64,000 nt of DNA from Coprinellus micaceus (lineage: Eukaryota > Basidiomycota > Agaricomycetes > Agaricales > Psathyrellaceae). Both the position numbers and the translations under genes were made by a program. The stretch covers positions 3,038,001 to 3,102,000 of the forward strand of contig OX596339.1 of assembly GCA_951394405.1 (NCBI GenBank). The letters are read 5' to 3'. The notes beneath the pieces were generated by a model that ran no database searches, was not told the origin of the DNA, and was given only the letters and a program-made list of their open reading frames with translations. Positions within the stretch are counted from its first letter, which is position 1, and every line of letters begins with the position of its first letter. This document shows positions 1-64,000 of the stretch, piece by piece.

Positions 1-829
1 CGATATTCGGGAGAACTGCTGCTCATGGTCGGTTTTGTAGTGTTGAGCCTAGCAGAGGGACGGAAGATTAGCGATCGAGTCTGCCATTTCAGATCCAAGC
101 CGGCAACAGCGCACTCACACAGGGATTGGCCGTTTCAGTGAACGTTTGCGTGGATAAGGGGTGGAATAGGGCGGTTTTGCAGTACTTAAGGTTCACGCGT
201 GAGATCGTCGTACATCACATTAATTAATAGTGTGACTGGGTTGTGATATCGAGACTGTGATGTCCGTTCATATGACCCCAAGCTTCTGCGTGCGACGGTA
301 GCTTTCCGAACGGCCGAGTGCGCACCCCATACATACCTTCACAACCTCATCCCGAGGTATATCGGCCCGCGTAAAGCATCGACCTCAGGAGGCAACCGCG
401 CCTGAGACCGCACTTTTCAACGCTTACAAGGACTGAGATTAAGCGCCCTGGGGGAATCAAAACATGCGTTGTCGCCTCCGGTCCAGGAAACGTGGATATC
501 GCGCTTTCGAATTCACATCACACAAATCAAACCAGGTCTGCGTCCCCTTGCCCTAACCGCATCGATCGGCAGTCGCCCAACCGACTTGCTGAGCTGCCCC
601 GAATGTGACGATCACATCGTCACGGACATCTCCGGGGTAATTCCCAACGACGGGCTCTCCGAAACGGCGCATAGGTGAGTTCTAGTGCGCGAGTCGCTCG
701 AACACCCCATCTCGCAGCTCCATCGTGAGCTGGACCGACTGGGAACCCACCCACGTCCGGTTCCCTACCACGCCGTAACGCCCATCGCCTCCCCCCAAGC
801 ATACCCGCCTTCTTACCCTGAACCCTCTC
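1..829. other. no supported gene; 3' flank of the MET2 gene
   Basis: No reading frame here has coding features that I recognise. Short plus-strand frames at about 469-678 and 685-1017 exist; the second overlaps the 3' end of the homoserine acetyltransferase gene and is rich in Pro and Ser, as expected from an antisense shadow. A possible donor (GTGAGT) follows the first frame near 675, so a small spliced gene cannot be excluded. Confidence 0.4.
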
Positions 830-2028
830 CTACGTCTCCTCCCCCTCTCCCACGTACAACTCCCCAAACTCCCTCCTCAAGTAACCCAAAACACACTCCC
901 CAACCGCCTCAACATCCAACAAAAATCCATCATGCCCCTCCACACTCGGAACCGTCACCAAAACTCCGCCCTTTATCCCATCCGCAATCTCCTTCTGCTC
1001 GCTATTCGGAAACATAACGTCCGTGGCCATGGAGATGACCATGGACCGCTCCGGGAGCATGGCCAATACCGCTGGCAAGGCAGAAGGGGATAGGGGATCG
1101 GGAACTCGACCACGAGCGATGTCGTGCGTGTCGAGTTTGTGGGTGATGTGGATGTAGCAGTTGGCGTCGAACCGTTTCACAAACTTTTCGCCTTCGTCAC
1201 GGAGGTAAGCTTGAGCTGAGAAGGGTTGACGGGGTGTAAAGGTCGCGTCTTGACTATCGACGCCGTTTGCTTCCCCTACACCCAACGTGTTCCTTCCAAA
1301 CCGACTCTCCAGCGAATCCCTCGAGCAGTACGTCAACGTCGCCGCCAAACGCGCAGCCGCCAGCCCACTCGCCGGCTGCTCTGTGTACCAGCCGTCCCCA
1401 TACCTTGGGTCACTATAGATAGTCTGACGCTGCACCTCGCCCCAACTGATACCCCAAGCCGAGTGGCGCGCGCACGTCGCGACAGGTATGACACGCTTAA
1501 CGTAGCCTGGGGGTGAACAGAGTGGCCACTCGAGCGACGCCATCCCACCCATAGACCCCCCAATGACGACAGCGACGGAGCGCACGCCTAGGGTGTCAAG
1601 CACCAGTTTGTGTATGCGGACGTCGTCGCGGATGGTGGTTTGCGGGAACGCGGGTCCGTAGGGTTTGCCAGTGTCCGGGTTGGTGGTAACAGGGGATGCG
1701 GAGCCATAAGGCGAACCGAGGGCGTTGGCGCAGAAGATGAGGAAGTGGGTAGGGTCGAAGGCTTTGTTTGGGCCCATGAGAGTTCCCCACCTACAAAAAT
1801 ATTGTTGTCAGTCGCTCGTTCGACGAAACCGTTGAGTGCTCACCAGTTTCCCGCGTCTGCGTTACCAGCAAACGAGTGGCAGATGATCATAACGTTGTCC
1901 TTCGCCTCGTTGAGTTTACCCCAGGTCTTGTACGCGACAGGGGCCTGCTTCAGCACTGCGCCGCATTCGAGCTCGAATGACGGAACAATGAAGATCCCCT
2001 GCTCGATTAGGGCCGCAAATGGGGACAT
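830..2028 (-). CDS. MET2: homoserine O-acetyltransferase (MetX/MET2 family)
   Basis: Transfers acetyl from acetyl-CoA to L-homoserine, the entry step of the sulfhydrylation route to methionine; an alpha/beta-hydrolase-fold enzyme of the cytosol. Two exons (1844-2028 and 830-1790, minus) joined across a 53-nt GT-AG intron give the family sequence NWWGTLMGPNK across the junction and 381 residues. The nucleophile elbow is GGSMGG, the acid Asp lies in ATDVMFP and the catalytic His in EGHDGFLLD, in the expected order. The stretch RHSAWGISWGEVQRQ is a strong family signature. The length is close to bacterial MetX and shorter than the about 490-residue yeast enzyme. The start at 2028 precedes the usual SPFAALI segment; an extra 5' exon is possible. 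A serine O-acetyltransferase of the same fold is the main alternative. Confidence 0.9.
1791..1843 (-). other. MET2 intron, 53 nt
   Basis: Donor GTGAGC and acceptor TTTGTAG on the minus strand. Removing it restores the conserved Trp-Trp pair of the MetX family across the junction, which is the reason for placing it here. Confidence 0.85.
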
Positions 2029-2377
2029 GTTTGCGATACCGATCCCGGAATGCTGGGTGCCTCGATGTTCGTGTGTTGCCAGTAATTCCCGTTTGGCCGT
2101 GAGTCGATCCTGGTTCGTGGAGGGGGTATGATGCCGCCTTCTGGAGGTGCGATAGAGGATATAAAAATGCAGGGAGAGTTTTGCGAGGTATCAACCTCGA
2201 GCAGGCAGTGCCTGAGAGGGATCGGTGAAGGTTCAGAAGGGCGAGGAGTCGAGATAGGCTTGTGGAGGCACGGTGTTCGAGTCACGAAATTCGAACCGCA
2301 TGGAGATCTAGATTAGATAAGATATTAGAACGGAACATGCGGCCTTCCGTTGGTCCTCCGCGTACCTTCTATGTACG

Positions 2378-3118
2378 TCACTTGGAAGGGGTGAAAGCTA
2401 ATGTGTGGAGAAGGTTGGAACACATAGTGTCGATTTTCGGTGAACCTCGTCCTCGAAAACAATAGAACACGGACATATGATCGAGGCCAGAGTTGGCAGC
2501 CAATAGTAGAGGGCGAACGCGCCGCCGTATGTCGAGGACCAACAGGCGGAGGTCGAGAGGCGGGGCGATGGGTGGTTGGAGAAACAACCCCATATGATGG
2601 CCGTTCGACTGCGCCAATTTCGCAATCCAGTACTTCGAGTCTTGTGGGTATGCCTGAACGAATTGAGAGGCGGGGAGAGGTCGGCGAATCCACGATCCTG
2701 CGAGGACGACCGAGGATTGGTACGGGTTGAGGAAGCTACCGATCGTAGTGACATTTGTCAGACCTTCCACACGTTCGTGCGCACATGGTGAATGGCGTGG
2801 CGGCGGGCAGTTGATGTTTGCTTGGACCGTCTCTGGGATGTCGCCGGGGCTGAAAGGCCTGAAGGTATCAGATGTCGGGGGTGTGCCCCAAGGGGAGAAG
2901 ATGGACTGACCTCCCAATCGGGCCTCCTCAATCCGGGAAAGCTCGCCGGGAGTCTGGGGGAGAAAGGCGACATGACGGCGTGTCAGGGCATAGAAAAGCG
3001 AACCGTCGCCTCGCTCGCAATAATTGGAAGTCGTGAAGAGGGATTTTTCTAGGTAGTGTCTGTTTGCGCTCATCGTCGAGGTAGGAGGCAGAGCGTGAAA
3101 GCGGTGACGACACGCCAT
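2378..3118 (-). CDS. hypothetical protein (weak)
   Basis: A 246-codon open frame on the minus strand. I recognise no domain. The N-terminal third and the middle part look protein-like, while the C-terminal part is Arg-rich and less convincing. Internal ATGs at about residue 16 offer alternative starts. It lies between the divergent flank of MET2 and the 3' end of the NACHT gene. It could be a real lineage-specific gene, a spliced gene whose exons I have not resolved, or a chance frame. Confidence 0.3.
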   Translation of the reverse strand: MACRHRFHALPPTSTMSANRHYLEKSLFTTSNYCERGDGSLFYALTRRHVAFLPQTPGELSRIEEARLGGQSIFSPWGTPPTSDTFRPFSPGDIPETVQANINCPPPRHSPCAHERVEGLTNVTTIGSFLNPYQSSVVLAGSWIRRPLPASQFVQAYPQDSKYWIAKLAQSNGHHMGLFLQPPIAPPLDLRLLVLDIRRRVRPLLLAANSGLDHMSVFYCFRGRGSPKIDTMCSNLLHTLAFTPSK

Positions 3119-3359
3119 CAGCCAGCGTGGGACGATCCTTCGTTGAGCGCTTATCGGTGCATCACTCTTCCAACATCTCGGACGCCCATCCTCCCGTTCT
3201 GTAATCTAACGAACCTGTGTGCTGGCCGGCCCTCCAAAGGAGTGACAGACTCTCTTACGCAAAGACCAGCTCCAACCGTCCCCCGCTCCCGGGTTCCCCC
3301 GGGGTTCTTTTAGCGAAACGCCACCCCTGTCCGTGTCTTATGTGTCTCTGAGAAGTGAG

Positions 3360-6227
3360 TTACTGAATGGAATTGGCTATCACTGGCGTATACATTCTAC
3401 CTGATATACCCCAGCTCGAGGTAGTACCCCGTTCCCTTGGGTAATCATTACAGTACGCGGTGGAAGCGGCGGGCTTGTCGTAATTGAGGCGTATCTGGCT
3501 GCTTTCCAGTATAAGAGTGAATGTGACCTCCATCCCACCGTGAAGAACTATCGCCACCCTCCTTGAGTTCGATGACATTCGAAGCAGGGCGCGAAATAAC
3601 TGAGGTGTAACAAAGTCCGGGTTTAGATACTNNNNNNNNNNNNNNNNNNNNNNNNNNNNNNNNNNNNNNNNNNNNNNNNNNNNNNNNNNNNNNNNNNNNN
3701 NNNNNNNNNNNNNNNNNNNNNNNNNNNNNNNNNNNNNNNNNNNNNNNNNNNNNNNNNNNNNNNNNNNNNNNNNNNNNNNNNNNNNNNNNNNNNNNNNNNN
3801 NNNNNNNNNNNNNNNNNNNNNNNNNNNNNNNGTCAGCAGCGGAAGGGCGACTCCATGAGGCATTGGGCGAGGTGCTGAGGGAGAACACACCTGAACCTTG
3901 AGCGTAGTCTCGGAACCAAGTCCCGTATCTCTCATCTCCGTCACTTCGTTTGGAAGGCAACCCAGCTTGAACGGGCAGGGCTGGCCATATCTGGAAACTG
4001 GATAGGCGGCTATGTTAGTGCTTGATAACGAGGTGGTTCGGGTTGTGACAGAATCATTCACCTTTTCATAGATTGCCTCCATCGAAGACTCAATGTGAGA
4101 CAGCAACAACGGGGTGCTGGTCTTCATGTCAAACGGTACCGTGGTGCTGCATGCTCTCCGACCATCCAAAAACTTTTGCGACTCGGAAAAGTGGGGCGGT
4201 AAAGGATGAGGCTCTCGTAGGAACTGTAGTAGACTTTTCTTGTCAATCCCAGCAGATGATTTGACAACGAGATAGAGGTGGCGAGCCCAGTGGTGAAAGT
4301 AATAGTCGAAAGGGATTAAATAATCGGGGCATGGATGGCTTGGACTGCAAAAGGTGCCAGTCATGAGAAGGGCAGCTACGCAATGTATAACCATCAACCA
4401 ATGCATAGAGGGATCCAATCGGGCCGGTATTTTCTTCTGGTATATTGACGTTAGGATTTCGGAGAAGTGAGGGGTGTTGTCATGCTTCTTCAAAAGCCAG
4501 AGGATAGGCTTCCACTCTTCTGGCGCCAGGTCCTGATGAAAAGGGTATGGGTGTTGACGGAGAGGGTCCGATTCGGCTGGTAAACTGATTGCACAGAAGT
4601 ATGCGTTAAAAGCAATTTGAAGGGCCGGCGTCGTCCAGTTGGCCTTTCGGGCTGTCGTGACCAGAAAGTCCGTCTGGGGCTTCGTGAGACCATTCAACGC
4701 GTCCCAATGACTTTTCCAGTATTCCTTAGCGTAATCAGTGACGCTGCAGCGCCCGGGACGGGGATTATACACAGGTAATAGTCGGAGACACCCATATGCC
4801 AGCTTTGTGCGTCCGCTGTCGCGCTCGGCCGGCGAGAAAACACCATGGGACCGGTCTTCGTCTCGCAAAAAGTCGCTTAGGGAGGTGTGGAACATGGTAA
4901 CGGGCGTAGTATCGTCGCCGGGAACGTGGATGATAGACTGAAGGGGGACGAGGGCGTGAACGATTTTGAACCCCGGGATTTCTAGAAGCTGACCAAGGTC
5001 GGAGATTGAGAGTGGGCTGTGGAGAAGGGCGATAGTGAAGATGATGTCGGAAAAATGGGGAATGCGCTCGCTGCGTCGGAATGTCTCCCTGTAAAGGCCG
5101 TCGAGTCCGGGGTTCATGTTGAGAGCGAGCTTGAATCGGTCCATCGGCGTCAGCCCATCATCCTGTGTACCATCTTGATTCAGGATGTATCTGAGCAACG
5201 CAGAGATGAAGACGAAAGACCCGTCGGCGTGCTCAACAAGCTGGTGGATGTCGTCGATGGGTGGCCAGTTTTTTCCGTATGCGCGAACGACACGGTTTTC
5301 CTTCGAGGCCTTCTGAAATGTAGATTGAACTAGACTGTTGATGTCATCTAGTGGTGGGTGATCCTGGAGATTCTCAATATGGACTTGATCTCTCTCAATT
5401 CGCGCCCGAATATGCTCTTCGATACGACTGGCAATTAAGAACCGAAGGGGGAAGTGGGGGTGTTGCTCGAAATGACGGAGGATGTTGTCGATAAGGGTAG
5501 CGACCTCATCGCGGTCCTCACACTCGTCGAGGCCATCTAAAATAAACAGAAACACTTCCTTCCGCTCGATAGATGTTCGGGATCGCTTCCCAAGTCGCAC
5601 CTTTTTCGGTCGATTGTCTTGCACGGTAGCGAATACTTCGTGAAGTGGTTGGAAAACCAGCCTCTGGAACTGCACCTCCAGTGATGCCCCTTGGAGCCCA
5701 AACAGCTTCTTCAAAGCGGCTTCAACGAGCGGGCGAGTCTCTGGGATCACATCAGCCATTTGGCTGGCGAGGGTCACTGCAAGCCTGTTTATCCTGCTCC
5801 GTTCTCCCGATCCTCGGAAAAAGAAGAAGCTCCCCAACAAAAGCCCCTTATCTTGAAACTCCTCTCCCATCGCTTGCAAGATAGCCGATTTTCCGCACCC
5901 AACTGACCCACAGAGCCAGAGGATGTGCTTGCCCCTTGGGGTTACCGGGGCAGAGGAAGCCCCAGAAGACCCAGGCATTGATTCATCGTCATTCCCCTCC
6001 CCACCTGAGAGCTCCTCATCGGAGTGAACCCAGGATCGTAGTCTCTGAAGCACGCCCTTCCGGGTACCTGGGAGGCAGCTTGAGTCGGGTGGCGATGTAC
6101 GACGATTACGTGTGTGGGATGCGTCTGAGATGGGGAGAAGGGAAGGAGGAAGCGCCTCTGATGAGTTCTGAGTTACGTGCTGAGTGATTGTACCTTCGGG
6201 TCGTGGCGAGATATGAGAAAGATCCAC
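3360..6227 (-). CDS. NACHT-domain NTPase (NLR-like), interrupted by an assembly gap
   Basis: Large P-loop NTPase of the NACHT type found in many copies in Agaricomycetes, where such proteins are thought to act as intracellular receptors in non-self recognition. After a Ser/Pro-rich N-terminus of about 95 residues comes Walker A (GSVGCGKSA), then a conserved FFF segment, Walker B (FLFILDGLDE), a sensor-like RFLIASR and a winged-helix-like region. No WD40 or ankyrin repeats are visible; the C-terminal part is of unknown fold. The open frame crosses a run of 200 Ns (3632-3831), so the last 90 or so codons may belong to a different frame or exon. The frame opens upstream of 6227 without an ATG. 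Short 5' exons probably lie between 6228 and 6420, where a donor at TATG/GTGAGC and an acceptor at CCCAG are visible, but I could not settle their phase. Confidence 0.8.
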   Translation of the reverse strand: MDLSHISPRPEGTITQHVTQNSSEALPPSLLPISDASHTRNRRTSPPDSSCLPGTRKGVLQRLRSWVHSDEELSGGEGNDDESMPGSSGASSAPVTPRGKHILWLCGSVGCGKSAILQAMGEEFQDKGLLLGSFFFFRGSGERSRINRLAVTLASQMADVIPETRPLVEAALKKLFGLQGASLEVQFQRLVFQPLHEVFATVQDNRPKKVRLGKRSRTSIERKEVFLFILDGLDECEDRDEVATLIDNILRHFEQHPHFPLRFLIASRIEEHIRARIERDQVHIENLQDHPPLDDINSLVQSTFQKASKENRVVRAYGKNWPPIDDIHQLVEHADGSFVFISALLRYILNQDGTQDDGLTPMDRFKLALNMNPGLDGLYRETFRRSERIPHFSDIIFTIALLHSPLSISDLGQLLEIPGFKIVHALVPLQSIIHVPGDDTTPVTMFHTSLSDFLRDEDRSHGVFSPAERDSGRTKLAYGCLRLLPVYNPRPGRCSVTDYAKEYWKSHWDALNGLTKPQTDFLVTTARKANWTTPALQIAFNAYFCAISLPAESDPLRQHPYPFHQDLAPEEWKPILWLLKKHDNTPHFSEILTSIYQKKIPARLDPSMHWLMVIHCVAALLMTGTFCSPSHPCPDYLIPFDYYFHHWARHLYLVVKSSAGIDKKSLLQFLREPHPLPPHFSESQKFLDGRRACSTTVPFDMKTSTPLLLSHIESSMEAIYEKVNDSVTTRTTSLSSTNIAAYPVSRYGQPCPFKLGCLPNEVTEMRDTGLGSETTLKVQVCSPSAPRPMPHGVALPLLXXXXXXXXXXXXXXXXXXXXXXXXXXXXXXXXXXXXXXXXXXXXXXXXXXXXXXXXXXXXXXXXXXXXYLNPDFVTPQLFRALLRMSSNSRRVAIVLHGGMEVTFTLILESSQIRLNYDKPAASTAYCNDYPRERGTTSSWGISGRMYTPVIANSIQ
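3632..3831. other. assembly gap (200 Ns)
   Basis: Exactly 200 N characters. The round number suggests a padded scaffold gap, so distances and reading frame across it are not reliable. Confidence 0.98.
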
Positions 6228-6329
6228 CTGGGAGAAGAATGTGTGCCTCGCTCACCATAGTTAGGGCCGAAATTGGCGTTGCACAGTTGAGTGATGCTGG
6301 GCGGGAATCCCTGGAAGTGGACACCTTCT

Positions 6330-9131
6330 GTCGAGATTATGTTTAAATCCTGGCCGATCTCGCTGTAGGATGCGAGGAGAAAAGACTTACAGGGAACAGC
6401 TTCAGCGCTCATAGGGGCCCGTAGAGGCGTGCTGTGCCCGTTTTCGACCATGAGGCAGGCGGTAGAAGAAAATATACCAGAGGTACAAGAGCTGTAGAAG
6501 CAGGAGGAAGGGAGATAACGGTTGGAACCGTCGTAGACAGCACTTGGAGGTTGGGTGAAAAATAGGGCAGAGAACGATGCTGACAAGGAGGAGGGGGGAG
6601 GAGGAGGGAGGAAAGTGGAGATAACGAGGTCGGAGGCACTGCAACTCAAGCTTTCAACTTTCTCGAAAACGCTGCTTCAAATTTATAACTCCGCTACATA
6701 TTTGAACATGCCGATATCAATCTACAACTTGGAGTATCGCGTGCTCAGCTCAGAAGGGACTTACATAGTCGCAGAAGAAGAGGACTTCGCTCAGCATTGT
6801 GTGCACCGGATCCTAGCACGAGACCCCCGTGATGTAAACCATGAGGCTGTTCCAACCTGCTGTGATACACCTCAGGCTGTCGGTAAATTATATTGGTCTT
6901 GAGTCGGAGGATGTGACACCAAAATGGAAGCGAAGGCCGTGCTATCGAGGCTATGGGGTATAGCCCTCTGTACGTATACCGTGACGAGAATTTGGAGCGG
7001 CCACTGCGTTGCCTGTCGTCGTATGGGGAAAGACAGAGGGAACTGTCGACAGGTTAGGGTTCTGGCGAACTTCCGAGTCATGCCACGTCTCGTCCGCGTT
7101 TCGCGCTTGTCGACTCCGAGGGATGTTTGCACAGGGGCACTCGGGTACGCCCCCACCAAACGTTCGACCCGAAATACTTCAGCTCGAACCAACCGTGCTC
7201 GAGATGCATATGATGGTAGTTGGGTTCTGGGGACGAAGGGGGATATATCGTGGTAATGCCTTGAGTTTTGAACTCCGCTGAATAAGGGACCAATTTAAGC
7301 GCCCAAAGCACACAACACTGCGCACTCGCAATTACATACTATGAGCCTTCGGGCACTTGGAGGGCGATGAGGGGTATAAATATTTCCCTTACTGAAGAAC
7401 CGTCAGCCAGAGTCGGGATCATGTTTCGAGGGCAGAGACTGGCTATCCGCTTTCCCAGGGGTGCAGGCTCCACCTTGGAGTCGTAAAATAGTCCTCAGCC
7501 ATTACCCCGTCTTTCTCACCATGATGCTCAGAGTTCTGCGGGTAATGTATCTATTACGAGCCTTGAAATTGCCCCAAGGACAGGGTAATTCAGCAACCTA
7601 GCCCAACCAATTTTGATTTGGCTGCATGATCACGACACAACGCAGGACAGTCCCAGGACGACTAGACGCTGCCAAGCGGACGGACGACTTATCCTATGAC
7701 ACGGGACCGTAAGCCTACCTAAGGAAGACAAAGGGGGGCTGTAGGCCACGAGCCTAGGCTGCACGACCCCTGTCAGTGCCATCTGCCGGCGTGTGGCAGG
7801 AGCCCATACCCGGATGAAGAGACGGTACGTATTGGTGCTGTTGTTGATTCGCTTTGGAGAATAAAGATCAAAAATGGGTCACATACATGCGATGCTAGTC
7901 GCCAGGGGATCGGCATATCGTCAACTCGCGGCTATGGGAAACGTCTCTGTGAATACGCTGGTAGCAGTTAATTACGAGACGCGGCGCCAGGGTAATGGCC
8001 GTAATACTCTGATGAGAAGGTGGGGCTACTGCATGTTCCGCGCTGTGGTGTGGACGGCTTACGCCTTGAAGATGGCGGTCGGGTTGAAAACATGCCTTCG
8101 TCGAAAGCGGATTTTGCCGAAACGCCGCATTCTCACGCTATCGACGCCTTGAAATTGGCCTCGGTTGCTCTTTGCCAACTTGTCCTCTGACCTTCATCGG
8201 CTCATCAAAATCCCCCGTCTGGCCTACCTAGAACCGAATCGCTCGGGAAGATGTTCTTCACGATGTCTGTATTCACATCTCGCTCTGGGCTCGCCGACCG
8301 TTCCACCATATTCACCAAATCCCCTCAAGCCCTGGCACTGCCAATGTCCTCCGTTACCCGAATCGTGCGGGCTGGCTCGAATGTCACATGGGCCTCAAGG
8401 AAACGGCCAAATGGTGTCCTACTTGGCACGTGCAAGTATCTTGGGCTTTAACTGCTAATGGCTCTCGGAACTCTCGTGATTTGGACCGATAATCCCCAGA
8501 GCGAGGGGGTTCGGATTCGTGGCCCTCTGGAGGGAACATGGCTGTGATTCCGCAGGACAGATCTCACGGCGTGTCCTTCGAACTTAGAACGTGACCCTCG
8601 ACATATAAAAATCTCTCCACAGGTCTTGGGGATGGCGCCAACGTCCGTGGATTCTAGCTTCTGGTCTGTTCATCCCCTCGAGACTTGACCCCTTGGCTCT
8701 GCGTCCCTACCTCCCCCTCCCCGCGCCCTCACCATCGTTTCTCCGTCCAACCCCTCTCGTTTTTTTAAGGGGACGATGCTCTGGTGGAAGAACGTCGGAG
8801 ATGCAGACCGAAGAAATCTAACGGTTTCAAATGGCTCCCTGCAAGCAATATACATTTAAACCATGCTCTCGATGTGCTCTTACACGCTGGCGGAGCGGGC
8901 GCTTAAATGCTCGGACCCACGCCCAAAAAAAATGCGAAGCGTGACTTTGATCCGGGGGCTGTCCCCCATTAGTGTGACTGTCACAACGCGACGCGTTTCT
9001 CCTTGCAACCACCACCACCTACACGCTCGCCGCCCTGCCCTTTATTCTTTGTACTTAATCGTTTCGACTATTATTTCGTAGGGGGACATCGTGCGTTCCG
9101 AGCTCAAGTCTCCAAGAGTCCGTGATTGGCC
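6330..9131. other. no supported gene
   Basis: About 2.8 kb between the NACHT gene and the first DUF7918 gene. The minus strand from 6650 to 6330 probably holds the promoter and 5' exons of the NACHT gene. The rest contains only frames of about 110 codons or less without recognisable motifs. I see no RNA gene or repeat. Confidence 0.5.
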
Positions 9132-10453
9132 ATGCCAGTCTCGCCACACGGTTTCGAAGCATGGATCGAAGTTGAGGGGAGGAGGTTAGAGGAGTTCAAG
9201 GTAGAACCCGAGGGAGATAAGATAGTATGTTGGGTCCCTTGCGAAGCTGGAAAGGTGTGTGAATGGACCAGCTTCACATTGCGCGGCTTTCCAAGTCTCT
9301 CGAATACGAATAGGAGTTCGCAGTCGGGTGTTCGATACCCTGGAACAAGGTGGCCACCACGAACCACACAATCCATGCCTACCTTGACGGAAAGGCAGCC
9401 AGCCTCCTCGCCAACGTAGTGCGCCACAATGCTTATTCGCTCGACTCGGCAACGCGCCTATTCAAGGAAGAACTTGTCAAAGGGGATGCCGCCGTCCGAG
9501 CCTTCCAGTTCGGAGCTTTGGAGCTTACCGGTACTGTCTCATTTTCGCATAACTCGCTATGGTGCGAGAAATACTGAGGAGTTTGATGTATTCCAAGATG
9601 ACGATGCACTGCTGAACGCTCCCGCCAAACAATTCGGGGAGATTACAGCGCACATCTCATCGGTGCAAGCCTTTGTCCCGATCCAGAATCACAATGTAGC
9701 CAACTTCAAGGAAGATTACCGAGCCCACGAGCGTTCCAAAAAGGGCGTTTCCCACTGCGTAAGGTACCCACCCTCCCTCTGCACACATACGCTGTGGCTG
9801 ATGTCGGAGCTAGGCTTGGGGAGGAGAAGCCCCGTCCCGGTGCAGCTCCAGCGCATAACAGAGCCGTTGGGCAGAAGAGGGAGTTCACATTCGTGTTCAA
9901 GTATCGTCAGATGGGTTTGTCATCTCTTTTCGCTGTGTGGCTTGCAGTCTTGACGGCCTCTCTGACGCAGATGTCCTCGTTGCCGATGGTATTGCTCCGC
10001 GGAAAGCCAAAAACGCTCGAGAGAACAGTGTTGCGTCGGGGTCTACCGCTCTACCACCAGAGGCCGGGCCATCGTCTCGTAAACGCAAGATGGCCGAGGT
10101 GAAGGAGGAAGACCAAGTTGCACAGAACTTGCTCGGCCCAACGGACGATGATATAGAGAGGATGGAGGTAGGCCCAGCTTCTACCACTACTAAACTTTCC
10201 CCCAAGCGAATCGTGACTCACTTACCCCTCTTTCCTCTGTCCTCAGAACGAATTGGCGGCTATGAAAGCGAAGAAAGCACAAGGCGGATCCAGTGGGAGT
10301 CAGCCACCAGCGAAGCGCGTCAAGCAGGAACCCAAGCGCGCGTTCGTTCCTGGGGAGATCATCGACCTCACGAACCTTCCTTCCAGTTCTGGCGCCCGAG
10401 TCAAGCAGGAGCCGAGGGCGTCATTCCATGGAGAGGTTATTGACCTCACCTAG
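9132..10453 (+). CDS. DUF7918 protein A with SUMO-motif tail
   Basis: Member of a basidiomycete family that I identify as DUF7918. Exons 9132-9254, 9314-9530, 9598-9763, 9814-9914, 9971-10167 and 10247-10453 give 336 residues with all phases consistent. The N-terminal domain starts PHGFEAWIEVEGRRLEEF, passes CWVPCEAGKEF and ends AFQFGALELTG. A second block holds YRAHERSKKGVSHCV and FTFVFKYRQM. The tail carries a basic KRKMAEVKEE stretch and then two copies of a module: VKQEP (psi-K-x-E sumoylation consensus) followed by GEIIDLT, and again VKQEP followed by GEVIDLT at the stop. The hydrophobic IIDLT/VIDLT fits a SUMO-interaction motif. Function is unknown; nuclear location is inferred. First of five tandem copies; the 217-nt second exon is shared with B, C and G. 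Confidence 0.85.
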
Positions 10454-10906
10454 GGCTGGCCGTTAGTACGTTGGCCCTAAGCCCACCGATTCCGCCTCTT
10501 TTTCTATCCTATCTATACCCGTGAGGACGTGCATCCTCACTTAATGCGACCTTCGTGTGTTACGAAGCTTACAGTAGGGTCTTTATATTGCCTTTGTACC
10601 GGTTTTATTTGTTAATGGCAGCTACTCGTTCGTGTGTGTACTCTCGGGGACCGCGCATATGTTCGCCTCGCTTTTCTACGAGGACAGAGCTCCAGGGGTT
10701 ACGAGATGGTGGTCCTCGCGCCGTTGTTGCCCTGAGGACGGAGTCCATCTGGCGGGTCGAATGTATTACCCGCCAAATACGTACAAGCTTCAGTAAGGTA
10801 CGTACGTTTTACACTCTGGCCGAAGTTTCTCGAAAGGTAAACGGCTGGAGCCTTCATTTCGTCGTCTTCAAACGATTTCTTTCTACAAACCAGCCCTAGA
10901 GCACGA
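10454..10906. other. intergenic spacer A-B
   Basis: About 450 bp between two tandem paralogues on the same strand. It should hold the terminator of A and the promoter of B. No element stands out. Confidence 0.5.
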
Positions 10907-12037
10907 ATGCCTGTTTCTGACGATGGAATTGAGGCGTGGATCGAAGTCGAGGGCATGAGACTGGAGGAATTCCAAGTGTACGTCGATGTCAGTGGGGGAG
11001 AGCCTCAAATCGTCTGTTGGGTTCCTTGCGAGCAGGGAAAGGTGAGTGCTATCCACGACGTGCCCTGGCCTTTTACGAACTCCCTGGACAGGAGTTCACC
11101 ATTGGTTGCTCTCTACCGCCCGGAAGAGTGAACGAAGCGAACCACACTGTGAAGGTATACCTGGATGGGAATCGCATTGGATTATCCAAAAACTCTTTCG
11201 ATAAGGACCCAGAGGAGACGGAAGACAGGGTGAGGTACTTCACAGGGGCGGTGGTGCGAGAGAAAAGAATCATTCGACCATTTCAGTTCGGGGCTCTTGA
11301 ACTGACTGGTATGTTCTTCTACTGGCGTGCTCCACTCAAAAGAAATACCGTACGCATGACTGACAAGCACTCTTCATGTATTCAAAGATGACGACTCGGC
11401 TCTGCAAGCTGGCGAAAGGCGCTTCGGCGAAGTAACGCTCGCGGTCTACTCAGTCGAGGGATGGACGGTCCTCGATGAAGGCAGGGCGAAGTTGCGCACG
11501 GTGAAGGACGATTATCGCGCGCATGAGCGTTCTAAGAAGGGCCTTAGCCACTGCGTCAAGTGAGTGTTCAGCATCTCTTAGGAACTTAAGTGGCTTAGCG
11601 CATTCCGTTTAGACTAGGTGAAGGGCAATCGCTCAGGACCAATCCGCTCTTCAAAGCTGTGGGCCAGAAGCTTCTGTGCACATTCGTCTTCAATTACAGG
11701 CACATGGGTGAGGAAGTCTGCTCCCTCTCGCCGCTCTCCCCAGTCTCTGAAATCACACCCTCTGCCAGAGACCCTTATTGCCAAAGGGATAGTGCCGTCA
11801 GCAAAGGATGCCGGTGACTCCAAGGCCCACGCCCAAGCCGAACGCAATGGGGACACTCTGAGCAAACTGAAACGCAGGTTGGAGGAGCTCGAGCGAGAAG
11901 AAGCAAAACTGGAGGATCCAGCGTACGATCCCGACAGTCTATCCGACAACAAGGCGCAACTAATGAAGGTAGACGCCACCCCAAAGCGGGTTAAGAGGGA
12001 GCCGCAGAGCATACCGCACGATCTCACTCACATTTGA
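10907..12037 (+). CDS. DUF7918 protein B, degenerate tail
   Basis: Exons 10907-11041, 11092-11308, 11388-11559, 11613-11707 and 11769-12037 give 295 residues. The N-terminal domain (DDGIEAWIEVEGMRLEEF, CWVPCEQGKEF, FQFGALELTG) and the second block (YRAHERSKKGLSHCVK, FVFNYRHM) match A closely. The last intron of A is absent, and the tail is shorter. After a predicted charged coiled-coil stretch (LKRRLEELEREEAKLE) comes KRVKREP, a psi-K-x-E match, but the SUMO-interaction motif has decayed to PHDLTHI. This copy may therefore be modified by SUMO but not bind it (inference). It lies 0.45 kb downstream of A and 0.43 kb upstream of C. Confidence 0.85.
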
Positions 12038-12464
12038 AGGATTCGTTCCCAGTAGCCCTTCCTTCGTCACCGAGGCCTCAAACCTCTGGATTTTTAACGA
12101 CTGAATTTTTGCTGTCTATTCACAATTTCAAAATCTCCTGTTCGGTTCACTCACCCCACGGCATTACTAGACGAGTGGGCTTGTGCTAATTAACGCGTTT
12201 CGACGCGCCGCTGCGCGAACAGCCCTGCCCTCAACCATCACGAGCCTGCCCTAAACTGTAATTTCGGACGTAATACCCCAGTCCTCACTGCTCTCTTGGC
12301 TGCCTTCCCTCAAACGCTCTCAAACTCCTCTCCTTTACTCACTTGCGTCTAGCTGCCTCCACTCTCTCCCAGCGGTACCTTTTATTTCCTCCCGTAATAG
12401 CGTGTCGAACCTTCGGACAACGAAAGCGACGGCCTGAGGACAATCGCAGACTCTGTAATTGAAC
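12038..12464. other. intergenic spacer B-C
   Basis: About 430 bp without a supported gene; presumed terminator of B and promoter of C. Confidence 0.5.
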
Positions 12465-13792
12465 ATGCCTCTATCGACGCTGGGGTACGAAGCTTGGATT
12501 GAGGTGGATGGAAATCGTGTGGACGAGTTCCAGGTTGAGGTCGGCGAGGAAGGCTCTAGGGTGACATGCTGGATCCCTTGCGAAGCCGACAAGGTGTGTT
12601 CCATGGTTGTACACCCTGCGCAATTTTGTTGACCGCCTTTGAGATGCGTAGGAGTTCACCATTTGCTGCTCCTTGCCCGTAGAGCGGCTGTCTGAAGATA
12701 GTCATATTATGGCTGCATCCCTGGACGGAGATTCGGTCACTGTCTACAGAAACCTCGTGCTCAAGCATGTGCGGGCACAAGTAAGCGAGATCAGCCGATT
12801 CTCTGGGGCTTACAACCGAGAGAAGGGACGCATTCGCCCTTTTCAGTTCGGACCTTTGGAATTGACTGGTAAGTTACGAAATATCAACGTCTCGGGGAAC
12901 GGAGAAATGAGATGTAATACTTTCCCTAGATGATGATTCTTGCCTCGGGACCATGGCGAAGCGTTATGGGGAGATCACGTTGACCCTACGCTTAGTTGAG
13001 ACACATGAACCCAGCGAGCCAGAAGCGCACCTCCCTCCGAACGACCCGAAAGATGAATACCGTGCTCACGAACGTTCCAAGAAAGGTCTATCCCATTGCG
13101 TTAGGTATGCCCAATTCTGAACTCGCTATATCTTCCTTTTAACATGACGCCCAATCGGTACGTATTTCAGGTACGGTGAAGAACGACCATGCCAGCCAAA
13201 CACTTACTACCGAGTCTCTGGATGGAAGAGTGTGTGTACCTTTGTTTTCAACTACCGTCACATGGGTGCGTGTCGAGTTGCAGGCAGGTAGCCCCCGCGC
13301 TGACACTGGGCGTGAAGACTTCCTTAGTGCGAAGGGTATCGCCCCACCGAAAGCCACCACCAGTAACCCCGGGCGTATTGCTGGCGGCAGTCGAAGCGCA
13401 GATGATGGCGCAGTGAGGAATTCACCAAGAATGAAACGCAAAGCCAACGATATTAAAGAGGAAGCGCAAGACGACAAGGTGGATGACCCAATCGATGACG
13501 AGATTCACGGGCTGAAGGTTGGCCATGCCAGGGAAATGCGATGCTGTTGTGCTCACTCGCTTCGCAGGAACGACTCGCTGCTCTTGAAGCAGAGAAGGCC
13601 AAACGGCCAGGCAGCGGCAGCGGGAGTCGTCCACTGAAGCGCGTCAAGCAAGAGGTCCCAAGCACATTAATTCACGGGGAGACGATCGACCTGACGACCG
13701 ACTCACCACCCCCAGGTGGAACTCGCAGTACCGTAAAGAGAGAGCAGCATATTACTCTCGTTCACGGCGAGGTTATTGACCTCACTCTTTGA
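12465..13792 (+). CDS. DUF7918 protein C with double SUMO-motif tail
   Basis: Exons 12465-12593, 12652-12868, 12930-13104, 13171-13265, 13318-13517 and 13568-13792 give 346 residues. The N-terminal domain reads GYEAWIEVDGNRVDEF, CWIPCEADKEF and FQFGPLELTG; the second block has YRAHERSKKGLSHCVR and CTFVFNYRHM, followed by DFLSAKGIAPP. The tail has basic RMKRKANDIKEE, an acidic DDEI segment, then KRVKQE with GETIDLT, and VKREQ with GEVIDLTL at the stop. This is the same two-module arrangement as in A and D. The whole architecture, intron phases and spacing show origin by tandem duplication. Confidence 0.87.
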
Positions 13793-14194
13793 TATTCCGC
13801 ACTCACTGATCGCTGGGTATATGCTTCCTCTCCCTCCCGGTTGTGGAAGGAGTCGTACGATATTAACCATACTAATCGTCGGTGATAGGCCGCTCTTCCA
13901 CTGACCCTCTTCTCGTACGGCAACCCCCATCCTTTAGCAGCGTCCGTAGCGATACCCATTACCTTTTTCATGTGCTCCACAATTGATAGCTGCCCTATAG
14001 TATTAGTACTGACACGCGTCGGAACGCGTGGAACCCGGCCCTAAATCTCATTACAGTCGGCGCTTAAAAGGGAGCGCCGTGCTTTCATTTGGTTTGGGTC
14101 TCCAGGAGCTTTGTCTCTCGCTTCTTCCACGTTGGCCTGAGAGTTACCTCGTGCACGAAACAGACGTCCAGAGCGCTTCCAATTACATTCCAGA
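13793..14194. other. intergenic spacer C-D
   Basis: About 400 bp with no supported gene. A short palindrome-like ACACGCGTCGGAACGCGTG is visible near 14012-14030; its meaning is unknown. Confidence 0.45.
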
Positions 14195-15449
14195 ATGCCC
14201 AAAACGCCGCGTGGATATGAAGCTTGGATTGAGGTCGAGGGGCAGCGCATACAGGAGTTCCATGTCGAGATGACTGAGGACAATGCTCGTGTGACGTGTT
14301 GGATTCCTTGTGAAGTCGGAAAGGTGAGTACTCCGCTTTGAAGAAATATTGGAACCGCCTCTAATGTGTCTATGATGGATAGGAATTTGCGATCGGTGCC
14401 TCAGTGCCCTCTGCGAGTGCCAGAGAAACGAACCATGCGTTCAGGATACACGTCGATGGTAGTAAAATTGGCCTTTTACGCAACACGACGAAAATCACTC
14501 GCAAGCTTCGCTCAAAACCTGTCACGAGGCTCTTTACAGGGGCGCTCCTGAAGGACAGGTCGACTCTTCGTCCGTTCCAATTTGGCGATTTGGAGTTAAC
14601 TGGTGTGTACGACGGGGCTGGTCGCATCAGTTCAACCCACATCCTGAGGCTTTTTAGACGACGAGGCATACCTTGCAGCAGCCTCAGAGAACTATGGACA
14701 ACTTGTTGTTGGCGTTCGCTCGGTCGATCGATTTGGACCGTCTAAGCCAAGGAAGGAGCCCAGGACGGTCCCCGGTGTTTTGAAAGAGGAACATCGCCGG
14801 ATCCATGAGCGCGCCAAGAAGGGTCTAACGCATTGTGTCAAGTTCGCCATGCATCAGCCCCCTGGTTTTTCATGTATTCCTAACATCTCTGCAGATTCGG
14901 AGACGAACGGTCGTGCAAGAAAACGTCCTCCGTCAAACTGATTGGAAGCAAAACGGAATGCACCTTTGTGTTTCGCTATCGACGCATCGGTACGCTGACT
15001 GTGCACTCTGGGCGTGGGTGAGAAGTCTCACCTTCCTCTCCGCAGACTATCTTGTCGCCCAAGGAATCGCCCCGCGATCTGCGATGGTGGTTCCCGAAAC
15101 CGGGGGTCGGTCAAAGGGGAAGCGCAAAGCGGGAGAAGTCGAAGAATGCATGGACGGGTCAGGCGGCCCCATAGACGACGAAATTCAGGTTCTAGAGGTG
15201 TGTCAAGTGATGCGATTCCGCGCGTTTACTAACCCAAGAGCGCAGGCCCGGTTAACTTCTCTTCGAGAGAACAAAACAAAAGGATTAGACAGAGAACCCC
15301 GCCCACCTAAGAGAGTCAAGCAGGAGTCTCAGGGCACCCTGATCTCTGGCGAAGTCATTGACCTGACAGTGCTACCCTTGGCGGGTCGCGTTAAGAGGGA
15401 ACCGAAGAGCGTCCTAGTTCAAGGAGAGATCATCGACCTCACTCTTTGA
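14195..15449 (+). CDS. DUF7918 protein D with double SUMO-motif tail
   Basis: Exons 14195-14323, 14383-14602, 14658-14841, 14895-14989, 15046-15197 and 15246-15449 give 327 residues. The N-terminal domain reads GYEAWIEVEGQRIQEF, CWIPCEVGKEF and FQFGDLELTG, with a second exon of 220 nt rather than 217 nt. The second block has HERAKKGLTHCVK and CTFVFRYRRI, then DYLVAQGIAP. The tail has GKRKAGEVEE, then KRVKQES with GEVIDLT, and VKREP with GEIIDLTL at the stop. The final intron position equals those of A and C. The tail spacing between the psi-K-x-E site and the hydrophobic core is about 10 residues in each module. Confidence 0.87.
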
Positions 15450-16076
15450 TCTCTCCTTTCAGCAACCACCCTACATACCTTACCAGCGCCCTGATCGTAT
15501 TTTCTGCCGACCTCACCATAATGGCAGTCTGGTTGGTGCTCACCTACATATACTAAAGTCTTCTTCCGACGAGCGAATTGGATTGAGTTCGCATTCGGTT
15601 GAGGAAAACCAACTATCAACTTCACTGATGGTTCCCTACACCTGGAGGAAATTTTGTATCCGCCCTCCCTTGTTTCCCAACGCGCTGAGGGCGTTGCTGA
15701 CGATGGTCTTGTCACTGGCAGCGTAACGGTTGTAAATTCCCATCAAGCTTATCAAGTGTCACCATCACAACATCACAAATAAGCAATACAGTCTCGCGGT
15801 CAGCCCTCGAGAATGGACCAGGCCGCTTTTGGCAGAGCCCAGCACCGCCTGTACGTGAATTGGAGTGGCGACGCCTTTCATGGGCGGCCACAAACAGCCC
15901 TTTCAATCGTAACTGGCTCCAGGATACCCCAGCACCTTCCCTTCCACTCCTTCACTACCCTCTTTCTCCCGTTTCTGCCTAGCCGACAGCGTTCGTCGTC
16001 TCCTAACGACGCCAACAATAGCGGGAAACCGTTATAACCTGGGCTAGCAAGCAAGCAGACCCTCCCCTTATCGAAG
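15450..16076. other. intergenic spacer D-E
   Basis: About 630 bp with no supported gene. Only short frames on both strands; presumed terminator of D and promoter of E. Confidence 0.5.
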
Positions 16077-17135
16077 ATGCTGCGAATGAACGGCGTCGAA
16101 GCATGGATCTCGGATGAAGGCAAGGCGCCACTCTCGGTGTATGGTGTGGAGAAGGATGCGACGACTGGTGTAATGTCCTGTTGGATTGCGTTTGACCCAG
16201 GGATGGTATGTTCAGGTCGTTATCTTCAGGACCCCCTTCATGCTCAATATACCATTCAGAACTTTGCCATACGGTGGCGGGATCTCGACAGCTCAGTGGA
16301 CATCGGGGGATTTGTGACCATTGATGGGGTCCAGTATGGGGGACGGCTAATAAAGTCAAAGAGCTACGCGCCCGCGGTCTTTTCCCGGATTCAAACCTCG
16401 TCGATGTATAGCAGACCGCTATCGTTCCCTCACCATTCCCCCGGTATGTGATCGTCATGAGGCCACTCGAAGCACAGCTACTCATTGAATTACTATCCCC
16501 CCCTGCAGCTCATCATGTTCGTACACCACTAGGCGGGACGATCACACTCGACATCCACGTCGTCTCCTCTGGCGACACACGGATACACGAAGGACTCTCG
16601 GACCTTGCCGCACAGAGGCTCTGCTGCTGCTCCCAAACGCCGCTCATGGCATCGCTTATTCCGTCGAGCTCCACCGAGGTCGCCAGTCTGGGCAAGATTG
16701 CGACTTTCATTTTCCGATACCGGACAATCAGTGCGTCACGCTCCGTCAACCTGTGCCGGAGTGACTAAAGCTCATCCCGCCGCAGACTTCCTTCGCGCGT
16801 ACGGGCTCGCCCCTGTCGAACGACCGCCCTACTCTGTCGTGTACAGGACACCCCAGATCGGTGACAAGCGGTCCGCGTCCAGTCTTGACTCTGACCCTGA
16901 CGACGAGGATGATGCTTCGTCGCCAAACAGTATGGTCCCCCTTTACGTGGCGACGCCCAAGGTGGGTTGTTCCCAATGCACCCTGCTACTGATGCTGACC
17001 TCCGTCTTGTTTCCCCTCCGTTTTCAGTCCATTGGGGCATCACATCAGTCCCGCCTACACTCGTCCTGGTCTCCAACAAATACCCCGAGTCTTGCGGAGA
17101 ATGGTCGACCTAATCCAAAACGCGCTCGAGTATGA
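16077..17135 (+). CDS. DUF7918 protein E, divergent, no SUMO-interaction tail
   Basis: Exons 16077-16205, 16260-16443, 16509-16730, 16786-16961 and 17028-17135 give 272 residues. The domain is closer to what I recall as the common form of the family: NGVEAWISDEGKAPL, CWIAFDPGM, FAIRWRD, GFVTIDGVQYGGR, then FIFRYRTI and FLRAYGLAP. The HERSKK block is replaced by a Cys-rich stretch, so exon 3 may contain an unrecognised intron. The C-terminus is Ser/Asp-rich and ends PNPKRARV, a basic nuclear-localisation-like end, with neither psi-K-x-E nor VIDLT. It is the outlier of the tandem array and may be the older form. Confidence 0.75.
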
Positions 17136-17845
17136 TACCCGCTACGCCGAGTTCCACCCCAAGGGGCCTATACATCCATCCACCTGCGCCATCGCCATCA
17201 GTGGTCCGTGTTTCATCCTACCATATCCCCTCTCATATCGCATATTTTCGCTCTACCAACTGTGAGCGCCACTTTCCCCCTTCCCAACCCACCTTCATAA
17301 AGCTGACCGCCACCTTTCACCTAGACCCACACTCTTTATCATCGCCTATGTAATAATAAGAAGGTCGGCCGCTCACGATGACGACCACTGTACTGGTACC
17401 CACTTCCGTCTATTCATTTCCGCCCACTTTTATCTCTCGTTCATTTCACCCTTCCCCTACCCAACCTGTGTAACATCCCCTCCCGTCTTCTTCTGTTGTT
17501 CTGGTTCTCATTATTCCTGTTTTGTTTTACTCTATCCACATCATCTTTGTTAACTGGTTCTCGTGCATATATCCTATCCGGTCTTTTTCTATTACCGCAT
17601 ACCTATCTATCCATCGTTTTGGGGGTAGTACCTGGCGTCACTACTATAGTCCTCTATATTGCTTTGTACATAGATCAATACAATTCTGGCTCGTTGGTTG
17701 TAGCCAGCAGTACTTCTTGGCACATGTCTGGTTGGCGTGGAGTAGGCTAGGGGAGAAGGTACGCCGCATCCTTGTCTTTTTCATCTGCATTTCATCCCCA
17801 CTTTCATTGACAGTGCTCCAGATATGGTCAGAATAGGTAGGGTGG
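17136..17845. other. intergenic, pyrimidine-rich
   Basis: About 700 bp between convergent genes E and the UstYa-like gene. The plus strand is rich in C/T runs, and short frames encode only hydrophobic low-complexity peptides. I see no gene. Confidence 0.5.
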
Positions 17846-18547
17846 CTAGTGGTGGGAACCCAGCCGCTGCTCGGTTGCGGCCCTGACCTTGGTCCAGTCT
17901 CGACAGATATGCTTGACATCGTACCCACTCGCACCCGTCTCCTTCGCCCCCTCATGCTCCACCGTAATCGTCGGCTCAAGCGCAGTATCCCCATTGCACA
18001 GAAGGCCCTGGCGCAGAAGGTTCAAGCACCTATGCACCTGCCTGTCTTTGCACTTGTCCTCCTCCCATCCCGGATTCATGAAGATCTTGCGCAGTCGATT
18101 CAAGCAGTACAGCTGGTTGTACATGGAAGGTACCTTCGAGATAACCTCTTGGCTGAGGAGGCTGGCGTTCGTGATCGGTTCAAGCGAGAAGCCTTCAGGG
18201 AAGAGAGAGGTCCAGTCCGAGTCGGCGTCCATCCCGTAGTGCGAGTCTCTGACGGTTTCGAGCACGACGGGCTCAGCTGCGATGGGCAACTCGTCGGGAT
18301 ATGGAAGGCGTCGCGCTAAATCGGGAAGGTCGATCAATTTCAAGTCGCGCCAATGAAGTTTGGGGGCATAGAGGGTTGGAATCGGGGTCGGGTAGCGAAT
18401 TCTAGAAATGAAATACTGACTTCCCGACGCAGAGCGAACGTTCTTCGCAAAGCTGTAGTCCTGGCGTACGAGTGCGATGTTGATGGCGAGACATACCCCA
18501 AGGACGAGGGTCGTCAGCGAGAAAGAGAGTGATGGCCAGCCGGGCAT
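17846..18547 (-). CDS. UstYa-like (DUF3328) protein with lost motif histidines
   Basis: 233-residue protein, intronless from the ATG at 18547. An N-terminal membrane segment (LSFSLTTLVLGVCLAINIAL) is followed by a lumenal domain with family landmarks: LPYPDELPI, DSDWTSLFPEGF, the first core QLYCLNRLRK, the second core CLNLLRQGLLCNGD with ALEPT, and HICRDW near the C-terminus. UstYa proteins are membrane-anchored oxidases that cyclise or oxidise fungal peptides and bear two HxxHC motifs. Here the aligned positions read NQLYC and QVHRC, so the motif histidines are replaced at both sites while the surrounding fold is kept. It may be an inactive partner of the intact UstYa-like protein at 22 kb. 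Same strand as the repeat precursor; 0.7 kb separates them. Confidence 0.85.
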   Translation of the reverse strand: MPGWPSLSFSLTTLVLGVCLAINIALVRQDYSFAKNVRSASGSQYFISRIRYPTPIPTLYAPKLHWRDLKLIDLPDLARRLPYPDELPIAAEPVVLETVRDSHYGMDADSDWTSLFPEGFSLEPITNASLLSQEVISKVPSMYNQLYCLNRLRKIFMNPGWEEDKCKDRQVHRCLNLLRQGLLCNGDTALEPTITVEHEGAKETGASGYDVKHICRDWTKVRAATEQRLGSHH

Positions 18548-19243
18548 AGTAATGATGGGACAAAAGGTCGGGCACACCGCGAAGAGCCCGTATATGTGTA
18601 GCTAGCCTTTGCTGTGTGATCGTATCTTGCAATGGCCTAGTAAGCGCGTGGACTTCCCCGGAGAAGCCGATCCTTAACCGCATAGGCATCGATCCTCGAG
18701 GTCTCATGCACCTTCTTCAGGGACCGCAGGGAGCTCGCGTTCCTGATCCCAGTCGCCCCATCTCGGTTTAGAGAAGTTAGAATTTCTTCTCAACATCGGT
18801 TCGCGATGGGGAGGTTCTGGTTCACGAAGGATGGAACCCCAATGCTTATCAGTTCGCTCACACTCGGGCGCCACGCGCAAGAATTTCGCAATTCCCTTTG
18901 AACTCGCTGCGGTCACTGAGTGCCTTGCAGAATCCCATCTTTGGGAATTGCCTTTCGAATTCGAAGCGAATTCCAAGGAGAGCATCACTGTTCGGTAGAT
19001 AGAAGTACATACACTCTGTGGGTATACAGCCGAGTCCGAGATATACATAGATAGTAGGAATACACGAATAGCCGTCTGGGCGCTACAAGGAAGAGAAAGA
19101 AAGCCGATACGAGGAAGGGAGAAGGCGATGTCGGGAAGAAATCAGACTCTAGCTGATTCTCGTTCCAAGTGCGTGCCTACTTCGATAAAGTTCAGAAAGG
19201 GTGTGACGAACAACACTGATGAGAACGTACTGTGGGTGAGCGC
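18548..19243. other. intergenic with an unsupported minus-strand frame
   Basis: A 114-codon minus-strand frame (18704-19048) is present, but I see no motif, signal peptide or splice context that supports it. The segment should hold the terminator of the repeat precursor and the promoter of the UstYa-like gene. Confidence 0.4.
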
Positions 19244-20153
19244 TCACGAGTCAGCGGGGACGTCCTTGTTGGAAAAGACGCCGCCTCTGGCAGCCAGCCC
19301 GTGGTCAGCGGTCAAATCCTTGTTCGAGAAAACGCTTCCTCGGGGGTTCAAAGCCTGAACGACCCTGCTCGGAACTTTGACGTCGAGGGGAAGGTCCTTG
19401 TTCTTGAAGACACCCCCGGAAATCGATACAGTGTCGAGGGTCAGGTCCTTGTTGGAGAAGACGCCCCCCCTCTTAGACAAGACCCTATCGGCAGGAAGGT
19501 CCTTGTTGGAGAAGACGCTTCCCCTTGCAGCCAAGGCACTGTCTGCGGGAAGGTCCTTGTCGGAGAAGACGCTTCCTCTCACAGACAGGACCCTGTCTGC
19601 GGGCAGGTCCTTGTTTGAGAAGACGACGGCACGAGCCTCCTTGGCGTCGGCAGGTGAGTCCTTGTTGGAGAACACACTTCCTCTAGCGGACAAGGCACTA
19701 TCTGCGGGAAGGTCCTTGTCGGAGAAGACGCTCCCTCTCGCAGCCAGCGTACTGTCCGCAGGAAGGTCCTTGTCGGAGAAGACACTCCCCCTCGCAACCA
19801 ACGCGCTGTCCGCAGGAAGGTCCTTGTCTGAGAAGACGCTCCCTCTCGCAGCAAGCGCGCTGTCTGCAGGAAGGTCCTTGTTGGAGAAGACGCTGCCTCC
19901 TGCGCAGGGAAAGACGGTTAGTCCCTAAGTACCACTGCATGAGATGATGCTCTTACTGGCGTGAAGATCTGCGGGTAAATGCTAATATCAGGGAGAGGTT
20001 CTAAGAAAGGATAAGACCGGCTTGCGTACCTGGGGTCCACGAGGTGCTATCCCGAGTCACGGAGTTCTCCTCGGGAGAGAAGACCGGGAGACCCTGGGTC
20101 GCCTGAGCGAAGAGGAGCGCCAAGGCGATAACGTTCGCAAACTTGTTCAACAT
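19244..20153 (-). CDS. secreted repeat-containing precursor, candidate RiPP/KEP-type
   Basis: Exon 1 is 20030-20153 and exon 2 is 19244-19899 (minus), with a 130-nt intron; 259 residues. Exon 1 encodes a clear signal peptide (MLNKFANVIALALLFAQATQ) and a short linker. Exon 2 is twelve imperfect repeats of about 18 residues. The typical unit reads GSVFSDKDLPADSALAAR. The block V-F-[SK]-[ND]-K-D is invariant or nearly so, while the region before the terminal Arg varies. One unit ends SKR (a Kex2-type dibasic site); most end in a single Arg (AAR, VAR, SAR, SVR, NPR). Secreted tandem repeats beside UstYa-family genes match the architecture of dikaritin precursors such as UstA. There is no Tyr in the repeats, unlike the known ascomycete cores; Phe is the only aromatic. 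A repellent-like structural cell-wall peptide is the main alternative. Confidence 0.75.
19250..19899 (-). repeat. tandem 54-bp coding repeats, twelve units
   Basis: On the plus strand the unit contains GGTCCTTGT-(C/T)-GGAGAAGACG-type sequence every 54 bp, with units of 45-75 bp where the array is irregular near 19380-19420 and 19640. In coding sense it gives the F-S-(D/N)-K-D repeat. Near-identity of neighbouring units suggests unequal crossing-over or gene conversion. Confidence 0.9.
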
Positions 20154-21240
20154 GATTTTACGAGGAGGGAGTTTGATTGACTTTGTCTCTGGGGGTTCTT
20201 GAACCTAGCTTCTGCATTTATACCCCCCACTCAGAAGCGGGAAGAACTCGGTGAGGAGGAAGGCCGTGCAGAAATGGACTTCTTCGACGCTAGGATAGTG
20301 TCGCTGAGGGTGAAGCTGCTGAGCAATGATCAGGTTGCACGCGGTGCGATGATACGAGCCAGCTTCCTAAAGCCAGTTCGCAGAATGTGTTGATGTTCTA
20401 ACAAATGTAGAATATACTATTCCCTCTCCGCAGATCGAAGGAAGGCCCTAACCCAAGAAGCGACCGTGTGTGCCTCAACCTCGCTTCCTCCTTCTCGCTG
20501 GGCGCATTTCAGAACGATCCAGGATATGCTTTATGCTTTGTGGGGCGGAAGACCTACGGTATATCCCCCTTAGGTTTCGAGCACACCATTCGCGGATCTC
20601 ACGATTGTAGACGGTTGATACTGATCTAATTCTTAGGCGAGGGATACGAATGGTCAATCGCCGAAGTTTACCAGTTATAAGCGCAAGATCACTTCACCTT
20701 CGCGTCACTATCCTCCTAAAGGCATGCGTCAACCTGGTAGCTTGGACTGACCATCTGGTCCGTCGCTTCCTGCTGCACCAATAGAGTTCTGATAAGACAG
20801 GAATCAGGTAGCGGCTACAACTCTCCTCCCCGTTCCAAATAATGATTCCTATGAACCTCGGTGTCAGCGTGGTTCACTTCCCCCCTCATGACCGACACTT
20901 GGGGAAGGGAGCTCGACAATTGAATAGAAGGGCGTACATACATTTCATAGAGCCACGAAGTCTTATTTTGTGTGGCTCTGAGTTGCTCCTTTGATTGGGC
21001 TATCAGTCTCCTTTGCGATAACATGAGTTGGGGAAGCAGCTTTGTCTGACAGGGAACATGGATTCGAGGCGGTCTCCCCGTTACAATCGTCCGGTCGCAT
21101 TCAAAGTTCATGGAACCCTATCCACTGTTTACACACTCCCCGCAGAGCGTCCCGTTAGCATCGCGCTTCCTTTCCCATGCAAACATGTATCCAATCACCC
21201 AATCCTGTTTTCGTTCAATTCCCAAAAATGACACCAAATT
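20154..21240. other. intergenic, presumed promoter of the repeat precursor
   Basis: About 1.1 kb. A TATA-like sequence (TATAAATGCAGAAGC on the minus strand near 20209-20223) lies about 60 bp upstream of the precursor ATG. No gene is supported in the remainder; the 98-codon minus-strand frame at 20815-21111 shows no features. Confidence 0.45.
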
Positions 21241-21534
21241 TCAGGGGAAACACCTACAGGTCTTCGAAGGGAGGCCAAAATACGGGTCAGGGCGAGGAAG
21301 ACTCTCGACATCCCTGGCTTGCGTGATAGCAAAGAGTGTATCGGCTTGCATAGACAGGGTCTTGGCGAACGTTGCGACGTTGAGGACTAGCACCACTGCA
21401 AGAAAGATGTACAGAACGTAAGGCCTGATGTTGCTTGACCGCTCCTGCTGCTGGTGTTTCTCCACGGCGCTGGATGGTTGCCCAAGCAGGGTTTCGTCCT
21501 CTTGAGAGGAGAGGCGCTCGTAGGTGGGTTGCAT
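21241..21534 (-). CDS. short single-pass membrane protein ending in a PRPDP motif
   Basis: 97 residues from the ATG at 21534; an in-frame start at 21606 would add 24. A hydrophilic Gln/Ser-rich N-terminus is followed by one membrane segment (YVLYIFLAVVLVLNVATFA) and a short lumenal tail with SLPRPDPYFGLPS, then the stop. The organisation resembles the N-terminal third of UstYa-family proteins, but no lumenal catalytic domain follows: I searched the next 600 bp on this strand by eye and found none. It may be a genuine small companion protein, a truncated UstYa paralogue, or a first exon whose remainder I missed. It lies between the UstYa-like gene and the repeat precursor on the same strand. 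Confidence 0.6.
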   Translation of the reverse strand: MQPTYERLSSQEDETLLGQPSSAVEKHQQQERSSNIRPYVLYIFLAVVLVLNVATFAKTLSMQADTLFAITQARDVESLPRPDPYFGLPSKTCRCFP

Positions 21535-21989
21535 GCTCGTTTGAGGCGGATGGTGGAAGGAAAGATGTGCTGAAGAAGCGCTGTAAGTAATGGCAGGTGC
21601 GCCCATTCCAAATCGTGTCTATATGTTCCGACGTACCCGGTCTCACAGGTCCGCTGCGAGAACCTGGTTCTGTACTCAGGGTGAGGCCGCAGTCTATCCG
21701 CGACCCAGTTCGAATGACCAGTGAGCATTGATATCGTGGACCTGCTTCGATGGGAGAAGCGTGATACCGGTTATGGTATCAATCGGCAGAGCCCCGCGAA
21801 CCTATGGAAGAAAGCAAGAATCAGATCTCTACCAGGGCGAGAATGGGGAATGCGAGCTCACCGGATATGGCCGCAACGATCGTGTAGTCCCAGCCCAATC
21901 ACGGATTTTCTGCAGACGGGGAAAATGACTAAGTTGAGGAGAAGAGGATACAGTTCGACTACTGTACAGTGAGAGTCGCGAAAGGTTCT

Positions 21990-22635
21990 TCAAGGTCCAG
22001 ATACGACATGGCTAAGCCACTCTGCGTTATCACGATAGTTGTCCCCGACGAATCCGTGAATCTGAGCCCAATCCCTGCATACATGTGGGACTCCCGGAGG
22101 AGCAGGTTTTGGATTCTCGCAAGTCAGCTCCTCCACGATGCGGGGCTCAAGTGTCCGGTCCGCACCGCAAAGAACGCCCATCCTGACGTAGTTGTAGCAG
22201 TGGTTTGCATGTCCAACGACTGCCGGGGTGGGCTTCACTCCCTTTTTCGATTGGGTAAGGTCGTACCGAAGAAAGTTGAGGCAGTGAAGCTGGTGGTACA
22301 TCGATACCGCGTATGGACGGTCGTCCTGTGGGGTGGGGAGCTTGATCCACCCACTGCCAGCACTGACGCTCTCCCACTGGGAGACTGCGTGGACGTCATA
22401 GAGCTCCGTTGGCTCGAATACCATGACGGCGTCTTGCACCCGAAGTGGGATGTCACGGGGGAACCTGACGCGGTCGACCAGGAAGGCTTTCAGGAACGAG
22501 TTGTCAGAGGTTACCCCAGTCGTTATTTTGTTCTCACTTACAGTTCATCGCCTTGTCGAGAGTGCCTATGAAGGCTACATTCAGGAGAAAGCGTGCCAAA
22601 TTGCACGTCGTGAGGATGGCGATGGCCACCAGCAT
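21990..22635 (-). CDS. UstYa-like (DUF3328) oxidase with both HxxHC motifs
   Basis: Exons 22542-22635 and 21990-22486 (minus) joined across a 55-nt GTAAGT...AAAG intron give 196 residues. Exon 1 encodes the membrane anchor (MLVAIAILTTCNLARFLLNV). Exon 2 starts with FPRDIPLRVQDAVMVFEPTE, then WESVSAGSGWIKLP, the first motif YHQLHCLNFLRY, the second motif GHANHCYNYVRMGVLCGAD, TLEPR, and HVCRDW near the end. Both HxxHC sites are intact. In ascomycetes, such proteins catalyse ether cyclisation of ustiloxin, phomopsin and asperipin precursors and other oxidations of peptides. The acceptor is the only one I found that keeps the frame; an additional upstream exon is possible. Its position upstream of a secreted repeat precursor on the same strand supports a peptide substrate (inference). 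Confidence 0.85.
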
Positions 22636-23256
22636 TACGCTATGAAGCAGGGACTGGGTATGATTAGTGAACAGGTGACAATGGAGTCGAGTGTGTATCC
22701 ACCTACTTCATGCAGCTTCATCGCTGTCCTATGGTCGCAATGGTTCGTTGAGTGCTTGAGCGTATTAGACCTAGAGAAGAGATGATATCAATGAGTAACC
22801 TAACACTATACCCAAATCTTGGGAAGAACCACACCAAGTCACAAAGAGAGGCGGAAATTCACAGCTCTATTCAAGGCACTATTGTTCGCCGTCACGGAGA
22901 AACAAAGCGTCCACTCATCATCTGAACGGTGATAAATTGGTGATAAAGCTTTATAGGGAAACTGCGGTAAATCGCCATCTGCCAAAGCGTGCGATGGCTG
23001 AGCACAATGCCGTTCTGCGGTCATGAGATTCGTGACGATCGAATTCTCGAGAAGAGCAGGAGGGCGGAGGCAACTCAGGGCCCCTGGCCCATCAGGACCA
23101 CGATAGCACTCTCCATCACGAAAGTCAGGGCACGCCAAGTTCTGTGAACAGATGGATCTATCCTTGTCGAGCTCCATTCCGACATTGTGACCTGAGAGTA
23201 TCGTTCAAAAAGAAGCTCAATGAATTGAGAAAGCGAATCGACTCACCCTGTCCAAG
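22636..23256. other. divergent promoter region, UstYa-like gene / proline iminopeptidase
   Basis: About 620 bp between two divergently transcribed genes. It could carry shared regulation. A minus-strand frame at 22839-23177 has no recognisable features. Confidence 0.45.
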
Positions 23257-24333
23257 ATGCTTCCTCGGGTCGCCTCAGCTGTGATTCTCATCTTGAGCCT
23301 CTTCAAGCATGCAACTATGGGAGCTAGTGTCACCGAGGGGAGGGTCGACTTCAGAGTCCCTGCGCTTCCCCGAGTATCCCAGACTTGGTACAAGATCATC
23401 GGAGACCTGAAACCAGGTGTCCGCCCACTCATCGCCTTGCACGGAGGTCCTGGCGTCAACTCGGCCTATCTCGAGATCCTCTCCGATATCACCAAAGGCC
23501 GCCCGGGACCCCTCATCGTCTACGACCAAATCGGCAATGGGAAATCCACCCACTTCCCCGAGAAGATTGGGGATACGAACTTTTGGACGGAGGGTCTCTT
23601 CCTCGGCGAGCTCAACAACCTCATAACCAAGCTGAACATCAAGGAATACGACCTGTTCGGCCATTCATGGGGTGGGATGCTGGGTGCCCGCCACGCCACG
23701 CTGAACCCGCCGGGCCTGAAGCATCTCGTCCTCATGTCCAGCCCCGCGTCAATGGCCCTGTGGGTCCAGTCGGTGAACGGATTGAGAGCCAAGCTTCCGG
23801 CGGAGATTCGAAGGGTGTTGGATGAGCACGAAAGGAATGGAACGACGGACAGTCCAGAGTACCAGGAGGCCGTCGATTTCTTCTATTCGCTACACCTCAT
23901 CACGATAAACCCCATCCCCGACGCGATCGCGGAGGGCTTCGCCACAATTGCAAGTGATCCTACGGTATACCTGACTATGTGAGTGCACATCGTTTCGAAC
24001 CAGACCCACACTCACCTTGCTCGCTTCAGGAACGGTCCAAACGAGTTCAGCATCACTGGTTCGCTGAGGAACTGGACGATCATTAACGACATTCCCAAGA
24101 TCCAAGTACCCACTTTAGTCACGAATGGGGCGAAGGACGAAGCACAGGATATCGTCGTGCTGCCATACGTGAACAAGCTACCCCACGGAAAATGGGTCAA
24201 ATTCTTCGTGAGCCTTCCTACAAATTCATCCTCCTTCCGCAGGCACTGATAGATTTTCCAGAACTCTGCTCACATGGCCCACTACGAAGAACGCACCAAG
24301 TTCATGAAGACTGTGGCAAATTTCTTGTATTGA
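23257..24333 (+). CDS. secreted proline iminopeptidase-like alpha/beta hydrolase (peptidase S33)
   Basis: Exons 23257-23978, 24030-24207 and 24262-24333 give 323 residues. The first 23 or so residues are a likely signal peptide (VASAVILILSLFKHATMGAS). Family S33 landmarks are ALHGGPGVNSAYLEIL (oxyanion HGGPG), YDQIGNGKS, the nucleophile elbow GHSWGG, the acid Asp in TNGAKDEAQD, and the catalytic His in NSAHMAHYEE in the last exon. S33 enzymes release N-terminal proline or act on small peptides and amides. The start is the first ATG of the frame. The gene faces away from the UstYa-like gene at 22 kb with 0.6 kb between, which invites a role in trimming a proline-containing peptide (inference). 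Such hydrolases are common in these fungi, so the neighbourhood may be chance. Confidence 0.85.
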
Positions 24334-25483
24334 AGCTCTACGTCCATAGGATCTGGTCCACTGGGCGTACCATGGCCCATTATAGCATTTGTTTAGTCCC
24401 TAGCGTAGTAAGATGAATAATTTTGGTTCCCACTCGAGCAAGACGTGATCTACTTAGGGGGAAGACACACCATATGGACCGGTGTGATTCATCCACACAT
24501 CGTTTTCGCTGAGGTTTGCTAAGTATTGGACAATCGGCAAAGGTGGAAGGGAGCTCAGAGAGAGTCGCGCCGTTCTTGCAAGTGGACCCCAAGTTAGGGG
24601 TGGTCCATCTGGACCTTTGAAACTCTCACGGTCGATCATGGACCCGACCGACACCACAATGGGCGGCTGTGGCTTGGACTCAAGTTCAACCACTACACTC
24701 CTCTCACCTGTTCAAACATAGAAGAAGGCCAATTTCTTCAAACTCTCTATCAGTTGCGCACATCAAAGATGAGAGAAGTTCCGACTCTGCTCAGGCTCAA
24801 GAAGGCAGTTTGTTACTACAACAGAGTGGTTGGTGGACACACTCTTCCACGAAATGCAGGTGGATAGAGACGGATATCAAGGAATTGTATTCCAGAGAGC
24901 GACATTCTGAGCGGCATGCGTGATGGCCCTGGGTTGCCTGGGACCGGCCGATAGCCGTCCCAAAATGTGGGAGGCTGATGCACACGGAGAGCGGATTCTC
25001 ATCGAGGCTTCGTCGCTCGATGGATCAGTATCTACGAGAGCCCACCGAGCCTATTCTCCAGCGCTTCGAACTGCGGTAAGAATCTGCTGGGATACCTACT
25101 ATCAAGCAGGTCCGATCCGATGAGCGCCTGAGCGTGCCCACCTACCTGGAACGGCGAACAGGCGCCCGGATAAGTGTGGCGACGCTCCTCCAAGAAGGCA
25201 AGCGCTATTAGAGCGCCACTTGGGAAGACCTATCCAAACGGTAACAAATCTAGACTGATATGCTCACATGAGATGTCAGGCACCCGCTTCTATTCCCTGG
25301 CTGGGTTTGCACGGCCAAACCAAGCTGCTTCGAGATACGTACCACCACAAGCTCCCCTCGTTCTTCGCCGTTCTATTAAAGCGAAGAAGTATATCCATCC
25401 CAAGGACAGCCAAGGGGTTTTGCGGATTCTTGTTCTCTCTTCTTTCTTCCGACCTGCACTGATCTTTTTGCTGCGCTGCAATC
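24334..25483. other. no supported gene
   Basis: About 1.15 kb. Short frames at 24669-24923 and 25174-25626 lack recognisable features; the second overlaps the start of the membrane-protein gene in another frame. The last 150 bp should be the promoter of that gene. Confidence 0.45.
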
Positions 25484-26834
25484 ATGTCGGACCCCTTAGC
25501 TGGAGAAAAGACTGGCCGCCCTCAGCTGCTCCCAGAGTATGCTCCCCCGGGGCTGGGCCCTGTCGACTTCTGGATGGAGAGGTCAAATCTTGCCGGCATC
25601 ATGATTGCCTGCGTCGCTTACGGTGAGGACTTAACGCCCGTGCCTATCCTCATTCCCACAAACATGCTAAATCTTATACTCCATCGGCGCTTTAGGCATC
25701 CTGTTCACCCTCTTCGTCCAATGCGTCTACCTACTTCGCAACTCGGTAGTCGCGCGGACGAAGCAGGCGAAGATGCTGAGCATCTATTCCTGCGTGCTGT
25801 GGGTTCTGGCTACGCTGGGAATCGCAGGAAATATCAAGTTCATCCAGATGACCTACATCGACTATCGGAACTACCCTGGCGGACCCAACGCGTTCACGTT
25901 TGACTTCTACACCTTGCCAATCAATATGCTGGGACTGGTGGTGTACGTCCTCATGAACTGGGCCGCCGATGGCCTACTCGTAAGTTCATTGCGCTTCTAG
26001 CGGCTAGGCTTTGAGCTGAAACGGACCCCTTTACCAGCTCTACCGGTTCATGGTCATCTACAACTTCAAGTGGGTTTTGCTAGTCTTCCCCGGCATCATG
26101 TACCTGGCCATTCTCGGTAGGTCGGCACCCCCCGATATTGCAGCCACTGCAGATCACTCATCATGATCTGCAACGCCTGACAGGTCTCTCTGTCGCAATG
26201 GTCGTGTTCACCATGAACCCCGCGATTGGATTCTGGGCGCCAATCACCATCAACATTGGTATTGCATACTGGTCGACGTCTATCGCACTCAACGTCCTCC
26301 TCACTGCCTCCATTGCCGGCCGCCTCATGTTCATGCGCAGGAAGATCCGTAAACTGCTCGGTTCCAAGCACGACTCGCCCTACACCTCCGTCATCGCCAT
26401 GCTCGTCGAGTCAGCCTCGCTCTACACGGCGTGGGCGCTTGTCTTCATGGTTTGCTACGCGAAAGGCGACATCTTCCAGAATGTCGTTCTTCCTTCTTTG
26501 GGTCACATCCAGGCAAGTAACATCGAGTTTGAAGCTATGACCGCCGTGCTAATCGCGCTCATGACGTGAATAGGTCATCGCACCCTTGCTCATCATCTTC
26601 CGTTTCGCGCAAGGCAAGGCCTGGACGAGCAACACCTCCACAGGTATGCTCAGCGGCAATCCCTCTTCCACACTTCCATCCTTCGAAGCCCGAAAGGGTC
26701 CCTTGTCGGCATCGAACATCTCGCGTACAGGCGCCAATTCGTTCCCTCTTACCACTCTCACCGACTCGACGGCCAATCTCGAGACCGACCACGAGAAGAC
26801 CGTTTACAGCAATCACTCAGGCAAGGCGTATTGA
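25484..26834 (+). CDS. seven-transmembrane protein, basidiomycete type
   Basis: Exons 25484-25622, 25696-25979, 26038-26116, 26184-26512 and 26574-26834 give 363 residues with consistent phases. Seven hydrophobic segments lie between about residues 35 and 280: for example IMIACVAYGILFTLFVQCVY, MLSIYSCVLWVLATLGIAGN, LPINMLGLVVYVLMNW and VIAMLVESASLYTAWALVF. The C-terminal 75 residues are Ser/Thr-rich and hydrophilic, as in receptors or sensors with a cytoplasmic tail. The fourth intron uses a GC donor (CAG/GCAAGT) and TAG acceptor: the conserved-looking join HIQ/VIAPLL is only in frame this way. The architecture is that of the numerous serpentine proteins of Agaricomycetes with unknown ligands; I do not assign a family number. 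Confidence 0.85.
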
Positions 26835-27248
26835 TCATGGACATTATTTCGTAGGGTTTCTATGGACTCGTAGGGAGCGGTATGACATTCAACTCTTGTA
26901 TTCTTATCAAGCCATTGCATGGTCGTATTTATTCAACCCCGTTTCTTTGACCCCAGTTCTTGGGGAAGGTCCCCTTTTGCTTTCGGCCAGTTTCAACGCC
27001 GACGACACGCGACAGAACCATACGCGCCCAATAGATAATATCTTCAAAATTACTTGGTTCCTCAATGCAACGCACGGGTCAAGGCTCAACGTTTAACGTA
27101 GAGTATGGGTAAAACGGTCCCGGTCAACGGTGGACTCTTTTTTCTTCTGGATCTGGGGATTGATGTCGGCAATGGGCTTCGACTTGAACGATAACGACGG
27201 CAGGTATGTGTACCAAGGTATGTGCTTCCAAGCTCAATTGGCCAAGGC

Positions 27249-27780
27249 TTAGCACATTGCCCTATGTACATCTTGAGCAACCTGGCGGACACGAGCAATG
27301 CCAACCACATCAAGGAGGTTGCAGCTCCATCGATCAGCTGGAGCCAAATCATTGAGAACGACAGGGTCGGCGAGTACGGCGGGTGGAAATACGGCATTGG
27401 TGGCGGCGGTGTATTCATAGAAGGACAAGCGGGTACCGAATGCGCTGATGGCAGCGAGACGGGGTGTGGCAATACTGCAGCGAAGGTCCTGGAAGCGATC
27501 GCGCATATGCTCATCCTCCTGCTTTCGTTTGGAGTCAAGTACAACGCTGGCGGAAGGTTTGATCTCTATAAAGAATACAGGGTGCTTGTTGTATTCGACG
27601 ACGAACAGGGCGACGACGTCTATCGCATCTCGAGGTCCTGAACGGGCCCTCTAGGCCGAACAAATAGTAGCGAAGCCTAGTGTATGGGCCATAGTAGACG
27701 TTTTCATCGGTAGCAAATTGTACTTGGTTGGCAGATAAAAAGGATTGGACGAGGTATTGGGGCCACTGTCCTGCTGCCAT
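27249..27780 (-). pseudogene. conserved small protein with a frameshift
   Basis: The minus strand encodes MAAGQWPQYLVQSFLSANQ and YYGPYTRLRYYLFGLEGPF in one frame, then from about 27630 continues in a second frame with VVALFVVEYNKHPVFFIEIK, DEHMRDRFQDL, AISAFGTRLSFYEY, a region with NDLAPADRW, and the stop at 27249. The two parts together match the layout I remember for a widespread basidiomycete protein whose core is a beta-strand pair HPVFFIEIK followed by SAFGTRLSFY. The switch needs a single-base shift near 27640. An intron ending TTCAG/GACC with a donor at CAA/GTACAA would also repair the frame but would delete the YYGPY segment. So this is either a young pseudogene, a base-calling error, or an unusual splice form. 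Confidence 0.55.
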
Positions 27781-28017
27781 CGTAACTTGGTGCGGGTTTG
27801 TGGGGGTGGTCAAGGATGAAGAGGCGATTGCTTCAATCATCGTGAGACTGACTCGGAGATAGTAAGCGCCCGCTCCCCCGGACCTCACGGATTGATGGGG
27901 TTGATGTATGACGAAAGCGATGCACTTTCTTGGCACAGCCCGCTCAACACCACAGCCAATGGGTCGTATAACTTGGGTTCAATTTCCACTATTCTCGGCG
28001 AACTCTCCTGATCGCCC

Positions 28018-29794
28018 ATGCCACACTCCACCCACTCTTCGACGTCCTCCTCGGGCGGCCCAGCGAACGCAAACGTTCTGCCCGAAAAACTGATTCAAGA
28101 TAGCTTTCATAGTTATCTACGGTCGTCGCTGACACAAGCAAAGGCAGAAAGACTCCTCGATGAGGACCTGCTGAGCAGCGCAGAGGCAGATCTGATGATC
28201 ACAGGCGGGTGTCGATCCTGGCTAACGTTCCGTCTTTCATCTGACATTGTGTACTCGTGTAGGTCCAGCACTATGCCTATTCTTCGCAGCTCTGCGCTCC
28301 ACGACAAACCCACCCTCCGTCCCCTTACCCCGGGCCAAGAACGCCTCGAATCCCGCGTCTGGCGGAAAGAATAGCACAATATCTCTCCCTTCAATACCCA
28401 CCGAACTCTCCTACGAAAACTGCCCACCGCCGTTTATCTCCTTCCTCCGCGTTTGGGCAAAGAACGTCCCTCGTATCCAGAGTCTCGCCCCCGAATACCA
28501 ACACGACGTGGCGCGAGTCATCTGCGGCCTTCCACCTATTTGCCAGCCAGTGGACCTCTCAATCAACGGTATCGCTGCCGACCTACGCGGAGTGGCGATT
28601 GAGATCAGCCAGAGGAGGAGTTTCCAGGAGAGGTACGGGAGCGCGTTACAGGCTGCGTTGGATTCCAACGTTGGAGGGAAGTTGCCTAATGCGGGTGCCG
28701 GGTCGACCAATGGAGGTGCAGGCTTGCAGCCAAAACGAGCGAGCTTTGTACCGCCGCCTGTATACGAGCCCTCCCCACCCCCATCGCCTGGGATGCCTTC
28801 GGGAAACTCCCTTTCACCCCCCTCGCCCAACTTCCCAGAGATTCGACCATTGCGGCCACACAAGAGGGAGGACTACCAGACGCACCGTGCACACTCCAGT
28901 GCTGGCGGTAGCCTGGGGAGCATCACTTCCAACGGTCCTACCTCAATGCGATATTCCCACTCCGCAAACTCGTCCATATCATCCACAGCCTCTTTCCAGC
29001 CTCTCATTCCCCAGCTTCCCAATCCCTTTGACGCACCTCCCCCTCATGCACCAATTTCAACTGGCCCCGGTCCCATTCCATTCCACCCAATTGCCCCAGC
29101 CAGTAGCCAACGTCTTCATCCCTCTCCTTCCCTTCTAAACCCCCAAAGCTCGCCCGCCATCGAATTTATCCGCGAAACCCTCTACGCCTCATTAGCCGAC
29201 CAACTCGAGAGCCACCCCTCTTTACAGAAGCAGCTCAAGACTGACCCGATGCGCGCCTATTTTGGATCTGTGTCCTTTGCCGTCCTCGATGTCGCGATGA
29301 ACGCGGTCACACCACCAACCCCCACCAACCCCTACGGAACGGTCAAGGGTGTCGTTGGCAAGGAGCTAACGCTGCGCGAGTGCCCTGAGGCGCTGAGACC
29401 GTTCTTCGTGGAGCTGGTAAGCATCGGGAAGGAAGCGAAGGCGATCGAGAGTGAGGATACCGAATTGGTCGTAAAGATGCTTTCAGAAGGCGAAGAACGG
29501 ATACCCAAGCCACGGTTGGAGCGCGTGAAGAGGATGCTGGAGTTCGGGATTGGGATCGAGCGAGATGGCGTCCGGAGGAATAGTGGTGAAAGTGTGATCA
29601 TTCCAGGGAGGGCCGCAAGTGAGCAAGAGAAACCGAGCAGGACAGCGAACGAACGGGAGAGGAGGGATAGCCTGCAGGGGAGAGCGGTGGCCTTTACGAA
29701 TCGAATTAGCGCCCTGGCGCTTGGACTGACGAGCCTGAGAGCGTTCAAGGAGAGGCAGGAGTATGTTTTCAAGGTGCTACAGAGTATTGGGTAG
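28018..29794 (+). CDS. conserved basidiomycete protein, proline/serine-rich
   Basis: Exon 1 28018-28204 and exon 2 28263-29794 give 572 residues if a weak GC donor (CAG/GCGGGT) is used; no GT donor restores the frame. The N-terminal segment has LIQDSFHSYLRSSLTQAKAE and LLSSAEADLM, followed after the junction by LCLFFAALRS and FISFLRVWAKNVP, a probable helical domain. A long Pro/Ser-rich linker covers residues 200-340. The C-terminal 170 residues are helical and charged, with LTLRECPEALRPFFVELVS. I remember homologues as uncharacterised basidiomycete proteins. The other frame over the junction reads VQHYA, which homologues may have there, so a small indel is an alternative explanation. Confidence 0.65.
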
Positions 29795-30278
29795 CAGTCG
29801 TTTTGGCGTGCCGGTCAGGGAGGCTACGACGCGATGGACGAAAGTCGTCTTAATCTATGAGTATGTACGATCTTTATGACATTTTAACGATCCCCTAATT
29901 GGACATTGTATCTTTTACCCTACCTTCTCGTTAACGCCTCGTCTCGTGTCTAATGTTTTCTTCATGCACTGTTGTGGCTTACTTATATTAACAATCCGGT
30001 CTCGAGACTCGAGCTACCTCCGTCAACGGAACACTTCATGTTCCGACTTTGTTATTTCGTTCAACAGCAAGTCGTGATAATGGAGCATATGCACGCACCC
30101 GATACGAATCATGATTGGGCTAGCAGCCCGAATAAGCGCTGAAGGTATCGCAAGCCCAGATCCAACAGGCTTCCAGTGAGCCGAGGGCGAAATAGTTGAC
30201 CAGGGGAACGACGGAAACATACACAGACGCGGCATAAGGGTTATCCATACTGCACGCTTTAAGGCGCGAAGGGCGATA
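29795..30278. other. intergenic between convergent genes
   Basis: About 480 bp. No supported gene; presumed 3' UTRs of the two convergent genes. Confidence 0.5.
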
Positions 30279-32034
30279 TCAAAGCGTCAGATCGATGACC
30301 TCCCCACGAGGGGTAGTGCTCCTATGTTCTCGCTTTACCCGCTTCGAGCCCGGTTCCCCGTTTCCTTCCTCCACCTCTTCCTCCTTTATGAGGCGACGTT
30401 CCAGCTGAGCTAGACGTTCCTACGATTGCCCAGCGTCAATATCGTGATTGCACTCTCGGTGACCGGGGCTCTTACCCGCAATCCTCGAATCTCCTCCACA
30501 GTGCTCTGCGAGCTGACGTCCGCCTCCTTGACGGCTGTAAGGTCGACGATCGAAGGCTCCGCCTTCAGCTCGGGCTTAACCTCACGCATGCTCAGAGAAC
30601 CGCCCTCTTCAACACGGTTCGGTGTTGAGAGTCGAGCCTAGGGGTGTTGCGGCACCAGTGAGCAAATAGGCGGAGAAAATACTCGAGGGAGACCTACCCC
30701 CTGTCTCTGGATTTCAAGTGCAGTATCGAGTGATTCTGGCCCGGTTTCGCCCTTTTCTTCACCCCTCATCGGACCTTGTTTTCGTTTCCCGGCCGTACTG
30801 TTGGGCGGGTGACCCTGGGGAATGGTGGACGGCGGTACCGAAACCGAAGATGCCAGGCTTGAATCGCGGGCCGAAGTCGTGCCTGGGTCGACGCTTGCGG
30901 TAGATGCGTCTCTGCCCTGGTTTTGTAAGGGAGATGGTGGTGAAGATGGAGGAGGGAACGGTTGGGCGGGATTCTCGGGCGTACCAGCCGCGTTAGAGGA
31001 AGGCGCGTCTAACGCGATGGTTTGTGAGCTCTTGTTAGAGGATGAATCTGAAGAGCACCGTATTAAGTTCGTGAATGGACTCGACTTGGTAAGGTGGACA
31101 CACTGGGAGTGGTTGAAGATGAGGCAACGCATGACGGTGAGGCTCGCCGAGGGGCTATCCCATTGGCAATGAGTGTGTCTTGAAAATCGTGGGCCCTTCG
31201 AATTAGCTTGCGTCGACAAATGGGGCGATGCACGTACCTATACTGCGGTAGAAAAACTGGAAGGTACAGATATCTTTATCCCCGTACGTATCAAAACCTT
31301 CGCCCTCCGATTCGTCATGCGCAACCTCTTCACCAAGCCTGGAGAGCTGGGGTCGATACGCAGGAGGGAAAATGTAGTAGTAAATGACGCACGTCACACA
31401 ATGGGTCAAGCATTTCTTGCTACGTTCGTGAAGGTAGTCACTCTTCGCATCAGCTGCGTTGTACTTTCTCCCTCCTTTCTTGTCCACACGCGCCCGGGTG
31501 TAGGATCTCAGCTGGAACTCGATAGTTCCGAGGTCTTCATCCTCCATGCCCACGTACGCATCATCGTCTGTGCGTTTCGAGGGTTAGAATTAGTTCCGGG
31601 GATGGGCGCTTTCAATTATTATAAACGCACCTGTGAGCCGTAAACCGCCAAATTGAAAGCATCGCGTCGTGCGATTTCCCGTCACTTCTGCCTCGATGTA
31701 GTCCACCACGTCTTCCTTGAGAGACCTGTTCTTCTCCACCATATTGAATACCAAACGCGGTTCATACCCATCTATGAACACTGCAAGGCCGTAGTTTGTT
31801 CTCTTCGCTTTGCTCTTTGGCAGAGAAAACCCGATTCTAAATTGCTGAGAATTGGGGTTGGTCCTGGCGCTCAGAGGTCGTAGTTTGACGCGTACGTACC
31901 TTTCCAGCTTTACTTGGTACGTAGCAAGTGCGTAGGGCTGACCCATCACTGTAGGTACCTTGCTTGGGGCCGAATTCATCCAGCTTCTTCCCATCCACTT
32001 CTATCCACACTTCAAAATCGTCGAAAGTCGGCAT
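30279..32034 (-). CDS. DUF7918 protein F with two SUMO-motif modules
   Basis: Eight exons on the minus strand: 31900-32034, 31631-31844, 31393-31567, 31238-31338, 31104-31178, 30698-31047, 30476-30604 and 30279-30404; 434 residues, phases consistent. The N-terminal domain reads DDFEVWIEVDGKKLDEF, CYVPSKAGKQF and CFQFGGLRLTG. The second block has YLHERSKKCLTHCV, LGEEV and CTFQFFYRSI, then DTLIANGIAPRRAS. A long Ser/Pro-rich insert follows, with basic GKRKQGPMRGEEK. The tail has EVKPELKAEPSIVDLT, then, after the last intron, KRVKREH with GEVIDLTL at the stop. It lies 13 kb from the A-E array and on the opposite strand, yet keeps the same terminal module, which argues for selection on it. Confidence 0.83.
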
Positions 32035-33089
32035 GGAGTGGCGACGGTGAGGATAGCTTGGTCGTGGTGGGCAACCTGGTGGGGACCAGGTAAAGGGAGA
32101 GGGAGAGGGAGAGGGGAGAAGGAACCCGGATTCAGAGCCCGACTTCAGGCTTCAGGGGAGGCCGTTCCGCGTTGCGGGATCAATTGCGAGCTCGTTGAAC
32201 TTTTCCTCTGTCAAGCTCAGTTGGAGTCATACGCTCATTATGACCCAGACCTGACCTCTGCCTATCCCCTTCGAACTGCTCTCGAACTGTCAAAAACTCT
32301 AGTCCACTCTAAGACGGCTTCGGGCGAGCCTCCCATTCTTTTCACATTCGCCATCGTAAGCTCTCGACCCTCGGGTTCGGTTTCGTGTTTCTTCAGCCTC
32401 ATCTGGTTCTCAACCTCCAAACCGTCTGTGCGCCTGGTCCTATTGCCTCGAAATCCCGCCTTTGCGGGACTCCCTTCCACATCCCCGCCAACCGCACCGC
32501 GCTCAGCGCGGTTGCAAGGGTGACTCTGTGATGTACTGGCACGCGCATCATCCGTAATGCCTCCTTAAACCTCAATTCCACCCTCCTATTCACCCTCACC
32601 TTTCTTTGTCCTCTACCCCGCCCTTACTATTTCGTTTCTCTGTTCCCTCCTACCTCCCCATTTCGCCCTCTCCCGTCCTCCCGTCCTCCCGCCTTCCCAT
32701 CCACCGCCATTGCCTCGGATGTCAAGGTGAGAAACGTCAGCCAACGAAACCTGGCAGCCAACACAAAAGAATAGACCATCCGTGGTCGGACCTCCTTGCA
32801 CCCTCGCTGGTTTCAAAAAGCCTGAACGTGTCACGTCAGCAAGGGTGTGGCGCGAATTGAAGCGAGGCGGCCGAGGGAAAGACCGCCACGAAGCCAGCCC
32901 TTCGACCGCAGGTACTATTGAAACCGCAGTGTTGCAAAAACTTTGGTCAGCGGCGAATTGCGACGGTGGGGGTTCGCGCACGAGCCCAAAAATTGGCCCT
33001 TGCGTTCTTGAACTAGTTGGCTACAGGGCCTTAAATTTATAAGTGGATCGGAAAAGGTCTACCTTTGCCAGAGGCGTTCCGATGAGGGG

Positions 33090-33585
33090 GTGTGCAAATG
33101 GCAGGGAATCCCGTAGTGTTGCAAAAACCGTCACAAGCGTGACGACATCTTAATTCGAGCCCCGAAGGGCGAGCGTGACGACCTTCCCAGCGCTGTCGCG
33201 TCGGAGTTAGAAAAGCGTTGGCAGAAGCCCGCTCGCCCCGTCACGCTCGAAATCTCTTCGACGATATTTTCACCAGCACCTCCCGGATACCTGAAATTTA
33301 TGGTTAATGATGCATTGGTATGTGGTATAACTTTATTTGAGTGGTCAAAAGTGCTTCCTTCTGCTCGTGAGCGGGCATACTGTGGTTTTGCAACGGGATT
33401 TCGTCAAATTTGGGACAGATAGCGACCTCCTGGTCTAAGACGAGCCCCGATTACCATATAAGTTCACCCACATGGTGTTCATACCGGTTCAAACACTAAA
33501 ACCAACCTTATCTAGTGGAGAATTTTAAACTGCGAGCTGTAGACCACTTTTTGCAACACTAGGGTCATTTTGCATATCCCCGGAA
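33090..33585. mobile_element. small non-autonomous element with imperfect terminal inverted repeats
   Basis: TAGTGTTGCAAAAA at 33114-33127 reappears inverted at 33548-33561, and the flanking outer 25 bp are also related (TGTGCAAATGGCAGGGA against ATGCAAAATGACCC). The interior is non-coding. A third copy of AGTGTTGCAAAAA lies at 32928-32940 in direct orientation, so a neighbouring or nested copy may exist. I could not identify a target duplication. Confidence 0.45.
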
Positions 33586-33769
33586 ACAATAGTACCTATC
33601 TAATAACGGGTGGGACCATGTGATTCAGGAATACCCAATTTTGGAAGAGGGTCGGAGGCGTGGCCAGTGATCTTGGCTCTTGGCCTTCAACCACATCATC
33701 GATTGTTAAGTCCAGCAGGTCTACCTTGAACGGGGTACTTTCCCCTTTTCAGCTCGGAACGTAGGAGGG

Positions 33770-34097
33770 GGTGCACGCATAGTGATGGTCACGGGTAACC
33801 CGCGGGTAGCGGCGCAGCGACCCGTACCCGTACCCGTGGGAACCCTGACCCGCAACCCGGCGGGTTTCCCGCGTCGAACGAGCCCAAGAACACCCAAAAC
33901 GGATCAGAAATGGTGGAGATATGAGTGAATTGAATAAATCACTCATAACCCGCCGAGCTTTTGTCCGTTTTGGACGTTCTTGAGCTCGTTTTAAACGCCA
34001 CGGGTATGCGGACGTCTACCCGTACCCGTACCCGCGCATACCCGTCCCGCAAACCCGGCGGGTTTCCAATACCCTTGACCATCACTATGCACGCACC
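33770..34097. mobile_element. MITE-like element, 328 bp, with CCCGTA-rich ends
   Basis: The left end GGTGCACGCATAGTGATGGT is repeated inverted at the right end (ACCATCACTATGCACGCACC on the plus strand) with few mismatches, and both ends continue inward into GGGTACGGG-type tandem sequence. No coding capacity. This is a hairpin-forming, non-autonomous element or a repeat-protected palindrome. Confidence 0.65.
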
Positions 34098-34240
34098 TGC
34101 AAGTCAATGAAACATTTGTCTTGGCTCGCTCAGGGTTTGGCATGACTTAATTAAACTCAGGTTACCACTGGTACATTCAAGGCTTTCAAGGCAAGAGGCT
34201 GGGACTGCGGAGAACAGGTAAAAAGGTCGAGAGCCCAACC

Positions 34241-36131
34241 TCAGTCACCGAGCACTTCTGTCTTCACTCGCTTCTTCACCCTTCCACTTCGCGAGCCTGA
34301 CATTTTAAAGCCCCTCTTTTGAGCAAGAAAGTCCGCGAGGTCGCCCTACATGTCCGAATTAACCACAATTGGTGGGCGAACTTTGCACAAGATACCACGC
34401 ACCTGAGACTTGGCGATCTCCTCCTAGTACGAGATTATCAAATCAGCCAATCGATTTCGGGAAGGAGGAAGTGCCAGTGTGCACGGACCTGAACAGCCAT
34501 TCTACGCGCCATCATCTTGTCTATTTTCTGCAAAGCAGCAATACAAGCCTAATTGAACACGAAGTCCCAGTCAGAAACGCAATACGGGAATTCCGAGCCT
34601 GCAGAGAGAGGCCCTACCTTGTATGCAGCAATTAGGGGATCCTCCTTGGTGTCTTCTTCGTCGTCCGAGATGATGATAATGTCAGATGCGGCCAATTTTC
34701 TCTTGGAAGGATTGACGGGGAAGTCATTATGTCTTGTGCGAGAGGTGGCTGGAACTGCAGGAGTGAAAGAAGTGTGCGGGACAGAGGAATTGAGGACCCG
34801 CACAGGCACCTCGGAAATGGTGTGCGAGCTCTGCCGACCGTCTACGCTCAGAGCGGCCACAGATCGCACCACCCTTTGGACCTCCGAGTCTTTGGGAAGG
34901 GCCTCTGGCTCCGGTTCTTGCTTAACGGGGCTTCTCCTTCGTGGGTCGATGACGTGGGCCTGCATCAACAATTTATGGAAAGTCGGTTTCCGAATGAGGT
35001 ACAAGCAATCAAGAGACATACCACATAGACAATGTCTTCGTCACTCGGAGGACTCATCGACATTCGCCCAAACCCTTCCTCCTCCTCCTCCTCCTCCTCC
35101 TCCTCCTCATCGTCGTCGTCGTCTTGAATCGGCTCATCTCGAGCCTCGGATCGTGTCCTTTGCCTTGAAGCAGATGGAGCGCCCCGAGGCAGTGCGATCT
35201 CGCCAGCGACCAGAGTTCCTGAGAGGGTTCAAAGTGCCTTGCTCAATATTCAAGCCCACTACGGGGAAGGGAGATGGACACACCCATGTCACGATAATTG
35301 AAAACGAAGGAACATATCTCTGTCACACCGATAGGTATCAAGGCCGAGGTGACGACTTCGATTGGCTTTGCCTCTCTGAATCTAAACATCTCACGGTTAG
35401 AAAACGACGAACTGACGATGAAGGACCAAGGGTCGGAAGCGTGCCATATAGTGCAAGCTTCGCCACGAAAACCCGACATACCCTACAGAGTGCTTCAAGT
35501 TGCGCTTTTTCTCTTCGTGCACTGTATCGACGGCAGGAGGAGGTCGCGTTTGTGGTCGCTCTCGCTGTTTATACCTCACGACAGAGTTCACTTGAAGTCG
35601 AACAGTGCCGACTTTTCGGGTATCTACATTGAGAAATTCCTCTTCCTCTATGCGTTCACGGGCGTCAGGCTAATGCAGAATGACGATAGGGAATGGTGTG
35701 ACTTGCCCGATGACTTGAGCTCACTGAACATGAACTCGCGGACCTTCATATCGTTATCGACCAGGCGCTCACCAAAGTGCACTGTTTTATCTTCGACGGC
35801 CTGCGGATCCCTGTCAATTGCACTCTGACTCAACGCCATGCCAATCCCATCGAGTTCAAGATCCACGTAATGGTGGACTCCTTTCAGCTTGCTCTTTGGT
35901 AGAGCGACGCAAACCCTAAAGTTCTAGAAGACCGTCGATAATTATGGTGGTGACTTCTAGTCACGAACAGAGTATACACACCCTTCCAGCCTTGCTAGCA
36001 ATGTGGCAAGAGACCTTTGCCAAGCCTCGGCTGTCCACAGATCGCTTGAGTCGGTATTCTTTCAACTTCCGCCACTCTGAGCCTTCCGTTTTCAGCTCCA
36101 CCCAGGCCTTGAAACTGTTGGATTTGGGCAT
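34241..36131 (-). CDS. DUF7918 protein G with acidic SUMO-interaction motif
   Basis: Nine exons on the minus strand: 35982-36131, 35707-35923, 35482-35623, 35381 back to 35284, 35218 back to 35022, 34959 back to 34618, 34489-34527, 34403-34423 and 34241-34345; 436 residues. The domain starts SNSFKAWVELKTEG and has the family's 217-nt second exon; the second block reads VHEEKKRNLKHSV and CSFVFNYRDM, then TLVAGEIALPRGAP. A run of Asp/Glu follows, encoded by CTC/GTC repeats on the plus strand. Then come SPVKQEPEPE, RTRHNDF, KRKLAASDIIIISDDEED (a classic acidic SUMO-interaction motif), short helical exons, and KKRVKTEVLGD at the stop. Intron 2 has a GC donor. Exon 8 is only 21 nt. The small 3' exons fit phase but are the least certain part. 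Confidence 0.75.
35076..35118. repeat. CTC/GTC trinucleotide repeats coding for Glu/Asp
   Basis: About ten CTC triplets followed by TCG/GTC triplets on the plus strand encode a polyglutamate-polyaspartate run in gene G on the minus strand. Likely length-variable between strains. Confidence 0.8.
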
Positions 36132-36471
36132 CTGTAGGGAAACAAGGGGTTTCTGGCGGGAATAGTGGTCTGTGAACGTGGAAGGAGCTGTCAACCAGGT
36201 CACCTGTCTATTTCGAAGTCCAGAGATTTCCTTTGTTTGGTGCCTACCAACACGGCAACCATTTTGAATGCCGTGGGCGCTTACCACAATGACGGCCCAT
36301 GCAAGCCTGGACACTGCTTTTTACAAGGCATTTCACTATTTGGGACGCCCCTATGGCACTCAACTTCTGGCAAGAGTTGGGTCGACGCTATCATAGTACA
36401 CGACAACTGTAACAAAACACAGAATTGACTTGGAAGTGCCAAATCCAAACATTTCATCTCCCGTGATTATC

Positions 36472-37181
36472 CTACTCAGCCTTCAGGCCTTCAGGGCTTC
36501 CCCTGAGTTCATGCTTGACTCGTTTAGCCGGGGACTCCTTCACCGAGCTTTGCTCCTTTCCGTTCTTGCGCTTCAGTTTCATCTGTGCGATTTCTGCCAT
36601 GCGAGCCTACACAGACCACCGTCAGCCACAAATACACTACGGTAATCATTCCAGCGGCGATAGGAAGGGACCTCACATTCAATTTGCTCTCCCTCTTCAA
36701 CAGGTCCCGTTCCTTGTTCAGTATCTCGTTTTCCTTGTTCAGCAAGTCTTGTTCTTTCTTCACAATCTCGCTTTCTTTCCGAAACGCTTCCCGCTCTTTT
36801 TCAAGAGACGCGGCGAGTGCCTGTACAGACGAAGCCCAGTCATACATGCAAGGCAGAGAGGGATGCTCCCACGTGCAGACTTACATTTAGAGGTTGTCCA
36901 TCTTCAGGTTCTGGGTCAGAGTCGGTCGGATCGGCCTCACTTTCATCACTATCCGAGATCTCAATGACTTCGTTGGTCTTTACAGTTGCTTGGGTCCTTC
37001 GGGGGGGAGCAGACGGTCCGGGAACGACATTCGAGCTACACCTCGAAGGTAGGTTGGCTCCCGCTTTCCACAGAGCAGTAAGCATATCACAGCTCGACCA
37101 GAGGTAAGGAGTGATCAAGTTCCTGACCTTGAACAAAATTACTGGCCTTGCCACGTAATCGAGTCCGGTAACGATGTCCAC
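36472..37181 (-). CDS. DUF7918-related protein H, 3' half only found
   Basis: Three 3' exons are clear on the minus strand: one ending at 36885, then 36677-36820 and 36472-36606. They encode a tail like that of G: TNEVIEISDSDESEAD (acidic SUMO-interaction motif), a strongly charged coiled coil (ALAASLEKEREAFRKESEIV and onward), and ARMAEIAQMKLKRK with PAKRVKHELRG, keeping the KRVK-x-E core but no terminal VIDLT. Upstream I find no EAWIEV-like domain start. The 1.6 kb beyond 37181 is AT-richer with no recognisable family exon, so the 5' half is missing, displaced by an insertion, or too diverged to see. It lies 0.3 kb from the 5' end of G on the same strand. Confidence 0.55.
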
Positions 37182-38813
37182 TCTCGTTGCCTGTTGCTTC
37201 GGACTGGCGGATGGGGTCTTTCAAATGTAGTTGAGGATGCAGTGAATCGTAAATACACGACAAACAAGCTACACACCTTTTTTCTTGGAACACCTTTCGA
37301 CCTTCGTCCTAAACTCACTTGGGTCCATCAGGGATTTGGTGGCCCTTTGATAATGCACTCTCTCTCCTCACATAACACTATACCCCCAGACCAAGGTAAT
37401 AATGTGTGAAATGATTGTGACCCCCTCGATCATGAAAGATCATGGATGCTTCAGTTTGTGGTACCCACAAAGTCTGTCATAACTATGCATATACTCATTA
37501 ATATCAGGGTGGTGTAGAGTAACCATACTACCATACTCTGAGAATGAGGCAAACTCTGGTGAACTCTGAGGATAGCACAAATTTTTGTAGATTCAGGGAA
37601 TAGTACAAATCATTGTGGGCCTGAACACGTGTGTAATGAAAATAATGCCATCTCAGACACGGTACACTTTGGATGATACACTCAATATTGGTGCGATGGC
37701 CGTACCTCCACACCCTGTGAAAAGTTGCTCAGTCCAATTCTCACTTGTAAGGACGGCCACATCACGAAGTTTGCGGACCCCCTTGCGCACCTGGATATGT
37801 CTGATCAATGTCTGATCAGTAAAAGCCGGCCTGATATACCTGGTCGTCTTCCGGTCAAGCCTGCCAATGGAATATTCCATTTCTGCCTGACTGAGGGTTC
37901 TGGTATAGATACTTTCCGCAAAGAAAAATGTAACCTCCGAAACAAAGTCATCTGGTGTCGTCCAGGGGCGGCTCTCCTTCGCAGTCGCTCAGTCACCAGG
38001 TCAAAATCTACATCCCCCAGGTGAAGCAGCAGTTATCTAGGAAGAGAAAGGGTCCATCCTAATGGTGACCCTGTGGGTGCTTGGGGGAGCCCGGACCTCC
38101 TCCATGCCAAAATCTCAGACTCTCGCTCGCTAATGCGTGCGTGACACCTGGAACCGACTGACGTCAAAGTAAGGTGGGTCACACGGGCAACTGAGCCCAT
38201 GTGATGAGAGAGGATGAGGTGGACCTTTGGCATAACCATGAGGTTTCAGTGGGACTACAAAAGAGTCTCGGAGGCACCGCGCGCTCAACATGTGTATGGC
38301 ACCCAACGCAGGGTATGGGGCGGAGTGCTCCCCGAACGCGAAGCTTCGGTCCAATCGTCTCGAGTTTGATGTGTCGGGAATTTACAACGGGAAAGCGAGG
38401 GACGGAAGCCTGACTCATCTTCAGCTTGAACTCTTCGTCCGGTGAATTAAAATGGTGCAGTTACTCTGAGAGTTCTTATTCTGCCCTCAGTAACGGAGTG
38501 AGCGGAGAGGAGGACGGAAGGCACAGTACTTTGGGCCCAGGCCCGCTGCATGCGACTCGGATATCACCGGCTGGGCGCCTAACTCACAGTCAACTCCGAG
38601 AGCCCACGAGCTATGATCAAGTCAGTTTTTCGCAACAAAACAAATGCGGTCAGCATGGCGTGAAATCGTATCATCTCGACCAGCTGCGGAAAGGAAAGGC
38701 ATATTCTTGGTATGCTGCCGTATCAGTGTATGAGGTGGTATGAGGTTGATGGGGAGCATTTACTGGCACGTATACGGTATCGTCAAACTCCGAACTGTGT
38801 AGTCGATAGTAAA
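37182..38813. other. AT-richer region, no supported gene; possible insertion
   Basis: Composition and codon bias differ from flanking genes. A minus-strand frame near 37653-37960, preceded by CCAG/ATGACTTTG, encodes a plausible peptide (LSQAEMEYSIGRLDRKTTRY), but I cannot assign it. It could be part of gene H or of a decayed mobile element. Confidence 0.4.
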
Positions 38814-39427
38814 CTATGAACGTCCCAGGCACCCATGCAAACCGATGGTACTCTCAAGATAGATGCGTTGGCATCCATCGCAACGAGTAAATAAACGACA
38901 AACATCCAAAGGTGTAAGGCCAGCCGTCTTTTCCATTGTCAGCAGCGCTGAAACAATGTCAAAGTTGTCTGCTTGAGTCTGGAGCCTTGGCCCATCGCAT
39001 CGGTGACGGGTGAGCCTATCAACGAACACAAAGTTCCGACATTGAGCGCATTCGCGCAGCATGTGCTTAAATTGAATGTGGTGGAGCCCAGGCCCGAAAG
39101 TGCGACCAACGCGTAGAAGGAGGTCCGTCTTCGAAGGGGACAAAAACCGGGGGTTGAAACGGCGGAATTCGCAAGAGTGAAGGAAATTGCCATCAACCTC
39201 GTGAGCTGGTCGGTATGTACAATCAGGGTCATGGGGTAAGTGTAAACCAAGGAGAAGCGCTCACAGACACGGGAGCGGTCAGGTAGTATGGAGTTGGGTG
39301 TAAGCAACAGGGCCATGGGGCCGAAGCCCGTGAACGCGCCTAATAGACCATTCGAGTCAGCATGCATATTCAGTGCTTGAGCAACGGGGAAAGACCTGCC
39401 TGGAGAGTCATCGTGCATGGGGTCCAT
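38814..39427 (-). CDS. putative zinc-binding protein, Cys/His pair family, copy 1
   Basis: Exons 39265-39427 and 38814-39205 (minus), 59-nt intron, 184 residues. Two Cys/His modules are visible: CAQCRNFVFVDRLTRHRC and CDGCQRIYLESTIGLHGC, each CxxC followed 11-13 residues later by H and C. That spacing suggests two small zinc-binding units. Before them lies LLLRVGRTFGPGLHHIQFKH. The copy at 41.2-41.9 kb has the same modules, the same intron position and phase, and a similar RRFNP/RRFHP segment after the intron. I know of similar proteins only as uncharacterised Agaricomycete families. The function is unknown. Confidence 0.7.
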
Positions 39428-40005
39428 AATGTATGGAGGGGCTAACAACTTCTGACTGAAGTTCAATGCTGGAGGAGAGGAGTGTAGTCTGTGGGGAAGG
39501 GGTGTGCCGACGCTATGGTTATATATTAGAACGATCAACATAACACAACTGCGGTCACGCAGCAGACCCATATGATGATAGAGCCACTAAATATGACTTG
39601 GTTTTAACTCGGCGTCAATCACGATTTTCCGGGTTATGAACCTACTTCACTTGGCCAGCCAGCTGTGGGCCACCGCTGCGCGTGACGATCTTGCCCTTGG
39701 CATTTGACTCGCAATAAATTTCTATGCGTAATCCAGACGCAAATTGATTATTGCAAGAAAGGTGCGAAAAACGAACGTAACATTCATGCTCTACCTAGTG
39801 CCTCGTTCTCCACCCCTGAATCTCCAGAAAGGCTTATTCTCCAACCACTCAACTTCTTCGTGTGCTAGTGCCCAGGTTAAATCTGCTGTGTCTCAGCCTC
39901 AAAGGCCTCGAATCGCTTTGGAACGTTGGTCTGCTAACCTAGTACATAAATTCAACAATTTACCAACCTGCTTGGATCCAGAGGCACAAACCACTCGAAA
40001 CGATC
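39428..40005. other. no supported gene
   Basis: About 580 bp upstream of the zinc-binding gene copy 1; presumed promoter. A short plus-strand frame at 39744-40046 has no recognisable feature. Confidence 0.5.
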
Positions 40006-40170
40006 ATGGCCGAACACTTTCGAGCCGACAACCGCGACTACGATGACCACGCCCGAACGCTCACTGCTGCGCTCGCCCCAACTAGTCCATACTCACCGGC
40101 TAGACGTCGAGACTATTTCGACACCGACCTCCACATCTTCCGTCGCCACCCACCACCGTTTGCGTCGTGA
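40006..40170 (+). CDS. possible small protein or first exon
   Basis: A 54-codon frame starting at an ATG in favourable context, with G/C-ending codons like neighbouring real genes (MAEHFRADNRDYDDHARTLT and onward) and ending FRRHPPPFAS. It may be the first exon of a spliced gene continuing into the 40202-40435 or 40380-40613 frames, but I found no convincing splice pair. Confidence 0.3.
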   Translation: MAEHFRADNRDYDDHARTLTAALAPTSPYSPARRRDYFDTDLHIFRRHPPPFAS

Positions 40171-41192
40171 ATGGGTATCCAAGTCCACATAATACCACAC
40201 AGTGCCATCCACTAATACGCGTGTGGACGCCTCCGCATCCATGCCATTGGGTATCTCTGGCCAGGGTCCAGCGGGTTCTCGCCCTGGGGCAGAGCACCCA
40301 CCTACCTTACGCCCATTCCCTCAATCAACCATCCCATCATTCCCTTGTTCCCTCAGGCTTCCATTGTGCCGTCCGTCTTGCACTTGCGTTTTCGAGAGGA
40401 GGGTCGCGTTTGGGTCGGTTTACTGTGTGCGGTGAGGACGGTGTTGTGGGTAGGGTGTTAAGGGTGAGTGGAGGAAGGTGCATATCGCGAAGGAAGGTAA
40501 GTTTTATACGTACGGAAGAAGGAAGGGGCTTTTACGTTTATTTATGGAGCCCGGAGGACGCGTTCGCGCGCCCCGATCTGCCTGCTGGGGTGTCCCGTTG
40601 GTCGAGTAATTAGTAGAGGTTGATGAGAGGGGCATAGGTGTTTGGCTCCAGACGAGGTGGATGTGAAGGGACGGCGTGTCTGTGAGTCAAGGTAAGTGCG
40701 AGGTGCTTGGACGCGCACGAAGACACAGACCTTCTGTTTTTAGACTGATTCTCGCGTTTCTCGACGCGTTTAGGCGTTCGTGAGATCTGCTGGTGTGCGC
40801 TATAAGGGCGGAGAATCTCCCAGAAACGCAAGGTAAGTAGATAGGTCGTATGGGAAGGGCGCGAAACTCACGTTTCTGGGGGACTGCGAGCTCGAGGGCC
40901 TATGGGGCACTGCACAGCCGCGGCGATCGAAGCTCGAGACGGCGTCGACACGCAGTACGCTGCCACGATCGCGTCCTTGCCTAGGGAGTAATCGAGGGGT
41001 ATTCCCTGGGGGGAGGATGGAGAGGGCAGAGGAGGACAATGGGACAACGGTGGAGGGATGGATGGTCATTGGTCGGGGCTCAAATGCGGAGTTATCACAC
41101 AACAAACAGGCATATAAGATTCAAAGCTACATTGTAACAGCGGCGTTCGGAAAGTAGCGTTGGGGAACGTAACGTTGATGGTCAACGGATAA
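40171..41192. other. no clearly supported gene
   Basis: Frames of 70-150 codons exist on both strands (40167-40613 plus, 40800-41105 minus). The minus frame is followed by a GTGAGT donor near 40870, so a spliced gene is possible. None has a recognised motif. Confidence 0.4.
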
Positions 41193-41933
41193 TCATTCAA
41201 GAACAGGGCAATCGTGCAAGATGATCGCGCCCGCTCGGCAGACCCGCCCGCACGAAGCACACCGAACGAACACCTGGCGAGCATCAGCAAGGCTCAGACC
41301 AGGGTTGCCAGGGTTCTCGACACACGAGTTGAGAGCTCCAACGAGGTCAAACCCAGGCGCCTGAGTGAGAAGGGCGGGGCTGTCGCACCGATGCGAATGG
41401 CGACCGTCGACGAAAAGGAGGTTCTGGCAGGAAGCGCACTGCCGGAAAATCTGGCTGAACTGGGCTTGGGTGATGCCATCCCCAAGCTCACCCCCCAGAC
41501 GGAAGAGAAGAGCTAAATTCGACTCCCCATCTTGAGAGGGATGAAAGCGACGGATGTTGGAGGCTGTGAGGTAAGCGTCATCAACCTCGAGAGCTTCAAA
41601 GTTTGCGTGCACAATGAGTATCAAACTTCCACTGCTGACTGACGGGAACTTACCGAGCGGATCCGGAGAGATATAAACAACGGTGGGCGATAATGTGAAG
41701 GACACCACTAAATGGAAACCCGTGATTGACTCGTCTATGAAGAAACGGTATGAGCGCATGCAGTCCTGGAGAAGCGAGTAAAACGAACCATCGGAGTCTT
41801 CGGTGCTTGCTATAGTAACAGCATCTTCATCCCAATGAAGGGGGGCAGCTTCCTGCAATTCGATGTCAGCATCTGGCACGGAACTCCCTTGAAGGTGGTC
41901 TGCAGAGGCATCCGATAGGGTTGTGGTGTTCAT
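41193..41933 (-). CDS. putative zinc-binding protein, Cys/His pair family, copy 2
   Basis: Exons 41654-41933 and 41193-41593 (minus) give 226 residues. The 60-nt intron (GTAAGT donor) is a multiple of three with no stop, so the unspliced frame also stays open; comparison with copy 1 places the splice. Modules are CASCQNLLFVDGRHSHRC and CASCGRVCRAGAIILHDC, preceded by RRFHPSQDG and LLFRLGGELGDGITQAQF. The N-terminal 60 residues are acidic. Cys and His positions agree with copy 1, 2 kb away on the same strand, so these are tandem duplicates that have diverged widely elsewhere. Confidence 0.75.
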   Translation of the reverse strand: MNTTTLSDASADHLQGSSVPDADIELQEAAPLHWDEDAVTIASTEDSDGSFYSLLQDCMRSYRFFIDESITGFHLVVSFTLSPTVVYISPDPLGKFPSVSSGSLILIVHANFEALEVDDAYLTASNIRRFHPSQDGESNLALLFRLGGELGDGITQAQFSQIFRQCASCQNLLFVDGRHSHRCDSPALLTQAPGFDLVGALNSCVENPGNPGLSLADARQVFVRCASCGRVCRAGAIILHDCPVLE

Positions 41934-42393
41934 GAGGGGCAGTAGGAGATGGGTGATGGGCAGTGGGTTCAGTCAAAGAGTCGAAAGGTCGAGGTCGTCT
42001 TGGGAAATTTGCAGTCCCCGCTGGCTCGTGCTATATACAAATGGTTGCCTGCGGATGCGCAGCAGGGTGCACACAAGTCGAGTCAAACTGAACCATCGCC
42101 AGTCAATCATCAGCTGCGCAGACAGTCGGGATAGAGGGAACGAGGTTGCGGCCCGCCAAGAAAGGGCCGTACATGGTAGAAACTTGAGAAGATCGGCAAC
42201 TTCAAGTGATCGTTCAGGGCTGCGTGCCAGTGTTTTGGCATGTGGGTCCCATGTTGATTTCTCATCACTTTGCTTTTGCTTTCAACGCTCAGGCAGCCTC
42301 TGCCGGGTACAAGGGGCATACGGCCTTGGAACACACGAGCAACCGACCCAGAACTGCATTACAGTGCGATATGACAGAGTGATAAATGGATCG
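41934..42393. other. intergenic
   Basis: About 460 bp, with no supported gene; contains the promoter of the zinc-binding gene copy 2 and the 3' flank of the next minus-strand gene. Confidence 0.5.
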
Positions 42394-43015
42394 CTAGGGA
42401 AACGTATCCCTCGCGTATCTTGCCATCCTCCGCACGCCTGCATTCACCATCAATAGGAGGCCCTCGATTTCTTCCCCCTCCGAAACACCCATCTCCTCGA
42501 AAGCTCTCACTCTGGAGAGTCGCCGTTCGGCGCACTCTAAATTTCGGAGAAGGGTTCTTAAAATTAGAACTCGGCGTCTGTGCTGGGAGTCGACCCTGTG
42601 GGTCGCGGATTGTGGGGCCTCAAAAGTTGTCGCTGGTGACCGTCACGCTATTATTCTTTCTGAGGGTCGAGAGGAATTGATCGAGGAACTCACGTATGTC
42701 AACGTCCATAACAGCCTCGCCTGACATGTTCAGCAGCAGCATCGCCGCCGCCATAGATTCATCCAATGTCTCCGTGTTGGCTTGGGTTCTGGCATCACGA
42801 CTGGTGTGCCTTTGAATCGACCTCTCTTCATCGTAGTAGGGCGGGCTTTGCCTATACCTAACGGGTAGTTGTCGAAAGCGGGGAGGATTTCCTCTCGTCG
42901 TAATCCCATGTTCTGTTTGTGGACCTTGATCTGCAACCGGCGGATAAGCGCCCAGCTCCGAGCGTGGGGGAGAGGTGCAGAAGCGACCGTGACAAGAGTG
43001 CTGAATCATCGACAT
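42394..43015 (-). CDS. uncharacterised small protein, tandem pair member 1
   Basis: Exons 42694-43015 and 42394-42632 (minus), 61-nt intron, 186 residues. A basic N-terminal half (RQLPVRYRQ) leads to AAAMLLLNMSGEAVMDVD, the intron, then a basic helix with AERRLSRVRAFEEMGVSEGE and IEGLLLMVNAGVRRMARYAR. Its neighbour at 43.7-44.3 kb shares start codon context, intron position and phase, and these motifs. No known domain recognised. The C-terminal charged helix could be a dimerisation or nucleic-acid-binding element (inference). Confidence 0.7.
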
Positions 43016-43717
43016 GGGGTCCGATAGAAAGCTTCGATGAGATTTTCCTGACCGAGTATCCGCATCTGCCTTTTATTCTCGAGAACGTTGCAATGTTGAC
43101 TCTTGGAGAGTCATCGAATGTCTGCGCCGTACCCGCAGCATCGCGCAAAGTTTATGAAATCTCGGTCCACCAAGGCTGAGCCTGATTTGCGCAGCCCGAG
43201 AGCGGCGGTAGCTACATGGTAGAGATTCCATAGCCCGCCGTGGCACTGGGTTGGGCCGTTCAACGCGCTCAGGCTTACCATGGGACCCCTTGGCCACAGG
43301 CGTTTATTATTGCGAAACCTCTGATATTTACCTCTCGCTCACTCGAGATATCTCACTTCTTTACCATAGGCGTGCCTGCGCACACTGCCTTCAATGACTC
43401 TGGGAGGGGGGAGGGGGATAAGGATGGGTATTTGGTAAATAGGCCTTCCGGAATTGGGATGCGACCTAGAGTCATAAAGTTGGGGTGTGTCTTCAACCTA
43501 GGCGACGTGTCAGTAGATGTTGGAGTTTGCCAAGCCAGATGTCAGGAGAATCTCGACGATACTCGTCACAAATCGCAGGATAAATTTAGTGCTGGGGAAA
43601 CGTGGCTTGCAAAGGTATTTCAGGGAGGTATTTCAGGGAGGTAATGACTGAGTTGGAATGGGATGTGGGCTTTGGCCGAAGGGTATGTTGTGATGTAACG
43701 AGATGATAAATGGCCCA
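43016..43717. other. intergenic between tandem duplicates
   Basis: About 700 bp. The 130 bp upstream of the pair-1 start (up to about 43145) resembles the segment upstream of the pair-2 start (for example GATGACTCTCCAAGA in both on the minus strand), so the duplication includes promoter or 5' UTR. A short direct repeat (GGTATTTCAGGGA) lies near 43613-43640. Confidence 0.55.
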
Positions 43718-44301
43718 CTAGTGTATAATGACCATTTCTGTTGTGTACTCTGCCAAACTAGCCAAAGCTTCATCTGCCTCCAGTAGGAGATCCTCTATTT
43801 CCTTCCCCCAGACATCGCTTCGCTCAAAAGTGTTCACTTTTACGAGTCGCCGTTCGGCGTACTTCAGGTGTCGAATGAGCGATCGGACAGTTGCAATTTG
43901 GTGTTTGTGTCCCAAGTCGGCACCGCTAGTAGTCGTCTCTGGACTTTGAATTGCTGCTGGTCATTGTGGTATTATTATTCTGTCTCCAAGGGGCGGATTA
44001 GGAACTCACGTTCGTCAACCTCCATGCGTGCTTCACATGACAAATTGAGGAGTAGCATTGCCGACACTATTGCTTCGTCCGAAGCCTCGGGAGTGCCTTG
44101 GTTGCCGTCGTGCTGCTCGTGCCTTGGAATCGGTCTTCCCCCATAGGGGAGAGGCCCAAGTTGTCTGTATCTTGCTGGGAGTCTTCGAGCGCGAGGTGGG
44201 TTTCTTCTGGCAATATCAAAAGGGCTCCTTGTGAGTCGGTAAGCGCATCCCAGTGGCTCTATTTGGAATGCAGAATCGCAGGAGCTGGTGGTCGTCGACA
44301 T
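43718..44301 (-). CDS. uncharacterised small protein, tandem pair member 2
   Basis: Exons 44010-44301 and 43718-43953 (minus), 56-nt intron, 175 residues. Shared features with pair member 1: RRLPARYRQ in the N-terminal half, SAMLLLNLSCEARMEVDE at the end of exon 1, and KYAERRLVKVNTFERSDVWG with EIEDLLLEADEALASL in exon 2. The ATG lies in the conserved context GTCGACATGGCG (plus strand). No domain recognised. The pair has diverged strongly in protein but not in architecture, so both copies are probably expressed (inference). Confidence 0.7.
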
Positions 44302-45351
44302 GGCGTCCGATGAATTTCTCATTCCAGTTCCGAGTCAAGCACATGCTCACCTTAAGTACCATCGACACTAGACCACCCGAGTCGAGTGGATTCTTGGAGA
44401 GTCATCAATGGCTGCGCTACTCTCCGCAGGGCTGCGACTCGCACAGCCTGAGAGCACTCGTGAGCGTTGCTCACAGCCAAAACATCGCCTTCAAACCACC
44501 TCACATGCGCACTGTGGGACATCACTCCCAACGAGCGCCTATCATTTCCAGCGAGTCCCATCCGCCGATCGCAAGACGATCGAACACCAGTCCGTGAAAC
44601 GAGTGTAATATGGGCGTGAAAGAGGGAAAACTCACCTCGACGTCGGTGAAGTGGCACTGGGCAGGGGCACGTGGGATGTGCGGTACAGGAGGAGGCGTAG
44701 GCGCCCGGGTAGCGTGGTCATCGAAGGAATCATCGAGCCATTCTGGACGGAGGCCGAGGAAGCAAGCGAAGGACAATTGGGGGCTGTTGTCGGGCCTATA
44801 TGCATAATGCCACCACGGAGAAGGTCAGTGTTTAGGGATCCAGGAAAGGTAGGTGACGAACCCTGAGGAACATCTTCGTCGGACCTGAGTGCTATTAAAT
44901 GAGGGGTTCCATATATTCGACCAGAGAGCTAGATGTAGGGGTATATCATGCACCCCGTTTGAAGGGTGACCCAGCCTGATGATGGTGGGTTGAGGAAAGC
45001 CTGGAGCGCGTATTGCACACTTCGGGAGCTGACTTGTATCTGCCGGTCGGAGTTGAAATTTCAAGGACAGGATACGGATGGCCGGGAGGCAGACTGTCCC
45101 TCCAAACTCTAAGATACAGAGAACGAAAGGTCGGGTGAGTTGGGCTATATCTCGCGAACCGACGATAGACCCGGACTAGTTCAGGGGAAGCTCGAAGCAT
45201 TGAGTCACACGTTTCAAATCTTGGCCGACTGCTCATGCTGGAGGCAAGCCGTAATGTGAGGAGGCTCCGAGTCTGGGACGACCCAGCAAACACTATATGT
45301 ATTCTCAACGTGTGAGGGTAATGTTTGAAAGTTAAATATAGTTTACGCATG
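44302..45351. other. possible unresolved spliced gene
   Basis: A minus-strand segment at 44632-44776 (LRPEWLDDSFDD, then HIPRAPAQCHFTDVE) is followed by a GTGAGT donor, and a 150-codon frame lies at 44946-45398. They could be exons of one gene, but I could not join them and recognise no domain. Confidence 0.3.
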
Positions 45352-46983
45352 CTATGTTTCGTTCTCGGGTTGGTTGTTCCCAGTCCGAGCTGTGCCAACA
45401 GAGGAATGGAAGACCTCGTTCATGGGTCTGGGATTCCACAAGCCAGCGTCGATGAGTTGGCGACGTTCTTTAATCTTGGCGATAACCGAGTCACCGTGCA
45501 CCGAGCGAGAATGGATGATTTGGGTTGGAAATATTTGCCTGTTGCCCGTGTCGTCGTAATGAGCAATGAACCCGCCACTGCCAACTTGAAAACAGGCTAC
45601 ACTCACTGATTCCACCACATGAGAAGATCCTGAACTTCAGTCTGCTCCTTTTCATCCTCGAGAAGATCAATGATGAGGTTGTAGAAGAATTCCGAGTCTG
45701 TAACGTGATCGGTACGAGAGAATGTCGGCGAATCGCTCAGCGCGAAGCGAACCTAAGGGAGCCGACTATTAGTTGGTGAACTCCACAGCTCGCCAGCGGA
45801 CTTGAGCTTACTTGGGTCGCGATATAGGCGAGTGAGGCGACTGTTACTGAGGTCATTCCGTGTATGCGAGCGTTACAAGATCTCGTGGCCTTGCTAGCCC
45901 CACCGTGGACAGAGCTTGGAGACGTAAATACGTGCTTAAACGCCTCGAAAAGAAAACAGATGTGAGACTGGTGACAGTAAAGCAGGGTAGATAAAAAATC
46001 ACCTTCAGCAACAATGAGCTCCTCAGCAACCCTTCCCAAGGGTCCTGAGAATTGTATTGAAAGTTGCGGTATATGAACCTGGGCCATAGATCCCCCGATG
46101 GGATCAGTTGTCCACAAGCCAAATCGCGTCGGATTCTAGACGACGTTCGTAAGTCTGGGGCCCCTTTGAAAGATGAAGAATGCTCACTTCTCGTCATCCC
46201 AATTGAGATTTACAGGGCACAACAGTTCCCCTGTGCGTAAATGGTGGAAACCCCGATCTGTCTTGACGTTCCGCTGGATGGGAGGCGAAAGCACACCCCT
46301 ACTGGGCGTAATCCAGTCCACAACCGCGGCCTTGATTGACTTTGTGTCGTCGGATCGTGCAGATGAGACCCCTTTCGTGAGCTTGATCGTTACAAACGCA
46401 CAACATTCAGCCTTCGAGTGAGGTATGGGGCTCGGCATGTACTCACCATATCTGCGACATAGTGTGTGTCTTGTTCTGAACCTGTGTTGAGGCGCTCCTC
46501 AAGCCCGGGTGATAATTTGAGCATATCGCAATAGATGCGATGTTCCGACAAATCACTGGTTGCGGGGAATGACAGTCGCATAGAAATTAGCATGAGGAAG
46601 GGACAGGATATCGCATCCGAGTCGAGCGCTTGCCTTGCTGAGAGATCCTCCTCATCGAGCCGACCCAGCTCTAATTGCATGTTCCTTTGGAGGCCGTTGG
46701 TGATGAGGGTGTGAATGCGGCAAAAAGTTCGAATCGTTCTTCCAAAGTGGCGACCATGGCCAACGAGGGGATCAGTCCGAGTCCTGAGAAGCGCGCATGT
46801 CAATACCCCGATCGCAGTGGCTGCTACTGAGTAAAGGATAACGCACTGCTTCTGAGGAGGTCCCCATATAACTGCATTTGACTTATCGGCAGGTCTCTTC
46901 AGCTTGTTAAACCCGGCAGGAAGTGGACCACCGGGTGGCCGGTTCTCGGAGTCGTCGACATGTGCGCTGCCACTCGATGACAT
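45352..46983 (-). CDS. DUF6698-type protein
   Basis: Six exons on the minus strand: 46447-46983, 46188-46381, 46003-46135, 45812-45943, 45607-45752 and 45352-45538; 442 residues, phases consistent. The core reads GVSSARSDDTKSIKAAVVDW, VLSPPIQRNVKTDRGF, HLRTGELLCPVNLNW, DLWPRFIY, AFKHVFTSPSSV, KATRSCNARIHGMTSVTVAS, LAYIATQVRFALSDSP and EFFYNLIIDLLEDE, ending in a WWN-QIFP segment. I remember this pattern as a large, lineage-specific Agaricomycete family (DUF6698) with no known function, often in many dispersed copies. Exon 1 contains two hydrophobic stretches that may be unrecognised in-frame introns, so the N-terminal half could be shorter. Confidence 0.8.
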
Positions 46984-49980
46984 GGTGACTTGACGGTGTA
47001 CGTGCTGGCGCAACGGGGGATGGGAACACTCAGGAGGAATTTCTTGCGCTTTTAAAGGTCGGCGGGGCCCAAGCCGTTGAGCTGTGACCAAGGGGACGCT
47101 GAGTTGAACGATAACGTCCGAAACTGGCATAATAGTTCGCCGCGCCGCCTGCGCACCCCTACGCAGAGTCATTCGTCGTTCGAAAACGAAGGTTATCATC
47201 AGCATGAGGCAACGACGACTCCGGTTAGAGCCCGCAGCATTGAGAATGGTGGTTTACGAGTCGGTCGGTGGTCAGGCCAAGTCCCGAGAGATGTGCTATG
47301 CCCTGCGGCGGGCGATGCATGAACGGCATGCGAATCATTGCGGTTGAAACTAGCCTGGAGCCCGAGCCCGAGTACAGTGAAAATTGAAACCTTGGGCTAC
47401 CGGCGAACTGAAGCGATGACTATGACCGGCGTTCCAGATGAACACCTTCGTTGAAGGCCCCCATCCAGGCGGAGTCTCAGGCTGGGTCTTGGCGCTCCCC
47501 GAATTCCGCGCCAAAATGGATCGACAACAGGTTGAGAAACCCATCGTTGATATTGGCTCAAGGGAGGACGCGGACACGACCTGATATTACTGTGAGTAGG
47601 CTGCTGAAGCCGAAACACAGTCCTGGCCGCCCGGATGCACGACAAGGAAGGATCCATTGTTAAGGCCGATTTGCCACTGGCACAATCGAAACAGTAAAAA
47701 AGATCCCAAGTTTGCGAATTGTCGACAAAGGTGAGACCCGTGACGACCGGTGTTGGGGGGCGGGGGAATCCTGCAATGAAACGATAGTGTGTGCCAAGAA
47801 TTCGAGAGACTCCTTGTCGCGGCTCATCATCGGTGGGGATTTGTGGGAGAAGAGGGTAGTAGTCGTATGCACGAGGGACCATCCATTCCGGTACCCCTCA
47901 ACACCCATGTCCTTCGAACTCCCAACCCACTCCACCCAGAGCTTCTGCTTAATCTTCCTGCCACTGGTCCTCACCCTCATCCCTACTTCGACACCCAGAC
48001 CCCACTCTCCCCGTCGCCTATCTCCGTTCCAAACTTGCAGCCTACCGCCTCCAGGATACAAACGCAGCGATGAACTTGCGAGCGGAACGGGAGTACGAGC
48101 CATTGCGAGTATCCACAGGAGTAGGTTCCCCTCCTGGCCGGAGTATTTGCTCGCCGAAAGCTGAAAAGTAGCCCTTTGAGCAAATCTGCAGGAGTGCAAG
48201 TAAGCACTAACAGACTTCATAATGCGAACACGGACAGTACCTTCGTTGCTTACTCCGCTCATATCTTTGCGGCGATATGAACAACAGCGTGAACAGTTGA
48301 CGTCGCTGATGCCCAAGGGGGCAACCGTGGCGTCGAAATGTCTTCACGAAGTTCTTCATCCTGAGGGAAGGTGATAAGGAAGTTTGGCCATTGTAGTTGA
48401 CGACGTTCCTGTGATTCTGTCGACCAAGTTCTGCATCCAACACAACAAGAAAGGAGCTTGAAATGGCGCCATCGTAAGGGCCTGAACGAGGTCTGCACTG
48501 GGATTAAATTGATTTACGCAAGGGCCCCAGGCTGGACTCGAAAGGGGGCACTCTCAGCCGTATGAGTGACTCGGCGATGGTCTGCTTGAGGTGGGGGGGT
48601 GGCCCTGAGGAACCGTACTTGACGAAGATTTGCATGTCGTTAATAGATCGCGACTGAGGGTAGCGTGGGGCAATGCACTGTGAGCCACGAGGGTAGTCTC
48701 CCGATCGAGGTTTGGAGGACGCAGGCGGGCGAGGTGGCCGCCTCGGGAATGACGAAGGTGTGCATAAGTTGAGGAGGGGATACTGGAGATGCCTGGGATG
48801 GGGTTGCTCCATGGATTTGGCAAGGACTCCTCATATCTTGAGCTGACCGGAACTTGACAGCCTAGAATGGTGGGAATCCAATGAGCGGATGGCGCTTTTC
48901 AACATGTTGTGACGAAGATTTGCATGCCAGGGAATGAGGCGAACGTTAGGGCGAACCATTCGAACGATTAACATAGCAGCTAGTGGGAGTAGAACAAGGA
49001 AATGGGCGTGTCGACAGGTACTTAATTCCCTTGCCGGAACAGAAGTAAAGCTTGAAAGGCAGAGCCTACATGATTCGACTCTGAGCCGTCTTTCGGTAAC
49101 ATCATGTTCGTGTCGACATACCTTTCAGTCCAATTTCTTCCCCTAATAACCCAAAATATTCTCATTTATTGCCCGTCTGTGCAGCTGCATCTTGACAGAG
49201 GGTGGAATAGAGCGGCAGCCACGGCGACAAGAGCTGGCTTCCTTGCCATCTTGTTGTCTTCAAAGTGCGACGGAGACTCAGGAAGTCCTTCAAAGTTCGA
49301 CCACAGCCACACGGATTAGGTTGAAGAGAACGGATGAATAGCAGGGAGCTGGAACAGGGCTCGCCGTCGTTGGCGTGAGGTGAGCGTACTCAACCTCGAT
49401 CACCCACTTGGAAGTATGTGGCAGTCGAACGATGGAGTAGTACTCTGCAAGCTGCTCGCAAAGTGATACTGTTGATTTTTTGTACAGCCGGACTGATGGG
49501 ATCAGGAATCACACCTTCCTCGACCGTGACGTTCAACTGTTAAGGCCGGGGAGCCTTCGGGTCAGGTCCACGACTCAGGATCTCCGAGACTTTGGTGGAA
49601 GGGAGGCGAGGGAGGCGAAGAAGGCGATGGGGAGGGAGGGGAGCGGGCATTAATGTAGCTTCAAACCAGACAGGAACTTCTCGAGGCAGCTACTTTTGCT
49701 GTGGGTAGGGACAACGGGCCAGATGGCCATGGCTACTCTGCAGTGATGATATGAGACCGTGGGGAGGGTGAACAGTCGAGAGTAAGTTGAGGACGCGGGT
49801 TAGATGCCCATTCGTTTCGGCGCGGTCGCCAGCCGTCTCCTACCAAAACGAAATTATTGGGCTCAGAGCCCCATCTGATCGAGTACTAGTAGTAGTGGGG
49901 GGGGGCGGACCGTCTCTGGTCAATTTGCAAGGAATGAGTACCCTCCGTTAGCATATTCTGAGTGTTAATATGAAATAAAA
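46984..49980. other. 3 kb without a supported gene
   Basis: Minus-strand frames at 47397-47882 (with YYPLLPQIPTDDEPRQ) and 47660-48316 overlap each other and lack recognised domains; one may be a real exon. A motif GACGAAGATTTGCATG occurs twice (about 48623 and 48914). The rest is non-coding by eye. Confidence 0.4.
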
Positions 49981-49999
49981 ATGGTATAGTGCGGGATGA

Positions 50000-51620
50000 G
50001 GGAGTCCGGGGGAAGGACAACATCGCTGGTGCCAAAAATGTTTGGTAGAGAGCCCGCACAGGGTAAGACGGGGTGCTCCCGAGTTCAAGTGTTTCAGCCA
50101 GAAAGAGTCCTGCTATGTCCGGGTGACCCTCAAACTGGAATACTGGACGAGGCCGTCTTGATTTGGGGGAGCAACCCGGGCACCCATCAAAGAAAACGTG
50201 CACATAAGACCTTCACGCGAAAATCGGGCGGCTTGATGAGGCAGGTAACGGACATCCGCCCCTTCTCCCGCCGTGGATCTTGGCCTTGACGTTGTCGACG
50301 GTGTGTGGGGGAACTCTCCGAGGGGCGATATCGATCTTGCTGTTTATTGGAGGATCTTGGAGTGTAAGATTCGTGGAAGGCAAGGCAGGCGCTCCCGAGC
50401 CTGGGCATGTGTTGTAGTCGGAAAGGGTGCCGGTACGTTCAAACGGGCTTGTGGGGAACGCTACATGAGAGATATTAATCAGAACATCCCCGTCAGACCT
50501 CCGTTGTACCATTTGAGCACTGATTCTCGGGTAGATAGAAGACTTACCCTCCTCGTGTCCTGGATCTTGGCCTTGACATTGTCACGGTGTGTAAGAATTT
50601 TGCCGACGGAGGATAGCGATCTTGCTGTCGAGGAAATTGGGGTGAAGAATCCGAGAAGAGTTGGAAGGGTCCTGTTACGTATGAAATGAGCGCTACGAGA
50701 CCTAATGATTGGGAGAACATGCCGTCGCACCTCCATTACAACGTTTGAGCGCTGATTCTCGGGTAGATAATAGACTTATCCTCCTTTTGTCCTGGATCTT
50801 AGCCCTGACGTTGTCAACGGCGTGTAAGAAATTTGCCGAGGGAGAGTAACGACCCTGTGTGGATGACAGTGGGGGTTCAGGTGAGACGAGGAACCAATCG
50901 GAAAGGGGCCTGCTACGTCCAAACCGGGTTCGGATACTGCACGAGACCTATTAATTAAAACATTGCCGTCAGACCTCGATTTGAATGGTTTTGAGCGGTG
51001 GTTCTCGCGTATGGAGAAGTCAGGCCTACCCTCTTTGTCCTGGATCTTGGCCTTGACGTTGTCGACAGCGGGTAAGGATTTGCCAAGGGAGGGTAACGAA
51101 CGATCTTGCTGTCGAGGACCTTGGGGATTCATGTGCCGAAAGGCGAGACGAAGCGCTCCTGGGCCTGGATGTCGTGCCAGTCGGAAAGGGACCTGCTATG
51201 TCTGGAGGCGGTACTGCGGGAGACCTATTAATTAGATCATTCCCTTTAGACCTCGTTTTGAATAATTGAGCAGTGGTTCTCGCGTAGAAGCCAGACCTAC
51301 CCCCTTTGTCCTGGATCTTTGTCCTGGATCTTTGCCTTGACGTTGTCACGGTCGACGGCATGTCAGGAATTTGCCGAAAGAAGGATAACAATCTTGCTGT
51401 GGACGAACTTGGGGCGATGAATTCGTGGAAAGGCGAGGCGAGCTTGACGCATTCCCAAGCCGGAGTGTCATCGCCGTCCTCGGAAAGGGTCCTGCTACGT
51501 TGGAAGGGAAAATACACGAACCCACGAAGACCACACTGGTCAGCCGACCGGGGAGGCAGGCGCCAACTTACTTTCCTTGTCCCAGACATTCGCCCTCAGA
51601 CCGTCGCTGTAGACAGTCCG
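50000..51620 (-). pseudogene. decayed polyubiquitin-like tandem array
   Basis: On the minus strand the ubiquitin segment DNVKAKIQDKEG (residues 24-35 of ubiquitin) or close variants recur about every 230-290 bp: near 50285 (VDNVKAKI), 50575 (DNVKAKIQDTR), 50810 (DNVRAKIQDK), 51055 (DNVKAKIQDKEG), 51335 (DNVKAKIQDK) and a barely recognisable copy near 51590. Between them, the segment RTLSD(YN) (residues 54-60) recurs in frame-shifted form. After the KEG position each unit carries a GTAAG- or GTAGG-like donor and a branch-point-like CTGATTAAT or TATTAATTA, so each unit probably had an intron. Residues 36-53 and the C-terminal RLRGG are not readable. No continuous ubiquitin can be translated. 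Alternatively, a ubiquitin-derived gene has adopted a new role. Confidence 0.65.
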
Positions 51621-51925
51621 CATGGAATTCAGCGCGCCCTGAGAACAATAACGATCTTCCTGTCGAGTACTTGGTGCAGGAACGGCCCGGGTGCTCCAAT
51701 TCTAAGCGTTGCGGTCAGGAGGGTTCTTGTTGTACTCGGGCCCTTTGGGTCAGGTCATGCCGCACCTCACCATTAAGATACCGTTGCGGGGGCGTACCGT
51801 CATCGGGGAGAGGCTGTTCAATAGCGAGGTCCGAAAACTCGGTGTTGGGACAAGGGGAGTTTCCCGACGCTGGCAGCGCCCGAATTTGGAAATGCAGGGA
51901 CCTAGTACCTCGGAATTCGGGGTAC

Positions 51926-53194
51926 AGAAGAGGTATAAGGCATATTGAGTCGGGCCTTGGCCACTATGTGTCGTTTCTAGCCCGAGGAAACCCGAGACCA
52001 CGGTACAAGGGTGGAGCAGATGGTGGTGGGTTCCAACTTACGCGCAGCCAACTCGAGGGTCAAGTGATCGCTCGCCGATGCATAGCCCAAGTACCTACTC
52101 AGCGAGCGCCGAGCTTGGGTTTCATAGGGGTGGAGAGTGGTGATAGATGCGAAGGCGGCACACGGTTCAAAGTGAATCTTGGGGCGTTTGAGAAGCTCGC
52201 CACCATCTATCATAACGAGAAATTTAGCCCTAGGAGTACATATTCTCAAGTAACTTAAAAGCTACAGAAGCGTCGGTGGCGACAGAATAGAAATGTCATG
52301 AAATAAAGGTGGTATACATGATGAGTTCAGGTTCGGGATGCGGTGTACAAAGAGAGAGGGAGAGGGAGGAGGCGGCGGCGGCGGCGAGGACGACGACGAC
52401 AACCATACACGAAGGTTGGTGCGGTTCCCCCTAATGACAAGAATCGCCCAATGACCAGCTATTGGGTGATAAACCACCGGGCGACACAGGTTCAAGGCGA
52501 TTCCGAGTCTTCTGTTCCGTAGTAATAGGTGTATGTTCCGCCGATGTCGAGCTCATCCTCCGATTCCGTGTCGGAGTCGGATTTGAAACGCTTCTTAGGG
52601 ATCACAACGATTTGAGGGTGTAGGCGCACATTAAGCTCTGGAAAGCGTTGCAATTTGGGGAAAGCTGATGTTATTATGATCCATGAGCGAGGCGAGGCGA
52701 CATGGGGCTCACCTTGGCAATGCGCCTCGTAGAACAGAACAACGAGCTGTTGACGAGAAGCAGGGGGGAGCTTGTCTACGCCATCAATCAGGCCCTGGAG
52801 TGCTACCTCAGCCTCCCATAAATCGATACGCTTAGCCAGTAGTTCCTCCTCCGAAATCGATTCGTCGTCCTCAGCCACATCCCAGGAGTACCGGGTGACT
52901 TTGTAGACGCTGATTGTGGTTGCGACATGTTGGAAAGTCGCTTCAGTGACAGCGGGATGTTGATATACTGGTGGATTAAATCTTTTTGATTGCAATACTT
53001 CTCCCCCTTTGAACATGGTGAGGAGGGGGATGGGCTCTGCCAATCTGAAAGAAGATAATCCAGTCAGCGAACACGAAGAGCGTATCGCATATGAAAGCTC
53101 GCCCAAGACTCGATTCTACCTCGTGGTGCCAGGGACATAGATGCCCGCGGGCCAAAGTTTCCCTTTTAGGGTCGTCGGCATCTTCAAAAGAAAA
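51926..53194 (-). repeat. left arm of a long inverted repeat (at least 1,269 bp)
   Basis: This segment is the reverse complement of 62732-64000; the relation is position = 115926 minus position. All stretches I compared base by base were identical and the two lengths agree exactly, so there are no net indels. The inner boundary lies at AAAAGAAAA (53186-53194). The outer boundary cannot be seen because the right arm reaches the end of the window. It holds the 179-residue gene and a second, uncertain frame. Confidence 0.92.
52492..53181 (-). CDS. hypothetical protein, copy in left inverted arm
   Basis: Exons 53120-53181, 52713-53044 and 52492-52637 (minus) give 179 residues. It starts MPTTLKGKLWPAGIYVPGTT, continues LAEPIPLLTMFKGGEVLQ, has SWDVAEDDESISEEELLAKR and a helix ending LFYEAHCQ, then LNVRLHPQIVVIPKKRFKSD and an acidic Ser/Asp/Glu C-terminus with TYTYYYGTED. 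No known domain recognised. The unspliced frame runs through both introns in part, which is why a 204-codon open frame also exists. The copy in the right arm is identical. In this arm, the sequence upstream of the ATG diverges 13 bp before the start codon, so promoters of the two copies differ. Confidence 0.65.
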
Positions 53195-53815
53195 GGTAAT
53201 GTGAGCTTCGATCCGGCCTGCGTTTAGAAAGTCGTCTGTGCTGAGAAATAGAGGTTACAGAATAAGACTGCCGCGCAACCTGGAGCAGTGTAACAACAGC
53301 AGCAACTACCCACCATCAGACAACGTGCTCGCCAATCAATAATCAACGGTCGGCAAAGACGGCTCAGCTATGGAGGTGGCGGCTTTCAAGGCCAGAAGTG
53401 GTGAATCGGAGGCGTCTGAATTCAGCTCTCCGTTGGTGTCCCTCTTATATATACCTCCCCAAATCCTTTCGGACCCAGAGCCCCCGGCGACTTATGGGAG
53501 TGGGGTAAAGCATGTGCTTCGCATCATAGGTTTTTCCTATGTTTTATGCTCTGTTGGGTATTGTTATGCACGATACGATAACTCCCGCCATTGGACAACC
53601 CCCTTTGTCGAGTACACTCCAGTTTGATGAAAGGAGCCGTTGGCTGAGCTTCAGGTCTGAGAATCTGACTGTGGCACAGTGACTCATTGTGCAGCAAAGG
53701 CTCGAATGCCGAGTCTGCCGTTCACCTCCCTTTGAATAACCGCCGCCAGACGCCCATCGAGGAGGCTCGGGCCCAACTTAGGAAGTTCGAGATCGCGTGC
53801 CTAGCATCGACAGTA
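53195..53815. other. no supported gene
   Basis: About 620 bp between the left arm and the transposon. Presumed upstream region of the arm gene. A CTTTCTAAACGCAG acceptor-like sequence on the minus strand near 53230 could belong to an additional 5' exon. Confidence 0.4.
53809..53815. repeat. target-site duplication, left copy
   Basis: GACAGTA directly before the left terminal inverted repeat; the right copy is at 56470-56476. Confidence 0.8.
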
Positions 53816-56469
53816 CACCTAGGTCACCCCAGCTGGCCGGCTCTAAGCCGGACCCAGCTGGCCCCAGCTCCCCGGCTTAGAGCCGGCCAGCTTGGCAGGC
53901 AGCTGGGCTGGGCTGGGCCGGCTGGCGTCTGGCTCAGCTAAAATAGCTGAGCTGGGCGTGGAGCTGAGCTGAGCGTGGGGTTAGCTCAGCTCATTGACAG
54001 TGGGCTGAGCTGTCATGCAAGCTGAGCTGAGCCAGCTGGGGAGAGCTGGGTCGCCCTCAGCTCAGGCTGGGGGTAGCCCAGCTCCACACTTGTAATTATT
54101 TCTGATTCCATTTTTAGAGCCCCAGCTGAGCTTACGCAGCTCAGCTAGCTCTGCCTAGCTGAGCTGTGAAGCTGAGCTCCTGTCACGCTCCTGTCACGCT
54201 TTGTGTATGTTTGTATTTGTTTGTCACGCCCATGTCACACCTCGCCAAATTTGATTATGACATCATGTAAGCTAAAAATAAATGTGATGTCATGCTGATA
54301 AGATCTATCTGTGATGTCATGATTTTCAGGCACAGGATGATGTCACACTCATTTAGATAAGAAACAAACAGATCGCGATGAGCCCGATCACATGCAGTTC
54401 TTGGCCGATAAGGGTGATTTTGATATCGTTCGAAAGCCCTCATTCGGGGCTTTTCAATGTAAGTAACCCCGCTTGAACCTCATCAATCCAACTGTCAAAA
54501 ATCAGCATTTTCGTCTATTTCTCATAATTTGAGTACTTGCGAGCCCAGTTTCCACCTCAATGCCTGCTGTCTGATGCATGTTTGTTGTATTGATGGAATG
54601 GGAATGGTGCAGGGCCTCTGCCATAGCCCTCATACCCCTTTTATCTATACCTGATCTTTGTAAAACAACTGAAAACTGTAAAATCCTGGTGATCTGCATG
54701 TGTGAAGGTCATTTCATGGCCCCATAAAGCTTTGAACGACACGCTACATATTGAAAAGTGTTACATGTGTCCTACACTACCTTTTACATCATCTCTCCCC
54801 TCTTAAATCCACACCAGTCCTGCTGAATTCAGCTCAAAGTGCCAAAAACGATGAGCAACAGCTATATTCATGCCCATTCAGTATGATGCAGACCGTGAGA
54901 AGGTTGACTACCATGCACATAAAAATTAGGCCTCCAAACGATGCAGAATACAAAAGACCGGAAAGGAAACGGACCACACATGCCCAAGATATAGGAGGAA
55001 CAGTGCTGACTTGGAGCAGTTGTGCTGAACAACTTTGCACTTGGGTTACAACTGGTACCAAGTGGGCGGTTTGGTCAATATCTTGGTAATGGGTGGTCCG
55101 TTGGCTTAGGTGTCTTTTGAGATTTGTATTTGTGGATGACCTCCTCCCAATTACCTAAATTATAAAGCGTGGGAACCATTACAGGCGCCCCAAACCCGCA
55201 ATATATCGGTTTTCACACAACTTGCTTGGGACCTGATTGCAATGGATGGTGCTGGTCTGGTACTTGGAGCTGTGGTTTATACCACGTGAGATCACTGTCC
55301 CAATAGCCTTTGGGTGATCCAAAAGTATCTGTTCGAAAGCCCATGCAATAGAACAAGCACGCATGTGCCATACACACCACCATATGAGGTCAGGCAAATT
55401 TGATGGGGGGTTCTTGTGTGATTTATTGGTGATAGCAAATAGCTGGGTGATTACACTGCATGTGTTTGCCAGCCCCCAATGTCAAAATCGGTTCGCTAAT
55501 AACCCAAATACATCTGAACCTCAGTGTGTAAGGGATTGTCGCATGCTGGTACTGGCCCTCGCATACCATCCAATGGGGTCAGGGAAATTTAAGGGTGTCC
55601 TCTTGTGTGATTTATGGGTGGTAGCAGGTGGCAGGGTGATCACATTGCATGTGTCCACTTGCCCCTATGGCCAAAACCTGTCTTCTAATTATCCAAATAC
55701 CCCTGCAGCCCAGTATGTTATGTGTAGTCATGCAGTAGTACATGCCCTCCTGTTTGCACATCACATTGTGTGCCAAAATAACCTAAACAGTGTCCTCACA
55801 AAGCCCGGAATTTTGAAATCCGCCATTTGGCATCCGTGGGAGCCAGATTTGACATCGCAACAAACATCCCCAAATAGACATTGACAAGGGCTTTCTAACG
55901 ATACCAAAATCATCCTTATCGGCCAAGAATTGACTCTGATATCAGGCATGCGATTTTGCATACTCTTATCTAAATGAGTGTCATTTCCGATCTCAGATCT
56001 GCATGACATCATATCTATTTGTGTAGGTATGACATCATCATTTGTTTGTTTGTCATGTTTGTCATTGTTTGTTGTGTCACACACTGGTCACATCTGTCAC
56101 AGTGTGACTGTAACACCCAAGCTGAGCTCACCTGGGTGTCAGCTCAGCTGTAGGGTCCAGCTCAGCTGGATAGCCTGGTACGATGGGAGGAACTTGTACT
56201 GGAGCTGAGCTTCACACGCTCAAGCTGAGCCCCCATGGTGCAAGCAGCTCAGCTCCTTGCATCAGCTGGATGACTCTCAGCTTGGCTGGGAACAGCTCAG
56301 CTCAGCTGGATATGCACCAGCCCACAGCTGAGCTGACGTGTTTTTAGCTGAGCTCGGACCCAGCCGGCCCAGCCCAGCCCAGCTGCCTGCCAAGCTGGCC
56401 GGCTCTAAGCCGGGGAGCTGGGGCCAGCTGGGTCCGGCTTAGAGCCGGCCAGCTGGGGTGACCTAGGTG
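53816..56469. mobile_element. DNA transposon, 2,654 bp, long inverted ends, 7-bp target duplication
   Basis: Ends are CACCTAGGTCACCCCAGCTG and its inverted copy, and inverted similarity extends about 600 bp inward from each side: GCTGAGCT/GCTGGCC-rich outer parts, then TGACATCAT-rich parts. The element is flanked by GACAGTA on both sides (53809-53815 and 56470-56476). No open frame resembles a transposase; the longest internal frame is 173 codons (55363-55884) and overlaps tandem repeats. It is therefore non-autonomous or decayed. A 7- or 8-bp target duplication would fit the hAT group, but the ends do not match hAT termini that I know, so I leave it unassigned. Confidence 0.85.
55375..55760. 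repeat. two imperfect direct repeats of about 190 bp inside the transposon
   Basis: CTTGTGTGATTTAT is followed by GGTG-TAGCA, GGGTGAT-ACA and TTGCATGTGT in both units, at about 55410-55470 and 55600-55660. The repeats are diverged by roughly a quarter of positions. Confidence 0.6.
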
Positions 56470-59139
56470 GACAGTACACCATAATCAAGGCCCTTGCGGC
56501 AACTTTGACTACAGCCCTCAGACCCTTACCCGACCGAGGTGAGGTTCTGGCGCTCTGGCACCGAGGTGGCGTCCATTCACAACCTTTTAACTGAGACCGC
56601 CCGAGGTTCAGAGTTCCCCAGGTTGCTGGTGGTTCTGCATGTATAACCTTTGAGCTTGGTCGTGCTCCGTGACCATGGGCCCCCCTCTTGCGGTGCGCGG
56701 TTGTGTATCGTCGAGCCCGCGCTTCCCACTGATCCCTGTGATGGCCGGCATCAGTGATGTCCTTCAGAACTTGGAACCAGGCGCATACATACTGCAGGTG
56801 GGTAAAAACACACTGTATGAAACTTCGTGACATCTGTTCTCTTATAACCCACGCTATTGCACCTGCTGCTCAGACTCTAGCGAAGGGTGACTTTGTTACG
56901 ATCATCACGCGTCTCGCCGATATGAGAAGCACAGTGTTCTCGGCTTTGCTTGGCGGAGTTAGCGAGTCTTCACTTCTCGATACGTAGTGGTTCAAAAGAA
57001 GCATCCATTGGCACCCACGTAGTCCCGAGGCAACGGTTTCGGGCACCGGGAGCTACTTGAGACGCCCAAACGACACTTCAAGCAATCGCGTGTCGGTACG
57101 CATATGTATGTAGGCCTTGCCGACCCCAATGACAACATTAAAAGCCCTAGCTCGAGCCTACTGGATAAACACACGATTCGTGCTACTGCCCGACGCAGCC
57201 AATTACAGCATCACTGGCGCAGAAAGCGGAAACAGGGACTCGGTAGTGAACCCTTCGCCCCCATCGACTCGACGGACCTGCTACGGAGCGAATAGTTCCA
57301 AAAGACAGCCTCGAGGGCTTTCCGGGCCCTTCCGAGCCCTCGAAGCCCAGCGTTCACTGTTGTGCCTGACCTTGAGGGAGAGTGGAGCAAGTAGAGGCTG
57401 GAAACGACGTACTCGTAAATCCCATTCAACAGATAGCGTTGCTAGCCTGTGGTATCACCCAGAGTCGAACAAGTGGTAGTAGGCGACGGCTCCAGTTCAA
57501 GGACTCGGTCCAACGCTGGGTAGTAACTTGTGCTCGCTAACGCAGCACATCCACTCGACAGCCCGAGGTCCTCACTGAGTTTTGTGAGATTGACTTGGAT
57601 GAGGACCAGGCATTGGGAGAACCTACACAAGTATCGCGGTATGCATTTGCGCTCTTTTGGCTTGCGGACATATAGTGCTCAGTGTAGTCATCGAGGACCT
57701 GCTCCTAGCACCGAGAGTCGTATTTAGAACAGTGGTAAGCGCCCAGCAGCGGACTCCAAATTGTGTTCCCACCTTTGGCCGCTGGAGCTGCAAAGGTATC
57801 GCATAATCAGGGGGTTATGGCGCTCTAGTATCGCATCGACCAGGCGCCTGCCACACTACAGCCTGCCTCTGCGCTTGGTAGTGCGCGTTGCGTTGTTATC
57901 GGGTTGGGTGGGGACGGCGCTATTCGGCGGTGCATGGAAAGGGGGCCATAACATGAACTAAAACGAAAACGAAAACGAATTTCATCTATCCTATTGCTGC
58001 ACAGCACCTCAGCGAGGTGTCTGGGGGCCTCCATCGGCCACACTGCCACAGTCACCATGACACACGGGGCCAGAATGCAGCTCCAACAGGCTGGATCCAA
58101 CCCGTCCTTCCAGCCGTATCGATGGTTAGCTACGGTCCTCAGGGCATTCTCCAGGAAGACCGACGAAAGTTGAGAGGTGTGCGATTCAAAGTGGCGTATC
58201 GCAAGGCTTGAACGACCAACCCTATTCACGGCGTAGCCAGGCATCTCGGGCATGAACCCCATGGGCGCTATTAAATATCGCCTGTGCACTGCACAGGATC
58301 GGGCCCGATGCGAATCTTCCACAGCCCCATCCAGTTCGCCGTCTTGTCGGCGGCTATGCGCGTTTAATTTGGGGGTTTGTAGAGCCCCGTTCACGTCGGA
58401 TGGTCGGCGGAAGTGGATGTGTACTACGCCCTGATCAGCGAAGACGACGTTTTTAAGTGCAGCGCAATGTTTATGCACTACCCACAAGCTCGAGGTCACG
58501 TTGGTATTGACATTACGTTCAGGTTGGCCCCTGAGGTGAGAGGGGAAGGAAATGGGCACTCACAGCCTTCATACGTAAATTTAGTCAGGTGTCCGACCCA
58601 GGGTGAAAGTCGTGGCCCGTTGTAGACTCAAGTTAGGAGGTCTCGCGGCGCAAACGTCCGTTCTGCCGACCAAATCTCCACCTAAATCTAGTGATTGGGC
58701 CGCGAAATGAAGCTGACCTAAGGCGCCCTCTCGTTATTGAGCGAGTCAAACGGGGTCTTAACATGTTACCGCTGTGGTCAAAAGACGCAAATCGATAACA
58801 TCTTGGCCTCATGTGGCAGGTACGGGATCGGGATTGCATCCGAATTCACGTCTGAACTTCGCCGTCTTCGGGCGCCAATCACTCGATCCTGATGCCATCG
58901 AAGGCTCGTGTCGGGTTGTTTGGCAAAGCGTACCCCAAGATAGGCTTTTCGACAATTGTATTGCACGCCTCGATTCCGAGTCACCGAGCTGCGTACAGGT
59001 AAACCTCATTCCTTTTCGGACATAGGGTTACTGAGGACCTCCTACGACTATATAATTGACATCGATCTGCCCCCCGGAACTCCTCAGTTCTCTTTCCTTT
59101 CCATCCGCCCTTAGTTCAGTCGCCACACCGCACAACCTC
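56470..59139. other. 2.7 kb without a supported gene
   Basis: A 244-codon minus-strand frame (57825-58559) and shorter plus frames are present, but none has a domain, signal peptide or consistent splice context. The last 90 bp contain a TATATAATT element (59049-59057) that fits the promoter of the next gene. Confidence 0.45.
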
Positions 59140-60156
59140 ATGGACCCCGGCCAGCAGAACACCTCCTTCCCCCAAGCCCCCGACTCTTCTAACCCCCCTC
59201 GCTACGGCAGCCTTCCCGTCGACGTTAGCACTTCCCCTCACCACGCGAACGCACTCTGGGCCCGCGATGCCACCCCTGACGAGGGTGGGGAGACCCACTC
59301 TCAGAGCTCAACTATCAAGCCCCGCCATTTCCAGGCGAAGAGCAGGGGACCCGTTGCTGAGGGTGCCCGCGCTGAAGAGCCCGCCTCGCATGCCAGTGAG
59401 TTCGAGGCTGCGGAGTATGAGCCCCACGAAGTCTTCATGGGCGAGCGCAACTTTCACCTGGACCAATACGTGTACGATGGCTCCATCGGTCAGGAGCAGC
59501 TCGTCCCCCATAACCCTCATGCCACAACGGTGTTCTTCGGGGGCCAACGCCCTATCCCTGTCCAAGGAATTCCCCAAGCCTACATCCACGGCGGTCGTCC
59601 TCCCCAGTCCTTCGCCAGTGGAATCAACTCCCGCGTCATGCACGGCGATAACTTCCCAGGAGAAGAGGCCGCTCAGGCTACTGGAGACAGGGGTGTCAGG
59701 AGCCGCCTGAAGTGCCTCGTCGGGAAGGACTCGAAGGGCAAGGAGAAGGTCCCCGGAGGCCCCGAGTCCACCCCCTCCAGCCATGGGGGATCCGGTATCG
59801 CGTCTGGCTCCGGCACCCCTGGAGGGCATGGTACGTTAGGTGGTGGTGCGTCCTACTACCCGCCTTACCCTAACGTCGCCCACCCCTCCCTGGCTGGGCC
59901 CGTCACTGCCCCCGCCTTGACGCCTAATGCCGTCTCCTCGGGCGCTGCTGCCACTCCCGCCTGGACCCCCGCTTTATTCAAGACGGAGGAGCTGGGCAAC
60001 TTCATGAGGTACGATTATTGGTACCAGGTCTTCCGATCCTCGAGGGAGTTCCGCGGTTCCGACAGCGAGTTGAAGAAGCTCATTTGGCTCATTATTGTCT
60101 ACTTGCACGACTCCGTCGGATTCGTCACCCCCGCCGACACCTTCGAGTCTGAGTAA
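59140..60156 (+). CDS. uncharacterised low-complexity protein
   Basis: Intronless 338-codon gene from the ATG at 59140, with strong G/C-ending codon bias. The first 230 residues are hydrophilic and disordered-looking (Pro, Ser, Gly, His). A Gly/Ser-rich segment (residues 225-260) is followed by an Ala/Pro stretch. The last 55 residues look structured: NFMRYDYWYQVFRSSREFRG, LKKLIWLIIVYLHDSVGF. A TATATAATT lies about 85 bp upstream. Located in the spacer between the inverted arms. I recognise no family; it may be a lineage-specific effector-like or nuclear protein. Confidence 0.65.
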   Translation: MDPGQQNTSFPQAPDSSNPPRYGSLPVDVSTSPHHANALWARDATPDEGGETHSQSSTIKPRHFQAKSRGPVAEGARAEEPASHASEFEAAEYEPHEVFMGERNFHLDQYVYDGSIGQEQLVPHNPHATTVFFGGQRPIPVQGIPQAYIHGGRPPQSFASGINSRVMHGDNFPGEEAAQATGDRGVRSRLKCLVGKDSKGKEKVPGGPESTPSSHGGSGIASGSGTPGGHGTLGGGASYYPPYPNVAHPSLAGPVTAPALTPNAVSSGAAATPAWTPALFKTEELGNFMRYDYWYQVFRSSREFRGSDSELKKLIWLIIVYLHDSVGFVTPADTFESE

Positions 60157-61366
60157 ACGATGGCGGGGTACTCGAGGGGATGCTCAACACGTCCATCCCT
60201 CTCGGCTTCCGTCTAGCGGCTCTCCACCATCACTCCTTCGGCGTTGACCTCGCGTTCCTTCAATGTCGACATCGCGTTCTTTCGACATCGACATCGCCGT
60301 CCTCTGCCTCTATCATTTCTCCATTTCACTTTCTATCACCTATCACCCATCACCTATCACCAGAACGTGGCGGCTAAGTAATTCGTCTGTTCTCTCTCCT
60401 CTATGCACCACCGTCTCGTCAACATATTCCTCCTGGTCTGTATCCCTCGTCTCGTGAACATGTCGCTCGTGAACATGTCGCTCGTTGCCTCCTGTACGCC
60501 TCGTATCCTCAAGACACTCTTACAACATGTTGCTCGTTACCTCCTGTACGCCTGCCAGACTCCCTGAACCCATGTTGCTTCACCCCCTCCTGTACTCGTA
60601 GTAGTATCTGCACCAATATCATTGTTTTTAGTACCCCCGACTCTCGCCTTCAAGTGGTAAAGCAGATTGATTGTGCCAATCATTGATCCAAATCATTCAG
60701 GTTTGAACCGTCACCTCTATGTCTCTCGCCACCATCACCTACGAGCAAACAAGGCTCACTTACTTCACCGCCCTGAGCCCGTATTCACAGGCTCCAGCCG
60801 ATAAAGGTGGTCATGCACCCTCGCGTGCGATGAATCACCGGGGCCAGCTCGAGCTCGACATATCGGCGACCAAGGGTCAACAGGTGTTTAGACGGAGTGC
60901 GACTACAACCCACAAAGTCGTTACCACAGTCACTTCGTCGTCTATTGCCAGGACTCTTGAACTAGCTACGAGATGACACGGGTGGAAATTCGGGGCCCCG
61001 ACTCCATCATGGTAGCTACGGGCCATTCAGACGGAGTAGGTTCGTATCTTTCCCTCTCCTAAATGTGATCTGAATCTAAACGAAGCCCTGCCCAACAGCC
61101 AACTCGAAGGCCCCTGCTGGAAGATTGGGGAGCGGTCCGTCTGCACGAGCCGGCAAGGGCGCACATCAGTCGACCCACGACGCTCGCATGGAATCGTTCT
61201 CGTCGGCGTGACGAAGGAACCAAGAAGGAATGGCACCCCCAGGGGCGTCCGTACCAAGCCCTTGGGGAAAGGATTCTCGGCGTCGAGCTATGTCAAGCGC
61301 CGCCCCCCAACGTCCCCTTCTCTCCTTCAAAAATCACCCCTACGATGCGAAGCATAACTTAGTACC
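60157..61366. other. no supported gene
   Basis: About 1.2 kb. CGT-rich short motif repetition (CTCGTGAACATGTCGCTCGT and variants) occurs at about 60445-60545. No coding frame above 85 codons. Confidence 0.5.
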
Positions 61367-62293
61367 CTACCAAATCGCATCCACCTGACACGGCCCTGGT
61401 ACCCACTTCCGAGCCAATATCAACATCTTCTCCGCTGTGTCTCCAACCCCTCTCCCATATTCCCTCGCAAACCCAACATCCGTCGGCCGTATCCTCTCGA
61501 CCATCCCACAGTCCAACTCACTCCTCTTGGGACCCCTATTGCTCACCAACCCCGCCCCGGAGACACTTCCAATACCCCAAGTCGAAGTGCAGGAAACCTC
61601 CACCCCGAAGATCCAAACCACAAAAACACTAAATTCGCCCTCCACGAGACGAGACTCGTATCCAAGTTGGTGCGATAGTAGAAATCGACTTTCGACAATT
61701 ACAAGGTTAACGACGCCTGAGACGCACCCGAGCCCTGAACACTCGCCGTTTCGAGATAGTGCCCGGAAGCATATCGTGAGTTGCACACTGTAACAGGGGA
61801 TGTGCACAGGAGGGCAGTGTCGGAAGCTGGACGGCAGCAAGGGTACGCAGTGGCGTGGAAGCCCTCGGACGGTGGGCGTGTCACGGAGGGACGTGGCTGC
61901 CCAGGGCATGGGAAGGGGACGGGTGAAGACAATCGACGGTCGACACGTCTTCAGTCGAGGACAGCACAATCCCCTCTTCCTTTCCCGGATACAACTTGAA
62001 TCTGAAAGCGGTTGTAGAACTTCGCCAAGCCTTGAAGCTCTCAGGGTTCGGCAGGTCTCCTCCGCAAATTTCAAGACGACAGTCCCTCCATTGTGAAGTG
62101 ATCGCAAAGGCCGGCTGCAGGGCGTAATTCTCCCTCTCCCCCTCGTTGACGAGCTGCCTTGAGTTCCAGAACGCAGAAAGGAGAGGAGTCGACGTGAGAA
62201 GAGGTCCGCGCTCGCCGACGTCGACGACAGTGTGGACTCGCATGCCACCTTCACCGTGCTACTCACACGGAAACTGCCCGTTGGCCTATCCAC
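61367..62293 (-). CDS. hypothetical protein (weak)
   Basis: Open minus-strand frame of 308 codons. The C-terminal part looks protein-like (NRGPKRSELDCGMVERIRPT, then FAREYGRGVGDTAEKM). The N-terminal half is Arg/Ser-rich, and a better-looking peptide runs in another frame there (ALQPAFAITSQWRDCRLEIC), so the true gene is probably spliced, with a 5' exon in that frame. I could not find a definite splice pair and recognise no domain. Confidence 0.4.
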   Translation of the reverse strand: MDRPTGSFRVSSTVKVACESTLSSTSASADLFSRRLLSFLRSGTQGSSSTRGRGRITPCSRPLRSLHNGGTVVLKFAEETCRTLRASRLGEVLQPLSDSSCIRERKRGLCCPRLKTCRPSIVFTRPLPMPWAATSLRDTPTVRGLPRHCVPLLPSSFRHCPPVHIPCYSVQLTICFRALSRNGECSGLGCVSGVVNLVIVESRFLLSHQLGYESRLVEGEFSVFVVWIFGVEVSCTSTWGIGSVSGAGLVSNRGPKRSELDCGMVERIRPTDVGFAREYGRGVGDTAEKMLILARKWVPGPCQVDAIW

Positions 62294-62744
62294 TGCCTAC
62301 GCACTCGATACAAAGGCCAAGACAGCGTCTAGATAGGGAGTTGGGATCGCATTCCACGTCGTCGAAGCAAGCGAGCGTATTCCGTAGTGTGGTGGTGCGG
62401 CGGTTGTCGATGTGAAAGAGGCGGGGCGTTGGGCTTCGTTTTCAGTCCTGGGCGTTGGGTTGGAGTTTCTATGGCTGCTGGATGATGAAGCTTTGTTCAA
62501 AGGGCGAGGCATTATGTTACCGCCAGGGTATAATCCGCCAGCATACGAACACCTCACTCTGGCTGGGTGACTTTCCGGCAGGTTGGAACCACAATCAGTG
62601 TTTACACGGTGCAGACAGAGTGCCACCAAGAACGATGAATCGATTTCTGTGGGAGAATTGGAGCCTGGGGTTTTGAGCTCCACGATTTCCGTGCCTCATT
62701 CGCACATGTCTCTCGTTGATGCTCGTAGGCGTTTTCTTTTGAAG

Positions 62745-63434
62745 ATGCCGACGACCCTAAAAGGGAAACTTTGGCCCGCGGGCATCTATGTCCCTGGCAC
62801 CACGAGGTAGAATCGAGTCTTGGGCGAGCTTTCATATGCGATACGCTCTTCGTGTTCGCTGACTGGATTATCTTCTTTCAGATTGGCAGAGCCCATCCCC
62901 CTCCTCACCATGTTCAAAGGGGGAGAAGTATTGCAATCAAAAAGATTTAATCCACCAGTATATCAACATCCCGCTGTCACTGAAGCGACTTTCCAACATG
63001 TCGCAACCACAATCAGCGTCTACAAAGTCACCCGGTACTCCTGGGATGTGGCTGAGGACGACGAATCGATTTCGGAGGAGGAACTACTGGCTAAGCGTAT
63101 CGATTTATGGGAGGCTGAGGTAGCACTCCAGGGCCTGATTGATGGCGTAGACAAGCTCCCCCCTGCTTCTCGTCAACAGCTCGTTGTTCTGTTCTACGAG
63201 GCGCATTGCCAAGGTGAGCCCCATGTCGCCTCGCCTCGCTCATGGATCATAATAACATCAGCTTTCCCCAAATTGCAACGCTTTCCAGAGCTTAATGTGC
63301 GCCTACACCCTCAAATCGTTGTGATCCCTAAGAAGCGTTTCAAATCCGACTCCGACACGGAATCGGAGGATGAGCTCGACATCGGCGGAACATACACCTA
63401 TTACTACGGAACAGAAGACTCGGAATCGCCTTGA
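62745..63434 (+). CDS. hypothetical protein, copy in right inverted arm
   Basis: Exons 62745-62806, 62882-63213 and 63289-63434 encode the same 179 residues as the copy at 52492-53181. The frame upstream of this ATG stays open into unique sequence (SHMSLVDARRRFLLK), so this copy could start further upstream than the left one. The identity between copies extends through introns and 3' flank, which indicates a recent duplication rather than selection on the protein. Confidence 0.65.
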
Positions 63435-63667
63435 ACCTGTGTCGCCCGGTGGTTTATCACCCAATAGCTGGTCATTGGGCGATTCTTGTCATTAGGGGGA
63501 ACCGCACCAACCTTCGTGTATGGTTGTCGTCGTCGTCCTCGCCGCCGCCGCCGCCTCCTCCCTCTCCCTCTCTCTTTGTACACCGCATCCCGAACCTGAA
63601 CTCATCATGTATACCACCTTTATTTCATGACATTTCTATTCTGTCGCCACCGACGCTTCTGTAGCTT

Positions 63668-63958
63668 TTAAGTTACTTGAGAATATGTACTCCTAGGGCT
63701 AAATTTCTCGTTATGATAGATGGTGGCGAGCTTCTCAAACGCCCCAAGATTCACTTTGAACCGTGTGCCGCCTTCGCATCTATCACCACTCTCCACCCCT
63801 ATGAAACCCAAGCTCGGCGCTCGCTGAGTAGGTACTTGGGCTATGCATCGGCGAGCGATCACTTGACCCTCGAGTTGGCTGCGCGTAAGTTGGAACCCAC
63901 CACCATCTGCTCCACCCTTGTACCGTGGTCTCGGGTTTCCTCGGGCTAGAAACGACAC
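63668..63958. other. uncertain frames downstream of the arm gene
   Basis: Overlapping frames on both strands. The plus-strand one (LVMIDGGELLKRPKIHFEPC, then RSLSRYLGYASASDHLTLEL) is followed by a GTAAGT donor near 63884 and looks more protein-like, so it may be an exon of a second gene within the repeat. Mirrored at about 51968-52258. Confidence 0.3.
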
Positions 63959-64000
63959 ATAGTGGCCAAGGCCCGACTCAATATGCCTTATACCTCTTCT

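Follow-up and report, generated by a model that had tools for sequence, protein, structure and literature searches.

Dikaritins such as ustiloxin, phomopsin, asperipin-2a and victorin are encoded at loci where DUF3328/UstYa genes and a peptidase adjoin the gene of a repeat precursor that has a secretory start, an arrangement shared by the locus described here. Their cores are separated by dibasic Kex2 sites, according to the accessible part of PMC9769878, and a tyrosinase in the cluster belonged to an older definition of the class that was later relaxed (PMC12048977). CctR, a DUF3328 copper enzyme, forms a dimer in the membrane and requires the His and Cys of its motif for activity (PMC12435403). 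Agaricomycetes also carry UstYa-like genes, 16 of which have been counted in Pleurotus (PMC8893723). An earlier note on this DNA took pairings of repeat precursors with UstYa genes to be ascomycete. This agrees with the characterised UstYa peptide products covered by the accessible text of two reviews (PMC12048977, PMC9233826) but not with a computational survey of 2020, whose available sections report a nearby DUF3328 gene for 103 of 1680 basidiomycete KEPs and Tyr in 65.6% of the repeats whose genes adjoin DUF3328 genes (PMC7329392).

In the 64 kb window (the whole stretch of DNA analysed), five genes lie at 17846-24333: two UstYa genes (PF11807), a short one-helix protein, a repeat precursor and an S33-like peptidase. 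They are given here with one further neighbor; signal peptides and membrane helices at the locus were assigned by eye, not by a predictor.

17846..18547, minus strand: UstYa A, 233 aa, intronless; assigned by Pfam (55.4 bits) and alignments
19244..20153, minus strand: repeat precursor, 259 aa; exon 1 20030-20153, intron 19900-20029 (130 nt), exon 2 19244-19899
21241..21534, minus strand: short protein (open frame of 97 aa); 3' end uncertain, may be spliced
21990..22721, minus strand: UstYa B, 207 aa; modelled with two introns (22654-22706 and 22487-22541); Pfam match on the last exon's frame
23257..24333, plus strand: S33-like alpha/beta-hydrolase (proline-iminopeptidase-like), two introns; assigned by Pfam
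25463..26569, plus strand: gene for a membrane protein with several helices, 7TM-like by eye; partial model, cluster membership uncertain

The precursor had been described as a secreted protein of twelve tandem repeats. The repeats were confirmed: the 259-aa protein, encoded with one intron, consists of 12 units with the consensus GSVFSNKDLPADSALAAR, and its gene carries a tandem array (period 54, 8.5 copies) with a TRF score of 443, the best score elsewhere in the window being 79. Secretion is consistent with the signal-peptide-like N-terminus, but this start was judged by eye. The units share a conserved core, [G][S]VFS[N/D]KDLPAD, whose codons are under constraint relative to the spacers: for the 8 Arg-ended units whose length is exactly 18 residues, pN was 0.064 and pS 0.535 in the core (pN/pS 0.12), against pN 0.321 and pS 0.571 in the five codons of spacer that precede Arg (pN/pS 0.56). 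Over all 12 units, core pN/pS was 0.21. No core of the 12 units contains Tyr or Trp; Phe is the sole aromatic residue of the core, and one His sits in a spacer. The locus provides a defined candidate substrate, for which monoisotopic masses were computed: 1817.9272 Da for the unit peptide GSVFSNKDLPADSALAAR and 1818.9112 Da for GSVFSDKDLPADSALAAR (1661.8261 Da and 1662.8101 Da, respectively, minus Arg), and 1248.5986 Da and 1249.5826 Da for the core peptides GSVFSNKDLPAD and GSVFSDKDLPAD.

Only one of the 11 junctions between units is dibasic (KR), so that surveys relying on dibasic sites may miss this precursor. Nine are LxxR junctions, with Leu at P4, Arg at P1 and the remaining spacer variable, and LxxR is an extended Kex2 motif in the accessible part of PMC8528282. 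If these junctions are used, surveys requiring dibasic sites would undercount such precursors. Leu occupies P4 in 9 of the 10 Arg junctions, a count matched in 0 of 20000 within-spacer shuffles (the copies being related), and one junction has no Arg. At the Arg junctions P2 is mostly Ala, which lies outside the five best alternatives named for Kex2 in the same part of PMC8528282, and the predicted Kex2 cleavage may therefore be poor. Two matches to the proprotein-convertase P-domain were found in the genome. A reading of the repeats as pheromones was disfavoured, as the units begin with GS, GG or AV and no Ste13 XA/XP dipeptides are present.

Both members of the proposed UstYa-family pair score over the PF11807 cut-off of 25 bits (UstYa A, 9.8e-15 and 55.4 bits; the open frame of the last exon of UstYa B, 2.9e-17 and 63.7 bits). 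The two-motif core ascribed to them is present in UstYa B, which carries the double HxxHC motif (HQLHC...HANHC), but not in UstYa A, which has none of the four motif His (NQLYC, QVHRC) and retains both motif cysteines and CRDW. The four motif His are invariant in all 14 relatives of UstYa B. At least six PF11807 matches were found in the 50 Mb genome, arranged as three close pairs; with UstYa genes on both sides of the precursor, this makes a chance adjacency unlikely. Each pair comprises one member with four His (B, C and E) and one degenerate member (A, 0/4; D, 2/4; F, 0/4). A single origin of the degenerate proteins was considered and set aside, the tree leaving one His loss and three indistinguishable. 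AlphaFold gave models of low confidence (mean pLDDT 52.3 and 49.1), and a sequence search with protein P0005 found no PDB relative at E<=10.

The short protein begins with a hydrophilic stretch, contains a single hydrophobic helix (by eye) and has LPRPDPYFGLP close to its C-terminus. Besides the window's own entry, three relatives at 65-81% were found. The earlier note had proposed looking for the same pairing of precursor and UstYa in relatives. In two cases, a relative of UstYa B and one of the short protein are on contigs whose lengths agree (5261 in one case, 7821 in the other), from which we infer a common contig; no precursor relative turned up in a search that had no positive control. 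The one other genomic match to the short protein is weak and lies beside the C6:175 kb UstYa pair (C6:180521-180808). Between the two UstYa genes of the C4 pair, a one-helix gene had been picked by eye as a counterpart of the short protein; it was dropped as no alignment was found, and as a protein query of the genome it matched itself only.

A search of the protein collection with the precursor scored 7996 candidates and yielded no relative at E<=10; as the window's own precursor is likewise unlisted, this search has no positive control. The rest of the genome gave no relative either. Around the two remaining UstYa pairs, the stretches C4:1047000-1068900 and C6:170000-189800 showed no repeat precursor. 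A protein-level repeat screen of nine loci around the other UstYa pairs and the S33 paralogs gave no match, and TRF, run on seven of these nine, returned no rows for six and two short arrays for the other (scores 57 and 50). The missing precursor relative and the missing repeat precursors at the other UstYa pairs were counted against the explanation favoured below, as were the mostly Ala P2, the Arg-less junction and the Tyr-less cores.

The facing gene, previously called an S33 peptidase, matches Abhydrolase_1 (8.9e-13) and has a signal-peptide-like start (by eye) and a GHSWGG nucleophile motif, but its S33 score of 25.3 bits is slightly under the 27-bit cut-off. Of seven further genomic matches, one adjoins the C4 UstYa pair, as does the best genomic paralog of the 7TM-like gene, for which itself no Pfam model scores over its cut-off. 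Of the eight S33 matches, six are on C6, distant from any UstYa match, and none was found beside the third (C6:175 kb) UstYa pair; both the scatter of S33 matches away from UstYa genes and this third pair were also counted against the favoured explanation.

The older dikaritin definition also includes a transporter or peptidase gene, a place taken here by the S33-like hydrolase at 23257-24333 (S33 model just under cut-off), and a precursor with a leader and repeated cores adjoins the DUF3328 genes, the leader or signal peptide being judged by eye. For tyrosinase (PF00264), the genome has 34 exon-level matches, none of them on C6, the contig carrying the window. A methyltransferase gene is likewise part of the older definition; a scan of the 46 larger open frames of the window, taken unspliced, found none. 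For P450, 92 of 304 candidates scored gave at least 111 matches; one gene adjoins the C4 UstYa pair, and none of those scored falls in the window.

On balance we lean, with modest confidence, towards a locus whose product is a small family of secreted peptides, oxidised by UstYa B in a dimer with the His-less UstYa A. The repeat protein would enter the secretory pathway, and a Kex2-like convertase would cut after the Arg of the LxxR junctions to give up to 12 similar peptides. UstYa B, a predicted membrane-bound copper enzyme, would then oxidise them, for example by cross-linking or hydroxylating Phe, Leu or other carbons. UstYa A, in which the family scaffold residues are kept and the copper-binding histidines are absent, may be its dimer partner, and the placing of canonical and His-less paralogs a few kb apart suggests such a heterodimer. 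The short membrane protein would serve this pathway as its own accessory, with trimming of the product a possible role for the S33-like peptidase. Judged from sequence, these features suggest a peptide natural product from an active/inactive enzyme pair and provide a testable idea of why UstYa genes pair, namely as one active copper enzyme and one ligand-less partner. A wider version is doubtful: a basidiomycete RiPP module with LxxR release, a dedicated one-helix LPRPDP helper, and oxidation of non-Tyr residues by an active UstYa obligately joined in a heterodimer with a His-less pseudoenzyme of its family, the same pairing recurring at the other two UstYa loci.

The precursor could instead be processed like other agaricomycete KEPs, into peptides that are linear and unmodified, with the UstYa genes acting elsewhere. 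The KEP peptides of Coprinopsis, Lentinula and Pleurotus are linear and minimally modified in the accessible part of PMC9769878, the cores here have neither Tyr nor Trp, and most basidiomycete KEPs have no nearby DUF3328 gene (103 of 1680 do, in the available sections of PMC7329392). Yet this precursor is flanked by two same-strand UstYa genes in a 50 Mb genome with at least six such matches, and we regard linear peptides as distinctly unlikely. The same flanking genes speak against an intact secreted wall or surface protein, repellent-like and with structural repeats, as does the constraint on the core and not the spacer, the L and R of LxxR excepted. The near absence of dibasic sites (1 of 11 junctions) and an Ala at P2 that Kex2 does not favour (PMC8528282, accessible part) would fit such a protein, which we nevertheless consider improbable.

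A further alternative concerns UstYa A alone, which, rather than being a silent partner, might be an enzyme that uses no metal or is metallated differently, or might be the product of a gene on its way to being lost; this would be compatible with either oxidised or linear peptides. The loss of His is total in A and F and partial in D (2/4 kept), and the tree does not separate one loss from three. Against this, UstYa A has a full open frame, 55 Pfam bits and conserved motif cysteines and CRDW, and a degenerate partner occurs in 3 of 3 pairs, making this alternative possible but on the unlikely side.

Returning to oxidised peptides, the dikaritin-like locus named by the earlier note is upheld in part, by a repeat precursor that has a signal-peptide-like start and adjoins UstYa genes and by some linkage in relatives, but not by dibasic sites, core Tyr, a nearby tyrosinase or copper ligands in UstYa A. 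In contrast to the dikaritins, the locus is basidiomycete, has LxxR rather than dibasic junctions, Tyr-less cores and no tyrosinase match on its contig, and encodes one UstYa without copper ligands and an additional short membrane protein. Victorin, cyclised via a Phe side chain and Leu in the accessible part of PMC9233826, compares with a core in which Phe is the only aromatic residue. The precursor resembles the KEPs of Agaricomycetes in its signal-peptide-like start, near-identical tandem units and mostly Arg-ended spacers, but differs in its single dibasic junction and adjoining UstYa genes. UstYa B resembles CctR and other DUF3328 copper enzymes in its HxxHC(x)nHxxHC motif and N-terminal hydrophobic stretch; whereas CctR is a homodimer, the locus encodes canonical and His-less paralogs. 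The locus thus would resemble a dikaritin or KEP locus in operation, yet lacks some of the traits by which such loci are defined. The pairing of a KEP with DUF3328 in basidiomycetes is already published (PMC7329392, available sections); the unusual parts of this locus are the LxxR junctions and the active/inactive pairing.

The candidate RiPP locus consists of four collinear genes faced by a fifth, and lies within C6:3038001-3102000 of a genome of 17 contigs totalling 50.3 Mb.

Genes of the candidate locus (window positions)
17846-18547, minus strand: UstYa A, 233 aa, intronless
19244-20153, minus strand: repeat precursor, 259 aa, one intron
21241-21534, minus strand: short one-helix protein, 97 aa counted as an open frame
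21990-22721, minus strand: UstYa B, 207 aa, two introns
23257-24333, plus strand, facing the minus-strand genes: S33-like hydrolase, end read by eye

Splice sites were picked by eye and, for UstYa B, also by fit to homologs; the signal-peptide-like start and the single helix were likewise judged by eye. In Pfam, both UstYa genes passed the PF11807 cut-off, and the hydrolase matched Abhydrolase_1, with an S33 score slightly below the cut-off. Relatives of the short protein are alike through the GLP that follows LPRPDPY, and since they diverge beyond that point, a splice site may lie there.

The characterized DUF3328 enzyme CctR binds two coppers per monomer, assigned to HxxHC(x)nHxxHC; alanine mutants of the motif His and Cys lose activity, and disulfides, a coiled coil and the membrane helix hold the protein together as a dimer (PMC12435403). 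UstYa B carries both HxxHC motifs, and its four histidines are invariant across the 14 proteins found with it. UstYa A, with NQLYC and QVHRC at the corresponding places, has none of the four histidines and retains both motif cysteines and CRDW. At least six PF11807 matches were found in the genome, forming three close pairs. In the alignment, C (on contig C4) and E (near C6:175 kb) have canonical motifs, and their partners D and F retain two and none of the four histidines, respectively; therefore, every pair found comprises one canonical and one degenerate member. A tree of these proteins did not distinguish a single shared origin from separate histidine losses. From the sequences, we infer that an active/inactive UstYa heterodimer might form; structure predictions bearing on it gave poor models.

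The precursor has a signal-peptide-like start, a short leader and 12 units with the consensus GSVFSNKDLPADSALAAR. In the eight units of exactly 18 residues ending in Arg, pN and pS were 0.064 and 0.535 for the 12-codon core (ratio 0.12), compared with 0.321 and 0.571 for the five codons of spacer that precede the Arg (ratio 0.56); across all 12 units, the core ratio was 0.21. Thus constraint acts on the core and is looser in the spacer, except at its Leu and Arg. The repeat region contains 12 Phe and a single His, and lacks Tyr, Trp and Cys. No relatives of the precursor were found elsewhere in the genome, nor in the protein collection by a search run without a positive control. A 189-aa frame opposite the array (19359-19925, plus strand) is probably a by-product of the repeat's codons.

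Ten of the 11 junctions end in Arg, nine fit LxxR, and one is dibasic (KR). Nine P4 leucines were reached in none of 20,000 within-spacer shuffles, a result that is not a probability because the copies are related. PMC8528282 describes LxxR as the expanded Kex2 motif, favoring Leu at P4 and tolerant at P2, and PMC10942635 also employs it. The P2 residue is mostly Ala here, which is absent from the best alternatives listed in PMC8528282. The proprotein-convertase P-domain has two matches in the genome.

The short protein has one further genome match, weak alone (E 0.014, 35%), which ends C-terminally in ELPRPDPLYGVKYPG and is located ~5 kb away from the UstYa pair at C6:175 kb. Two relatives of UstYa B (P0001 and P0004) and two of the short protein (P0016 and P0018) are listed on contigs of 5261 and 7821 bases; as the sizes are equal within each couple, we infer shared contigs. 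Five of the 14 UstYa B relatives bear organism names (Coprinellus, Ephemerocybe, Candolleomyces twice and Crepidotus, the last ranking lowest among the five); Ephemerocybe angulata belongs to the Psathyrellaceae, Agaricales, which is also the probable family of the source organism.

The S33-like family has eight genome matches: one is in the window, another adjoins the C4 pair at 44% identity, and the remaining six are at other places on C6, near which the genome PF11807 search gave no UstYa match. Five of the eight are grouped within 22 kb (C6:3239865-3261880), with no UstYa match there. The genome search likewise gave no S33 match by the C6:175 kb pair. For the 7TM-like gene at 25.5-26.6 kb, the closest-scoring paralog also adjoins the C4 pair; this is weaker evidence of linkage, because the family has more members (18 exon-level matches, two of them the window's own). 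At the C4 locus (C4:1053000-1062900), a P450 (C4:1053945-1054466) and a 7TM-like gene lie on one side of the UstYa pair and an S33-like gene on the other, and the two UstYa genes are separated by a one-helix gene; this is possibly another biosynthetic cluster.

None of 34 exon-level tyrosinase matches in the genome falls on C6, and, with 92 of 304 candidates scored, no P450 match falls in the window. Outside the core locus, two of the 46 window frames scanned passed a Pfam cut-off; 28 of the 132 frames of at least 85 aa listed in 7-17.8 and 24.3-46 kb were scanned.

Frames over the Pfam cut-off outside the core locus
833-1807: Abhydrolase_1 frame
3363-6251, minus strand: large NPHP3_N/NACHT frame, with a 200-base N run at 3632-3831

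Several frames in 9859-16451 have a common motif like GIAPxKA/GIAPRSA and resemble tandem relatives, and frame 10933-11388 has a sub-threshold DUF7918 match. A perfect inverted repeat (1269 nt, 100%) joins 51926-53194 and 62732-64000, with an arm spacing of 9537 nt; each arm holds a 207-aa frame, identical over the 150 residues compared. The repeat may be longer, as its second arm runs to the window end.

The characterized dikaritins named in the reviews consulted are ascomycete (PMC9233826; PMC12048977). Pairing of KEPs, the Kex2-processed repeat proteins, with DUF3328/UstYa is already known in basidiomycetes, since, of 1680 basidiomycete KEPs tallied in PMC7329392, 103 have a DUF3328 gene no more than 15 genes away, and PMC8893723 gives 16 UstYa-like genes in Pleurotus. 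Neither LxxR repeat precursors nor active/inactive UstYa pairs came up in the literature consulted, which was partly covered and mostly non-subscription. Judged from its genes, the locus would work much as a dikaritin/KEP system does. It differs from these systems by its junction type, its core residues, the missing tyrosinase and the His-less UstYa partner, and it is not classed as a dikaritin.
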